Source: an uncultured Chlorobiaceae bacterium
GTDB taxonomy: Bacteria; Bacteroidota; Chlorobiia; Chlorobiales; Chlorobiaceae
Direction of reading: 5' to 3'
Assembly: GCA_903871235.1 (NCBI GenBank)
Contig: CAIQGA010000018.1
Location: forward strand, 1 to 51,669
DNA length: 51,669 bases
Part shown: piece by piece, positions 1-51,669 of the stretch
Layout of the letters: each line of letters begins with the position of its first letter
Position numbering within the stretch: the stretch's first letter is position 1
The notes under the pieces: generated by a model
Database searches by the model: none
Seen by the model: only the letters and a program-made list of their open reading frames with translations
Told to the model about the DNA's origin: nothing
Program-made: the position numbers and the translations under genes

Positions 1-42
1 CTTTCGTTCCTCTTGTGTCAGGGTCACTTTGTACTTCTTCAT
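1..42 (-). CDS. IS630-like transposase, N-terminal 14 codons (cut by window edge)
   Basis: Reading the minus strand from an ATG at position 42 gives MKKYKVTLTQEERK, which resembles the first residues of IS630-family transposases common in green sulfur bacteria. The rest lies outside the window. The following 100 bases to the next gene should contain the end of the element, but I could not define its terminal inverted repeat because the other end is not visible. The call rests on only 14 residues. Confidence 0.55.
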   Translation of the reverse strand, partial: MKKYKVTLTQEERK

Positions 43-150
43 AGTCAAATTTTGGTTGGATGATTATGAAGAACAAGTTAACGCTTTATCTGCGACTTTC
101 TATGCGTGACATGACACTATGTGGTTTTTATAGCGATAGGAATGAGCAGC

Positions 151-1455
151 TTACTTTTGTAACAGCCATCGGTAAAGCGGCATGACCGTAACGGCTATTC
201 CCTGATGCTCAAACTCTTCCGCTCCGTTGAGTGTGATAATCAGGCCACTGCGCAAACCGAACTTGTTACAGCACTCCGTCAGACCGCGAAGCTCCCGGTG
301 ACGCGTTTTTGCATCGCTGAGAGTGGCCGAAACCTGAATTGCCTCCGTCACATCAAAACCCGTTTTGACAATGAAGTCACATTCTGATTTGTCCTTGAAA
401 AAGTAGATCTCCTTTTCCTGCCGCTTGAGTTCCAGAAAAACTGCCTGCTCCAGAGCCTTGCCGGTATCGTCCGAAAATTTGAAATCAAGAGCATTCAGCA
501 GCCCGGTGTCGATCACATAGATCTTTCTCTCACCCAGCTCCCGATCAACAAGCGAGCTGGAATATTTTCTCACTATTTGCGCGAGGTAGATATTTACGGC
601 TGCTTCGAGGTAGTCGTACAACAGGTTTTTGCTGATCTTGAATCCTGATGACTTCAATTCGTTATAGATATTGTTGACCGAAAACTGCTTTGTTGCCGAT
701 GCGATGATCCGCTTCAGAAAGAATTTCAGCGCAGGAAGGTTTTTGATTTCGTACCGCTCAACCAGGTCGCGGTAGATCATGACATTGAAATACTCCTGCA
801 ACACCCGGTTACGCAACGCATCATCATAGCCGATTACCTCCGGAAAACCACCATGCTTGAGATAGCTCTCCAGATGATGATTGATGAGGGCGATAGAGTG
901 CGTGCTGTTCAGGTCTGGCGTAACACCCTTGAAGGTCAGGTACTCACTGAAAGAGAGGGGAAACACCTCATAACTGATGGTTCTGCCTCGCAGACTGGTG
1001 GCGATATCGCTGCTCAGGAATCGGGCGTTTGAGCCGGTAATAAAGATGTTTTTTGTGCCACGGTCATAGATGCGCCGCACAAACTTGTCCCACCCCTCAA
1101 TATTCTGGATTTCATCAAAGAAAAAAGAGCATCCCTCAAGGAGCATCTCCGGATAGAGTTCCTGCCATGCCTGCAAGAGGAGATCCAGCTCCTCTGTTTT
1201 CAGATCCAGCCGCTCATCTTCAAAGTTGATATAGAGGATTGAGGTTATCGGCACTCCTTTTTGCAAGAGGTCACTGATGACGTTGAACAGCAAAGAGGTC
1301 TTGCCGCTGCGCCGCACCCCCACAAGGGTAATGATCTTGCCCGTGCCCAGAGGCACCTGCAACGAGCGCCTTTTCAGGGCTGGCAGTGCAGTGACATGGA
1401 AGTCCCTGATAATCTGTTTTATGGTTTCTTTCTTCATAATAGGGATAATATACAA
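151..1455 (-). CDS. P-loop ATPase of the AAA/DUF4143 family
   Basis: A 434-residue protein with a Walker A motif (GVRRSGKTSLL, about residues 46-56), a Walker B-like FFFDEIQN and a sensor-like ITGSN, followed by a C-terminal DUF4143 region with a restriction-endonuclease-like appearance (ECDFIVK, EAIQVS). Proteins of this family are widespread, often lone, ATPases of unknown cell role. The TTG at 1455 is chosen as start because AGGAAG sits five bases upstream; an in-frame ATG at 1437 is the alternative. A second, diverged member lies at 12048-13214. Function beyond ATP binding is not known. Confidence 0.85.
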   Translation of the reverse strand: MYIIPIMKKETIKQIIRDFHVTALPALKRRSLQVPLGTGKIITLVGVRRSGKTSLLFNVISDLLQKGVPITSILYINFEDERLDLKTEELDLLLQAWQELYPEMLLEGCSFFFDEIQNIEGWDKFVRRIYDRGTKNIFITGSNARFLSSDIATSLRGRTISYEVFPLSFSEYLTFKGVTPDLNSTHSIALINHHLESYLKHGGFPEVIGYDDALRNRVLQEYFNVMIYRDLVERYEIKNLPALKFFLKRIIASATKQFSVNNIYNELKSSGFKISKNLLYDYLEAAVNIYLAQIVRKYSSSLVDRELGERKIYVIDTGLLNALDFKFSDDTGKALEQAVFLELKRQEKEIYFFKDKSECDFIVKTGFDVTEAIQVSATLSDAKTRHRELRGLTECCNKFGLRSGLIITLNGAEEFEHQGIAVTVMPLYRWLLQK

Positions 1456-1664
1456 GATTTCTTCCTTGTGGCAAGGAAGAAATGGCGAGATAAGTGGAGG
1501 GTGCTTTTCAGCGGCTCATAACGCTATAAGGGATATGAAGCCTGACATAATGACCTCAATAATTGGAATATTGTGCGCTCAAAAAAAATAGTATAAACTG
1601 TCCGAAGGAACCTTTTGAGAGTCGTTGGTATCATGAGACACTTAAGATTGAACACTGGATTACC

Positions 1665-1893
1665 ATGCCCCGCGTAGCTTTTTTCTTTGGTATTTCGATC
1701 TAACATGTACATGGATGATCATGAAAAGCCTCATTGTCATGCAATGTATGGTGATTATGCAGGTTCGTTCAGTCTGGAGAGTAGCGATTTATGCGCTGGC
1801 CAGATGCCGACAGCACAACTGCGCAAAATAAAAAACTTTATTTTGAGTAATAAAGAGGATTTAATGATAAAGTGGAATGAACTCACTACTTGA
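1665..1893 (+). pseudogene. DUF4160 protein, frameshifted
   Basis: The ATG at 1665 reads MPRVAFFFGISI and then meets TAA at 1701. The normal continuation of a DUF4160 protein (MYMDDHEKPHCHAMYGDY...) runs on in another frame from about 1705 to 1893. Removing one base near 1702-1704 would restore the usual 'GISIYMYMDDH' join, so a single-base insertion is the likely lesion, or a sequencing error. DUF4160 proteins are typically encoded directly before a DUF2442 protein, as here, and the pair is sometimes discussed as toxin-antitoxin-like. Confidence 0.75.
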
Positions 1894-2131
1894 AACACCA
1901 TGGGTTCAGGTTGTGGAAGTGTTGCCACTTTCAGGTCTGAGATTGAAAGTCAGACTCACGAATGGCCAAGAGCTAACCCTGAATCTCGAAGCGTTGATAC
2001 AGAGTCGCGATGCCTATTGGCGCTTGCGTCAGGAGAGGTATTTTCGTCAAGTCAGTATCGACCCGATTGGCGGTATATGCTGGCCCGAAGGTGAAGACCT
2101 TGCTCCTGACGGGTTGGAACGTTACCTATAA
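1877..2131 (+). CDS. DUF2442 small protein
   Basis: An 84-residue protein with the DUF2442 pattern (LRLKVRLTNGQELTLNLEALI ... ISIDPIGGICWPEGEDLAPDGLERYL-like C-terminus). Its start overlaps the end of the DUF4160 frame by 17 bases, which suggests translational coupling with that partner. Biochemical function is unknown. It appears intact although its partner is frameshifted. Confidence 0.8.
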   Translation: MNSLLETPWVQVVEVLPLSGLRLKVRLTNGQELTLNLEALIQSRDAYWRLRQERYFRQVSIDPIGGICWPEGEDLAPDGLERYL

Positions 2132-2151
2132 CCGCTCAACCGCCCCAGGTG

Positions 2152-2856
2152 TCAAGCCAATAATGCTGCCGCTGGCCTGAACCCGGTAGCCGAGTGCTCC
2201 ATCGTGCTCTCCACCAGGTTTAAATCCTTGATCTGCAAGGTTCTGAAAGGGGAGTGGCGCACCAGTTCGTAGTCGTGGGTGCCGATGATGACGGTGATTC
2301 CTTTCTGGTGGATTCGTTTCAGGTAGTCGAGAATTTCGAGCGAGGTGTCGGGGTCGAGGTTGCCGGTTGGTTCGTCGGCAAGGATGACGAGGGGCTCGCG
2401 TACCAGCGCACGGGCAATTGATATTCTCTGCTGCTCTCCCCCTGACATGCAGAGTGGCATCAGTTTCGCGGCATGTTCAAGGCCGACGCTTTCGAGCGCA
2501 TGCATCACCTTTGCCGGGATGAGTGCATCCTTCGTGCCGGTCACCTTCAGCACAAAGGCGAGATTGTCGTAGACGTTGCGGTCTTCGAGGAGGCGGAAAT
2601 CCTGAAACACAATCCCAAGCTTGCGACGCAGGTGGGGAATCTGCCGCTTTTTGATGGTGCGTGAGCTGTATCCGGCAATGCATATCTCTCCTTTTTTCGG
2701 GCGAACATCCATGTAGAGTGACTTGAGCAGTGTTGTTTTGCCGCTGCCGCTTTTTCCGACAATATAGACGAGCTCTCCCGACTCAATGGTCAGGTTGAGG
2801 TTTTGGAAAACTGGCTTTTTATTGAGTTCGAGGTCAACGTTGATGAAGGAGATCAT
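2152..2856 (-). CDS. ftsE: FtsE-like ABC transporter ATP-binding protein
   Basis: A 234-residue single ABC ATPase: Walker [10 protein letters not shown] (about residues 34-42), Q-loop VFQDFRLL, signature MSGGEQQR, Walker [13 protein letters not shown] and a switch histidine (GTHDYELV). The ADEPTGNLD form is typical of the FtsE/LolD/MacB group. Length and the QDFRLL segment favour FtsE, which works with FtsX in septal cell-wall hydrolase control. No FtsX is adjacent, so LolD-type lipoprotein export remains possible. It lies 10 bases downstream of pdxA on the same strand, consistent with one transcript. Confidence 0.75.
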
Positions 2857-2866
2857 AGTTTTAATT

Positions 2867-3889
2867 CTATTTTTTTCTGTTTTTGGCGATGGTTATGGCA
2901 AGCAGTGTTGCTTCATAACAACTTCTTTCGGAGGCAACTCCTTTTCCGGCAATGGCAAAACCGGTGCCGTGGTCGGGCGATGTTCTTACTATCGGCAGAC
3001 CGAGGGTGACGTTTACTCCGGTATCGAAGGCAAGCACCTTGAAGGGGAGTAGCCCCTGGTCGTGATACATTGCCACGACAATATCGTAGTGAAGGTACAT
3101 TTTTGAACCGAAAAAGCCGTCAGACGGAAAGGGGCCTTCGACATTGAGTCGGCCTGAAAGCCTTTTGATGCAGGGGCGGATAATTTCCTGTTCTTCGCGC
3201 CCCATCACCCCGCCGTCAGAAGCGTGGGGGTTGAGGCCGAGCAGGGCAATGCGGGGCTCGGCAAGGGCAAAATCATTTTTCAGTGAGAGGGCCAATGCAG
3301 AGAGAAAAGCGTCAAGATCCATTGTTCGGATCAGCCCGGGAACGCGCTCAAGGGGTTCATGAATGGTGGCAAGCGCAACCTTGAGCTCCGTGACCGGGTC
3401 ATAGAACATCATGGTTGGAGAGGGAACGGCGAACAACCGTCCGAGAAATCCCGTATGACCTTTTTCATTGGAGCCTGCAAGTGCTATGGCCTCCTTGTTG
3501 ATCGGCGCGGTGACGAGGGCGTCGCATACCCCTTCGCGGCAGAGTTCAGCCGCCGCACGGAGCGACTCCAGAGCGATCCTGCCCGCTTCAGCCGAGAGGG
3601 TACCGGGGGTGATACTTTCCGGTTCGGAGATGCTCAACACAGGGAGAACCCCTTGCCGTACCGGAGCCGTGGCGTTTTCGATCAGTTCCAACTCTACCGG
3701 CAGGTCAAGCGCATCCCGGTAATACTCCATCACGCGATATGAGCCTACGACAAGAAAGGTGTGGCCGGAGCCCTCAAGTTTCAGAAAGCTTTTCAGTATG
3801 ATTTCCGGTCCGATGCCGTTGGGGTCACCGATTGACCAGACAATCCGGCATCGTTCAGAGTCGTTTGTACGCATTGGCAATTTTGTCAT
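2867..3889 (-). CDS. pdxA: 4-hydroxythreonine-4-phosphate dehydrogenase
   Basis: This 340-residue protein matches PdxA, which oxidises 4-phosphohydroxy-L-threonine in the DXP-dependent branch of pyridoxal phosphate synthesis. Seen are the N-terminal GDPNGIGPEI motif, ATIHEPL and the C-terminal YHDQGLLPFK segment carrying metal-ligand histidines, then GLPIVRTSPDHGTGFAIAG. Length is normal for the family. It overlaps the upstream DUF4293 gene by 35 bases and precedes ftsE, so the three minus-strand genes probably form one operon. Confidence 0.95.
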   Translation of the reverse strand: MTKLPMRTNDSERCRIVWSIGDPNGIGPEIILKSFLKLEGSGHTFLVVGSYRVMEYYRDALDLPVELELIENATAPVRQGVLPVLSISEPESITPGTLSAEAGRIALESLRAAAELCREGVCDALVTAPINKEAIALAGSNEKGHTGFLGRLFAVPSPTMMFYDPVTELKVALATIHEPLERVPGLIRTMDLDAFLSALALSLKNDFALAEPRIALLGLNPHASDGGVMGREEQEIIRPCIKRLSGRLNVEGPFPSDGFFGSKMYLHYDIVVAMYHDQGLLPFKVLAFDTGVNVTLGLPIVRTSPDHGTGFAIAGKGVASERSCYEATLLAITIAKNRKK

Positions 3890-4319
3890 CTTTTTTTACC
3901 CCTTGCAGCGCCAGCCAGAGAAGCACAGGCTCTGGCAGAAGCATGAACAATCCTGCTTCAGGCCTGTGGGTTATCACGGTGCCGATGCTTTCGAAATGCT
4001 GGTTCATAAAATGTGCTGCCGTAAGCGCCGAGAGCAGGTCACCAATAAAGAGCGCCATTGCAAGCAGAATGAGCTTGCTCTGCAGCGCTCTTTTGCTATA
4101 GAAAAAGATGGCAGCAATTGAGACAATGGCGGTCAGGGGCGAAGAGAGGGTGCCCGCATAACAGGCAAGGGAGTATTGCACTTCAGTAATCGCAGAGGCC
4201 GAGAAATCGGAGATGAGGATAAGGTGACCGGCATTGAAGCTCCAGAAGGGGAAAAACATACTCGCAGCAGCAAGCAGGGCGGCAAGAAAGAGGTAGAGGT
4301 TCTGAATTCTGGCTATCAT
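3855..4319 (-). CDS. DUF4293-family integral membrane protein
   Basis: About 154 residues from the ATG at 4319 (an upstream in-frame ATG at 4343 adds eight residues). Four hydrophobic segments are visible: LYLFLAALLAAASMFFPFW, a central pair, and IGTVITHRPEAGLFMLLPEPVLLWLAL. It fits the DUF4293 membrane family of the Bacteroidetes/Chlorobi group. No catalytic residues are recognisable. The gene overlaps pdxA and likely starts that operon. Confidence 0.7.
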   Translation of the reverse strand: MIARIQNLYLFLAALLAAASMFFPFWSFNAGHLILISDFSASAITEVQYSLACYAGTLSSPLTAIVSIAAIFFYSKRALQSKLILLAMALFIGDLLSALTAAHFMNQHFESIGTVITHRPEAGLFMLLPEPVLLWLALQGVKKDDKIANAYKRL

Positions 4320-4343
4320 GGGTGTTACAGGGTTAAAGGTCAT

Positions 4344-5031
4344 GAAAACATTGAAGTATCAATATACATAATCAGGAGAAAAGAGTTTTGAAACCGGGAT
4401 GATAAAAAAGCGGTTTACTGGCGGCAGTCTCTGCTGCGAGGGAGATAGGGAGCATGAGATGTCCATACAAAGTACGCGATGTACGTCCACGTGATAAAAC
4501 TTTTTACAATGATACAAACACCGCTGCATTAGTCAAAGATCTTGCAAAATAAGGGTTTAATTCTCTTTCGTCCTCGTATTACCGGTGTGTCGGCGCGGTG
4601 TATATAGAGAATATATGTCGAAAAATTTGCAGATCTGTGTTTTTTTCATTAACAATAGGAGTGCGTATTTGTTAAGCAATGGCGTGCTTTCTGTTGGCGT
4701 GCACTTGGCGAATGAGAATCAATGATTTGTAGATGGACTGCGTATAAGTTTTTTTGTCTGCAATCTATCAGCTTCTCTGAACGGCGAGCGATAGATGGCA
4801 CTTCTTAACATTCGGTTTCAGGGTTCTCTTTACTTGTGCTTCGCCTGTGAATACAATATCCCTTTATATCAGTGAAGTTATCTGTTTACTTCTTTATTAA
4901 GAAAATTGTGATACTTGATTCCTGTTCATGCCTTTTTTAATAAAGTTAAAAGGAGGTGTCTATACAATTTATGACATTATCAAGTTCGTTTGTTCTTGTT
5001 AACAATTGAATTATAAATAAAGGAGATAGAT
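4344..5031. other. Long intergenic region, no gene recognised
   Basis: This 690-base AT-rich gap separates the minus-strand pdxA operon from the plus-strand small protein at 5032, so it should hold divergent promoters. A 33-codon open frame starts at 4451, but it lacks a convincing ribosome site and recognisable similarity. No copy of the leader element described further right was found here. Confidence 0.5.
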
Positions 5032-5475
5032 ATGATTTTTTCAAGTATAAAAGATCGGATATTTCATATAATAAATGGAATCCCTGCGGATATTTGGCAA
5101 TTTGAAAAAGAAAATATCGGTCGTTTTGTCAAAGAAAATGCGCTTGCACCTGCTGCGTGGCTATCCTTTGGCCAGTTCATTCCAAACGTTAGTGTTGGAC
5201 AGGTTAATTTACAATCAAGAGATTTAGGAAGTTCGGCCGGTGGCATTTTTGATAACGTTGCTTCATTTAATTTTATCAGAATCTGGCCTGGTTTTTGGGG
5301 AGGTATCAGGACTCCTCATCTTCATTATAATGGAGATATTTATCTGCTTAATGCCGAGCAGTGGAACAGATTTACAACTCCAGTACTGAAAAAGTTGGGC
5401 GAAAAAATCGGTTCTTCACAATCGATTTCATTTGATACTTTTCTGGATGTAAGCAATTCAGTTCCGGGCAATTAA
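5032..5475 (+). CDS. Small cysteine-free protein next to a radical SAM/SPASM enzyme
   Basis: A 147-residue protein of unknown family, preceded by a good ribosome site (AAAGGAGAT). It has no cysteine, no obvious signal peptide or membrane segment, and an aromatic/glycine-rich centre (IWPGFWGGIRTPHLHYNGDI). It lies just before a SPASM-type radical SAM gene, with a terminator-like hairpin between them that would keep this product in excess. That layout is typical of substrate plus maturase pairs, so it may be a protein or peptide substrate, but this is inference. Confidence 0.6.
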   Translation: MIFSSIKDRIFHIINGIPADIWQFEKENIGRFVKENALAPAAWLSFGQFIPNVSVGQVNLQSRDLGSSAGGIFDNVASFNFIRIWPGFWGGIRTPHLHYNGDIYLLNAEQWNRFTTPVLKKLGEKIGSSQSISFDTFLDVSNSVPGN

Positions 5476-5489
5476 TTCTCTTCAGAAAT

Positions 5490-5527
5490 CAATGGCAGAT
5501 CAATACAGGTCTGCCATTGCTGCTTTT
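5490..5527 (+). terminator. Terminator/attenuator between small protein and maturase
   Basis: The arms CAATGGCAG (5490-5498) and CTGCCATTG (5511-5519) form a 9-bp perfect stem, followed by CTGCTTTTTAATTA. It sits 15 bases after the small-protein stop and before the radical SAM start at 5546. It would act as a partial terminator that lowers expression of the second gene. Confidence 0.75.
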
Positions 5528-5545
5528 TAATTACTCTGTAGTATC

Positions 5546-6679
5546 ATGAAATTTACCATAGCTGTTACTCAACAATGCAATCTTGGCTGTACCTACTGTT
5601 ACATTTCCAAGAATGGGTCTGTCATGAGTCTTGAAACTGCCGATAATATTATCGAGTTCATGTTTCGTACAATCCCAAAAGATGAGAAATTGGAGATTGG
5701 CTTTTTTGGTGGTGAACCCCTGCTTGAGTTTGAACGTATCAAAGTTATCATGCAACGGATTCGAAATCATAAAGCTTATGATTCAAAAAAAGTTGATTTT
5801 TTTATTGTTTCCAATGGAACTCTTTTTTCCGATGCTCTTGCTGATGAACTTCTCCGACTTGGAGTTTCATTGGGAATAAGCTGTGATGGTCCACCTCATG
5901 TTCAGGATCGTTCAAGGGTTTTTACCGATGGAACCGGGACTTCAGTTATTGTTGAAAATACTATTCGTAAAGCGCTGCACTATTACCCTTTTTTGCCGGT
6001 TAATGCCGTCTACACACCAGATACCTTGCAATATTTGCCGGATGTTGTCGACTATTTTTATAACCTTGGGGTGCGAATTATTTATCTTAACCCGAATATT
6101 TCTGCTCCATGGACTCAAAAACATGCAGACTTGTTGCCTGATCTTTACCAGCGTATTGGCAAGAAATATCTCGATGCTTACATGGCTGAAACACCTTGCT
6201 ATATCAGTTTGATTGATAGCAAAATTGCGGTAATTATGAGGGACGGTTATGGAGCAATGGAAAAATGCAAAATGGGAAAGGGTGAATTTGCGTTTGCTCC
6301 ATCAGGCAATATCTATCCCTGTGAACGTCTTATCGGAGGTGATGACGGTTTGTCTCATTGTATTGGCAATATCAATAACAGTAATCCGATACAGGTAACT
6401 TGCAGTCATGATGCCAACAAAATTGCCAACGATCTTTGCCAAAAGTGCGGGTTGAACAGCTACTGCATGAACTGGTGTGGTTGTACGAACTATTATGCAA
6501 CTGGCGATTACAACTCACCAGGTCCTTTTATCTGCGCTTCCGAAAAAGCCTCAATAAGCGTTGCTCTGGAGTTGATCAATACTCTTGGAGCGAAAGGAAT
6601 CTCTTTTTCCGAGCATCTTGCTGGAACTCCGTTGATGAACGTTATCGGAGAAGCCAGTAAATCGTTCAAGGTCGCTTAA
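5546..6679 (+). CDS. Radical SAM/SPASM protein (peptide or sulfatase maturase type)
   Basis: A 377-residue radical SAM enzyme with the canonical C-X3-C-X2-C motif at C11, C15 and C18 (CNLGCTYC), GGEP at about residues 55-58, and a C-terminal SPASM region rich in cysteines (YPCERL ... CQKCGLNSYCMNWCGC ... ICAS) that should bind auxiliary [4Fe-4S] clusters. This architecture is that of anSME and RiPP maturases. With no sulfatase nearby and a small protein directly upstream, a peptide/protein maturation role is favoured. No clear Shine-Dalgarno site precedes the ATG. Confidence 0.85.
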   Translation: MKFTIAVTQQCNLGCTYCYISKNGSVMSLETADNIIEFMFRTIPKDEKLEIGFFGGEPLLEFERIKVIMQRIRNHKAYDSKKVDFFIVSNGTLFSDALADELLRLGVSLGISCDGPPHVQDRSRVFTDGTGTSVIVENTIRKALHYYPFLPVNAVYTPDTLQYLPDVVDYFYNLGVRIIYLNPNISAPWTQKHADLLPDLYQRIGKKYLDAYMAETPCYISLIDSKIAVIMRDGYGAMEKCKMGKGEFAFAPSGNIYPCERLIGGDDGLSHCIGNINNSNPIQVTCSHDANKIANDLCQKCGLNSYCMNWCGCTNYYATGDYNSPGPFICASEKASISVALELINTLGAKGISFSEHLAGTPLMNVIGEASKSFKVA

Positions 6680-6866
6680 CCGGATTTTCAGGGGCAAGTT
6701 GCGCATCTCTCCGGCCAACCTTTTGGGTCAGCCCTTTTATACGATACCCCTCATACCCCTTATTCATCTCCTCTTCTTTGCTGCGGCCAAATTTTATGGT
6801 AATTTCGTAAAATTCCTTTTGCAGCACATTGTAAAAATCAATACTGATAACTCGTTGGAGAAAATT

Positions 6867-7748
6867 ATGAAGCGCATTTTTTACTTTCTTGTGACCAACC
6901 TTGCAATTATGCTGGTGCTCTCGGTCACCATGAGCCTCCTTGGTGTTCAGCCCTATCTGACCGCAAGTGGCTTGGATCTTGGCAATTTGCTGGTTTTTTC
7001 CCTTATCATCGGGTTTGGTGGTTCGTTTCTCTCATTGGCGCTTTCAAAGTGGTCAGCCAAGCGTATGTCGGGCGCGGTTGTGATTAAAACCCCCTCCACG
7101 CCAACAGAGCAGTGGCTTATCAATACCGTAAGGAACCAGTCGCAGAGGGTTGGCATCACCATGCCGGAGGTTGCCATATTCAACTCGCCGGAAGTCAACG
7201 CATTTGCCACCGGCATGACAAAAAACCGTTCACTGGTAGCCGTCTCTTCCGGCTTGCTCAATGCAATGACGCATGATGAAGCTGAAGGGGTGCTGGCACA
7301 TGAGATGTCGCACATCACCAATGGCGACATGGTGACGCTCACTTTGATTCAAGGCGTTCTGAACACCTTCGTTGTCTTCCTTTCACGCGTGATCGGCTAT
7401 GCGGTCGATAAATTTGTCTTCGACACCAGACGGGGTACGGGCCCTGCATCATTTCTTGTCCGGATCGTCGCAGAGATCTTGCTTGGCATAGCGGCCTCCG
7501 TTGTGGTGATGTGGTTCTCGCGTCAGCGGGAGTTTCGTGCTGATGCCGGAGCGGCGGTGCTGGCAGGCAAAGAGAAGATGATTGCTGCGCTCCAAAAGTT
7601 GCAGGTACAGCAGCTTCCATCCGCCCTGCCCAAGCAGATTGCCGCCTTTGGAATTTCAGGCAGGGAGAGTCGCGGGCTGAGGAGATTATTCTCCACCCAC
7701 CCAACGCTGGATGAGCGAATTGCAAGGTTGCGTGGGCAGCAGGCATAA
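6867..7748 (+). CDS. htpX: Membrane zinc metalloprotease HtpX
   Basis: A 293-residue HtpX homologue. The ATG at 6867 is chosen because GGAG lies seven bases upstream and the protein then begins with the usual membrane segment (MKRIFYFLVTNLAIML). It has two N-terminal membrane helices, the zinc motif HEMSH, a second hydrophobic pair after FDTRRGTG, and the conserved REFRADAGAA segment with the third zinc ligand. HtpX degrades misfolded inner-membrane proteins during envelope stress. Confidence 0.93.
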   Translation: MKRIFYFLVTNLAIMLVLSVTMSLLGVQPYLTASGLDLGNLLVFSLIIGFGGSFLSLALSKWSAKRMSGAVVIKTPSTPTEQWLINTVRNQSQRVGITMPEVAIFNSPEVNAFATGMTKNRSLVAVSSGLLNAMTHDEAEGVLAHEMSHITNGDMVTLTLIQGVLNTFVVFLSRVIGYAVDKFVFDTRRGTGPASFLVRIVAEILLGIAASVVVMWFSRQREFRADAGAAVLAGKEKMIAALQKLQVQQLPSALPKQIAAFGISGRESRGLRRLFSTHPTLDERIARLRGQQA

Positions 7749-7771
7749 AATAAACTTATAGGTTGATTTTT

Positions 7772-8340
7772 ATGAAGCTTGTTCGTATCATTGCTGATAA
7801 AGTAACAGGCGAAGGCTTGTATACTGTCCGTTTTCCGGAAAAAAGCGTTGACGAGTTTGAGCGGCTTTTTGATCTCTGGATTGGTGATATGAGTGAGCTG
7901 TACCGTTTTTTTCAGGATCACAGGAAAGATTTACAGCGAGGTTATTATAAGGGTATAACTCAATAGAGCAAGCTGTCAAAGCTACCCGGAATGAAGCCAA
8001 AAATCTGCGAAAAACTTTGCTTGATCTTGTCAATAGTGGATTCAGTGATCAGCATATTGCCTTGCAAACCATTTTTCAGCCATTGAACAACAATGAATAC
8101 CATTTGAGGCCGTTACAGAAGAGCAAGGCAAGGGGCAACAGGGAAAAACGGTGGTTGAGAATCTACGCAATACAGTTTGCTGCAAACTGTTTTGTTGTTA
8201 CCGGTGGAGCGATAAGACTCACCTTGAATATGGAGGCTCCTCATTTGCAGGAGGAGTTGCAGAAGCTTGAAAGAACAAGGCAATTTCTTGAGAGCCATAA
8301 TTTACGAGAGCAAACTGATTTTGAATATCTGGAAATATGA
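7772..8340 (+). pseudogene. Toxin-like partner of an XRE antitoxin, frameshifted
   Basis: The first frame (MKLVRIIADKVTGEGLYTVRF... to TAG at 7964-7966) and a second frame that reads into ...YNSIEQAVKATRNEAKNLRK and on to 8340 together make one protein of about 190 residues. The join is near 7940-7950, in the repetitive TTATTATAAGGG. The second part contains the KSKA-KRWLRIYAIQFAANCFVVTGGAI core I associate with a toxin-like family paired with XRE antitoxins. One base change in that short repeat would restore it. The next gene is such an antitoxin. Confidence 0.65.
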
Positions 8341-8350
8341 ACAGGTGGCT

Positions 8351-8782
8351 ATGAATGATTTGAAACAGAAAATTGACAAGGTTGTTTTACGGCAACCGTC
8401 GCGCTGGATGGAAAAAGCGTTGTGTGATGAGGCAAATGAGGCTTGGCTTGATCGCTCTGCCGATATCGCTTTGCGTATTCTTGGGACTTTACAGAACAGG
8501 AGTATCTCGCAGCGAGAACTTGCTGAAAAAATAGGGGTAAGTCCACAGCAGGTGAGCAAGATTCTCAGAGGAAATGAAAATCTGACACTTGAAACTATTG
8601 CTAAACTTGAAGCTGCGCTTGGGGTTGTACTGTTTGTGATTCCAGAGAGCCCTGCCGATAGTGAGACTGGGACGAGCAATAAACGGGAGCAAAAAAAATC
8701 TGCATCAAGTAAGAGGGAATCAGTGACGCAGCATACATCAGCCTTGACCATTGCACAGCAACAGCACTCAACACCGACATAA
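8351..8782 (+). CDS. XRE-family antitoxin-like DNA-binding protein
   Basis: A 143-residue protein from the ATG at 8351, preceded by AGGTGG. A helix-turn-helix of the HTH_3 type is visible (SQRELAEKIGVSPQQVSKILRG ... LTLETIAKLEAALG), with a variable, charged and serine-rich tail. It starts ten bases after the broken toxin-like gene, in the usual toxin-then-antitoxin order of HigBA-like systems. It may now be an orphan repressor of its own promoter. Confidence 0.75.
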   Translation: MNDLKQKIDKVVLRQPSRWMEKALCDEANEAWLDRSADIALRILGTLQNRSISQRELAEKIGVSPQQVSKILRGNENLTLETIAKLEAALGVVLFVIPESPADSETGTSNKREQKKSASSKRESVTQHTSALTIAQQQHSTPT

Positions 8783-8803
8783 TGGCTGAAATTTTTTTTG
8801 TAG

Positions 8804-9292
8804 GGCAAACATGGCGGCAACATCAACAGCTACTATGATGACCCGCACAACGCCACCGGACGCTTCGACTTCGTGCTCTTTATTGATGCCCGCCACATCT
8901 ACCGGCAGGTCGATCGGGCTCATCGTGAATGGACACCCGCGCAGATCAGCTTCATCGCCAACCTCGTCCGCATCTATCGTTGTGAAGCCCTCGACTTTAC
9001 ACTCGGTGGCGAAGAAGCTCGGGCAAAGATTGAAGAGGTTTTCGGTAACCAACCGCACTTTGCCGATATCCCCGGCCTTTGCAAAGCCGCGACACTCAAG
9101 GAGATCGAGGCGCAAGGCTGGTCGCTCAACCCCGGACGCTATGTTGGCGTGGTCGCCGGTGAAGCCGTGAGCGATGAGGACTTCAAAGCGCAACTCGAAA
9201 CGCTGAATGAGGAGCTGGTACTCCTTAATGCGCAGGCGCGGGAGCTGGAGGCAACAATTGCCGGGAACGTGGCGGAAATTCTGGAGAGTTGA
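8804..9292 (+). pseudogene. hsdM fragment (type I restriction-modification methylase, C-terminus)
   Basis: Translation from 8804 (directly after a TAG) gives GKHGGNINSYYDDP, FDFVLFIDARHIYRQVDRAH and, near the end, GWSLNPGRYVGV. These belong to the C-terminal part of HsdM N6-adenine methylases. The catalytic NPPF region and the whole N-terminus are absent, so it is a remnant of about 160 residues. The matching hsdR pieces lie at 11401-12023. Toxin-antitoxin genes and dinD now sit between them and no hsdS is left. Confidence 0.8.
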
Positions 9293-9368
9293 CCTGGCTT
9301 GATATTTGACTCAAGCGCTTTGCTGAGTTCTTACTGTTCTGTATATTTCACAAATATACAAATTTTCT

Positions 9369-9689
9369 ATGGTCATTTTTGAAGGTATCTCAGGATTTCA
9401 GTGGGACAAGGGAAATTCGACCAAAAACTGGGAAAAACATCGGGTATCAATGTCTGAATGTGAAGAGATTTTTTTCAATCAGCCGTTGATTGTAGCTGAT
9501 GATAAAAAACACTCTGGCATGGAAAAGAGGTTTTTTGCATTGGGTAAAACGGAGCGGGGCAAACCTCTTTTTTTGGTGTTTACGGTTTGTAAAGATCAGA
9601 TCAGGGTTATTTCAGTGCGCAGTATGAACAGAAAAGAACAGGATATTTATGAAAAACGGGAAAACAGCGATTCCGGAATTCAGGAGTGA
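9369..9689 (+). CDS. brnT: BrnT-family toxin (DUF497)
   Basis: A 106-residue protein with the BrnT pattern: FQWDKGNSTKNWEKHRVS near the N-terminus, a central RFFALGKTERGKPLFLVFTV and the terminal RVISVRSMNRKEQDIYEK. BrnT toxins are small RNases of the RelE-like fold that block translation. The downstream gene overlaps by 41 bases and is a ribbon-helix-helix antitoxin, completing the module. It appears intact. Confidence 0.85.
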   Translation: MVIFEGISGFQWDKGNSTKNWEKHRVSMSECEEIFFNQPLIVADDKKHSGMEKRFFALGKTERGKPLFLVFTVCKDQIRVISVRSMNRKEQDIYEKRENSDSGIQE

Positions 9690-9921
9690 AGCGGAGGAGC
9701 AGGAGTTCTGGTCAACGCATGATTCAACTGAGTTTGTGGATTGGAACAAGGCTGGTAAGGCACTGTTTCCGAATCTGAAGCCAACCATGAAAACCATCTC
9801 GCTCCGGTTGCCTGAACCGATGCTCAATCATCTGAAGATACTTGCCAATGAGCGTGATGTACCCTATCAGTCGCTTTTGAAAATGTTTCTCAAGGAACGC
9901 CTCGATCAGGAATTTTCGTAA
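9649..9921 (+). CDS. brnA: BrnA/CopG-type antitoxin
   Basis: A 90-residue protein. The N-terminal part (FRSEAEEQEFWSTHDSTEFVDW) and the C-terminal ribbon-helix-helix (TISLRLPEPMLNHLKILANERDVPYQSLLKMFLKERL) match antitoxins that neutralise BrnT and repress the operon. It overlaps brnT, as is usual for coupled toxin-antitoxin genes. Confidence 0.85.
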   Translation: MKNGKTAIPEFRSEAEEQEFWSTHDSTEFVDWNKAGKALFPNLKPTMKTISLRLPEPMLNHLKILANERDVPYQSLLKMFLKERLDQEFS

Positions 9922-10024
9922 GGAATTGCCTATCGGCTCAGCACCATCCCGACAAGGAATCCTTGACATGATGAATTACATTATACTCACGTATTGTTTG
10001 CGTACATAAAAGAGAAGATTTGCC

Positions 10025-10212
10025 ATGACGGCAAAAGAGATAATTATTCAGGCAGTAGAAGCGCTTCTTGCCAATACCACATTTTCGGAGGCTACGAAGC
10101 GAAGCGCCTTCTTTTTTTAGCGAAAGTTGAAAGGGGAATCGAGCTGGCGGATGCAGGAGAAACGATCTCACAGACGCAAGTGAAAGAGAGGATGTCGAAA
10201 TGGCTGAAGTGA
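10025..10212 (+). pseudogene. Small antitoxin-like gene, frameshifted
   Basis: The ATG at 10025 reads MTAKEIIIQAVEALLANTTFSEATKRSAFFF and stops. The expected continuation (RLLFLAKVERGIELADAGETISQTQVKERMSKWLK) lies in another frame and ends at 10212. The shift lies in the short repeat GAAGCGAAGCGCC. The C-terminal ISQTQVKERMSKWLK is typical of antitoxins that precede ParE/RelE-type toxins, and the start of such a toxin overlaps it at 10200. Confidence 0.6.
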
Positions 10213-10464
10213 GGTGGACTCTTCAGGCAGCAGATAGCAGATTTGTTTTTGGTGCAGTCCCAGAATATCACCATGCACTTGAAAAACATATACGCCGAAG
10301 GTGAATTGGATGAGGGGGCAACGTGTAAGGAATTCTATACAGGTTCAATCCGAAGGTACCAGGCAACTGTTCAGCAATGCTTAACAGTTCGTCAGGAGTG
10401 CAAATATTGGTGCTTTTCAGTTGTAAAGGATTTCTTTACAACTGCCGATGGTGAGGTCTACTGA
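10200..10464 (+). pseudogene. ParE-like start fused to a decayed RhuM-like fragment
   Basis: From the ATG at 10200 the frame begins MAEVRWTLQAA, like ParE/RelE toxins, but soon diverges. An overlapping frame reads LFLVQSQNITMHLKNIYAEGELDE, like the N-terminal region of RhuM/virulence-type proteins (compare FxxDRTVIGRHIRNIFKEGELDE). About 50 bases later this also breaks: IQVQSEGTR continues in a third frame. The stretch is therefore a junction of two dead genes. Confidence 0.5.
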
Positions 10465-10512
10465 GTGAAGATTTAATAACGATTGCCGGTAACATCTCAA
10501 ATTCTTGAAGCA

Positions 10513-11367
10513 ATGAAAACTGAACTGATCCAGACACTTACGACAACGTTTGAGGCGCATGCCCAGAAGGTCGAAGGAGGGGTAGAATATTGGTTGGCCC
10601 GAGATCTACAGTATTTGCTTGGCTATAGCAAGTGGGACAACTTTCTGAACGTCGTCTCCAAGGCTAAAACTGCTTGCGAAATCTCTGGCCACAAGACAGC
10701 CGACCATTTTGCCGATGTCGGGAAAATGGTTGATCTCGGTTCTGGAAGCCAGCGCGAGGTGGATGATATCATGCTGACCCGTTATGCCTGCTATCTCATT
10801 GCTCAGAATGGTGACCCGAAGAAGCAGGAAATTGCCTTTGCCCAGACCTATTTTGCCATTCAGACCCGCCGCGCAGAAATCATTGAGCAGCACTTGCTGG
10901 AAGCTGAAAGAGTCTCGGCGCGAAAAAAACTTAGCGCAACGGAAAAGGAGCTGTCGGGTGTAATCTATGAGCAGACAGGAAGTACGGAGAATTTTGCTCT
11001 CATTCGGAGCAAGGGCGATCAGGCACTTTTTGGTAAAAGCACACAGGCAATGAAGGCCGAGTGGAATGTACCGGATAAACGGCCGCTGGCTGACTTTGCA
11101 CCAACCATCATTCTGAAAGCCAAAGATTTCGCTACTGAAATTACCATTTTCAATGCACGTGAACATAGAATGAAAAGTGAAGGGAGTATTTCCAACGAAC
11201 ACATCACCAATAACAAAGCAGTGCGGAAAACCCTGCTTGAACGAGGTATCCGGCCGGAAACACTGCTACCTGCAGAGGACGTGAAGAAGGTTGAACGCCG
11301 TCTGGCATCTAAAGAAAAGAAGTCGTTGAAAAACCCTGACGGCTTGAGCGAGCCAAATGAGGAGTAG
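10513..11367 (+). CDS. dinD: DinD-like DNA damage-inducible protein
   Basis: About 284 residues from the ATG at 10513 (MKTELIQTLTTTFEAHAQ), the usual DinD start. The BRO-N-like N-terminus is clear (EYWLARDLQYLLGYSKWDNF, then VDDIMLTRYACYLIAQNGDP), and the C-terminal half (SNEHITNNKAVRKTLLERGI, ETLLPAEDVKKVERR) is also DinD-like. Family members are LexA-regulated or restriction-locus-associated and may modulate RecA. Here it lies inside the broken hsd locus, its common neighbourhood. No LexA box was identified. Confidence 0.85.
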   Translation: MKTELIQTLTTTFEAHAQKVEGGVEYWLARDLQYLLGYSKWDNFLNVVSKAKTACEISGHKTADHFADVGKMVDLGSGSQREVDDIMLTRYACYLIAQNGDPKKQEIAFAQTYFAIQTRRAEIIEQHLLEAERVSARKKLSATEKELSGVIYEQTGSTENFALIRSKGDQALFGKSTQAMKAEWNVPDKRPLADFAPTIILKAKDFATEITIFNAREHRMKSEGSISNEHITNNKAVRKTLLERGIRPETLLPAEDVKKVERRLASKEKKSLKNPDGLSEPNEE

Positions 11368-11400
11368 CGGATATGGAACTTGAAAATATTCAATGCGCAG

Positions 11401-12023
11401 ATGCGCCACTTGAAACAATTTGTTGCATACACAGAAGACCAGCTTGTTGAGCAGCCCGCCATCGGGTTGTTCGCAGAGCTTGGCTGGCAGACGGTGTCGG
11501 CTATGGAGGAGAGTTTTGGCGTGACCGGCACGTTGCAGCGGGAGACGAAGGGGGAGGTGGTGCTGCGCGGGACGTGCGATCGTTCGCGATTGCTCGACCT
11601 GGTGGAGAATTTTACCCTTTTTTCTGAGCACAAGGCGGAGCTGGTGAAGATCATCGGGCAGAATCACCAGTATTGAACGACGAAGAGCAGCGCCATGTGC
11701 GGGAGAATATGAGCGAGGAGGAGTTGGTCATTCTCGACATCCTTACCCGTCCGGCCCCGGAACTCAGCACCTGGGAGCGCGATCAGGTGAAGAGGGTTGC
11801 TCATGATTTGCTTATCAAGCTCAAGGGGTTGCTGGTACTCGACTGGCGCAAGAATACTGCTGCACGTTCAAAAATGAAGCTCGAAATCGAAGATACCCTC
11901 GACCTTGGTCTTCCCCGCGCCTACACACCGGAGCTCTACCGCCAGAAGTGCTCCGCGCTCTTTGAGCATGTCTATGAATCCTATCCCGAGCGTGATGCAG
12001 GGGTCTATGCTGAGGTGGGATGA
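11401..12023 (+). pseudogene. hsdR fragments (type I restriction enzyme, R subunit)
   Basis: Two frames carry pieces of HsdR. The first (to 11676) has the N-terminal EDQLVEQPAIGLFAELGW and then jumps to RSRLLDLVENFTLFSEHKAELVKIIGQNHQY, which normally lies further inside. The second (11673-12023) has the C-terminal NMSEEELVILDILTRPAPELS and later LLVLDWRKNTAARSKMK. The helicase motor is missing. Large internal deletions have left a scar of about 620 bases from a gene normally near 3 kb. Confidence 0.8.
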
Positions 12024-12047
12024 GCATCTCTTCAAACACGGGAGTTC

Positions 12048-13214
12048 TCAATTCTTTGCAACTATTTCCCGTATTCCTGCTACAAGATCTGAGAGCGTCA
12101 CAACGGAAATTCCTGGTTTGAGAGGGTAGCTTTGCGCTACCGGAGCCACAACAAAGGTATGCAGGGGAGCAATATCCTCTATCGCAAAATAACTCCCTCT
12201 CGAAAGCGCAGGTGCTACGGATGCCTTGCACTCAATGGCAATAAGCTTTCCTGAAAGCTGGAGCAGGATGTCGATCTCGGTTCCATTGGAGGTTCTGTAA
12301 AATGAGAGCTCTGCACGCGGAAAGAGCCCTTTGAGATTGGCAATTACCATACTCTCCCATAATGAGCCGAAAACTGGATGGCCGGCAAGCTGGTTAAAAT
12401 CGCTCAATCCAAGCAGCGCAGCAATGATACCGGTGTCAGTAATATAGACTTTGGGCGTTTTGACCAGACGCTTGCCGGTATTGGAGATAAACGGCGGCAG
12501 GATGTGCACCATAAAGGTATCCTGCAGCAAGTCAAGATAGTTGCGCACGCTGGTGTGGCTGATTCCGAGAGATCCACCGATTGTTGAGAGGTTCACCAGT
12601 TGACCGTTAGTATGAGCCAGCATCAGCCACAACCGTCGCATGGTTTGTGGTGAAAATCCACTCCATTGCAGCAGATCGCGCTCAAGGAAGGTCGCAATAA
12701 AATCTTCTCGCCATTGATATGAGACCTCCGGTATCTTTTGCAGCAGGCTTCGCGGAAAGCCGCCAGCCGTGAGATAGTGTTCATAAGAGAGGTGCTCCTT
12801 TACCTCCTCCCATAAAAAAGGGGTCAACTGCTTGTAGGTAATGCGTCCGGCAAGTGATTCCGAACTCTGCCTCAGAAGATCACGGGAGGCTGAACCGAGC
12901 ACAAGAAAATGGCCAGTCGCACCCCACTCATCCACCAAGCTGCGGATAAGGGGAAAGAGATCGGGTTTTCGCTGCACTTCATCAATGCAGATCAGCTTCT
13001 CCTTCTGTGAAATAAAAAACCATTCTGGCTCTTCGAGTTTTCGCAGGTCGGAGGGTTTTTCAAGATCGAGGTAGAGAAACGGACGATCGTAGGTGAGAAG
13101 ATGGCGTGTCAGGGTTGATTTTCCGCATTGCCGTGGCCCGATTATCGCAGTGACGGGGGAGTGTTTCAGCCCCTCCTCGACCTCGGTTGTGATCAATCGC
13201 TTGAGATAGTTCAT
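12048..13214 (-). CDS. P-loop ATPase of the AAA/DUF4143 family (second copy)
   Basis: About 388 residues from the ATG at 13214 (MNYLKRLITTEVEEGL). Walker A is GPRQCGKSTL, Walker B-like LICIDEVQRKPDLFP, then VLGSASRDLL and a C-terminal DUF4143 region (YITDTGIIAALLG, SFYRTSNGTEIDILL, IAIECKAS) with a nuclease-like DIL/ECK arrangement. It is a different subgroup from the ATPase at 151-1455. Role unknown. Confidence 0.85.
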   Translation of the reverse strand: MNYLKRLITTEVEEGLKHSPVTAIIGPRQCGKSTLTRHLLTYDRPFLYLDLEKPSDLRKLEEPEWFFISQKEKLICIDEVQRKPDLFPLIRSLVDEWGATGHFLVLGSASRDLLRQSSESLAGRITYKQLTPFLWEEVKEHLSYEHYLTAGGFPRSLLQKIPEVSYQWREDFIATFLERDLLQWSGFSPQTMRRLWLMLAHTNGQLVNLSTIGGSLGISHTSVRNYLDLLQDTFMVHILPPFISNTGKRLVKTPKVYITDTGIIAALLGLSDFNQLAGHPVFGSLWESMVIANLKGLFPRAELSFYRTSNGTEIDILLQLSGKLIAIECKASVAPALSRGSYFAIEDIAPLHTFVVAPVAQSYPLKPGISVVTLSDLVAGIREIVAKN

Positions 13215-13420
13215 TGTGGTAAGTATGCAGATTGAATACTTTATTTTCAATATACATACTTGTTTTCTGAAAAAGCAAAAATTTAGAAACGTATACACAA
13301 TGCTCCTGCAAAGCAAAAGAACGGTGCCGCTATGGCTTCTCAAGTGTTTTTTTGATAACTTCCGTAGTTGTCCCAGCTTCTTCCTCTTCAAACCAACCCC
13401 ATCCTTTGGAGGTGCTTGCC

Positions 13421-14239
13421 ATGAACAATTTTTACCGCTCCATTTTTGCTGGTGTGTTCTTACTGCTCTCTGCCGGGAGTGCATTGGCTGACAATAACAA
13501 TTTCAACAGCCTCCTCTGGATGCAAACGTCGGCGGAATACAAGGCCAACACGACACAGGCTTACAATACGGCGTTGAGGAACATCAATGCCGCTCTTCGC
13601 GATCGCAAATGGACGGCAGCCAAAGAACAGGTTGGTAACTATTTCTCATTGCCGCCAGCCATTGTCATGGACATCGACGAAACGGTGCTTGATAACTCCC
13701 CGTATATGGGAAAAGTGGTTCTTGAAAATGGCGAATGGAACGCGGCGACATGGAATGAGTGGGTCGCCAGGAAAGAGGCTTCGGCTGTTCCCGGGGCGGT
13801 CGAGTGCATCAAAGCGATGAGAGACAAAAATGTCAGGGTCATCTTTATCTCGAACAGGGAGAGCAGGAAAGGGGAGACTCCGGGAGCGGGATATTCGCAG
13901 GAGGCCGGTACGATAGAAAATCTTGCGAAAGTCGGTGTGGCGGGTGTTCTGCCTGAAGACATTTTGTTACTTGGCGAGGAGGAGGGCTGGACTTCCGAGA
14001 AGAAGAGCAGGAGGGAATACATCTCGAAAAAATACAGGATCGTGATGTTGTTCGGCGACGACCTTGGCGATTTTCTGGCGGATGTGAAATCAAATATCAC
14101 TCCCCAGGAGCGTGATCGCCTGGTCAGTGAAAACAAAAATAACTGGGGCTTGAAGTGGTTTATGTTGCCAAACCCAACCTACGGGTCGTGGTTTACCATT
14201 CTGCGTGATCCCAAGTCGCAATATCTCATAAAATACTGA
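13421..14239 (+). CDS. HAD-superfamily acid phosphatase (class C, e(P4)-like)
   Basis: A 272-residue secreted phosphatase. The ATG at 13421 follows GGAGGT and opens a signal peptide (NFYRSIFAGVFLLLSAGSALA, cut before D). HAD motif I is MDIDETVLDNS, motif II IFISNRE, and the C-terminal FGDDLGDF carries the metal aspartates. Class C enzymes hydrolyse nucleotides and other phosphomonoesters in the periplasm; many are lipoproteins, but no lipobox cysteine is seen here. Confidence 0.88.
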   Translation: MNNFYRSIFAGVFLLLSAGSALADNNNFNSLLWMQTSAEYKANTTQAYNTALRNINAALRDRKWTAAKEQVGNYFSLPPAIVMDIDETVLDNSPYMGKVVLENGEWNAATWNEWVARKEASAVPGAVECIKAMRDKNVRVIFISNRESRKGETPGAGYSQEAGTIENLAKVGVAGVLPEDILLLGEEEGWTSEKKSRREYISKKYRIVMLFGDDLGDFLADVKSNITPQERDRLVSENKNNWGLKWFMLPNPTYGSWFTILRDPKSQYLIKY

Positions 14240-14278
14240 GGCGGGTCACTACAGCACGAGAAGTTACGGGGCATGGAG

Positions 14279-14845
14279 TTACGGTTTTACATCCTTGGCG
14301 ACCCTCATCTGCACTATTTTGGTGGGATTGGAAACGGCGCCATTGTTGTACTGTGAACCAGCCTTGATTTTGTCGACAAATTCCATTCCGGAGACGACAC
14401 GCCCCCAAACGGTGTATTGCCCATCGAGAAATGGCGCAGGTGCGAAGCAGATAAAAAACTGGCTGTCGCCACTGTTGGGATCAGAGGAACGTGCCATTGA
14501 GATGGTGCCCCGGACGTGCGGCTCACGCGAAAATTCAGATTGAAGCTGTTGGCCGGAACCACCGGAACCGTCGCCAAGCGGATCACCAGTCTGGGCCATA
14601 AAGCCCGGTATCACACGGTGGAAGGTGAGCCCGTCATAAAAACCTTTGCGGGTCAACTCTTTGATGCGTAACACATGGTGGGGGGCAAGCGTTGGAAGCA
14701 TCTGGATGACTACTCGCCCTGAGGCAAGGTCGAGATAGATCGTGTTTTCGGGATCGAGTGCTGGCGCGGCAGAAGCCCTCAAGGGAAGCGAGGCGACCAA
14801 AAGCCCCAAAAAGAGGATAACAATTCGAAACGGTTTGTTCAGCAT
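14279..14845 (-). CDS. Periplasmic cyclophilin-type peptidyl-prolyl isomerase
   Basis: A 188-residue cyclophilin from the ATG at 14845, opening with a signal peptide (FRIVILFLGLLVASLPLRASA). The fold signature is clear: FHRVIPGFMAQTGDPLGDGSGG, then GTISMARSSDPNSGDSQFFI and FLDGQYTVWGRVVSGM. It should assist folding of exported proteins. It converges on the acid phosphatase gene with 39 bases between stops. Confidence 0.92.
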   Translation of the reverse strand: MLNKPFRIVILFLGLLVASLPLRASAAPALDPENTIYLDLASGRVVIQMLPTLAPHHVLRIKELTRKGFYDGLTFHRVIPGFMAQTGDPLGDGSGGSGQQLQSEFSREPHVRGTISMARSSDPNSGDSQFFICFAPAPFLDGQYTVWGRVVSGMEFVDKIKAGSQYNNGAVSNPTKIVQMRVAKDVKP

Positions 14846-15168
14846 GGGGTAGTGGTTGCGATTGGAGGAATATGTTTTTGGAGTATAACAAGAATAAAGA
14901 GAGATGCAATGCGAAACTGCGGGCGGGTGTTGATCCCGGGTAACCATACTATGAAAAGTGGGAGAGTGGCAAGAAACGGAATTCGCGCAGCAATACATCG
15001 CCGACACTTCCGGCAGTCAAAATTCTTGCGTACATTAAGCTTGCTGCTCTTCTGCAGGAGAGGCTGCGGTTGGTGTTTTCAGGCCAACCGGTACAAGAAA
15101 CAGAAATTCAAAAATCCGCAGGTGAGGCGGATCAATTTCATCATTTTGCAGTACGAAAGGAGTGACGT
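14846..15168. other. Divergent intergenic region with one hairpin
   Basis: This 320-base gap lies between the minus-strand cyclophilin and the plus-strand membrane protein and should hold both promoters. The only structure seen is a 7-bp stem CGGTTGG/CCAACCG at 15067-15090. A long open frame across it has no protein-like composition. Confidence 0.45.
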
Positions 15169-15693
15169 ATGGGCAGCTTGAGCCGCACAGAAAAAATTCA
15201 GAGCATTACTGAGCGCCTGATAGTGATGACATTCATTGCGCTTATGCTTGTAGGTGCGATCTTCGGTGCGACGCTGTTCTATGGCGAAAAGCTGATGATT
15301 TCGTGGCTCTGCTTCGGCTGTGGTCTGATTGGAGGGTTTGTGAGTATTCAGCAACGATTGAAGAAACTGGGAGACGAGGAGCTTGAGTTGCTGGCGAGAT
15401 CGTGGTTTCAGATTTTGCTCATTCCCATCTATGGTGGAATCTTTTCCTTGGTTCTGTACATTGGTTTTTTGAGTGAAATCATCAAGGGGCCGCTGTTTCC
15501 CCATTTCTTGATTCTTGAATTCAAAGGGCCTATGCCAACGGATGAGGATGTTCTCAAGTTTCTCCAGACAACTCTTCCAGCATCGGGTCAGGAATTGGCG
15601 AAGCTCCTGTTTTGGTCTTTTGTCGCGGGCTTTTCAGAGCGATTTGTTCCTCAGTTGCTTGAGAAGTCTCAATCAGGGCCGCCAGAGAAGTGA
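15169..15693 (+). CDS. Small integral membrane protein, unknown function
   Basis: A 174-residue protein with a good ribosome site (AAGGAG). Hydrophobic segments occupy roughly residues 18-38, 44-60 and 85-107 (WFQILLIPIYGGIFSLVLYIGF), with a final amphipathic part (LLFWSFVAGFSERFVPQLL). No family recognised. It stands alone, 200 bases from the next gene. Confidence 0.7.
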   Translation: MGSLSRTEKIQSITERLIVMTFIALMLVGAIFGATLFYGEKLMISWLCFGCGLIGGFVSIQQRLKKLGDEELELLARSWFQILLIPIYGGIFSLVLYIGFLSEIIKGPLFPHFLILEFKGPMPTDEDVLKFLQTTLPASGQELAKLLFWSFVAGFSERFVPQLLEKSQSGPPEK

Positions 15694-15897
15694 TTTGCCT
15701 GCATGATTATTCCGCCGACTCTCCTCGGTAGTATATGAAGTAAATCATCAAACGGGAAAGAAAGCTCTCTGAGCCAGTGACCCCTGTTCAATAGCATGAA
15801 TATCTCAAACACCGTCAAAGGTTTTCAAAGCTTTACCAGCAAAAAATAGTATCATGTCGCAAAAGTTTTTGCTGGAAAATCTTGAACAAGGAACACT

Positions 15898-16236
15898 ATG
15901 AGTGATTTACCAAACTGTCCAAAATGTAACTCGGAATACACCTACGAAGTTGGGGCTCTTTTGACCTGCCCTGAGTGCGCTCATGAATGGAGCAGCTCGC
16001 CGGTTCCCGTATCAGGTAAAGTCCGTGTCTGGAAAGATGCGAATGGCACCCTTTTGCAGGATGGTGATTCGGTGACGGTAATCAAGGATCTCAAGGTCAA
16101 GGGGTCGTCTTCGGCGCTCAAGGGCGGCACGAAGGTGCGCAATATTCGCCTTGTTGATGGCGACCATGACATTGATTGCAAGATCGAGGGTTTTGGAGCG
16201 ATGCAGTTGAAGTCTGAATTTGTCAAGAAGGCCTGA
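15898..16236 (+). CDS. yjdM: YjdM/PhnA-family zinc-ribbon protein
   Basis: A 112-residue protein with the N-terminal zinc ribbon (C7-X2-C10 and C24-X2-C27) and the C-terminal KOW-like PhnA domain ([25 protein letters not shown]). The name PhnA is historical; a role in phosphonate use is unproven for this family. Length is normal and the gene is intact. Confidence 0.93.
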
Positions 16237-16263
16237 TCAAAAAAGTTCTCTTCTTGTTATGGA

Positions 16264-16291
16264 ATAAAATACCGCGCCTGCGGTATTTTAT
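16264..16291 (+). terminator. 12-bp perfect inverted repeat after yjdM
   Basis: The arms ATAAAATACCGC and GCGGTATTTTAT pair perfectly around a GCCT loop, 27 bases after the yjdM stop. The A-rich left and T-rich right arms make it a plausible bidirectional rho-independent terminator. Confidence 0.75.
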
Positions 16292-16312
16292 GAGAGTAAA
16301 AGTTGTTGGATA

Positions 16313-16450
16313 GCCCGCCAGGTCGAAAGCGCCCAGTGTATTGACAAATATCTTGAGTCGCATCCAGATGTTGCCTGGCTCTCTTATCCGGGGCTTAAAC
16401 GCAGCCCTTACCATGAGCTTACAAAAAAAATACCGTCGAACATATTTTGA
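16313..16450 (+). pseudogene. metY-like remnant (O-acetylhomoserine sulfhydrylase fragment)
   Basis: The frame ending at TGA 16448-16450 reads ARQVESAQCIDKYLESHPDV, AWLSYPGLKRSPYHELTKK and IPSNIF. This resembles the segment near the C-terminal third of MetY/Cys-Met PLP enzymes (ESHPxVAWVxYPGLxSxPxxxLAKKYLPxG). Nothing of the catalytic lysine region or the ends remains. It marks a deletion or insertion junction at the left border of the nitrogenase-like cluster. Confidence 0.6.
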
Positions 16451-16510
16451 AGCAATGCTTTTGGATATAGCGCAGGCTTTTGAGGTATCGGCTTTGTGCT
16501 ATTGGTGAGA

Positions 16511-16819
16511 TAGCTTTTTTATGGTATACAATATGCCATTTTAACGGGATTTACAATGTGATTTTTATTGCTGATTTTACTTCCATGAAATAATGGTCAA
16601 TATGTTTTCTTGAAATTTTTTTGGTTAATAAAAAATTCAGGAGGACTTTTTTTTACAGAGAATAGACTTCTTGGTTATGTCAATTATCCATGCTTGTTGT
16701 TGTCGCAGAAAAGCGCATTCGAACATCAAGGTTTTTGCTCCAGCATAGTACTTTAATCATAGAGGTAGAAGTATAAGGAAGCCGATTCTGATTGTCCAGA
16801 TAGTCGGCTTTTTATTTTT
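16511..16819 (+). promoter_or_regulatory. Repeated operon leader, copy A (before radical SAM pair)
   Basis: The 5' block (16511-16555) has TATGGTATACAATATGCC, then CC-ATTTTAA-CGG-GATTT. A middle block CTTGTTGTTGTCGC lies at about 16693, a TTTTTGCTCC segment at about 16733, a hairpin TACTT/AAGTA at 16749-16773 and a terminator-like hairpin at 16781-16808. The same order recurs in copies B, C, E and F. It ends 20 bases before the start codon at 16840, which has no Shine-Dalgarno site. Confidence 0.75.
16781..16819 (+). terminator. Leader A 3' terminator-like hairpin
   Basis: GCCGATTCTG pairs with CAGATAGTCGGC (a small asymmetric bulge included), followed by TTTTTATTTTT. In this position it would stop transcription before the radical SAM genes unless relieved. 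Confidence 0.75.
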
Positions 16820-16839
16820 GAACAAATAAAACAAATATC

Positions 16840-18063
16840 ATGGCTGTTGTAGAGCAAGAGATCAATAATTGTATAACTGTTGTGCCCTTTCGAAAGGATG
16901 AGGTAAGGCAGCTTCTTCTTGATGAAGCAAAATTGAGCTTGGATATTACGGAAAAGGGGATTTTATACAATGCTGAAGAGATAAAGCCTTATTTGGATCC
17001 GATAGAGCTGAAGTCAGGATTTAATCGCGGAAGCGGAATAACTGGTTTTTCTTTGCCGCATGGTTACAGTACAAGGGGGCATTTTGCTCGTTGGACTCCC
17101 TATTCACTGGTTGTTGAAGATGGGAGGCCGGTTCTTTATGATGATGGCGAGTTTATTGGAGAAATCACGTTTAACAAGGGTAATCCGGTATCCGAGCAAT
17201 TGTTGAGCACCGGTGAAAAAGTCCGCGACATAACCAATGTCACTGCGCAGGGTGGTCTTCATGTCATGTACAGCAATGAGTGTTCATTGAAGGATTTAGG
17301 AGAGGATTGCCTCTATTGCGCATTTAATGAGCGTGCCAAAGATGGCGTTCTGAACAAGGTGCTGTTAAAATCGCCCAGGCAGGTTGCTGAGGCCTATGAT
17401 ATTGCTCGCAAGGCTGGAGCGGCAAACCATTTTCGTATTACTGGCGGGTTTGTGCCGGAACGCCGTGAGCTTGAATACTACCTTGATGTGGCTGATGCCA
17501 TAAAAGAGAGGTACAGTTCGTTTTATGGTTGTGCTGTTGTCGGTGCCCCTGCTGATCTTTCTGTGCTTTCAAAATACAAAGAGGCCGGATTTGCAAATAT
17601 CTCGACCAATATTGAGGTCTGGGACAAGAATATTTTTGCAGCCATGTGTCCCGGCAAAGAAAAGCGAAATGGCGGCTGGCAGCATTGGGTTGATGCCCTT
17701 GAGTATTCGGTGGAACTGTTTGGCAAGGGAAATGTCCATTCGGCGATAGTTGCTGGCCTTGAACCACTGGAGTCCACCTTGGAGGGTATCGAGTATCTCG
17801 CATCAAAAGGAGTTGTTTGCCATTTCAGTGCATTCCGTCCGGAAAAGGGAACGCCTCTGGAGGGCTATCGGAGTCCTGATGCTGCATGGCATTGGGAGTT
17901 GCTCGACAAAGCAACCGATATTTTCCGCCGTTATGGTTTTACCACTCTTCAGATGTATAGCGGAAACGCATCGGGACCACACAGTGCACAGTTCTTCCAG
18001 ATTAAAGCCGGAGAATTTGAAGGCGATAAACTCGTTCCATGGAAATTTCCGTCACTGGATTAA
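16840..18063 (+). CDS. Radical SAM-like enzyme with C-X8-C-X2-C motif (paralogue 1)
   Basis: A 407-residue protein. The only tight cysteine cluster, C148-X8-C157-X2-C160 (NECSLKDLGEDCLYC), is followed by a segment like the SAM-binding glycine motif (RITGGFVPERRE) and a TIM-barrel-like series (FYGCAVVGAP, FANISTNIEVW, STLEGIEYLASKGV, FSAFRPEKGTPL). This looks like a radical SAM barrel, but the spacing differs from the usual C-X3-C-X2-C. About 147 residues precede the motif and form an unrecognised domain. Its neighbour at 18100 is a close paralogue with identical cysteine positions. Leader A controls both. Substrate unknown; a cofactor-building or substrate-modifying role for the nearby NifDK-like enzyme is inferred. 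Confidence 0.75.
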   Translation: MAVVEQEINNCITVVPFRKDEVRQLLLDEAKLSLDITEKGILYNAEEIKPYLDPIELKSGFNRGSGITGFSLPHGYSTRGHFARWTPYSLVVEDGRPVLYDDGEFIGEITFNKGNPVSEQLLSTGEKVRDITNVTAQGGLHVMYSNECSLKDLGEDCLYCAFNERAKDGVLNKVLLKSPRQVAEAYDIARKAGAANHFRITGGFVPERRELEYYLDVADAIKERYSSFYGCAVVGAPADLSVLSKYKEAGFANISTNIEVWDKNIFAAMCPGKEKRNGGWQHWVDALEYSVELFGKGNVHSAIVAGLEPLESTLEGIEYLASKGVVCHFSAFRPEKGTPLEGYRSPDAAWHWELLDKATDIFRRYGFTTLQMYSGNASGPHSAQFFQIKAGEFEGDKLVPWKFPSLD

Positions 18064-18099
18064 CCAATTTTTCAATACTTCACCAAGAGATAATGCATT

Positions 18100-19323
18100 A
18101 TGGCTATTGCAGAACTTGAACAAACGATAAGTTTGCATGTTGCGACTTATGATAAGGAAGTAGCAAAACAGACGCTTATCAATGAAGCGAAACTCGGGCT
18201 TCTGCTTGCCGAAAAAGGCATCAAGTATAACCCCGATGAAATCAGGCCGTTTCAGGATGATTATGAACAATCGTCGGCCTATAATCGCCAGAGAGGGTTG
18301 ACTGGAATTTCGCTACCTCACGGGGTTACAGCCCGGGGTGGTTTTAACCGATTTACACCTTATGCGCTGGTGGTTGAAGATGGCAGGCCGGTATTATATG
18401 ATGAACAGACCCGCATTGGAGAAATCTCCTTTCACAAGGCCCATCCGATTACAAGGGAGTTGCTCAATGATGGTGAAAAATTTCGCCATGTTGCCAATGT
18501 CAGTCAGGAGGGTGGTATCAGTGTGGCCTACAGCAACGAGTGCTCATTGAAAGATAAAGGTGAAGACTGCCTTTTCTGCTCCATAAATGAGCGAGCAAAA
18601 GATGGGGCGCTTAACAAGGTGCTCATCAAATCACCCAAACAGGTTGCCGAAGCATATCATCTGGCCCGTCAGGCCGGAGTAGGAAACCATTTTCGGATTA
18701 CCGGTGGTTTTGTGCCGGAACGCCGTGAGCAGGAGTACTATCTTGATGTTGCTGATGCTATCAGGGAGCGTTATGACTCTTTTTACGGTGTTGGTATTAT
18801 CGGCGCACCTTCGGAATTTTCCGTGCTTCATAAATACAAGGAGGCTGGTTTTGACAATATATCTCACAATCTTGAGGTTTGGGACCGGAATCTCTTTGCG
18901 GCTATCTGCCCTGGTAAAGAAAAACGCAATGGTGGCTGGCAGCATTGGGTAGATTCCCTTGAGTATGCGGTGGATGTTTTTGGCAAAGGCAATGTTCATA
19001 CCAATGTTGTCGGTGGTTTAGCTCCGCTGGATTCAACGCTCGAAGGAATAGAGTATCTGGCGTCAAAAGGAATTATCTGCCATTTCAGTGCATTTCGTCC
19101 TGAAAAAGGGACTCCTCTCTATGGATATCGCAGCCCGGAAGCGGCTTGGCATTGGGAGTTGCTTGATAAAGGAACCGAGATTTTTCGGCGCTACGGCTTC
19201 ACGACGCTTCAACTCTATAGCGGCCCGGCGTCAGCACCTCATCACGCCCAGGTTTTCCAGATCAAATATGGGGAATTTGAAGGAGAGAGGCTTTCTCAGT
19301 GGAAATTCCCATCTCTGGATTAA
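18100..19323 (+). CDS. Radical SAM-like enzyme with C-X8-C-X2-C motif (paralogue 2)
   Basis: A 407-residue protein aligned without gaps over most of its length to the one at 16840 and sharing well over half of its residues. The cluster cysteines are again C148, C157 and C160 (CSLKDKGEDCLFC), with RITGGFVPERRE after them. It starts 36 bases after the first gene stop. The pair probably arose by tandem duplication; because the two have diverged clearly at both DNA and protein level, an assembly artefact is unlikely. They may work as a heterodimer or on successive steps. Confidence 0.75.
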   Translation: MAIAELEQTISLHVATYDKEVAKQTLINEAKLGLLLAEKGIKYNPDEIRPFQDDYEQSSAYNRQRGLTGISLPHGVTARGGFNRFTPYALVVEDGRPVLYDEQTRIGEISFHKAHPITRELLNDGEKFRHVANVSQEGGISVAYSNECSLKDKGEDCLFCSINERAKDGALNKVLIKSPKQVAEAYHLARQAGVGNHFRITGGFVPERREQEYYLDVADAIRERYDSFYGVGIIGAPSEFSVLHKYKEAGFDNISHNLEVWDRNLFAAICPGKEKRNGGWQHWVDSLEYAVDVFGKGNVHTNVVGGLAPLDSTLEGIEYLASKGIICHFSAFRPEKGTPLYGYRSPEAAWHWELLDKGTEIFRRYGFTTLQLYSGPASAPHHAQVFQIKYGEFEGERLSQWKFPSLD

Positions 19324-19611
19324 TCTATTTACGGTATGCAATATCCCCTGTTGAGGGGATTTTGTAAGTTCTTTTTATTGCAGATATTGTCGTAATGATA
19401 AAAGGACAATAGCATTCCCTGTTTTTTTTTATCAGTCAATAATTAAATTTTTTGGTTATGACTTTCCTTGCTTTATCAACTTCTTGTTGTCGCTTTCATT
19501 GGAATGTGACAGATGAAGATATTGAGATTTTCGTCCTTATGTAAAGTACGTTATTGAAAAAAAACGTTTATAAGGAAGTCGATTCTTGCTGTCAGAGAAT
19601 CGGCTTTTTTT
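19324..19611 (+). promoter_or_regulatory. Repeated operon leader, copy B (before importer operon)
   Basis: Starting at the radical SAM stop codon: ACGGTATGCAATAT, then the stem CCCC-TGTTGA-GGGG with GATTTT after it (19343-19363), the middle CTTCTTGTTGTCGC at about 19486, a hairpin ACGTT/AACGT at 19548-19567, then TTATAAGGAA and the terminator-like hairpin. The 5' stem is CCCC/GGGG here but CCG/CGG or CCTT/AAGG in other copies, which is a compensatory change. Confidence 0.75.
19578..19611 (+). terminator. Leader B 3' terminator-like hairpin
   Basis: GTCGATTCT pairs with AGAATCGGC with intervening TGCTGTCAG, followed by TTTTTTT. Relative to copy C the second stem pair is T-G instead of C-G and another is T-A instead of T-G, so pairing is kept while sequence changes. 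Confidence 0.8.
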
Positions 19612-19659
19612 ATGAGAAAATTTGCAAATAATCATGTTATAGAGTACGGAGAAAAAACA

Positions 19660-20115
19660 ATGAGCCAGTCAGAAATACTACAATACATTCTGGATGCGAA
19701 ACACGCACAGCTTACCTATGTGCGAAGCGATTTGAGTCCGATATCGAGAACTATAGGCAGTTATGCGCCAGATGGAGAGGATCTCTTTTTTTCTACAAGC
19801 AAAGAGAGTGCGAAAGTAGAGGAGATAGAGAAAAACAGGCGGGTATCGTTTTTCTTTGAGCATGAAAACCAGGCTCCGGAGAGCTGGAAAAGCCTTCTTT
19901 TGATTGGTAATGCGGAGCAGGTTACTGCCGGTTCAACTGATTATGAGAAAGCTGTTGAACGCCTTGGAGCAAAAAGTCCCCGTTTCAGGGAACGGATCGC
20001 CAAAGGTGATTTGGAGAGTGCTGCAATATACCGAATCAAGACAACTGAACTCGAATATCTTGACCGAAGCAAAGGAAATGGCAAACTCCAGAAGATTGTT
20101 GTGAGTCAGTTATGA
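19660..20115 (+). CDS. Pyridoxamine-phosphate-oxidase-like FMN-binding protein
   Basis: A 151-residue split-barrel protein from the ATG at 19660 (GGAG eight bases upstream; an earlier frame start would overlap the leader). Typical features are LTYVRSDLSPISRTIGSYAPDG, LFFSTSKESAKVEEIEKNRRVSFFFEHE and the terminal YRIKTTELEYLDRSKG. Such proteins bind FMN, F420 or haem and are often reductases or oxidases of small molecules. Its stop overlaps the ABC ATPase start (ATGA), so it is translationally coupled to the importer. Substrate unknown. Confidence 0.75.
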   Translation: MSQSEILQYILDAKHAQLTYVRSDLSPISRTIGSYAPDGEDLFFSTSKESAKVEEIEKNRRVSFFFEHENQAPESWKSLLLIGNAEQVTAGSTDYEKAVERLGAKSPRFRERIAKGDLESAAIYRIKTTELEYLDRSKGNGKLQKIVVSQL

Positions 20116-21047
20116 AAAATGGCATTGCAGTAGCAAACCCTGAAAGCAACACTCTTCATGGGGTGGTACCGTCAACAGTTGCATCTCAGGCAATTGGAGA
20201 GTTGGAGAGTGTTGCCAACGTTCACAAAGATGCTCCGCAACCGGTACAATTTCTGGATAACCGTCCGGTGAAGCTCTCTGTCAAGAATCTTGTGGTAGGC
20301 TATCTCGACAAGCAGAGTGGCCATACTATGGTGGCTGTCGACAAGGTGACGCTTGATATTCGCGAAGGGGAATTTGTGACGATTGTCGGGTTGTCCGGTT
20401 GCGGTAAATCGACATTTCTCAACGCTATTGCTGGTTTGGTCAAACATCAGCATGGTGAAATTAAAGTCAATGGTCGAATTGTCACTGGACCCGGAATGGA
20501 CAGGGCGGTGGTGTTTCAAAAAGCATCACTGCTGCCCTGGCGGAAGGTTGGACGCAATATCACCTATGGACTGGAATTGAGTGGTATGAAGCAGGCCGAT
20601 GCGAGAGAAAAAGCCAGTTACTACGTTAATCTGATACGTCTTAACGGCTTTGAGGATCATTATCCGCATCAATTATCTGGAGGCATGCAGCAGCGAGTGA
20701 ATCTGGCGCGTGCCCTGGCCTGCGACCCTGAGGTGTTGCTGCTGGATGAGCCGTTTGCCGCCCTCGATGCCATTACTCGTGAATTAATGCAGAACGAACT
20801 CCTCGAACTGTGCGAAAAGGTTGGCAAGACGGTCTTGATGGTTACGCATCAAATTGACGAAGCGGTGCTTCTTTCCGACCGGGTCATCATTTTTTCATCT
20901 CGTCCGGCTTATGTGCTTGCCGATATCCGTATTCCTATCCGGAGACCACGTAAAAGCCTCATCAAAGATTCTGAAGAGTTCAGGGGACTGATGAACGAGA
21001 TTTGGAGAGTTATTGAAGGGAATGCAAATATTGGAGGCGGTATATGA
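20112..21047 (+). CDS. NitT/TauT-family ABC importer, ATP-binding subunit
   Basis: A 311-residue ATPase with Walker A GLSGCGKST (93-101), Q-loop VFQKASLLPW, signature LSGGMQQRV (from 188) and Walker B VLLLDEPFAALDA. The QxxxLLPW segment and overall form place it in the SsuB/TauB/NrtD group that imports sulfonates, nitrate-like anions, pyrimidine precursors or similar small molecules. An N-terminal extension of about 50 residues precedes the ABC domain. Overlaps both neighbours by four bases, forming one coupled operon with the permease and binding protein. Confidence 0.88.
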   Translation: MKNGIAVANPESNTLHGVVPSTVASQAIGELESVANVHKDAPQPVQFLDNRPVKLSVKNLVVGYLDKQSGHTMVAVDKVTLDIREGEFVTIVGLSGCGKSTFLNAIAGLVKHQHGEIKVNGRIVTGPGMDRAVVFQKASLLPWRKVGRNITYGLELSGMKQADAREKASYYVNLIRLNGFEDHYPHQLSGGMQQRVNLARALACDPEVLLLDEPFAALDAITRELMQNELLELCEKVGKTVLMVTHQIDEAVLLSDRVIIFSSRPAYVLADIRIPIRRPRKSLIKDSEEFRGLMNEIWRVIEGNANIGGGI

Positions 21048-21853
21048 GAAAAGTGACGGTTTTTCCAAAATCTAACGCTGCAAAAAAAGAGAAAATTACC
21101 GGTCTGTTGCTGGGGGCGAGTGTTATAGTGCTGTTTCTGGTTGGTTGGGAGCTTCTGTTTCAATTCAAGCTTGTTAATCCGATTTTTATCAGCGCTCCTT
21201 CACGGGTAGTTCTTGCTTTGATTACAATCATTGAGGACGGCTCATTATTTCAAAATCTTACAATAAGCGCAAAGGAGTTTGCTTTTGGATATGGTGCGGC
21301 AATTCTTGTTGGTTTTCCCATAGGGATTATGCTGGGGTGGTTTAAACTGATTCGAGCAGCTTTTGGTCCGTTTATTGCCGCCATGCAGGCAACACCACGT
21401 ATTGCGCTCATGCCACTGTTCATTATCTGGTTTGGACTTGGCATCACCTCCAAGATTGTGATTGTTCTTTTGAGCGCCATTTTTCCCCTGATCGTCAATC
21501 TTCAGGTTGCCATGACTACCATTGACAATGACCTGATTCATGTCGCTCGCGCTTATGGCGCAACCCGCTGGCAAGTATTTAGAAGTATAGCGCTACCGAC
21601 CTCCTTGCCGTTTTTGATAACCGGTTTACGCTTGGCTGCAGGACGTGGACTCCTTGGTGTTATTGTGGCCGAGGTTTTCGGTGGAGCGGCAGGTATCGGC
21701 TACATGATTCAGTATGCCGGTTCAACATTTCAGACGGACAAGGTTTTTGCCGGTGTTTTGGTTGTCGCAGTCACTGGCATTACGCTTGATTTTACGCTTG
21801 ATCGGCTTGGTCGTCATTTCGATAGATGGCGCGGCGAAGCTGTTGCGCATTAA
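21044..21853 (+). CDS. NitT/TauT-family ABC importer, permease
   Basis: A 269-residue permease of the SsuC/TauC type with about six membrane segments and the EAA-loop region (VARAYGATRWQVFRSIALPTSLPFLITGLRLA). The ATPase gene overlaps its start. It would form the membrane channel, probably as a homodimer since only one permease is encoded in this importer. Confidence 0.88.
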   Translation: MRKVTVFPKSNAAKKEKITGLLLGASVIVLFLVGWELLFQFKLVNPIFISAPSRVVLALITIIEDGSLFQNLTISAKEFAFGYGAAILVGFPIGIMLGWFKLIRAAFGPFIAAMQATPRIALMPLFIIWFGLGITSKIVIVLLSAIFPLIVNLQVAMTTIDNDLIHVARAYGATRWQVFRSIALPTSLPFLITGLRLAAGRGLLGVIVAEVFGGAAGIGYMIQYAGSTFQTDKVFAGVLVVAVTGITLDFTLDRLGRHFDRWRGEAVAH

Positions 21854-21890
21854 GTGTGTTAAAATATTATAAATAAATAGGTTAATTGTT

Positions 21891-22871
21891 ATGCAAAAAC
21901 TTGGTATTACAAAATTCATTCCACTTATATCTCTTGTTGTGCTTGCTGCAGGCTGCACCGGAAAAAACGAACAACCAGCCGTGACGGGTGAAGCGCAAAA
22001 AACCCTTGTCAGGTATGCCACGAGTGCGGGAAATCTCCCCATAGCTTTTGGTATCAAAAAGGGTTATTTCGCTGAACAGGGAATTGAGGTTAAGGTTGTA
22101 ACCATTACCGGTGGTGTTGAGGCTGTGACCGCTGCTGCTGCCGGTGAGGCGGATATGGGAGGCATGGGGTCACCTGTGATTGTGGGAGCCGTTGCTGGAG
22201 TGCCTATTACCATTATTGCTTCTCCACCATCTGCAGGTCAGCATTTTGTTTTGGTATCAAAACCTCAATACAAGAGTTTTGCTGAGTTGAAAGGCAAAGC
22301 GGTCAGCCCTGGTGCTCCAGGCCAGGGCACTATCCAGGCATTTAATGTTATCGCGAAAGCCAAAGGATTTAAACCTTCCGATTTTCAGTATGTGAATGCC
22401 GGTACCAGTGCAAATGCCTTGGCTGCATTGCAGGCAGGTAAGGTTGAAGCGGTCATTACATCGGAACTGGTAGGGGTCAAGGCAGAATTGGAAGGATTCG
22501 GCAAGGTGCTGGAGCATGCGGCAGATTACTTCGGTCATTATCAGCACACATTCATCTTTGCAACAAAGAGCTTTATCCAGGAAAAACCTGATGCAGTCAG
22601 AGGATTTCTGGCAGCTTATCGCAAAACGGTAGAGTATCTCAAAGCCCATCCTGATGAGGCGATTTCATTCGCTGTAAAAGAGTTGCAGCAGGATGAAGTG
22701 ACTTATAGAAAAGTCTATGCAAAGGAGATCCCGAATTGGGACACGAGTGGACGAATCGACTTTGTTGGTACTGAACATGCGATTACCATTCTGAAAGATC
22801 TGGGCGATATCAGCCCGAACTCCAGGGTGACGGCTCAACAGATTATTGATGAGCAGTTCCTCCCCAAGTAA
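21891..22871 (+). CDS. NMT1/SsuA-like substrate-binding lipoprotein
   Basis: A 326-residue binding protein with a lipoprotein signal (ISLVVLAAGC, lipid on the cysteine at about residue 21). The mature part shows the family pattern RYATSAGNLPIAFGIKKGYF, then VVTITGGVEAVTAAAAGEADMG and LKGKAVSPGAPGQGT. It captures the ligand for the importer encoded just upstream. The ligand cannot be read from the sequence; the fold serves sulfonates, aromatic acids, riboflavin and pyrimidine precursors among others. Confidence 0.88.
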   Translation: MQKLGITKFIPLISLVVLAAGCTGKNEQPAVTGEAQKTLVRYATSAGNLPIAFGIKKGYFAEQGIEVKVVTITGGVEAVTAAAAGEADMGGMGSPVIVGAVAGVPITIIASPPSAGQHFVLVSKPQYKSFAELKGKAVSPGAPGQGTIQAFNVIAKAKGFKPSDFQYVNAGTSANALAALQAGKVEAVITSELVGVKAELEGFGKVLEHAADYFGHYQHTFIFATKSFIQEKPDAVRGFLAAYRKTVEYLKAHPDEAISFAVKELQQDEVTYRKVYAKEIPNWDTSGRIDFVGTEHAITILKDLGDISPNSRVTAQQIIDEQFLPK

Positions 22872-22890
22872 TCCTCTAAACCAACCTATC

Positions 22891-24747
22891 ATGAGAGGAT
22901 TACGGATTGTCGGTTTACATGTCAGAAAGCACTGGTTTGTCTACTTTGCGGGTATCAGCATGGTTGCCGCTGCCAGTTTATTGGCAGCCCAGATTCCACG
23001 TTTACTCGGCATTGTCACGGACGGCTTGCGCGATGGGACGCTTGATCGTGCAAAAATGGTCTACTTCGCGGGTTTGATTATTTTGATCGGCATGGTGCGC
23101 GTTGCAACAGGCTGGGGAGGGCGCATTCTCGTCCATCACAAGGGGCGTGAACTGACTTATAATTTGCGCAAGCAGCTCTTTGAAAAATGGGGCACACTCT
23201 CACCATCCTATTATCATCGGCACAGTGTGGGTGATATGATTTCCCATGCCTTGAGCGATGTGGAGGTCGTGCGTGAACTCGTTTCTCAGGGGATTAATCA
23301 GGCAGTAAGCGGTCTGGCCATGCTGCTCGCAGCCGCCTGGCTTATGGCCGTGCATGTCGATTGGCGGTTGACGCTTGCCGGGCTGGGGCCGCTTCTGCTT
23401 ATTCCACTGCTTGTCAAGTGGCTTGGTCCTCAAATCAGGCTTCAGTCCCAACGTTCCCAGGAAGCGCTTGGTGCTATGGCTCAGACTACAGAGGAGGTTA
23501 TCGGAGGTATTCGTGCCGTAAAAGCCTTTGGCACAGAGCATATTGTTATTAGTCGTTTTGAAAACAGGGTTGACAACATTGTTGAAGAGAAGATGCGTTT
23601 TGTCCGTCTCTCTTCATTGTTTGGAGCCCTGGTTCCGCTGATGGTCAATCTCGGGTTTATTTTTGTGCTCGGATACGGAGGCTTTTTGCTGACAGCGAAG
23701 GTCATTTCGCTTGGAGATTTTGTGGCGTTCACCCTTTATGTTGCGTTGTTGCGTCAGCCACTGGAACAATTGGGTAATGTCCTCAACATTGTTCAACGCT
23801 CAATTGCCTCATTAAACAGGATAGATGAACTCCTGCGTGTTGTTCCGGAAGTGCTCGACAGAACAGCGCCGCTTGTTGATCGTCCACTGCAGGGAGTGCT
23901 TGAGGTGAAGGGGCTCACCTTTCGCTATCCAGGCAGCGAGAGGGATGTGCTGCACAGCATATCATTTTCTGTCGGGCCGGGGCAAACCCTTGGCATCATC
24001 GGAGCAATGGGAAGTGGAAAGTCCACCCTTGCCGATCTTCTCCTGCGGTTGTACGATCCTCCTGATGGAACTGTTTTTATAGACGGGGAGGATATTCTGC
24101 GTTACCCGCTTGCGCGTCTGAGGGACGCGATAGCCTACGTGCCTCAGGACGGGTTCCTTTTTTCTACGACAGTGCTGGAGAACATTGGTTTTTCTGATGA
24201 ATATCCTGATCGGAAACGTGCTGAACGTTGTGCAGAAATTACGGCTGTGCATCAAAATATCATCAGTTTTCCCGAGAAATACGATACGGAGATTGGCGAA
24301 CGGGGTGTTCGCCTCTCTGGCGGACAGAAACAGCGCATCGCAATTGCCCGCATGATCTACAAGGATGCGCCGTTCCAGATTATGGACGACTCTTTGAGTG
24401 CGGTCGATACCAGTACTGAACGTCGTATTCTGCGTAATCTTCTGGACCTGGTGCGATTATTTCCTGGCTCGGTAGAGCGGGCGCTGAAGGCTACCATCAT
24501 CATTTCTCACCGGTTGAGTGCAGTCCAACATGCAGATGAAATCGTGGTGTTTGATGATGGCCGCATTGTTGAGCGAGGCAGCCACACTGAACTGCTCGCC
24601 ATAGGAGGGCACTATGCCGGATTGTGGTACATGCAGGCTGGTATTGCGCAAGAGAATGATTCAGATAGACAACGAGATGTTTCGCAGCCGGATCTTGATG
24701 TTGAGATGGACGTGCTGGAAGCAGGAAGACTGGAGGAGGTGTTATGA
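22891..24747 (+). CDS. Heterodimeric ABC exporter, subunit with degenerate catalytic site (first pair)
   Basis: About 618 residues: a six-helix exporter domain (FVYFAGISMVAAASLLAAQIP onward) and an ABC domain with Walker A GAMGSGKST, signature LSGGQKQR and Walker B FQIMDDSLSAVD. The catalytic glutamate position holds aspartate, as in the degenerate-site half of BmrC/YheI-type heterodimers. The ATG at 22891 is preferred; in-frame starts at 22846/22849 overlap the binding-protein gene. The partner follows with a four-base overlap. Exports lipids, drugs or peptides in known cases. Confidence 0.85.
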   Translation: MRGLRIVGLHVRKHWFVYFAGISMVAAASLLAAQIPRLLGIVTDGLRDGTLDRAKMVYFAGLIILIGMVRVATGWGGRILVHHKGRELTYNLRKQLFEKWGTLSPSYYHRHSVGDMISHALSDVEVVRELVSQGINQAVSGLAMLLAAAWLMAVHVDWRLTLAGLGPLLLIPLLVKWLGPQIRLQSQRSQEALGAMAQTTEEVIGGIRAVKAFGTEHIVISRFENRVDNIVEEKMRFVRLSSLFGALVPLMVNLGFIFVLGYGGFLLTAKVISLGDFVAFTLYVALLRQPLEQLGNVLNIVQRSIASLNRIDELLRVVPEVLDRTAPLVDRPLQGVLEVKGLTFRYPGSERDVLHSISFSVGPGQTLGIIGAMGSGKSTLADLLLRLYDPPDGTVFIDGEDILRYPLARLRDAIAYVPQDGFLFSTTVLENIGFSDEYPDRKRAERCAEITAVHQNIISFPEKYDTEIGERGVRLSGGQKQRIAIARMIYKDAPFQIMDDSLSAVDTSTERRILRNLLDLVRLFPGSVERALKATIIISHRLSAVQHADEIVVFDDGRIVERGSHTELLAIGGHYAGLWYMQAGIAQENDSDRQRDVSQPDLDVEMDVLEAGRLEEVL

Positions 24748-26501
24748 GCAAACAATCACAAATGAGGGGCGCTTTTGCAACCCTGTTTCCCTATATCAAA
24801 TCGCATCGAAAGCGCTTGGCTCTTGTCTGTTCCCTGGTGGTGGCCGTGGTGCTGATTGATCTGGTGCAACCGTGGCTGGTAAAGGAGGCTATTGATCGTT
24901 ATGTGACCGTCTCCCGCCCTGATTCGGGCGCGATTGTGCTCATGGCGTTGAGCTACCTTGGGCTGGTGTTGCTTGCTTTTGGTCTGACCTATTATCAGGA
25001 CATCGTGTTGCAACAAATTGGTCTGTCGATTGTGCGATCGATTCGAATTGATCTGTTCAAACATATTCAGCGCCTTGCCCTGCGTTACTTCGACCAAAAC
25101 AGTCCTGGTCGAATCATCACGAATGTGGTCAGTGATACCGAAGCGCTTAATAACTTTTTTACCCAGTTTCTTGCAAATACGCTTCGAGGGACTTTTTCTC
25201 TTGTGCTGATCATGTTTTTCATGTTGCATTTGAACGTGAAGATAGCGCTCTATTGTTTTCTTCTTGTTCCGCCGGTTGTTTTTTTAGCCATCTTTTTTCA
25301 AAGTAAAATCCGGGCAATCAACACCGAAGTCCGTCACCGGCTTGGGGTACTCATAGGATTTTTGGCCGAGAATCTGAGCGGCATGGCCATTGTTCAGATT
25401 TTTCATCAGGAGGAAAAGCAGCGCCGGCGTCTGGATGAGCGCAATAAAGCCCTGCTTGAATGGACCATTCGGGAAAATCGCTGGTTTCTGCTCTTTTTTA
25501 ATATTACAGAGCTGTTGGGTGACCTTTCGATTGCAGCGCTCATCTGGTTTGGTGGAAATGGGGTGATGGAGGGCAGCATCTCGTTTGGTGTTTTATATGC
25601 CTTTGTGGGGTATATACGGCGCTTCTTTCAGCCGATTAACACTATTTCCCAGCAGATGAACACGCTCCAGTCTTCGATTGTCGCTTCGGATCGCATCAGT
25701 CGCACGCTTCAGGAGGTTCCTGATATTCAGGAGGTCGCCGATGCGACAGCGCCGGAGGTGGAGGGCTTGATTATCCTTGATGGTGTTTCTCTGGCTTATC
25801 GCTTTGGCCATACTGTTTTACACGATATTCACCTGACGATTCAGCCCGGAGAGCGTATTGGTTTTGTCGGGGCTACCGGAGCGGGTAAAACTTCTATCAT
25901 GAATCTGGTTACCAGGTTTTATGATGTCACCGCTGGCGCATTGATTATTGATGGCAAGGATATTCGTGATTGGCCGTTGGATGTGCTCCGGCGTTCAGTC
26001 GGTATTGTTCAGCAGGATGTGACTCTCTTTTCCGGTACCATTATTGACAACATCCGCTTTTTCCAGACCGATATTCCGGTGGAACGGGTCAAGGAAGCTT
26101 GCCGTTTGGTTGGTGCTGAGCCGTTTATTCTGCGACAACTTCATGGGTATGAAACGGTTTTGTCTGAGCGAGCCAGTACTCTTTCTGCTGGCGAGCGGCA
26201 ACTGCTCTCTTTTGCCCGTGTCCTGATATTTGATCCGAGGATACTGATTCTTGACGAAGCAACAGCAAGCCTCGATTCCAGGACTGAAGAGGTACTTCAG
26301 GAAGCCATCCATCGGGTGTCGGCTGGCCGCACCCTTTTGGTTATTGCTCATCGTTTATCGACGGTGCAGCAGATGGATACCATTTGCGTGCTGGAGCAGG
26401 GAAGGATTGTCGAAAGTGGCTCCCACAGTGAGTTGCTTGGCCGGCATGGGCACTATTGGCGCCTTCACCAGGCGGGCATACTGTTGGAAGAGGTGGCTTG
26501 A
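24744..26501 (+). CDS. Heterodimeric ABC exporter, catalytic partner (first pair)
   Basis: A 585-residue exporter half: six membrane helices, Walker A GATGAGKTS, a degenerate signature LSAGERQLL and an intact Walker B ILILDEATASLD with glutamate. LSAGERQ plus DEATASLD is the YheH/BmrD or MdlB-like pattern and complements the partner, which has LSGGQ but D in place of E. Together they form one canonical and one degenerate ATP site. It ends just before leader C. Confidence 0.87.
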   Translation: MSKQSQMRGAFATLFPYIKSHRKRLALVCSLVVAVVLIDLVQPWLVKEAIDRYVTVSRPDSGAIVLMALSYLGLVLLAFGLTYYQDIVLQQIGLSIVRSIRIDLFKHIQRLALRYFDQNSPGRIITNVVSDTEALNNFFTQFLANTLRGTFSLVLIMFFMLHLNVKIALYCFLLVPPVVFLAIFFQSKIRAINTEVRHRLGVLIGFLAENLSGMAIVQIFHQEEKQRRRLDERNKALLEWTIRENRWFLLFFNITELLGDLSIAALIWFGGNGVMEGSISFGVLYAFVGYIRRFFQPINTISQQMNTLQSSIVASDRISRTLQEVPDIQEVADATAPEVEGLIILDGVSLAYRFGHTVLHDIHLTIQPGERIGFVGATGAGKTSIMNLVTRFYDVTAGALIIDGKDIRDWPLDVLRRSVGIVQQDVTLFSGTIIDNIRFFQTDIPVERVKEACRLVGAEPFILRQLHGYETVLSERASTLSAGERQLLSFARVLIFDPRILILDEATASLDSRTEEVLQEAIHRVSAGRTLLVIAHRLSTVQQMDTICVLEQGRIVESGSHSELLGRHGHYWRLHQAGILLEEVA

Positions 26502-26520
26502 CGGTGCAGCATTTTCAAGT

Positions 26521-26798
26521 TAACCGGTTTGCGGTAGATGATATGCCGTTTAAACGGGATTTACCGGATTCGATTTATTGCTTACGTTAAGGTCTAATCA
26601 TTATAGCAAATGGTTTTCGGTTAACGGTTAATGTTGAAATCAAGAGGATATTTATGAAGTCGAGTATTATTTCAAAAAGTTGTTGTGAGTGCTTTTCAGC
26701 GCATTCTGACCTTGAAATTATTTTCTCTATGTAAAACTTGATGATACAAACAAGTTTATAAAAGAGCCGATTCTTGCTGTCAGAGAGTCGGCTTTTTT
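26521..26798 (+). promoter_or_regulatory. Repeated operon leader, copy C (before nifHDK-like operon)
   Basis: 5' block 26521-26565 with GCGGTAGATGATATG then the palindrome CCGTTTAAACGG and GATTTACC; a middle GTTGTTGTGAGTGC at about 26683; a hairpin AAACTTG/CAAGTTT at 26734-26757 (seven pairs); then TATAAAAGA and the terminator-like hairpin. This is the copy with the longest variable hairpin. About 330 further bases, including a 55-codon frame, lie between it and the nifH-like start. Confidence 0.78.
26766..26798 (+). terminator. Leader C 3' terminator-like hairpin
   Basis: GCCGATTCT pairs with AGAGTCGGC (nine pairs, one T-G), followed by TTTTTT. This is the best-formed copy of the shared terminator. 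Confidence 0.85.
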
Positions 26799-26848
26799 AT
26801 TGCAACTAAACATCAGAGAGCTGAGAGCGGTGAGCAACTTAAAGAAAT

Positions 26849-27016
26849 ATGGTACAGCAAACTGGAATTGAATGTATGCAATGCTCTGCCGATGAGATAA
26901 GTTTTATGCAGGGAGATGACATCTACGATACCTCCTCCTCAGGTGTATCCATTATTCATGATATTTACAGGATCGAGGACGAGAGTTTACCCGTTTTCAA
27001 GAGTAAGATGACCTGA
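26849..27016 (+). CDS. Possible 55-residue protein between leader C and nifH-like gene
   Basis: An open frame from ATG 26849 to TGA 27016 reads MVQQTGIECMQCSADEISFM and continues acidic (DDIYDTSSS ... YRIEDESLPVF). It has a C-X2-C motif at residues 9-12 and no recognised family. No strong Shine-Dalgarno site precedes it. It fills half of the otherwise unexplained 330-base gap and lies in line with the operon, so it may be a small protein, a leader peptide, or chance. Confidence 0.35.
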   Translation: MVQQTGIECMQCSADEISFMQGDDIYDTSSSGVSIIHDIYRIEDESLPVFKSKMT

Positions 27017-27026
27017 ATATGCACAG

Positions 27027-27045
27027 GGATTACAAGTTGTAATCC
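27027..27045. promoter_or_regulatory. 19-bp perfect dyad upstream of nifH-like gene
   Basis: GGATTACAAGTTGTAATCC is a perfect 9-bp inverted repeat around one central base, 85 bases before the nifH-like start. The size and symmetry suit a dimeric repressor or activator site; as RNA its one-base loop would be strained. No second copy was noticed in the window. Confidence 0.5.
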
Positions 27046-27129
27046 GATGATGAGAGGTTCGACAGCATTGGTTGAAACGTCAAAGCGTATCAGATAATTT
27101 GTCAAGTAGTTATAACAAGGATCATTTAA

Positions 27130-28005
27130 ATGAGTGAAAAAATAGGAAAACATATTGCCATCTACGGCAAAGGGGGAATAGGGAAGTCGACAACAACGTC
27201 CAATATCAGCGCAGCTCTTGCTGAGTCGGGCTACCGGGTGATCCAGATTGGCTGCGATCCAAAAAGTGACTCAACAACTATTCTTCGAGGGGGTAATGAT
27301 CTCCCGACGGTGCTTGATACATTGCGTGAACAGAGTAAGGTTCGCATTGAGGATATTTCGGCGGTAGGTTTTGGCGGTGTTCTCTGCATTGAGGCAGGCG
27401 GACCGGTGCCGGGTGTTGGTTGCGCAGGCAGAGGAATCAATGCCGCAGTAGAACTGCTTCAGGAACTGAAAATTTTTGAAGAGTTTAAGCCTGACTTTGT
27501 GCTTTACGATGTTCTTGGTGATGTTGTCTGCGGCGGCTTTGCGGTACCTATTCGCGACGGCCTTGCTGATCGTGCTTTCGTGGTAACCTCTTCAGATTTT
27601 ATGGCGATTTTTGCTGCCAACAATTTATTCAAGGCAGTCAACAAATATGCGCCGTCTGGTGGAGCGCGTCTCGGCGGAGTTATTGCCAATAGTATTCTTG
27701 CTGCTTATGCGCCGGCGCTCATTGACGATTTTGCCGCAAAAACCGGGACCCAGGTTATCGGTTATGTGCCACGTTCACTGGTTGTAGCACAGAGTGAATT
27801 GTATGGTAAAACGGTCATAGAGTCAGTGCCTCAATCCGAACAGGCACAGGTATACCGGAAGCTGGCTAAATATATCGACGAAAATGAAGATTCTGTTATT
27901 CCAAAACCACTCAATTCGCCTGAGCTGAAAAAGTGGGCAAGGGAGTGGGGTGACAGGATATTTGAGGTTGAAACTGGTGTGGTGCATGAAATGGCCTCTA
28001 TATAA
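27130..28005 (+). CDS. NifH-like ATP-dependent electron-transfer protein
   Basis: A 291-residue member of the NifH/BchL/CfbC/MarH family. Seen are the P-loop GKGGIGKST (13-21), GCDPKSDST (41-49), and both [4Fe-4S] ligand cysteines C98 ([12 protein letters not shown]) and C134 ([14 protein letters not shown]). It should form a homodimer that bridges one cluster and passes electrons to the NifDK-like partner on ATP hydrolysis. AAGGA lies eight bases before the ATG. The partners follow directly, so it is dedicated to them. Which subfamily (methylthio-alkane reductase type, other group IV, or new) needs a tree; no nifB, nifE or nifN is in the window. Confidence 0.93.
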
Positions 28006-28041
28006 TCGATGATGTAACAGATTGAAAGGTATAAAGTTATT

Positions 28042-29454
28042 ATGAGTCCATTACGCGCAAAAGCGCCGCGAAGCCGCGAAAAACGTCTTGATACCCTTGG
28101 TGCATGGCTTGGTCTGGTTTCGGCAGCATCAACAGAGTTTGCCGGAGATGACATTGCTCAACGCATCAGAACCTTTGCCCAGAGCAGTAACGATGATCTG
28201 CTTTATGCGTTGCGCATTCTGGCAGGGATCCGCGACAGCGTCACCATTATTCATGGTCCGCGAGGTTGTGCTGCTGCAGGCTTGTACCATATAGCGGCAG
28301 GAAGCAATACCCGCTGGGTTGTTACCAATCTTGATGAGCGCGATACGATTATGGGTGCTGATCGCAAGTTGCGCAAGAGCGTTGTTGCCTTGTATCGTCG
28401 TTACCATCCCGCTGTTGTCTTCATTGTCGGCAATCCGGTTATTGCGATCAATAACGATGATATTCAGTCTGTTGTAGAAGAGCTGCATGAGGAGCTTGAA
28501 CTCCCGATAGTACCCGTCTATGTAACTGGATTTTCTTCCCAGAACGCGGTTTCCGGTTATGATACGGCCCTCCACTCCTTGTTGAAGTATCTCTCAGGCA
28601 ATAGCGCCACGGCGCTCAAAAATGAGCGTATTAATCTTCTTGCTGTGGCGGAACATCCACAGGATAGAAAAGAGGCACAGGAGCTATTAAAACAACTTGG
28701 TATCGAATTGAACGTCATCCCCGATGATTCGACAATTGACCAGTTCAGATTGGCAGTTTCCGCTCGCGCGTCCATTCCGCTCAGTCCTGATGCACCCGAG
28801 TATCTTGGTGCAATACTGGATAAAAAATATGGAGTACCGCTCATCAATGTGTTGCGACCTGTTGGTGTTGAGGGAACCGGTCGCTGGTTGAAGTCGATAG
28901 CGACCTTTTTAGGAAATGAGGAAGCTGCTGAAGAACTTCATGAAATCAAATCTGCAGAAACAGCCCTGCAACTGGGTGATTTTTCTCTGAAAGGAATCAA
29001 GACCTATATATCGTTATCATCGGCCAACGCTTTCAGTGTGCTTGATCTGCTCGAAGAGCTGGGTGGTGAAGTTGCTGGTCTTACCATTACGCACCTCGAC
29101 AGATTGCATGTCCGGCATCTCAATGAGCTGGCTTTACGGAATCCGTCACTCCAGATTCATGTCTCGGATGGCCAGGCTTTTGAAGAGATTTCAATTCTCC
29201 GCAAACTTGCTCCCGATCTCTATCTGGGTGATGCTACCCATCTCGGTCAGGTTGCCCGCCTCGGCATTCCAGTGGTCTCATTAGAGTCTCTTGCCATTGT
29301 CGGTTACAGCGGTGTTGTCCGTCTGGCAAGACGTATTAAAACCGCGTTGGCAAACAGTTCTTATGGGCTCTCTTTGGCCAAGGTCAATTCACCCTATCAA
29401 GACGCCTGGTTTCGTCGCAGCCACAACTGGCATATCAAGCAGGAGGTCAAGTAG
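28042..29454 (+). CDS. NifD-like subunit with a single cysteine
   Basis: A 470-residue nitrogenase-component-1 type protein. The region DSVTIIHGPRGCAAAG matches the NifD segment around Cys88 (ISHGPVGC), and TNLDERDTIMGADRKLRKSV matches the NifD EKDIVFGGDKKL segment. C76 is the only cysteine in the whole protein: the NifD Cys62 site has no cysteine, and the Cys154 site (SECPIGLIGDDI) reads VGNPVIAINNDDI. No equivalent of the FeMo-cofactor ligand Cys275 exists. A terminal RRSHNWH segment could recall the NifD His442 area, but I am unsure. It should pair with the K-like subunit whose start is one base after its stop. Confidence 0.88.
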   Translation: MSPLRAKAPRSREKRLDTLGAWLGLVSAASTEFAGDDIAQRIRTFAQSSNDDLLYALRILAGIRDSVTIIHGPRGCAAAGLYHIAAGSNTRWVVTNLDERDTIMGADRKLRKSVVALYRRYHPAVVFIVGNPVIAINNDDIQSVVEELHEELELPIVPVYVTGFSSQNAVSGYDTALHSLLKYLSGNSATALKNERINLLAVAEHPQDRKEAQELLKQLGIELNVIPDDSTIDQFRLAVSARASIPLSPDAPEYLGAILDKKYGVPLINVLRPVGVEGTGRWLKSIATFLGNEEAAEELHEIKSAETALQLGDFSLKGIKTYISLSSANAFSVLDLLEELGGEVAGLTITHLDRLHVRHLNELALRNPSLQIHVSDGQAFEEISILRKLAPDLYLGDATHLGQVARLGIPVVSLESLAIVGYSGVVRLARRIKTALANSSYGLSLAKVNSPYQDAWFRRSHNWHIKQEVK

Positions 29455-29455
29455 T

Positions 29456-30775
29456 ATGTCGAATCATCTTGAAGGATCACGTAACTCATGTGCGTTGCAT
29501 GGAGCATTGCAGCTTTTTGAGGCAATCGAGGGAGTCATTCCGGTAATCCACAGCACTTCCGGCTGTGGTGTACAGCATTATCTTGGAGTAACGCGCCTGA
29601 GCGGCGGTAATGATCCTTTCAGCAGTCCTCCTGTTTCATCCAGCAATATCGCTGAAAAACATGTGGTCTTTGGCGGAGGTTCCCGTTTGCGCGAACAGCT
29701 CAAAAATACGGTCAAGGTCGTTCAGGGTGACCTGTATGCAATTGTTACCGGTTGCTCGACCGAAATGGTCGGTGACGACATTCCGGCAATGGCCAGAGAG
29801 GGTCGTGAACAGGAGTGGCCGGTCGTTTACGCCAATACTCCCGGATTCAGTGGCGATGTCCATCATGGGTATCATCTTGCCCTCAAAGCACTGATTGAGC
29901 AGCTTCCCGGGATATGGAAGAGGAAGGGGGAGTTCCAAACCCGACTGGTGAATGTCTGGGGGATTATTCCGAATCAGGATCCGTTCTGGCGGGGCAACCT
30001 TCAGGAGTTGGGGCGGTTACTGGAAGGTATTGGTCTGGTTCCAAATCTGTTGCTTGGCAGTGAACAGGGTATTGCCGCATGGACACAGATTCCTGAAGCA
30101 GCACTCAATCTTGTTCTGTCACATTGGGGAAAACTCCCCGCCGGATTGCTTGAGCAACGTTATGGCACCCCTTCAATTATACTGGAAGGAGCGCCTGTTG
30201 GCAGCGCTGCCGTGCCCCTGCTTCGTCGCCTGACGGAGCAACTGAAGCTTGATCAGATTCGTTCCGAAGAATTTATTACTCGTGAAGAATCACTTCTGAA
30301 CCATCAGTTTGCCCGATTGGCAGACAGCTATTACCGGGCCGGTTTTCAGAGAGAGTTTGTGCTGGTCGGTGAGAGTGCCCAGGTTACCGGCATCGGGGAG
30401 TTTCTTGGCAAGAGCTTCGGCTTGCTGCCTCGTATGCTCATCATTACTGATAATCCTCCTGATAATGTGCAGGAGGCACTGGCCGACCGTCTTTCATCAA
30501 TTGTTTCTGGCTATGATACTGAGGTCATCTTCAGTGAAGATCGAGCTGAAATAACCGACATCATTAAAACATCTGATGTTCAACTCATTCTGGCCAGTAG
30601 CCTTGAGCGCGAAGTGGCCGTGGAGCTGGACGTTCCTTTTCTTGCCCTCTCATTTCCGCTTGACGATCGAATTGTGCTTGATCGAGGCTACGCTGGTTAT
30701 CGTGGCGCAACAGCATTGCTTGAGGATATCGGCAGTTCCATTCTTGCTTTCAGCAATGATCGGTTGTTTTGTTGA
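29456..30775 (+). CDS. NifK-like subunit with three P-cluster-type cysteines
   Basis: A 439-residue protein from the ATG at 29456 (a longer frame would overlap the D-like gene by 160 bases). C12 (NSCALHGA), C37 (STSGCGVQHY) and C100 (VTGCSTEMVGDDI) align with NifK Cys70, Cys95 and Cys153, the P-cluster ligands. TEMVGDDI and NTPGFSGDVHHGY are family hallmarks. With the single cysteine of the D-like partner, four cysteines are available at the subunit interface, enough for one [4Fe-4S] cluster instead of an [8Fe-7S] P-cluster. Confidence 0.9.
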   Translation: MSNHLEGSRNSCALHGALQLFEAIEGVIPVIHSTSGCGVQHYLGVTRLSGGNDPFSSPPVSSSNIAEKHVVFGGGSRLREQLKNTVKVVQGDLYAIVTGCSTEMVGDDIPAMAREGREQEWPVVYANTPGFSGDVHHGYHLALKALIEQLPGIWKRKGEFQTRLVNVWGIIPNQDPFWRGNLQELGRLLEGIGLVPNLLLGSEQGIAAWTQIPEAALNLVLSHWGKLPAGLLEQRYGTPSIILEGAPVGSAAVPLLRRLTEQLKLDQIRSEEFITREESLLNHQFARLADSYYRAGFQREFVLVGESAQVTGIGEFLGKSFGLLPRMLIITDNPPDNVQEALADRLSSIVSGYDTEVIFSEDRAEITDIIKTSDVQLILASSLEREVAVELDVPFLALSFPLDDRIVLDRGYAGYRGATALLEDIGSSILAFSNDRLFC

Positions 30776-30854
30776 TGCCGAATTTAAAAATAATTCACAA
30801 GTTTTATGCTGGCAGTATTGATGCCGGAATTTTCCTTGAATCAAAGATGTTCTC

Positions 30855-32609
30855 ATGCAAGCCTTACTGAAATTATTCAAATTCTTGAGGCCGCATTGGC
30901 GTTTTACCGTCATGGCACCCGTTTTGATGTTGTGCGAAGTTGTGCTCGACCTGATGCAGCCTCGCATGATACAACGCATTATCGATTACGGTGTTGCCCG
31001 ATCTGATACTCAGATGGTTCTTGGAACCGCTTTTTTGATGCTCTGCTTTATGGCGCTTTCCGGGCTTTGCGGTTTAGGCTGTGGATATTTTGCTGTTCGG
31101 GCGGCTTATGGGCTTGGTGGAGATTTGCGTGCAGCCCTGTTTCGCAAGGTGCAAACGCTCTCTTTTGGAAATCTGGATAATCTTGAAACCGGAGCATTGA
31201 TTACCCGTCTGACCAGCGACGTCAACAAGGTTCAGGAGATGGTTATGATGATGATGCGCGGAATGGTTCGTATGCCACTTCTTATGGTCGGAAGTCTGGT
31301 GATGGCGACAGTGATCAGTCCAAGGCTCGGGCTGATTTTTATCGTGATATTGCCAGCGTTGACTATCGCGCTAAGCATGATCATCCGTAAGACATTTCCT
31401 CTTTATCGCCAGGTGCAGGAAGGTTTGGATGGCATAAACACGGTGCTGCAGGAGAATCTTGCCGGGGTTCGGGTGGTCAAGGCGTTTGCGCGTTCCGAGC
31501 ACGAATCTCTGCGTTTCGCCACGGCGAACAATACGTTGATTCAACGGATGACAGATGCTGTGCGAATGAGTTCCCGCACGACTCCCGTGATGATGTTGAC
31601 CTTGAACATTGGAGTCGTTGCTGCTTTATGGATAGGGGCTGGGCAGGTTCAAACAGGTGGAATGCGTGTTGGTGAGCTTGTAGCATTTATCAATTATCTC
31701 GGACAGGCAGTCATAACCCTGATGATGTTCAGCACGTTGACCATACAGATTTCGACCGCCCAGGCTTCGGCGCGACGGGTTCTTGAACTTCTTGATAGTG
31801 AGCCAATGCTGATGACCCCGACTCAAAAGCAGCAGTTCCCGTCCCGTCCATCGGGAAAGGTGGTGTTCGATAATGTGAGCTTTAACTATTCCTCTGCCAG
31901 TCAGGATATGGTCTTGAAAAATATCAGCTTTGAGGCTGAGCCCGGTCAGACGGTTGCTATCCTTGGCGCGACGGGTTCCGGCAAGTCAACTCTGGTGCAA
32001 CTGATTCCCCGTTTTTACGATGTTTCCGAGGGATGTGTGACACTGGATGGCATGGATGTACGCGAAATTCCGGAGGAAGAGTTGCGCCGCCATGTAGGAA
32101 TTGCCCTGCAGGAGTCGATCCTTTTCAGTGCTTCGATTAAAAACAATATTCGTCTGGGAGAACCTGATGCCTCAATGGAAAAACTAACAACTGCCGCAAG
32201 AAATGCCCAGGCCGATGAATTCATTCGCAATATTCCTGACGGATATGAAGCGCTTGTTGGACAACGCGGAGTAAATCTTTCAGGAGGTCAAAAGCAGCGT
32301 CTTGCCATTGCCCGGGCATTGCTTTTGCAACCATCAGTGCTGATTCTTGATGACAGCACAAGCGCTGTTGACGTACAAACAGAGTCCCTCATCCAGGAAG
32401 CACTTGAACGGAACAGTTATCGGCAAACCAGGTTCATCGTGGCTCAACGCATCAGTTCTGTTTTGAACGCAGACAAGATTCTTGTGCTTGATAATGGTGA
32501 AATTATTGCACAGGGAACCCATTATGAGCTGCTTGAAGCGTGTGACGTATACCGGGAAATTTATGAATCACAGACCGAAAATGGAGTGTTAATTTACAGT
32601 GGTAACTAA
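30855..32609 (+). CDS. Heterodimeric ABC exporter, subunit with degenerate catalytic site (second pair)
   Basis: A 584-residue exporter half with six membrane helices, Walker A GATGSGKST, signature LSGGQKQR and Walker B VLILDDSTSAVD, again aspartate for the catalytic glutamate. This is the TM287/YfiB-like partner pattern. It follows the K-like gene by 79 bases with no leader between, so it belongs to the nifHDK-like operon. The truncated exporter at 50288 is a close relative. Confidence 0.86.
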   Translation: MQALLKLFKFLRPHWRFTVMAPVLMLCEVVLDLMQPRMIQRIIDYGVARSDTQMVLGTAFLMLCFMALSGLCGLGCGYFAVRAAYGLGGDLRAALFRKVQTLSFGNLDNLETGALITRLTSDVNKVQEMVMMMMRGMVRMPLLMVGSLVMATVISPRLGLIFIVILPALTIALSMIIRKTFPLYRQVQEGLDGINTVLQENLAGVRVVKAFARSEHESLRFATANNTLIQRMTDAVRMSSRTTPVMMLTLNIGVVAALWIGAGQVQTGGMRVGELVAFINYLGQAVITLMMFSTLTIQISTAQASARRVLELLDSEPMLMTPTQKQQFPSRPSGKVVFDNVSFNYSSASQDMVLKNISFEAEPGQTVAILGATGSGKSTLVQLIPRFYDVSEGCVTLDGMDVREIPEEELRRHVGIALQESILFSASIKNNIRLGEPDASMEKLTTAARNAQADEFIRNIPDGYEALVGQRGVNLSGGQKQRLAIARALLLQPSVLILDDSTSAVDVQTESLIQEALERNSYRQTRFIVAQRISSVLNADKILVLDNGEIIAQGTHYELLEACDVYREIYESQTENGVLIYSGN

Positions 32610-34473
32610 CGTTCAAGAGAAATCGCAGGCAGCAGCAGCACCAGCTCTTATGGGCCGGTTCGGAAGTGCTCAATCCTGCAATGAGGTGCAGCGACCACAA
32701 AAAACGGTGGGAACGATTCTTCGTATCTGGTTTTATCTGCGTCGGCAGAAACGGTCATTGATTGTGACGGCCTTGATGGTTGTTTGTACGGTTTGCCTGG
32801 ATCTTGCCGGGCCCATTCTGCTCGGGCAGGTTATTGATGAGCATGTTGTTCCGCGCAACCTGACAGGTCTTCCCGGAATTCTTTTGCTGATGCTCCTTGT
32901 TTATGCTGGCAGCGGTTTGCTCAATATGCTGCAAAGTTATGTCATGGCAGGCGCAGCACAGCGTACTATGCGGGATCTGCGTGCTGATCTTTTCAGCAAG
33001 CTTCTGCATCTGCCGCTCAATTTTTTTGATCGCCGTATTCATGGAGAGCTGATGAGTCGCCTGACCTCTGATGTTGAAAACATCAACCAGGTCTTAAGCA
33101 ACTGCGTAACGCAGATTATCTCTGGTTCATTGAGTACCGTAGGTGTAGCAATTGCAATGTTTATTATTAATCCCCGGCTGGCTGCGGTCAGTGTTGTAAC
33201 CATATCACTGTTTACGATCCTCGGCAATCGGTGGCTTGCAGCAAAAACGCGTGTCAGGTTTCGTGTCCAGCAGGCTGCCCTGGGTCGCCTCTACGGATTT
33301 ATGGAAGAGACTATCGGCGTCCAGAAAGTGATCAAGGCTTATGGTCAGGAAAAAGTCTTCACAGAACAGTTTGACGCGGTGAATGAAGAGTTTCGCCTTT
33401 CCGGCATTCGGGCACAGAGCTTCAGTGGTTTGACCGGTCCGATGATGAATACCATTCATAACACCGCCTATGCGATTGTGGCTGGAGTTGGAGGTTTCAT
33501 GGCAATCTCCGGTATGACAACTGTCGGTGTCATTGCGATGTTCATCAGCTACACCCGTCAGTTCGGAAGGCCTATGAACGAAATTGCCATCCTTTATAAC
33601 CTTCTCCAGTCTGCCATGGCGGGCGCTGAGCGTGTCCTGGAAATTATCGATGAAAACCCGGAAGTGGATGCTCATCATGTTGAGCCGCTTCAAAAAATCC
33701 GGGGGGATGTTCTTTTTGACCGGGTATCGTTTTCCTATCGTCCTGATGTGCCTGTTCTCAAAGAAGTAAGCCTTCATGCCAGGCCCGGCCAGACGATAGC
33801 ATTGATCGGGCCTACCGGCGCAGGAAAAACCACCATCGTCAATCTACTGACCCGCTTTTACGAGACCGATAGCGGACGCATTCTTGTTGATGGCCGTGAT
33901 CTTCGCGAAATTCCAAAGGTTGAACTGCGTCGTCAGCTCGGCATTGTGCTTCAGGATACCTTTCTTTTTTCCGGTACGGTCAGGGAAAATATCAGATATG
34001 GCCGTCTGGATGCTACAGATGAGGAAATTGTCGAAGCTGCCCGTCTATCCAATGCCGACACCTTCATTCATTTGCTGCCGCTGGGGTATGAAACCGTTCT
34101 TACAGAGCGGGGAAGCAATTTCAGTCATGGTCAGCGGCAGATGCTGGCTATAGCGAGGGCGATTCTGGCTGATCCGGCAATCCTGATTCTGGATGAAGCA
34201 ACCAGCAGTGTGGACACCCGTACGGAGAAGCATATTCAGGAGGCGATGCACCGATTGATGGAGGGACGTACCAGCTTTGTAATCGCACACCGGCTCAGCA
34301 CCATTCGTGGTGCTGACAAGATTCTTGTGATCAATCATGGTGAAGTCACTGAGCGCGGCACCCACAGCGAGCTTCTGGCGCAAAGAGGTTTTTACTGGCG
34401 ACTCTCTTCAAGCCAATGGAAGGACTCTCAGCAGGATGAAATCGCCGTTATTGAGGAAGATTGTCTCGTTTAA
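32599..34473 (+). CDS. Heterodimeric ABC exporter, catalytic partner (second pair)
   Basis: A 624-residue exporter half: GTG start overlapping the previous stop, or ATG at 32650 after a low-complexity stretch (QAAAAPAL). Walker A is GPTGAGKTT, the signature is the degenerate FSHGQRQM and Walker B is an intact LILDEATSSVD. FSHGQRQ with DEATSSVD is typical of the TM288/YfiC side of such heterodimers. Substrate unknown; placement suggests export of a product of, or protection for, the nitrogenase-like pathway. Confidence 0.86.
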   Translation: MVTNVQEKSQAAAAPALMGRFGSAQSCNEVQRPQKTVGTILRIWFYLRRQKRSLIVTALMVVCTVCLDLAGPILLGQVIDEHVVPRNLTGLPGILLLMLLVYAGSGLLNMLQSYVMAGAAQRTMRDLRADLFSKLLHLPLNFFDRRIHGELMSRLTSDVENINQVLSNCVTQIISGSLSTVGVAIAMFIINPRLAAVSVVTISLFTILGNRWLAAKTRVRFRVQQAALGRLYGFMEETIGVQKVIKAYGQEKVFTEQFDAVNEEFRLSGIRAQSFSGLTGPMMNTIHNTAYAIVAGVGGFMAISGMTTVGVIAMFISYTRQFGRPMNEIAILYNLLQSAMAGAERVLEIIDENPEVDAHHVEPLQKIRGDVLFDRVSFSYRPDVPVLKEVSLHARPGQTIALIGPTGAGKTTIVNLLTRFYETDSGRILVDGRDLREIPKVELRRQLGIVLQDTFLFSGTVRENIRYGRLDATDEEIVEAARLSNADTFIHLLPLGYETVLTERGSNFSHGQRQMLAIARAILADPAILILDEATSSVDTRTEKHIQEAMHRLMEGRTSFVIAHRLSTIRGADKILVINHGEVTERGTHSELLAQRGFYWRLSSSQWKDSQQDEIAVIEEDCLV

Positions 34474-34510
34474 GTATATATTTTAAAACAATATAAATGG
34501 AGCTGAGGAA

Positions 34511-34750
34511 ATGGCATGTGCATGCAATTTTAAAGAATTTCTTGAGGTTGAATGGTCAGTGCCAACTATTTTCTCCAGGGATTGTGCTGAGATCGTGGGT
34601 ATGGCGCTTGAAGAGATCGCAGACGTTCGCGGGGTCAGGGTTAACTTGCTGTTAAAAACCGTGACGGTATGCTTTGATGATGAGCGTATTGGTTTGACAC
34701 AACTCAAAGACGCCATGAGTAACGCAGGGTTCCCCGCTGTTTTGGCTTAG
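34511..34750 (+). CDS. HMA-like small protein with altered metal site
   Basis: A 79-residue protein with the beta-alpha-beta-beta-alpha-beta pattern of heavy-metal-associated domains (FLEVEWSVP ... VRGVRVNLLLKTVTVCFDDE ... LKDAMSNAGFPAVLA). The usual C-X2-C becomes S22-R-D-C25, and two other cysteines sit at the start (MACACNF). GAGGAA precedes the ATG. It may no longer bind copper-like metals, or may use C3/C5 instead. Last but one gene of the nifHDK-like operon. Confidence 0.65.
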   Translation: MACACNFKEFLEVEWSVPTIFSRDCAEIVGMALEEIADVRGVRVNLLLKTVTVCFDDERIGLTQLKDAMSNAGFPAVLA

Positions 34751-34792
34751 TAATGGTGATAATAAACTTCTTGATCCAATAACGATACTACA

Positions 34793-35416
34793 ATGTCTGA
34801 AGATGAAAACCCGACAGGGCAACAGAACACAACGGCAACGATAACCTATAAAATCGGTGACACCCTCTACCTCAATATCACCAACCGATGCTCAAATACC
34901 TGCATATTCTGTCCGAAATTCAATCAGTATAAACTCTATGGCCATGATTTGCTCCTTGATAGAGAACCCTCTTTTGAAGAGGTTCTGGCCGCGATTGCGG
35001 CTATAGAGCTCACAGGAATTGATGAAATTGTTTTTTGCGGTTTTGGTGAATCGCTGCTCAGACTGGAACTGGTTCTCCGCATTGCAGAGGAACTCAAGCG
35101 TCGTTACCGTTACCCCATTCGTATCAATACCGATGGTCAGGCAAATCTTGTTCACGGTCGCAACATTGTTCCGGAACTGGTTGGTCTGGTCGATACTATT
35201 TCTGTAAGCCTCAATGCCTCAGATGCAGAAACGTATATGCAGTTGTGCGATACTCCTTTTGGTGATGATGGATTCAGTGGTGTTTGCGATTTTATACGAT
35301 TGGCAAAACAACAGATACCCAACGTGATTGCATCGGTTGTGGATTATCCGGGAGTTGACCTGGATGCTTGCCGGGTACTGGCCCTGTCGCTGGGAGTATC
35401 GTTCAGGGTGAGATGA
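34793..35416 (+). CDS. TatD-associated-type radical SAM protein
   Basis: A 207-residue compact radical SAM protein with canonical C33-X3-C37-X2-C40 (NRCSNTCIFC), the glycine motif VFCGFGESLLRLE and NTDGQANLVHGR. The short length and these motifs match the 'TatD family-associated' radical SAM group of unknown function. No tatD lies nearby. It is downstream of the HMA-like gene in the nifHDK-like operon and is therefore a candidate third radical SAM activity of the system. Confidence 0.78.
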   Translation: MSEDENPTGQQNTTATITYKIGDTLYLNITNRCSNTCIFCPKFNQYKLYGHDLLLDREPSFEEVLAAIAAIELTGIDEIVFCGFGESLLRLELVLRIAEELKRRYRYPIRINTDGQANLVHGRNIVPELVGLVDTISVSLNASDAETYMQLCDTPFGDDGFSGVCDFIRLAKQQIPNVIASVVDYPGVDLDACRVLALSLGVSFRVR

Positions 35417-35465
35417 TCTACCCTGGCAGCAATGAAACCCCATCCCGCAGCGTGTCGGTTTTCGG

Positions 35466-35515
35466 TTAACTTGTTTATGGTATATATTTTACCGCTTAAA
35501 CGGGATTTCTATATT
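35466..35515 (+). promoter_or_regulatory. Repeated operon leader, copy D (5' block only)
   Basis: TTGTTTATGGTATATATTTTACC, written here as TTGTTTATGG plus TATATATTTTACC, is followed by CCG-CTTAAA-CGG-GATTT, exactly as in the other copies. The middle, the variable hairpin and the terminator are missing: 50 bases later the sequence enters the broken dehydratase-like gene. A deletion has joined the front of a leader to the back of its gene. Confidence 0.75.
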
Positions 35516-35566
35516 GCGTAGTGTGACTATATTTAGCTGTTACCATAAAAGCGTACAGAATATGTC

Positions 35567-36063
35567 GATTTACTGAATGAGATAAAGCTGCATAACACCG
35601 GGCGTCGGCTCTCTATCGAATTGGCTGATATCTGGTGGTCGGCAGATGTTCCGCCGACGAACAGTGACGACCGACAGACCTTTTCATCACTTGGACATCT
35701 CGAATATGGAGATACGAAAGCTTCCCTGAGTGTGCTCAAAGAGGCTAAAAAGTACCTGGTTGAACGGGTTAAAAATGGAGTAAAAGGGCGTGGTGTTTTG
35801 CCAAAGCCACCCTTAATTATCCCTATGAACAGGGCATTGAGGAAAGAGCCCTGTGGACTATTGAACAGATAAAAAGATCCCGGGCAGATGGCGTTATTTT
35901 TATCCATAGATGGGGCTGCAATACGCAGGCATCGATTTCGAGAGCGGTCGTTGATGTTATCAAGCGCGAGACAGGAATACCGACCTACATTCATGAGAGC
36001 GAATTTGGGTTACAGCACGAACAGGATCACAATCGTGTCAGTGCTTTTATCGAAATGCTTTAA
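35567..36063 (+). pseudogene. Broken 2-hydroxyacyl-CoA dehydratase-like alpha subunit
   Basis: The sequence reads DLLNEIKLHNTGRRLSIELA, DIWWSADVPPTNSDDR and VLKEAKKYLVERVKNGVKG, then after a frame change near 35800 reads AKATLNYPYEQGIEERALWT, GVIFIHRWGCNTQ and NRVSAFIEML. Both parts match the protein at 38600 (residues about 243-320 and 375-461). The N-terminal half and about 50 central residues with the GSCVG cysteine are gone. It is a dead third paralogue of the alpha subunits. Confidence 0.88.
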
Positions 36064-36099
36064 AGTGTATGAATTCTCAATGGATAAACTTGTGGAAGA

Positions 36100-37287
36100 A
36101 TGAACGCAAAAATTCGTGAAAATAAACTGCTTGTGCAGTTCATCTTTTTCTCTGTTTTCAGTGGCATGGGGATGGGTGTTGCACAGATGGCTATTACACT
36201 GTATGCGGTTAATCTTGGTGCAACCGCCTCTCAAATTGGTATGATCGGAGGTGTACAGGGAATAGGTTTGCTTCTTACGGTTTTGCCGATCGGTTTTCTT
36301 GTTGATTCCATTGGCCCGCGGAGAGTATTTGTACTTGGCACGGTGATAAGCGCAATTCTCTACCTTCTTTTTCCCTTTGCACGATCATCAAATGCCCTGT
36401 TGGCAGTTGTTGCCCTGCTCAGCTTTTTTACCGCGTTCAGATTTATTCCCATGACCAGTGTTTTTCTTGAGTTTGTGAGGAAGGTGGGCAGCGGAAAAGC
36501 CGGGTGGCAAAGAGGATCACATTCATTCGGTCTGGTTTTTCTCGGCCCTCTGTGCGGAGCTTCTCTCAGTAAATACTGGGGGTTCGAGATTACCTTTTAT
36601 TTTGTGAGCGTTACTGCTCTTCTGCTTATTCTGGGGGTTACTGCGATTTTTCCTGAACGTGTTCGTTCAGAAGGGATTACTTTTGGTGAACGATTTTCCC
36701 ATCTCAAAGAGTTCTTCAGGGATCGAAATCTCCTTGAAGCCTCCAGTGCAGAAGCGCTGGCATTGGCTACGTTCTCCTGTTTTAATGCTTTCATCGTTGT
36801 TATTGCCATTCGTGTATTTCATTTTACGACACAAACCGCGTCACTTTTTGTTTCGTTTGAAGGCTTGATTTTTATTGCAACACTTTGCACGCTTGGGAGG
36901 GTATTAGAGAACCTTGGTCAACGTTCTTTCTATCTGACAAGTATTGCTCTTGTTGTTGCTGGATTGTTATCTCTCTCGTGCATTTGGCATCCAGCATTCA
37001 TTATTGCAGGTACCATACTTGTCGGAATCGGTCTTGGCATGTTCAATCTTGTCAATGTTACCTGTGTCGCTCATGCGAATGCTGAAAAAGGAAAAACCGC
37101 AGCCGTTTTTTCTCTGTTTACCATGTCAGGCATCATTATTGGTCCAGTAATCGGTGGGTTGGCTGGAGAGTTTCTTGGCACACGTTCCATATTCTTTATT
37201 TTCATACCTTTATATCTGACGTTGGCAATAATATTCTCTTTTCGAAAAGAGAAAGAGCCATGTTTTCTTGCCGGTCTCAATGGGTAA
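36100..37287 (+). CDS. Major facilitator superfamily transporter
   Basis: A 395-residue protein with about 12 membrane segments and the MFS loop motif between helices 2 and 3 (PIGFLVDSIGPRRVFVLG). A GTGGAAG site precedes the ATG. It likely exports or imports a small solute by ion exchange. It stands after the broken alpha-subunit gene and before a strong inverted repeat, so it may have been the last gene of the operon once led by copy D. Confidence 0.85.
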   Translation: MNAKIRENKLLVQFIFFSVFSGMGMGVAQMAITLYAVNLGATASQIGMIGGVQGIGLLLTVLPIGFLVDSIGPRRVFVLGTVISAILYLLFPFARSSNALLAVVALLSFFTAFRFIPMTSVFLEFVRKVGSGKAGWQRGSHSFGLVFLGPLCGASLSKYWGFEITFYFVSVTALLLILGVTAIFPERVRSEGITFGERFSHLKEFFRDRNLLEASSAEALALATFSCFNAFIVVIAIRVFHFTTQTASLFVSFEGLIFIATLCTLGRVLENLGQRSFYLTSIALVVAGLLSLSCIWHPAFIIAGTILVGIGLGMFNLVNVTCVAHANAEKGKTAAVFSLFTMSGIIIGPVIGGLAGEFLGTRSIFFIFIPLYLTLAIIFSFRKEKEPCFLAGLNG

Positions 37288-37330
37288 CCTCTACACAAAA
37301 TAAACCGTACTTATTTGTAACTCTGAGTGA

Positions 37331-37369
37331 CACTTGATATGATCTTCCCAGGATGATTCATATCAAGTG
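37331..37369 (+). terminator. 12-bp inverted repeat after the MFS gene
   Basis: CACTTGATATGA (37331-37342) and TCATATCAAGTG (37358-37369) pair perfectly. It lies 43 bases after the MFS stop and before leader E starts at 37396. This shows that the leader 5' block is not needed as terminator of the upstream operon. Confidence 0.7.
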
Positions 37370-37395
37370 CTCTGTCTGCAATCCGATTTTTTACC

Positions 37396-37585
37396 GTAAC
37401 CTCTTTATGGGATAAAATATACCTTCTAAAAGGGATTTACAACCTCCTGTTTATTTCTCATTTTATTGTTGTTGTAGATGCAAAGAGAATAAAACGATTA
37501 AATTTGTGCTCAAATATAGTGCTTGGCAATACAGACAAGTTTATATGGAAGCCGATTTTTATGATCAAAGAGTCGGCCTTTATTG
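37396..37585 (+). promoter_or_regulatory. Repeated operon leader, copy E (before activator/dehydratase-like operon)
   Basis: 5' block CTCTTTATGGGATAAAATAT, then CCTT-CTAA-AAGG with GATTTAC after it (37422-37440), the middle ATTGTTGTTGTAG at about 37464, GTGCTC at about 37506, a hairpin GCTTG/CAAGT at 37521-37540, TTATATGGAA and the terminator-like hairpin. This copy is shortest, about 190 bases, because the middle is reduced; all conserved blocks are still present in order. Confidence 0.75.
37551..37585 (+). terminator. Leader E 3' terminator-like hairpin
   Basis: GCCGATTTTT pairs with AAAGAGTCGGC (about ten pairs including T-G), followed by CTTTATTGTTT, a weaker T-run than in copies B and C. 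Confidence 0.7.
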
Positions 37586-37693
37586 TTTCAGAAAGCTTGA
37601 ATTAACTTGTCAGTCATAAGAAAATTCAGATAGCGTAATTCTGTGGTTTTTGATAAAAATAAATTTTCTATAACCCAACAATTGGAGTATGCG

Positions 37694-38506
37694 ATGTCGA
37701 TAAATGGAAATTATTTTGCTGGTGTAGATGTCGGTTCACTGGCAGCAAAATCGGTGATTCTGAAAGATGGCGAGATTTTTGCCACAGGACTGGTTCCAAG
37801 TGGAGTCAATTCTGTGGAAAGCGGGTTGAATGCCTTGAACCTGGCTCTGGAGTCGGCGGGACTCAAGCAGGAGGATCTGACCTATATCGTGGGAACCGGG
37901 TATGGTCGTGTCTCTGCCCCCTATGCCAATAAGGCCGTAACGGAAATTACCTGTCACGCCAAAGGCGCAAATTACCTGCATCCGACTGTCCGGACGATTA
38001 TTGATATGGGTGGTCAGGATTGCAAAGCCATACGGATAGACCAGGATGGCGCGGTAGTCGATTTTGCCATGAACGATAAATGTGCTGCTGGTACCGGTCG
38101 TTTTCTTGAAGTCATGGCGGGCGTCTTTAAAGTTGAGCTTAAAGATCTTGGAGCTATAGCCTTGTCGGCCACTGATACAGTACCCATGAGCAGCACCTGC
38201 ACCGTCTTTGCCGAATCGGAAACGATCTCCCTGGTAGCCAGAGGTGAAAAGCCTGAAAATATTCTGAATGGTATTCATCACTCGATTGCCAATCGTATTG
38301 CCGGACTTTTCTCAAGAGTTGGTATTGAAAGTGATGTCTTTTTTTCAGGAGGGGTAGCCAAGAACAGCGGCATGAAAAGTGCAATCGAACAAGCGCTGAA
38401 AGTCACCATTGTCAAGCCGGAAATTGATCCTCAGCTTATCGGAGCTCTCGGCGCGGCTGTTATTGCACGCAACTTTTCCAAAAAAGAGGGACTATGGGCA
38501 GCCTGA
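37694..38506 (+). CDS. ATP-dependent activator of 2-hydroxyacyl-CoA dehydratase type (HgdC/BadG family)
   Basis: A 270-residue ASKHA-fold ATPase; the ATG at 37694 follows GGAG. Seen are the phosphate loops VDVGSLAAKSV and IDMGGQDCK, GTGYGR, and the two expected [4Fe-4S] cysteines C130 (NDKCAAGTGRFLEV) and C169 (SSTCTVFAESE). Such activators form homodimers that share one cluster and inject low-potential electrons into a dehydratase, benzoyl-CoA reductase or double-cubane partner. The partners follow directly. A near-identical paralogue is at 45764. Confidence 0.93.
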   Translation: MSINGNYFAGVDVGSLAAKSVILKDGEIFATGLVPSGVNSVESGLNALNLALESAGLKQEDLTYIVGTGYGRVSAPYANKAVTEITCHAKGANYLHPTVRTIIDMGGQDCKAIRIDQDGAVVDFAMNDKCAAGTGRFLEVMAGVFKVELKDLGAIALSATDTVPMSSTCTVFAESETISLVARGEKPENILNGIHHSIANRIAGLFSRVGIESDVFFSGGVAKNSGMKSAIEQALKVTIVKPEIDPQLIGALGAAVIARNFSKKEGLWAA

Positions 38507-38599
38507 CCACAGACAGGTAAACTATGATGCTCCTTTAGAGCATGCTCATTGCATTTCAAGAAATGATCAATAATAAACTCCTCAATAAAGGACGCATTT

Positions 38600-39985
38600 A
38601 TGGGTAAGCAGTTATTCAGATATTCGGAGGCAAACAAAGAAAAGTTTCTGGAGAGTGACAACATCACGTTTAATGACGGGAGCACGGTCTCTCCGGAAGA
38701 AATTTGGCACTATTTGACTGAAGAAGCTCCGGCGAAATACCCGAGCGCCTTTGAAGTCAATCTCTATCAGGGAAATCGTGGCAGCCGCGATGAGACCCTG
38801 CCGACATCGCTGAAGACCCGCTATCTGGGCCTCACCTTCAGTGCGCGGATGGAAAAGGCTAAAGACAATGGCAAAAGTATCGCCTTTATTCAGGGAGGAC
38901 AGGCGGTAGATCCTTATACGGCCGCCGATACCATTGCCTTGCGACCCGGCCTTGTTAACCAGTGGAACAACGGTCTAGAGTATGGCAACGATATTAATAA
39001 AGAGAACTTAAGACGCAAAAAGTCGAAAGAGAAAGCCTTTCATGATATGAGCTTTGAGGCATGTCAAACAGGCGGGTATGAGCATGTTCAGGCTGGGGAT
39101 TTACGTATTGATGTCATTGCTCCCTATACCGTGCTTCGCTGTTCGGATATATCCTACGGAGTTGAGGCTCACCGGCATGGCCCGAACAAAAATGTCAAGC
39201 TTCTGAACGTTGATTACCCATTGCGATTTCAGGCCGACAAGCCATGGGCCATTGAATATTTTGCCAAAAATCTGCGGAGACTGGTCAATACACTGGATGA
39301 GGTAACTGGCAGAAAAACCAGTGAAAATGACTTGTTGAAGGCCATAAAGCTCCATAACACAGGGAGAAGACTTGGAACGGAATTGGCTGAATTATGGTGG
39401 TCGGCCGATGTTCCGCCAACAAACAGCGATGACCGGGCATCAATGGTCTCGCTTGGGAATCTGGAAGTTCATGGAGATGTGCAGGCATCCTTGAGCGTCC
39501 TGAAAGAGGCTAAAAAATTCATAGCCGAACGGGTAAAGAATGGAGTAAAAGGACATGCAGTTGCCGATAATCCAAAGAGGCTTTTTATTCTTGGCTCTTG
39601 TGTTGGAATAAACGGATCCAGAAGCGAAGATGCCGGTGCGATTGTGGTCGGCAGGGATGATCAATGGAGTCATTGCTCCTCACTGGTCGAAGAAGTGGGG
39701 GATCCTTTTTACAATTTGGCCAAAGCTACTCTTGAATATCCTTACGAGCAAAGCATCGAAAAGAGAGCGCAATGGACGATTGAACAGATAAAAAAATCCA
39801 GAGCTGATGGGGTTATTTTTATTCACAACTGGGGCTGCAATACACAGGCAGCTATCTCCCGGCCCATCGTTGACATTATCAAACGTGAAACAGGGATTCC
39901 TACCTATATCCATGAGCGTGACCTGCACGGATTGCGGGATGAGCAGGAACAGAACCGAGTAAATGCTTTTGTTGAAATGCTCTGA
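38600..39985 (+). CDS. 2-hydroxyacyl-CoA dehydratase/BCR-like subunit, alpha 1
   Basis: A 461-residue protein of the HgdA/HgdB/BcrB superfamily with AAAGGA before the ATG. Cysteines are C155, C181 (LRCSD), C334 (GSCVG), C359 and C413 (WGCNTQ); the GSCVG and WGCNTQ segments are also present in alpha 2. RPGLVNQW and WWSADVPPTNSDD mark the paralogue group. It probably binds a [4Fe-4S] or double-cubane cluster and pairs with the beta subunit at 40031. No CoA ligase or CoA transferase is nearby, so a CoA-ester substrate is not assured. Confidence 0.85.
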   Translation: MGKQLFRYSEANKEKFLESDNITFNDGSTVSPEEIWHYLTEEAPAKYPSAFEVNLYQGNRGSRDETLPTSLKTRYLGLTFSARMEKAKDNGKSIAFIQGGQAVDPYTAADTIALRPGLVNQWNNGLEYGNDINKENLRRKKSKEKAFHDMSFEACQTGGYEHVQAGDLRIDVIAPYTVLRCSDISYGVEAHRHGPNKNVKLLNVDYPLRFQADKPWAIEYFAKNLRRLVNTLDEVTGRKTSENDLLKAIKLHNTGRRLGTELAELWWSADVPPTNSDDRASMVSLGNLEVHGDVQASLSVLKEAKKFIAERVKNGVKGHAVADNPKRLFILGSCVGINGSRSEDAGAIVVGRDDQWSHCSSLVEEVGDPFYNLAKATLEYPYEQSIEKRAQWTIEQIKKSRADGVIFIHNWGCNTQAAISRPIVDIIKRETGIPTYIHERDLHGLRDEQEQNRVNAFVEML

Positions 39986-40030
39986 TACGGAAATTTTTTC
40001 AACCGATCTAAAATAAAGAGGAACTGAATT

Positions 40031-41236
40031 ATGTCTGTCAAGACACTGGACGTCATTAGAAAACGGCTTGAGGAGCGCCCTGATGAGTTGAGGAGAGCTC
40101 GTGAGAATGGCCTGAAGGTCGTAGGGTGGGTTGGTTATAACGTCCCCGAGGAGATTATCCATGCACTGGGTTTTATACCGGTGAGAATTGCCATTGGAGG
40201 AGATGACCGACTGGTTGAAATCGGCGCAAGATATGCCTCCAGCAAGACCTGTGTCTTCATTCGTGAAATCGTGGGGGCGTTTGCTGAAAACCAGGATCCG
40301 TACATTCAGCAAACAGACATACTTGCTTTCGATGCTACCTGCCTGCAGAATTATCGGGCTGCTGAAGTTATTGAATACTTCTTTAAAAAAGATGTGGTCG
40401 TTCTCGCTGTGCCGCGCAACTTTCATCTTGATGAAGCCAAGGAATATTTCGCTCACGAGGCCAATGAGTTTACCCGCCTCCTGGAAGAACGGGCCGGGGC
40501 TCCTCTGGATTCAGCCAGACTGGCTGAATCGGTAGCATTGTACAACGACATTCGCAAGACCCTGAAAAGTATCTACACCTTTCAGGCTTCAAAAGATAAC
40601 GTGATCTCATGGGAAGAGGTATACGATCTGATCCAGGCAGGCGATTTGCTCGACAAGAGGGAGTATCTCTCCCTGCTCACTCAGACGCTGGATGAGCTGA
40701 AAGAGCGTCAGCACCATCCGGTTATTGCTTCCGATGATGGTGACTGCAGGATCTTTCTGTCAGGAAGCCTTATTCCTCGGGGAGACCGCAAACTGATCGG
40801 TATCATCAGGTCGGTAGGAGGCCGGATTGTGGGAGACGATCTCTGGTCAGGCATTCTTCCTCATCTTGACCTTGATATCAAAGAGATCTCACCTGCAGGA
40901 GTTGCCCTTGGTTATCTGAACCGGACACCACATGCGGCATTGCCGTACCTGGATCTGGAGAGTGACCGACGCCTGAAAAAGCTGCAAGAGCGTTTGAGCG
41001 AGTTCAAGGCACAGGGGGTCATCTACCATACGCTGCGTTATTGTGATCCATTTACCTTCAAAGCCAAGGAGACAAAGAACGTCCTGGCGAAGTCAGGCAT
41101 CCCGCTGCTGGAGATTCATACCGAGTATGCTGGTTCTGATTATGAAGCGATGAAAACAAGGGTCGAGGCATTCGTGGAGATGATCAAGATCAAATCAGAG
41201 ATTGCCGAGGAGCAAGGTGTTTTGGTGGATGCCTGA
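40031..41236 (+). CDS. 2-hydroxyacyl-CoA dehydratase/BCR-like subunit, beta 1
   Basis: A 401-residue protein with the family pattern GWVGYNVPEEIIHALGFIPVR, C74 (SKTCVFIRE), C104 (DATCLQNYR) and C338 (YHTLRYCDPFTFK), then EIHTEYAGSDYEAMKTRVEAF. These three cysteines are the usual cluster ligands of HgdB/BcrC-like subunits. GAGGAA precedes the start. The beta 2 protein at 46564 has the same cysteine positions. Expected to form a heterodimer with alpha 1 or alpha 2. Confidence 0.9.
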   Translation: MSVKTLDVIRKRLEERPDELRRARENGLKVVGWVGYNVPEEIIHALGFIPVRIAIGGDDRLVEIGARYASSKTCVFIREIVGAFAENQDPYIQQTDILAFDATCLQNYRAAEVIEYFFKKDVVVLAVPRNFHLDEAKEYFAHEANEFTRLLEERAGAPLDSARLAESVALYNDIRKTLKSIYTFQASKDNVISWEEVYDLIQAGDLLDKREYLSLLTQTLDELKERQHHPVIASDDGDCRIFLSGSLIPRGDRKLIGIIRSVGGRIVGDDLWSGILPHLDLDIKEISPAGVALGYLNRTPHAALPYLDLESDRRLKKLQERLSEFKAQGVIYHTLRYCDPFTFKAKETKNVLAKSGIPLLEIHTEYAGSDYEAMKTRVEAFVEMIKIKSEIAEEQGVLVDA

Positions 41237-41293
41237 AATGAGCACTCAAGAAACCTGTTGAATTTCCGTAAAAAATTAAAATAGAATGAAATA

Positions 41294-42682
41294 ATGGCGA
41301 TTACTTCACCGTTTAGCTATCCTGAGGAGATCAAGGATAAATTTATAGCAACACCAGGTTTGAAATTTAAGGATGGCTCCACGGTCAGCTCTGCTGAAAT
41401 CTGGGAGTTCATGACGAAAGAGGCGCCACGGCGTTTTCCCTATGCGTTCGATGCCGGAGCCAATAATATGGGCCGGTTTTCAGACGACGTTCACTTTCTG
41501 TCGGGTATTAAAAGAGGTTACCTGACTCTTACCCTGAAGGATCGGGTAATGAAGCAACATGCAGCCGGTACGCCGACAGTGCTTGTTCAGGGTGGACAGG
41601 CAATGGATGCTTACTACGCTGCCGGTGGAATCCCGGTGCGACCGGGTCTGGTCATGCAATGGGCCCGGAATATGGAGGAAGGGCTATCTCTCCGCCAGTC
41701 AGAAACGCTGGGCCTCAATATCCTCGAATCCGGACGACGTAAAATCAGCATTGACGCATGCAATCAGATCGCAGCACATGCGGCAATAGACAACAAGGTG
41801 GTGCCCATAGATTTGATTGCCCCGTTTCTTTGCCTGCGTTGTTCCGATATGTCATTTCTGGTAGAAACGCACCGCAATCGGGTTCACGATATTCCACGTT
41901 ACCTTGTTGATTATCCTGTCGATCACGAAAACAAGCCCTGGGCGGCAGAGTACATTGCTGTTGAGTTGCGCGAACTCATCGACAAAATTGCTGCGCTTTC
42001 CGGCAGAAAAATCACCGACGAAGTGCTCTTTGATGAGATAAAACTTGAAAATCGGGGCCGCAGAATTGCAACCGAAATTGCTGACTTATGGTGGGGAGCT
42101 GAAAATCCACCGACGAACAGTACCGACTTTTTTGGTATCGCCTTTCTTGCCAACGATTTTGTGGGAGATCCGGTCGCAGCAGTTGACCTGCTTGAGCAGA
42201 GTAAAAAGGAGATCGAAGAGCGGATCCAAAATAATGTCAAAGGATTCGGTGTTCCGGATCATGCAAAACGACTGTTCATTTGTGGTTCCTGTGTCGGGCC
42301 GAATGCCCATCATGCGCAAACTGCGGGCGCTATTTTTGTCGGCCGTGACGATAGCTGGAGCTGCATTTCTGTGCCTGTCCAGGAAGAAGGTGATCCCTAT
42401 CTCAATATTGCCAAATCAATGCTCGCATATCCTTATGAACAGCGCACAGAAAAACGTGCAGAATGGACTGCCGACATGGTAAAGCGATCCCGTGCTGACG
42501 GTGTTATTTTTATGTATCAGTGGGGCTGCAATTATCAGAGTGGTGTGGCGCGCATGATCTCGGATATTGTAAAAGAGAGGGCTGGCGTGGTTACAACATT
42601 TGTTGAAGTTGGTGAATTGGGACGCTCAGAAGCAACCGAACAGTCGACAAATCGCGTCGAGGCATTTATAGAAATGGTATAG
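41294..42682 (+). CDS. 2-hydroxyacyl-CoA dehydratase/BCR-like subunit, alpha 2
   Basis: A 462-residue paralogue of alpha 1, roughly co-linear over its whole length, with C156, C180, C183 (CLRCSD), C330, C333 (ICGSCVG), C357 and C412 (WGCNYQ). The extra C180 and C330 make C-X2-C pairs absent from alpha 1, so its cluster environment may differ. No Shine-Dalgarno site is visible. The operon order is activator, alpha 1, beta 1, alpha 2, followed by a terminator. Confidence 0.85.
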   Translation: MAITSPFSYPEEIKDKFIATPGLKFKDGSTVSSAEIWEFMTKEAPRRFPYAFDAGANNMGRFSDDVHFLSGIKRGYLTLTLKDRVMKQHAAGTPTVLVQGGQAMDAYYAAGGIPVRPGLVMQWARNMEEGLSLRQSETLGLNILESGRRKISIDACNQIAAHAAIDNKVVPIDLIAPFLCLRCSDMSFLVETHRNRVHDIPRYLVDYPVDHENKPWAAEYIAVELRELIDKIAALSGRKITDEVLFDEIKLENRGRRIATEIADLWWGAENPPTNSTDFFGIAFLANDFVGDPVAAVDLLEQSKKEIEERIQNNVKGFGVPDHAKRLFICGSCVGPNAHHAQTAGAIFVGRDDSWSCISVPVQEEGDPYLNIAKSMLAYPYEQRTEKRAEWTADMVKRSRADGVIFMYQWGCNYQSGVARMISDIVKERAGVVTTFVEVGELGRSEATEQSTNRVEAFIEMV

Positions 42683-42689
42683 TTTTTGA

Positions 42690-42722
42690 AATTCCCGGTT
42701 CTCTGCCGCAGGGTCGGGAATT
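42690..42722 (+). terminator. Terminator-like hairpin after alpha 2
   Basis: AATTCCCG (42690-42697) pairs with CGGGAATT (42715-42722), eight pairs, eight bases after the stop. It ends the activator operon before leader F. Confidence 0.7.
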
Positions 42723-42752
42723 AAATAATAATCAATTATAATTCTTAAGGGT

Positions 42753-43025
42753 AGCTTGTTTATGGTATGCAATACACCGCATAGACGGGATTTTTAAATC
42801 CGTTTATATTTTCGATATTTACAGCGTTAATAATTAAAGATGTTATTTGTTGAAAATGATTTTTTATAAAGCTCTTGTTATGAAAGTACGTGGACTCTCA
42901 AATCTGCCTTGTTGTTGCCGCTTTATAGCCCTCTGACGCAAAATTTTTTGCTCCTTCTATAGCCATAGTAAACAAATAAGCTTAAAAGAAAGCCGATTCT
43001 TGCTTTCAGGATATTGGTGTTTTCT
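42753..43025 (+). promoter_or_regulatory. Repeated operon leader, copy F (before porin/importer operon)
   Basis: 5' block AGCTTGTTTATGGTATGCAAT, given as AGCTTGTTTATGG plus TATGCAATACA, then CCG-CATAGA-CGG-GATTT; middle CTTGTTGTTGCCGC at about 42909; TTTTTTGCTCC at about 42945; a weak AGC/GCT pairing at 42961-42982; and a terminator-like hairpin. The 165 bases that follow up to the porin start show no further structure. Confidence 0.72.
42993..43025 (+). terminator. Leader F 3' terminator-like hairpin (diverged)
   Basis: CCGATTCTTG pairs with CAGGA-T-ATTGG (ten pairs, one bulge), loop CTTT, followed by TGTTTTCTTTTC. The right arm has changed from AGAGTCGG to CAGGATATTGG, yet pairing is kept. 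Confidence 0.6.
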
Positions 43026-43191
43026 TTTCAGCTTTTAGGACGAATTATTCAAAATAAATATGCGGAAAAAATATTCAAAAAGTGGGTTGCGATGTTGTGC
43101 CTGTCCATGTTTAATGTATTGCACACAACATTATTGAATGATCATATTTAAGAAATTTGAAATCAACTCATCAAAAGATAAAGGGAATATA

Positions 43192-44580
43192 ATGAGTAAT
43201 AGAAAGTTGACCATCCTTGTTCTTGGTGCGTTACTGATTGGTCATACCAATCTGCTGGCAGCCGAGAGCGCAGAGGCCGTGCCGCAAGAGCAACAAGTGA
43301 GCGATAAACAACCGCAACAAGCAAGCGATTCTACCGCAGTACCGTTTGGTTCTGAAGATCTTTCTGCAACGGACACTTCTGAAGCGGGAGGAGCTGTAAC
43401 ACAAGCCGAGCTGGATGGAGTCAGAGCAGAAATTGCGACACTCCGGGATCAGTTAACCCAGAGGCTTGACAAGACTATCGCCAATTCAAAGCGATCGCTC
43501 AGTATCAGCGGGTCCACACAGACCCGTTATGCAGCCTCTTCCTCTCCCAATAAAAACGGATTCCTTTTCAATTCAGCAATTATTTCTCTCAAAGGATTTC
43601 TGAAGAAAGACTATGTGGAGGGTAAAAGTATCTCTTATACACTTGGTCTTGGGAGTAACACCTCATATAATCTTCAGCCAACCGATGCCTATTTGCAGTA
43701 TTCTATTGGCCAGTCTCTTGATATCGGCAAGCCATATTTATACGTTCAAATCGGTCAACAGAAAAAACAGTTTGGCCTTGAAGCAACAACAACAGAGGAT
43801 AAACAGCCGGCTATCAATACAGCCCAGTTTGCCTCAAAACTTGGCCTCTCTCAGCGTGATATTGGAATCCGGTTGTACGGAGATTTATTTCCGGTCGTAG
43901 ATTTGGGGTACAATTATCGCATTCCACTTATTGAGTATTCATTAGCTCTTTATAATGGTTCCGGGCCAAACACAGCGGATACCAACCTGGATAAAGATAT
44001 TGAGGGAAGGATCGTCATCAATGCACCGGCAGGTTATTATTCACCATATCGTGGTTTGGCGTTAGGTGGCTCTTTTTACAGGGGGAAGCAGGATCTTTAC
44101 AAGGTTGGAACAACACTGATTCCAAATGGAGAGGGTGAAGGGGAAAAAATACGCTATGGAACAGATCTTTCTTATGTCAGCGCCCCACTTGGATTTACTG
44201 CTGAGTATGTTATTGGCAGAGATGAGAAAAATATCAATCCTTTCGCTACGACTCTCGCCAATGTTACGAGATATACTACTAAAAGCGCTGGTTATACAGT
44301 AACATTTTTCTATGAATGGGGCGAGCAGTTCTACAAGAATTCAAGAAGTCAGTCAAGAAATGACGACTGGTGGCCGACAACATTCCAGCCGTTTATTCGT
44401 TATGATCATTGGGATCCGGACACAGCGGTTGCCAATAATGAATCAAATATTACAACGCTTGGCTTCAATTTTTTCTTTGCTGAAACAACCAAGTTCCAGT
44501 TGAATTACAGTTTAAGTGATGATAAGGCTACAAAGGTGAAACAGAACAACTTTGCTGCACAATTCCAGTTTGGATTCTAA
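43192..44580 (+). CDS. Outer-membrane porin-like protein
   Basis: A 462-residue exported protein from the ATG at 43192 (GGGA upstream). It has a signal peptide (KLTILVLGALLIGHTNLLAA), a Gln/Glu/Ser-rich linker, a short coiled coil (ELDGVRAEIATLRDQLTQRL), then alternating beta strands and the C-terminal phenylalanine (AAQFQFGF) typical of beta-barrel proteins. It would admit the ligand of the importer encoded downstream. It resembles phosphate-selective-porin-like barrels only in general design. Confidence 0.78.
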   Translation: MSNRKLTILVLGALLIGHTNLLAAESAEAVPQEQQVSDKQPQQASDSTAVPFGSEDLSATDTSEAGGAVTQAELDGVRAEIATLRDQLTQRLDKTIANSKRSLSISGSTQTRYAASSSPNKNGFLFNSAIISLKGFLKKDYVEGKSISYTLGLGSNTSYNLQPTDAYLQYSIGQSLDIGKPYLYVQIGQQKKQFGLEATTTEDKQPAINTAQFASKLGLSQRDIGIRLYGDLFPVVDLGYNYRIPLIEYSLALYNGSGPNTADTNLDKDIEGRIVINAPAGYYSPYRGLALGGSFYRGKQDLYKVGTTLIPNGEGEGEKIRYGTDLSYVSAPLGFTAEYVIGRDEKNINPFATTLANVTRYTTKSAGYTVTFFYEWGEQFYKNSRSQSRNDDWWPTTFQPFIRYDHWDPDTAVANNESNITTLGFNFFFAETTKFQLNYSLSDDKATKVKQNNFAAQFQFGF

Positions 44581-44611
44581 TTTACATAAAAACAGGATAA
44601 GGAGAATGAAC

Positions 44612-45646
44612 ATGAAAAAGTGGATAAAAGCTTTGCCAATCGTAGCGCTGTTGTTTATTACAGTAGCGGCACAGGCAGAAGAAAAACCGAAAGTAATTCG
44701 AATTGGCGGTGGAGGAAATGCACTGAATCTGCCGCAAGCCAGTGGCGCAATCGGGTGGGTAAATGAGCAGGGATTGCTGGAAAAAGAGTTTGCAAAAGAT
44801 GGTATTAAAATAGAGCGCACTTACTATAAAGCTATGGGTCCCGGTCAGAATGAAGCCATTGCTTCCGGCTTGGTTGATTTTGGATCTGCGGGTGATCTCG
44901 TTACCGTTGTTGGCAGGGCTGGAGGGTTGCCGTACAAAATTATCAGTACGAGCGGAGCGGGCGGCAGTAATATCTATATCCAGGTCAATCCAGCCTCCGG
45001 TATCAAATCACTGAAAGATCTCAAGGGGAAGAGGATTGGGTACCTAAAGGGCACCTACCTCCACCTCGCCTTCAACAGAATTCTTGATGCGGTTGGTTTG
45101 ACTGAAAAAGAGATCAGGGGAGTGAATTTAGTTAATGCTGACGCACAGGCTGCACTTGCAACAAACAGTGTTGATGCCATTGTGAGTAGTTCTGACCGAC
45201 CCCTTGTTGACCAGGGAGTTGCAAAACTGCTTTTCGATACCCGCAAATATCCCCAGTTTAAAAGTGCTCCGGGTTCAATTTTTGTAACCGAAGCCTTTGC
45301 CAACAAGTATCCTGAAATCACCAGGAGAGTTCTGAAGACTCTTCTTAAAGGCTATTACTGGGCATCAAAACCTGAGAACCAGGAAGCTATTATTCAGTCA
45401 TCGGTTAAAAACGGCGGAACGTATAAACATATCAAAGCGGATTTGATTGGCAGTCTTCCCCCAAAAGAGAACTATGACCCGACCGTCACGACTAAAGTGC
45501 TGAAAGATTATCAGGAGATCATTGATTTCGCCTTTAAACGTGGCATCATCAGGAGACGCTATAATGTCAGCGAGTTGTTTGATCTCCGATTCCAGGCTCC
45601 TGCTTTGAAAGAACTCGGTTATGATAAATACTGGGTACATAATTAA
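44612..45646 (+). CDS. NMT1/SsuA-like periplasmic substrate-binding protein
   Basis: A 344-residue binding protein; ATG 44612 is favoured because AAGGAG lies at proper spacing, and a signal peptide follows (KKWIKALPIVALLFITVAAQA). Family features: YYKAMGPGQNEAIASGLVDFG, SLKDLKGKRIGYLKGTYLH, and VNADAQAALATNSVDAIVS. Unlike the binding protein at 21891 it is not a lipoprotein. Its transporter genes lie 2.2 kb downstream, separated by an activator and a beta subunit, which links import directly to the reductase. Confidence 0.85.
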   Translation: MKKWIKALPIVALLFITVAAQAEEKPKVIRIGGGGNALNLPQASGAIGWVNEQGLLEKEFAKDGIKIERTYYKAMGPGQNEAIASGLVDFGSAGDLVTVVGRAGGLPYKIISTSGAGGSNIYIQVNPASGIKSLKDLKGKRIGYLKGTYLHLAFNRILDAVGLTEKEIRGVNLVNADAQAALATNSVDAIVSSSDRPLVDQGVAKLLFDTRKYPQFKSAPGSIFVTEAFANKYPEITRRVLKTLLKGYYWASKPENQEAIIQSSVKNGGTYKHIKADLIGSLPPKENYDPTVTTKVLKDYQEIIDFAFKRGIIRRRYNVSELFDLRFQAPALKELGYDKYWVHN

Positions 45647-45659
45647 GCGCTTGAGGTTT

Positions 45660-45699
45660 GTCAAAATATAAAACAAAGGGGTAAAGCTTTGGTTTTGAC
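45660..45699 (+). other. Intercistronic hairpin after the binding-protein gene
   Basis: GTCAAAA and CAAAG pair with CTTTG and TTTTGAC (45660-45699), about 12 pairs with an internal loop. There is no T-run, so it more likely stabilises the binding-protein mRNA or limits read-through than terminates. Confidence 0.5.
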
Positions 45700-45763
45700 C
45701 CTGTTGTACCATAACGACCTGATTGGTCGAAATTCTGAAATAATCTGAAAAACGGAGTAGAAA

Positions 45764-46573
45764 ATGTCTTTTAGCGGGAATTTTTTTGCGGGTGTTGATG
45801 TCGGTTCACTGGCTGCAAAATCAGTGATTTTGAAAGATGGTGAGATTTTTGCCACAGGTCTTCTGAAGAGTGGTGTGAATTCTGTCGAAAGCGGCTTAAG
45901 TGCCTTGAATCTCGCCCTGGACGCGGCGGGACTGAAAAAGGAGGATATCACCTATATCGTTGGAACTGGTTACGGTCGGGTTTCTGCGCCCTATGCCAAC
46001 AAGGCTGTAACTGAAATTACCTGTCATGCCAAAGGCGCAAACTATCTGCATCCGACGGTTCGCACCATTATTGATATGGGCGGCCAGGATTGCAAGGCCA
46101 TACGCATTGATGAGGATGGAGCTGTTGTTGATTTTGCCATGAACGACAAGTGTGCTGCAGGTACCGGTCGTTTTCTTGAGGTGATGGCCGATGTGTTCAA
46201 GGTAAAACTTGAAGATTTGGGCGCTATAGCTCTTTCGGCCACCGATACCGTTCCCATGAGCAGCACCTGCACGGTTTTTGCCGAGTCGGAAACAATCTCT
46301 CTGGTTGCGCGAGGCGAAAAGCCTGAAAACATTCTTAACGGCATTCATCATTCAATTGCCAATCGTATTGCCGGACTTTTTTCAAGAGTCGGCATTGCAA
46401 GTGATGTCTTTTTTTCAGGTGGTGTAGCTAAGAACACCGGGATGAAGAGTGCGATCGAACAGGCGCTGAAAGTTACCATTGTTCGTCCGGAAATTGATCC
46501 CCAGCTTATCGGCGCTTTGGGCGCTGCCGTTATTGCCCGCAGTTTTGCCAAAAAGGAGGGACTATGGGCTTAA
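45764..46573 (+). CDS. ATP-dependent activator, second copy (HgdC/BadG family)
   Basis: A 269-residue paralogue of the activator at 37694, with nearly the same sequence throughout including GTGYGRVSAPYANK, NDKCAAGTGRFLEV and SSTCTVFAESE, so both cluster cysteines are kept. GGAG precedes the ATG. DNA-level differences are spread over codon third positions, showing an older duplication. It overlaps the beta 2 gene by ten bases and should be its electron donor. Confidence 0.93.
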   Translation: MSFSGNFFAGVDVGSLAAKSVILKDGEIFATGLLKSGVNSVESGLSALNLALDAAGLKKEDITYIVGTGYGRVSAPYANKAVTEITCHAKGANYLHPTVRTIIDMGGQDCKAIRIDEDGAVVDFAMNDKCAAGTGRFLEVMADVFKVKLEDLGAIALSATDTVPMSSTCTVFAESETISLVARGEKPENILNGIHHSIANRIAGLFSRVGIASDVFFSGGVAKNTGMKSAIEQALKVTIVRPEIDPQLIGALGAAVIARSFAKKEGLWA

Positions 46574-47742
46574 AGACTCTTGATAAAATTGCAGCGGCTT
46601 TACAGCGCCGTCCCTTTGAACTTGAACAACTGCGCAAAGAGGGTAAAAGAGTTGTCGGATGGCTTGCCTACAACATTCCGGAAGAGATCATCTATGCGCT
46701 TGGACTTATTCCAATACGAGTGGGGCAGGGTGGAGATGGGCGGCTTGTTGAAGTCGGTGCACGCCATATTTCGACCAAGAATTGTGTCTTTGTGCGTCAT
46801 GCTCTTGGCCAATTCGCAGAAAAAACCGATCCATACATAAAACAGCTTGATCTGGTTGCTATTGATGCTACCTGCATTCAGCTCTACCGGCTTGAAGAGC
46901 TTATCAGCTTCTATTTCGGCTATAAAACAGTGGTACTTGGAGTGCCGCGCAATTTTGCAACAAAAGAGGGGCATGAGTATTTCAGAAAAGAGGTTGAATG
47001 CTTTACCAGCAAACTTGAAGCATTTGCCGGAGTCACTCTTGAAAAGTCGAAACTTGAGGAAGCAATAAGCATCTACGATGGAATCAGGGCGGCGATCAAG
47101 ACCCTTTACCGCTATCAAAGTCTGGATAATGCGCCCCTGCGCTGGCGGGACGTGTCGAGTGTCATCAGTGCCGGTTACAATCTCGACAGGCAGAACTATC
47201 TGGAACTTCTGCAGGAGCTGATAGCCGAAGTAGAAGAGAATCTGACTGAGAGCCCCGCAGGCGGGGAGATTGAAGCCAGGATATTCCTTTCCGGAAGCCT
47301 CATTCCTCCGGGCGACACCAAGCTTGTCGATATTATTGAGCAATTGGGCGGTCGAATCGTGGGAGATGACCTGTGGAGCGGACTCAATTTCTTCCTCAAT
47401 CTCGAAATAAAAGAGCCAACCCCCTATGGCGTAGCCGATGCCTATCTCGACAGGGTGCCGCATGGCTCTTTGCCTTATCTCGATCTGAAGAGCGATGGCC
47501 GGCTTGCCAACTTGAAGCATCAGATACAAGAGTTTGGCGCCGACGGGATCATCTATCACACCCTGCGCTATTGCGATGCATTCACCTTTAAAGCAGGGGA
47601 GACAAAGGATGTTCTTGGTAAGCTGCCTTTTCTGGAGATCCATACGGAATACTCCGGCTCGGATTTTGAAGCCATTCGTACCAGGGTTGAAGCATTCATC
47701 GAAATGATCAAGAGCAAGAAAGAGATTGCTGAACTTGTATAA
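46564..47742 (+). CDS. 2-hydroxyacyl-CoA dehydratase/BCR-like subunit, beta 2
   Basis: A 392-residue paralogue of beta 1 with C74 (TKNCVFVRH), C104 (DATCIQLYR) and YHTLRYCDAFTFKAGETK, ending EIHTEYSGSDFEAIRTRVEAF. No alpha subunit is encoded in this operon, so beta 2 must act alone as a homodimer, as double-cubane-cluster proteins do, or borrow alpha 1 or alpha 2 from the upstream operon. Confidence 0.9.
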   Translation: MGLKTLDKIAAALQRRPFELEQLRKEGKRVVGWLAYNIPEEIIYALGLIPIRVGQGGDGRLVEVGARHISTKNCVFVRHALGQFAEKTDPYIKQLDLVAIDATCIQLYRLEELISFYFGYKTVVLGVPRNFATKEGHEYFRKEVECFTSKLEAFAGVTLEKSKLEEAISIYDGIRAAIKTLYRYQSLDNAPLRWRDVSSVISAGYNLDRQNYLELLQELIAEVEENLTESPAGGEIEARIFLSGSLIPPGDTKLVDIIEQLGGRIVGDDLWSGLNFFLNLEIKEPTPYGVADAYLDRVPHGSLPYLDLKSDGRLANLKHQIQEFGADGIIYHTLRYCDAFTFKAGETKDVLGKLPFLEIHTEYSGSDFEAIRTRVEAFIEMIKSKKEIAELV

Positions 47743-47753
47743 CGAAGTCGGCT

Positions 47754-47794
47754 AATTGGGGGACGTTCAGACGCAACTGAACCGTCAACCAATT
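47754..47794 (+). other. Intercistronic long hairpin before the permease genes
   Basis: AATTGG, GAC and GTTCAG pair with CTGAAC, GTC and CCAATT across 47754-47794 with small bulges. It sits 12 bases after beta 2 and 57 bases before the first permease, a possible attenuator or processing site. Confidence 0.5.
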
Positions 47795-47850
47795 GAGTCA
47801 AAGCATGTATCGGGATGGTATAAGGATTCTGTTCAATAAATTTTAACAGT

Positions 47851-48645
47851 ATGTCAAAAAAATTCATACAACGGCTGGGATTAAAAGATAAGCTTCTGGC
47901 ATTAATTGTCCCGCTTCTGGTGCTGGCAGCGTGGCAGGGTGCAGTATCGCAGAAATTATGCTCAGACCTTATTCTGACACCGCCGTTAACCCTGCTGAAC
48001 ACGCTTGTCGAACTTGCTCAATCAGGGGATCTCACGCTGAATATTCTGGCAAGCCTGAAAAGAGTTATGATAGGGTTTTTGCTTGGAGGAACATCCGGGT
48101 TTGTTCTTGGAATTCTCATGGCGCTCTCCCCGTTTTTGAACAGCATCTTTGGCCCGTTAATCAAAGCCCTCCAGCAAGTTCCTGAGTTTGCCTGGATGCC
48201 GCTCATCATCATGTTTCTCGGTATTGATGAATCTGCAAAATATTTTTTTGTGGCAATCGGGGCGTTTTACCCCATGGTCTTGAATACCTATCAAGGTGTA
48301 AGCGGTGTTCCTGAAAAATATCACGAACTGGCCAGGGTTTTTGATTACAAGAGTTTTCGTTACCTCTTTAAAGTGATCATTCCAAGTGCATTGCCTTCAA
48401 TAATCACCGGTATTCGTCTCAGTCTTGGCCTTTCCTGGATGTTTGTTGTTGGAGCAGAGCTTTTTGGATCCGATTCAGGCGTTGGCTATTTGATGACCTG
48501 GGGACGCGCCGTATTTCAGATTGATCTGGTAATGGCGGGTTTGATTCTTGTTGGAGTGATTGGATTTGCGATGAATGTTCTTCTTGAAATAGCCGAGAAG
48601 CGGTTTTTACTATGGCGTGAGCCAGTTGACGGGAGGCCGGTATGA
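47851..48645 (+). CDS. NitT/TauT-family ABC importer, permease 1
   Basis: A 264-residue permease of the SsuC/TauC type with about six membrane helices and the EAA-like segment ELARVFDYKSFRYLFKVIIP followed by SALPSIITGIRLSLGLSWMF. It overlaps permease 2 by four bases. Two different permease genes here, against one in the first importer, imply a heterodimeric channel. Confidence 0.86.
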   Translation: MSKKFIQRLGLKDKLLALIVPLLVLAAWQGAVSQKLCSDLILTPPLTLLNTLVELAQSGDLTLNILASLKRVMIGFLLGGTSGFVLGILMALSPFLNSIFGPLIKALQQVPEFAWMPLIIMFLGIDESAKYFFVAIGAFYPMVLNTYQGVSGVPEKYHELARVFDYKSFRYLFKVIIPSALPSIITGIRLSLGLSWMFVVGAELFGSDSGVGYLMTWGRAVFQIDLVMAGLILVGVIGFAMNVLLEIAEKRFLLWREPVDGRPV

Positions 48646-49430
48646 AGAGGTTTGCTTTCAACAAAAAAACAAAAGCAATACTTGGGGTGTTTGCGTTTCC
48701 GATTGTATTGATTGGTTTGTGGCAGTTATTTATTCTTGCCGGATTTTCCTCGGCGAGATTTCTGCCACCGCCCTATAAAGTATTACAAAAATTTGTGATT
48801 CTTTTTTCCGAGCCGACCTATTCTCATCATATCGCGGTCAGTTTACAGCGGGTCATGATCGGTTTTTTTATTGGTACTCTGGCCGGTTTTCTATTCGGAT
48901 TGCTCATGGGATTATCAAAAACTGCAGAGAAGATTTTTGCCCCATTTTTTCATGCAATACGCCAGGTACCGATGATTGGCTGGATCCCGTTGATCATCAT
49001 GTGGTTCGGCATGAATGAACTGCCTCGTGTTCTGATCATCTCGGTTGCCGCGTTTTATCCGATAACCCTGAATACTTTTTCAGGAGTAAGAAATGTGCCA
49101 AGAGAGTATCTGGAACTTGCTTCTGTTTATGGATTCAAGGGATTGACGCTGATCAAAAAAATTATTATACCAGCGGCTTTACCCTCAATTGCCACCGGTA
49201 TCAGTTTGGGGCTTGCCATGTCATGGTCTGTTTTGATGGTAGCGGAAATATTTATACAAACCGCCTTGGGAGTTGGTACGCAGATTCAGAGGGGACGGGA
49301 TCGGTTTGATATTGCACTGGTTATTGCAGGAATTATTACCGTCGGGGTATTAGGGTATGCCATGACCGTATTGGTTCAGAAAATAGTGCAAGCCGTTGAA
49401 CGGGGAAGGGTTATCAGCACTGAAAAATAA
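48642..49430 (+). CDS. NitT/TauT-family ABC importer, permease 2
   Basis: A 262-residue permease related to permease 1, with ELASVYGFKGLTLIKKIIIP and AALPSIATGISLGLAMSW in the coupling region. It starts inside the end of permease 1 and precedes the ATPase by 11 bases. Confidence 0.86.
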   Translation: MKRFAFNKKTKAILGVFAFPIVLIGLWQLFILAGFSSARFLPPPYKVLQKFVILFSEPTYSHHIAVSLQRVMIGFFIGTLAGFLFGLLMGLSKTAEKIFAPFFHAIRQVPMIGWIPLIIMWFGMNELPRVLIISVAAFYPITLNTFSGVRNVPREYLELASVYGFKGLTLIKKIIIPAALPSIATGISLGLAMSWSVLMVAEIFIQTALGVGTQIQRGRDRFDIALVIAGIITVGVLGYAMTVLVQKIVQAVERGRVISTEK

Positions 49431-49441
49431 ATATTAACAAA

Positions 49442-50227
49442 ATGAAAATGCCGAATAATAAAGGTACCCTTCAAATCAGGAATCTCAGTAAAAGTTTTAT
49501 TGTCGATAATAATCCATTACAGATTCTCAATGACATCAACTTGACCGTTCATTCCGGTGCGTTTGTCACGATAGTTGGTTCAAGCGGGTGCGGAAAGACG
49601 ACTCTGCTTCGCATCATGCTGGGACTTGAAAATCATTATACCGGCGAAGCCCTGATCGATGGCAAACAAATTATTGGCCCGGGGAGCGACCGGGGTATTG
49701 TTTTTCAGGATCACCGGCTTCTTCCCTGGCTCACCGTCGGTGAGAATGTCGCATTTGGCCTTGACAAGCTCAAACGGAAGGAGAAGAAACTTCTCGTGGA
49801 CGAACACCTGAAACTGGTTGGTCTCAACGGATTTGAGAGCGCCTATCCTTCCCAGCTTTCCGGCGGAATGGCTCAGCGGGTTGCCATTGCCAGGGCATTG
49901 GCGAGCAAGCCTGAAATACTGCTGCTGGATGAACCCCTCGGAGCGCTTGATGCCCTTACCAGAATGTATATGCAACAAGAACTTGAGCGGTTATGGCTTC
50001 TTGAAAAGATTACCATGATCATGGTGACGCATGACATCGATGAAGCGATATACCTGAGTGATAAAGTGGTCATTATGTCCTCCCGTCCCGGTGTGATTAA
50101 AAAGATAATCGATGTGCCGCTTTCCAGACCGCGCGACAGGGCAAGTTCCGATTTTACACGAATAAAAGCCGAGATACTCGAAGAGTTCCACCTTGGAACG
50201 GAATATCCATTTGCCTATGCAATTTGA
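49442..50227 (+). CDS. NitT/TauT-family ABC importer, ATP-binding subunit
   Basis: A 261-residue ATPase with Walker A GSSGCGKTT (46-54), Q-loop VFQDHRLLPW, signature LSGGMAQRV and Walker B ILLLDEPLGALDA. It lacks the N-terminal extension of the ATPase at 20112. With the porin, binding protein and two permeases it completes the second importer. Confidence 0.9.
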   Translation: MKMPNNKGTLQIRNLSKSFIVDNNPLQILNDINLTVHSGAFVTIVGSSGCGKTTLLRIMLGLENHYTGEALIDGKQIIGPGSDRGIVFQDHRLLPWLTVGENVAFGLDKLKRKEKKLLVDEHLKLVGLNGFESAYPSQLSGGMAQRVAIARALASKPEILLLDEPLGALDALTRMYMQQELERLWLLEKITMIMVTHDIDEAIYLSDKVVIMSSRPGVIKKIIDVPLSRPRDRASSDFTRIKAEILEEFHLGTEYPFAYAI

Positions 50228-50287
50228 TAGTATCAGTTCCTTCAGCTCTTGCCAAACAGGCCTCTTCGGGTCATCACCACCACTGAT

Positions 50288-51586
50288 ATGCGTAATATTT
50301 TCAGGCTCAGTTCTTTCGTAAAGCCTTATCGGATACAGGCGCTTGTCGCGCTTTTGCTGCTGACAACCGTTGTTGGAATGGATCTGAGTATTCCCCGTCT
50401 GATTCAGAGGATTATCGACCAGGGGATTCATCAGCATAATCAGCAGGTGGTTATCAATACCGGCCTGCTGATGCTCGGCATTACCCTGCTCAGTGTCTTT
50501 TTTGCCGTCTGGTCACATATTCTGTCGGTACGGGTCGGTGAAAGCATAGCCCGCGATATCCGCGAAGCACTGTTTCTGAAAATCCAGTCGTTTTCGTTCG
50601 GCAATATCGACCGGCTCAATACCGGCCAGCTCATGGTGCGCCTTTCCAGCGATACCTCTGCGGTACAGCGTGTTGCCCAGGTTTCTTTGCGTATCGGTAC
50701 GCGATCGACCCTGCTGATGATCGGCAGCCTCATCCTGATGATTAAAACCAGCAGCAGCCTTGCCTTGACCATTCTGCCCCTGCTCTTTATAACCTCTGTC
50801 CTCATTGTCTTTTTTGTGGTGAAAATGGAGCCGTTATGGAGCTCGGTGCAGCGCCAGCTCGATCGGCTGAGTACCGTGCTGCAGGAAAACATTGCAGGCA
50901 TCCGCCTGATCAAGGCATTTGTGCGGGGTGAATTTGAGTTTACCCGGTTCAATAAGGCAAATCAGGCATTTGCCAGCGACTCCATCAGAGTGATGAAGTT
51001 CATGGCAAGTATGCCGCCGCTGCTGACCATGTGCGTTAATGCCGGGATGGTTCTGGTGATATGGGTTGGCGGACTTGACGCCATAGCCGGAAAACTGACG
51101 ATCGGACAGGTTGTGGCGTTCACCAACTACCTGCTCACAACCATGGCACCGCTTATTTTCATGGCCAACCTGACCAATGCCTGGGCCGGAGGTATCGCTT
51201 CATCAAAGCGTATTGCGGAAGTGCTCGATATTGTTCCTGATATTCATGATCATGCTGGCGCAAAGGCAATGGCAGAGCACCGGGCGGGAAGGATTGTTTT
51301 TGATCATGTCTCCTTCCGCTATAACCGGGAGTCAGGTACTCAGCTCCTTGATGCCATCAGTTTTGTTGCAGAGCCGGGCAGAACGCTTGCCATTCTCGGT
51401 GCCACCGGTTCAGGAAAATCAACGCTGGTAAACCTTATCCCAAGGTTTTACGACGTCTCTTCAGGCAGAATTCTGATTGACGGGGTAGATATCAGGGAAG
51501 TAACCCAGGACTCGCTGCTTAAACGGATTGCCATAGCAGTCTGTCGGATTATTCCGCAAGATAAAAGCACAAAAATAGCTGCATAA
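50288..51586 (+). pseudogene. Truncated ABC exporter half (third)
   Basis: The frame from ATG 50288 matches the exporter at 30855 through six membrane helices and Walker A (GATGSGKST), then breaks: after TQDSLLKRIAIA it runs VCRIIPQDKSTKIAA and stops. The Q-loop, signature and Walker B are lost (normal length about 580, here 432). No partner follows within the window. It is almost surely inactive as an exporter; the break near 51537 marks a deletion or insertion junction. Confidence 0.8.
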
Positions 51587-51669
51587 ACCTTTTATTATAA
51601 ACAAGATAAGTCGTATATTGATTGCATAATAACCAGTTAACTATTTACTGAAAAGCAATGCGTTCAGAC
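51587..51669. other. Window end, nothing recognised
   Basis: These 83 AT-rich bases after the truncated exporter hold no gene start I can support. Since the exporter reading frame is disrupted shortly before, foreign or rearranged DNA may begin at about 51537. Confidence 0.4.

Follow-up and report, generated by a model that had tools for sequence, protein, structure and literature searches.

Variant radical SAM paralogues and cysteine-codon leaders in a putative organosulfur-scavenging island of an uncultured Chlorobiaceae bacterium

BciD takes part in the C7-methyl oxidation of bacteriochlorophyll e, and its published gene neighbourhood includes BchF (PMC3613366). It is also the best Swiss-Prot match of IsrB from Rhodobacter capsulatus, where anaerobic growth on isethionate needs each of isrB, isrH, isrDK and the ssuCAB importer; that work leaves unresolved what part IsrB plays alongside the nitrogenase-like reductase for isethionate (PMC11423573). 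The published cysteine pattern of this reductase consists of Cys74 alone in IsrD, with Arg and Pro/Ser at the other places, and Cys12, Cys37 and Cys99 in IsrK. Methylthio-alkane reductase (Mar) is another NifHDK-like reductase that cleaves C–S bonds and has a NifB-type radical SAM gene. Short leader ORFs with polycysteine stretches are known from Actinobacteria, mycobacteria among them (PMC1262725; Canestrari 2020, as cited in PMC13236596).

We analysed a 51,669-nucleotide stretch of DNA from an uncultured Chlorobiaceae bacterium, here called the window. It resembles the isrBHDK locus (PMC11423573) in combining radical SAM genes with an SsuCAB-type importer and a nifHDK-like set. It differs in having additional flavoprotein, exporter and double-cubane genes. 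We read its two adjoining radical SAM genes as variant paralogues in an island that obtains sulfur from organosulfur compounds (probably sulfonates) brought in by importers, and assign this reading a probability of roughly 0.6.

The variant radical SAM pair

Copy A (16840-18063, plus strand) and copy B (18100-19323, plus strand) are separated by 36 bp. Each encodes a protein of 407 residues, and the two are 69% identical. Both open reading frames place cysteines at residues 148, 157 and 160 and carry ITGGFVPERRE at residues 200-210, in agreement with a preliminary description of this DNA. The cluster motif is C148-X8-C157-X2-C160 (CSLKDLGEDCLYC and CSLKDKGEDCLFC, respectively), which indeed differs from the CX3CX2C spacing. 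CX8CX2C is present in all 70 homologues of a first motif scan, and one homologue found later has CX6CX2C instead. Residues C148, C157, C160, G203, E259 and P271-G272-K273 are invariant across the 70-sequence alignment, and dN/dS among orthologues is 0.05-0.14. The proposal that the motif is under selection is borne out by these values: by sequence comparison, its occurrence in both copies is not a matter of chance, and the pair is under purifying selection.

Open frames of 831-835 aa hinted at a fusion of the two genes. The DNA has stop codons between them, and the fusion was rejected. Two motif variants were seen among the relatives. In L168 (3209-4435, minus strand) a canonical CX3CX2C is nested within CX8CX2C (CEYAACGKPCEFC), and in L176 (4680-5927, minus strand) CHFGKNSCLYC forms CX6CX2C. 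Together, these sequences may offer a view of how the long spacer originated.

Both copies match the NCBIfam family NF045502 ('variant_rSAM') over nearly their whole length, with 362.9 bits for copy A and 356.7 bits for copy B against a curated cut-off of 125. The model spans residues 24-364 of copy A and 40-364 of copy B, taking in both the N-terminal region and the barrel, and carries no assigned function. The score for PF04055 is also above its cut-off. AlphaFold, run with the family alignment, gives a model with a mean pLDDT of 88.9 and a pTM of 0.88. Compared with known structures by VIA-align, the predicted fold is closest to lipoyl synthase (LipA) and HydE (Z ~18), with Z ~16-17 for ThiH, biotin synthase (BioB) and NifB. 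When the family profile is compared with solved structures, only two biotin synthases are retrieved, at E 1e-6 or weaker. By their predicted fold, with the three-cysteine motif on a partial β/α barrel, both copies are members of the radical SAM superfamily. The structure prediction proposed in the preliminary description as a check therefore yields the SAM-binding barrel whose absence would have spoken against the assignment.

Other radical SAM enzymes have their SAM-binding GGE motif directly behind the second strand of the barrel. In the AlphaFold model, GGF (202-204) is positioned just past the second strand (197-201), and this equivalent location explains the conservation of ITGGFVPERRE. 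Approximately 147 residues precede the first cluster cysteine in both copies, and had been taken for a novel domain. Folded alone (pLDDT 82.8), the N-terminal 139 residues have no PDB match at E ≤ 0.001, which does not imply a new fold. The length is as described; the novelty is not, since one NF045502 model covers this part together with the barrel, making it a feature of the family.

The same holds for any view of the spacing as unlike that of known families. CX8CX2C is the hallmark of NF045502 and is therefore not new, and the proposed search for other families with this spacing leads to one that is already named. The related MSMEG_0568 family of radical SAM proteins, from the Nit1C nitrilase cluster, is similar over most of the length and also has a long first spacer, which is CX9CX2C in one member protein. 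The copies lie outside that family, scoring 72.8 and 78 bits against TIGR04043, far under its cut-off of 303.7. They are likewise not NifB proteins, in which the motif is CX3CX2C. Among the papers searched, none dealt with radical SAM enzymes of the CX8CX2C type.

A family member with CX8CX2C (CDNNNTGRSCRFC) adjoins BchF in two Chlorobiaceae genomes. Because this matches the published place of bciD, BciD very probably belongs to the variant_rSAM family; the neighbour cruB was not confirmed by profile. This presumed BciD is a separate and distant protein, ~23% identical to the window copies, with another neighbourhood and another substrate. The copies do not share the clustering with bchF2/cruB that marks BciD in brown-coloured green sulfur bacteria, and are located among nitrogenase-like and transport genes. 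IsrB would by inference also be placed in the family, through its published similarity to BciD.

Cysteine-codon leaders

A conserved leader of ~130 nt is found on the plus strand upstream of five window operons. It precedes the radical SAM pair (16689-16817), where a small ORF (16677-16748, MSIIHACCCRRKAHSNIKVFAPA) is followed by a terminator hairpin in an attenuator-like arrangement. Further copies precede the flavoprotein/ABC importer operon (19485-19613; small ORF 19458-19544 with Cys-Cys), the nifHDK-like genes (26675-26801; small ORF 26654-26734, MKSSIISKSCCECFSAHSDLEIIFSM), the double-cubane-cluster/activase operon (37461-37586; Cys codons, with no standard start codon seen) and the porin/substrate-binding protein operon (42904-43027; small ORF 42880-42936, CCCR). 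Four of the five contain an ATG-started Cys-Cys peptide.

The terminator hairpin comprises 13 pairs, four of them with compensatory changes. All five pairs of a second hairpin, CTTG/CAAG, show changes on both sides (0 of 500 shuffles; relatedness is ignored in this and the following shuffle statistics). At least two consecutive Cys codons occur in a short ORF in 23 of 27 leaders (shuffle mean 1.3, maximum 6), and at least three in 12 leaders (shuffle maximum 1). The ORF ends 15-75 nt ahead of the hairpin, and the distance from the ATG to the Cys run shifts by whole codons, as would that of a translated ORF. A covariance model widened the set to 68 examined leaders, 59 of which encode such a short peptide with consecutive Cys codons. 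On the whole 3.3-Mb genome this model, whose training set included four of the five window copies but not the one at 42904, gives five clear matches, all within this island. Among 86 Chlorobiaceae genomes the leader is present in 26, and in 18 of the 23 that encode an Isr-type NifD-like protein.

With a short ORF of consecutive Cys codons ahead of an intrinsic terminator, the leader is apparently a cysteine attenuator. Cysteine shortage would stall ribosomes at the Cys codons of the leader peptide and allow RNA polymerase to pass the terminators, which would place the pair in a sulfur-starvation regulon. An Rfam scan of the window returned no family at gathering score, so the leader is not a catalogued riboswitch or attenuator. 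A sigma-70 promoter scan found no more sites than in shuffles, and none of the papers searched dealt with cysteine attenuation in Chlorobium. Pairing of GACATCAA with TTGCTGTC as an antiterminator found no support (71% paired, 72% in shuffles), a point against our main reading. Similar short ORFs with consecutive Cys codons precede sulfur genes in Actinobacteria (PMC1262725; Canestrari 2020, as cited in PMC13236596). Unlike these, the leaders described here belong to Chlorobiaceae, combine a conserved intrinsic terminator with a second hairpin, and recur ahead of several operons in a single island.

The same leader is also seen in front of an RND-type efflux operon in L250, L251, L253, L258, L243 and L248. 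This operon encodes a membrane-fusion-like protein, an AcrB family protein (PF00873) and a third gene product, and occurs in genomes with and without the Isr-type nitrogenase-like protein. In L240, L242, L245, L246 and L247 the leader precedes importer, porin or double-cubane operons, and no radical SAM match was found. The regulon therefore has a branch that lacks the variant radical SAM enzyme. The presence of leader, importer and double-cubane genes without the radical SAM gene in some genomes counts against our main reading.

Nitrogenase-like proteins and island neighbourhood

The nifHDK-like set (all plus strand) encodes a NifH-like reductase (27130-28005), in which both cluster cysteines, 98 and 134, are kept, a NifD-like protein (NflD, 28042-29454) and a NifK-like protein (NflK, 29456-30775). 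The start of NflK was moved to the ATG at 29456, which has AGGAGG upstream. NflD contains the lone cysteine C76, with Pro at the place of NifD Cys154 and Asp at that of Cys62. NflK contains C12, C37 and C100, and in addition a C-terminal cysteine. One cysteine in D and three in K is also the signature of the isethionate reductase. The two differ at the first lost cysteine, which is Arg in IsrD and Asp in all aligned cluster members of these islands, so that the nitrogenase-like protein (NFL) and Isr may be sisters that differ in substrate, which also counts against our main reading. Asp serves as a cluster ligand in DPOR, and by analogy the NflD residue might be a ligand as well.

In Mar, both the P-cluster cysteines and the one for the cofactor are retained in the D protein, and the radical SAM partners are CX3CX2C and NifB-like. 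A plasmid search for Isr-type clusters returned Mar-type proteins with P-cluster cysteines as the two closest NflD matches. In Clostridia, NflD proteins that keep the other cysteines accompany NifB-type CX3CX2C proteins.

Isr-type NflD and main-clade radical SAM genes occur together in 23 of 23 Chlorobiaceae genomes, and none of the remaining 63, which lack this NflD, has a main-clade radical SAM gene (86 genomes; BciD and a distant clade counted apart, short fragments G244 and G362 left unassigned, relatedness ignored). This tight co-occurrence would also fit an alternative in which the radical SAM proteins mature or activate the NifDK-like protein, acting like NifB or an activase and never touching the imported substrate. 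NifB provides the precedent, and isrB is essential together with isrHDK, its role being stated as open. Against this, up to eight paralogues accompany one nifHDK-like set, and in NflD the ligands of FeMo-co and most of those of the P-cluster are missing, so that hardly any complex cluster would need assembly. Among characterised relatives the closest is BciD, whose substrate is a small molecule. In addition, relatives of the pair are found beside a flavoprotein and importer in genomes without the Isr-type NFL. We regard a maturase role as rather doubtful.

Isr-type NflD is absent from the Chlorobiaceae genomes G197, G264, G121 and partly G362, where distant radical SAM genes adjoin a PNPOx-like flavoprotein and/or a sulfonate/taurine-type ABC importer. 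Distant members in several Desulfuromonadia (for example L207, L209, L212 and L213) stand beside the same kinds of gene. These gene labels come from blastp to the cluster members, and 'NFL-free' denotes freedom from the Isr type, as such genomes may hold Mar-type or nitrogenase-related NifDK-like proteins. Because these distant members lack an Isr-type NifDK, a substrate role is favoured over a maturase role. The tree places them in a clade more distant than the window copies, which counts against the main reading. The preliminary description had the pair act on the NifDK-like active site or on its substrate; the link to the NifDK-like protein stands, through co-occurrence and the shared leader, and of the two targets the substrate is favoured. 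Near distant-clade radical SAM and importer genes, L218 (10332-11156) and L224 (13921-14745) carry a ~40% identical NifH-like gene; no NifDK-like gene was seen adjoining either.

The further island genes from the flavoprotein to the second transport set lie on the plus strand. The PNPOx-like flavoprotein (19612-20115, PF01243) is a recurrent neighbour. It is followed by an SsuABC/TauABC-type importer (20112-22871; ATPase, permease and substrate-binding protein with PF09084, NMT1). Its SsuA family score of 109 bits is below the cut-off and counts against the sulfonate reading. Membership in SaoA/SaoX was rejected on scores below the cut-offs. Two proteins of ABC half-exporter type follow (22846-26501), assigned from sequence and, for 24744-26498, from PF00664/PF00005. 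The genes at 37643-42682 encode an activase of the acyl-CoA dehydratase type together with HgdB/C-like proteins, relatives of the double-cubane-cluster reductase family. A second transport set (43138-50227) comprises ABC permeases with an ATPase, a substrate-binding protein and a porin-like protein, accompanied by an activase and a double-cubane-like protein. A further radical SAM gene of the TatD-linked type (34793-35416; TIGR04038, 258 bits) is recurrent in these islands, and in the window adjoins a MerP/CopZ-like protein of 79 aa (34511-34750).

Part of this inventory could suit an island for another compound class, such as organometals, phosphonates or a natural product, with cysteine control reflecting thiol demand. 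Binding proteins of the NMT1/THI5 type are broad, and half-exporters, RND pumps and the MerP/CopZ-like protein are present. The Isr-type cysteine signature, the sulfur-assimilation neighbours and the arylsulfotransferase speak against this alternative, which we consider unlikely. The homologous locus of G229 contains O-acetylhomoserine sulfhydrylase, and that of Clostridium polyendosporum contains cysK, a sulfate ABC transporter and metK. Arylsulfotransferase-family genes (PF05935) are located inside two radical SAM arrays (L172, 14427-15869; L066, 1142-2584), each with its own Cys-codon leader in front.

Roles of the paralogues

In the tree, copy A and copy B fall in separate clades, each with a Geobacteraceae relative, and the duplication therefore looks older than the presence of the genes in Chlorobiaceae. 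By sequence, the copies are anciently diverged paralogues. The preliminary description suggested a heterodimer, which as an obligate pair would have one catalytic and one structural copy. The genes adjoin in many Chlorobiaceae and both are kept as separate clades, which speaks for such a pair. In Spartobacteria, in FCPU426 and at two loci of Chlorobiaceae, copy A has no copy-B counterpart (L040, L041, L044 and G252), so that obligate pairing is unsupported, and all cluster and SAM motifs are kept in both copies. We consider an obligate heterodimer very unlikely. Across loci, a single nifHDK-like set is accompanied by one to eight radical SAM paralogues, as opposed to the one IsrB of R. capsulatus. 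Most likely, copy A and copy B serve different substrates in a division of labour.

Our favoured reading is that the pair acts on an imported substrate. The compound would enter through the SsuABC-type importers. The radical SAM enzyme would hold a [4Fe-4S] cluster on C148, C157 and C160 and convert SAM to a 5'-deoxyadenosyl radical, which would activate the substrate carbon adjoining sulfur. The Isr-type reductase, the flavoprotein or both would supply electrons, and the C–S bond would break. We infer both the sulfonate nature of the substrate and the radical chemistry on it. More tentatively, it is possible that CX8CX2C members cleave or activate C–S bonds of imported organosulfur compounds without an Isr-type partner, using the small flavoprotein instead, and that the tandem arrays in green sulfur bacteria are a substrate repertoire switched by a cysteine-sensing attenuator.

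The motif itself contributes less to the novelty of the locus than do the regulon and those modules in which a radical SAM protein occurs apart from the nitrogenase-like one. These modules without the Isr-type NFL, together with the paralogue arrays, make the question of the IsrB role directly testable. From sequence, the Cys-codon leaders independently point to a function for several gene families that lack a clear assignment (variant_rSAM, Isr-type NFL, double-cubane reductase and importer genes), and provide a marker for more members of the regulon.
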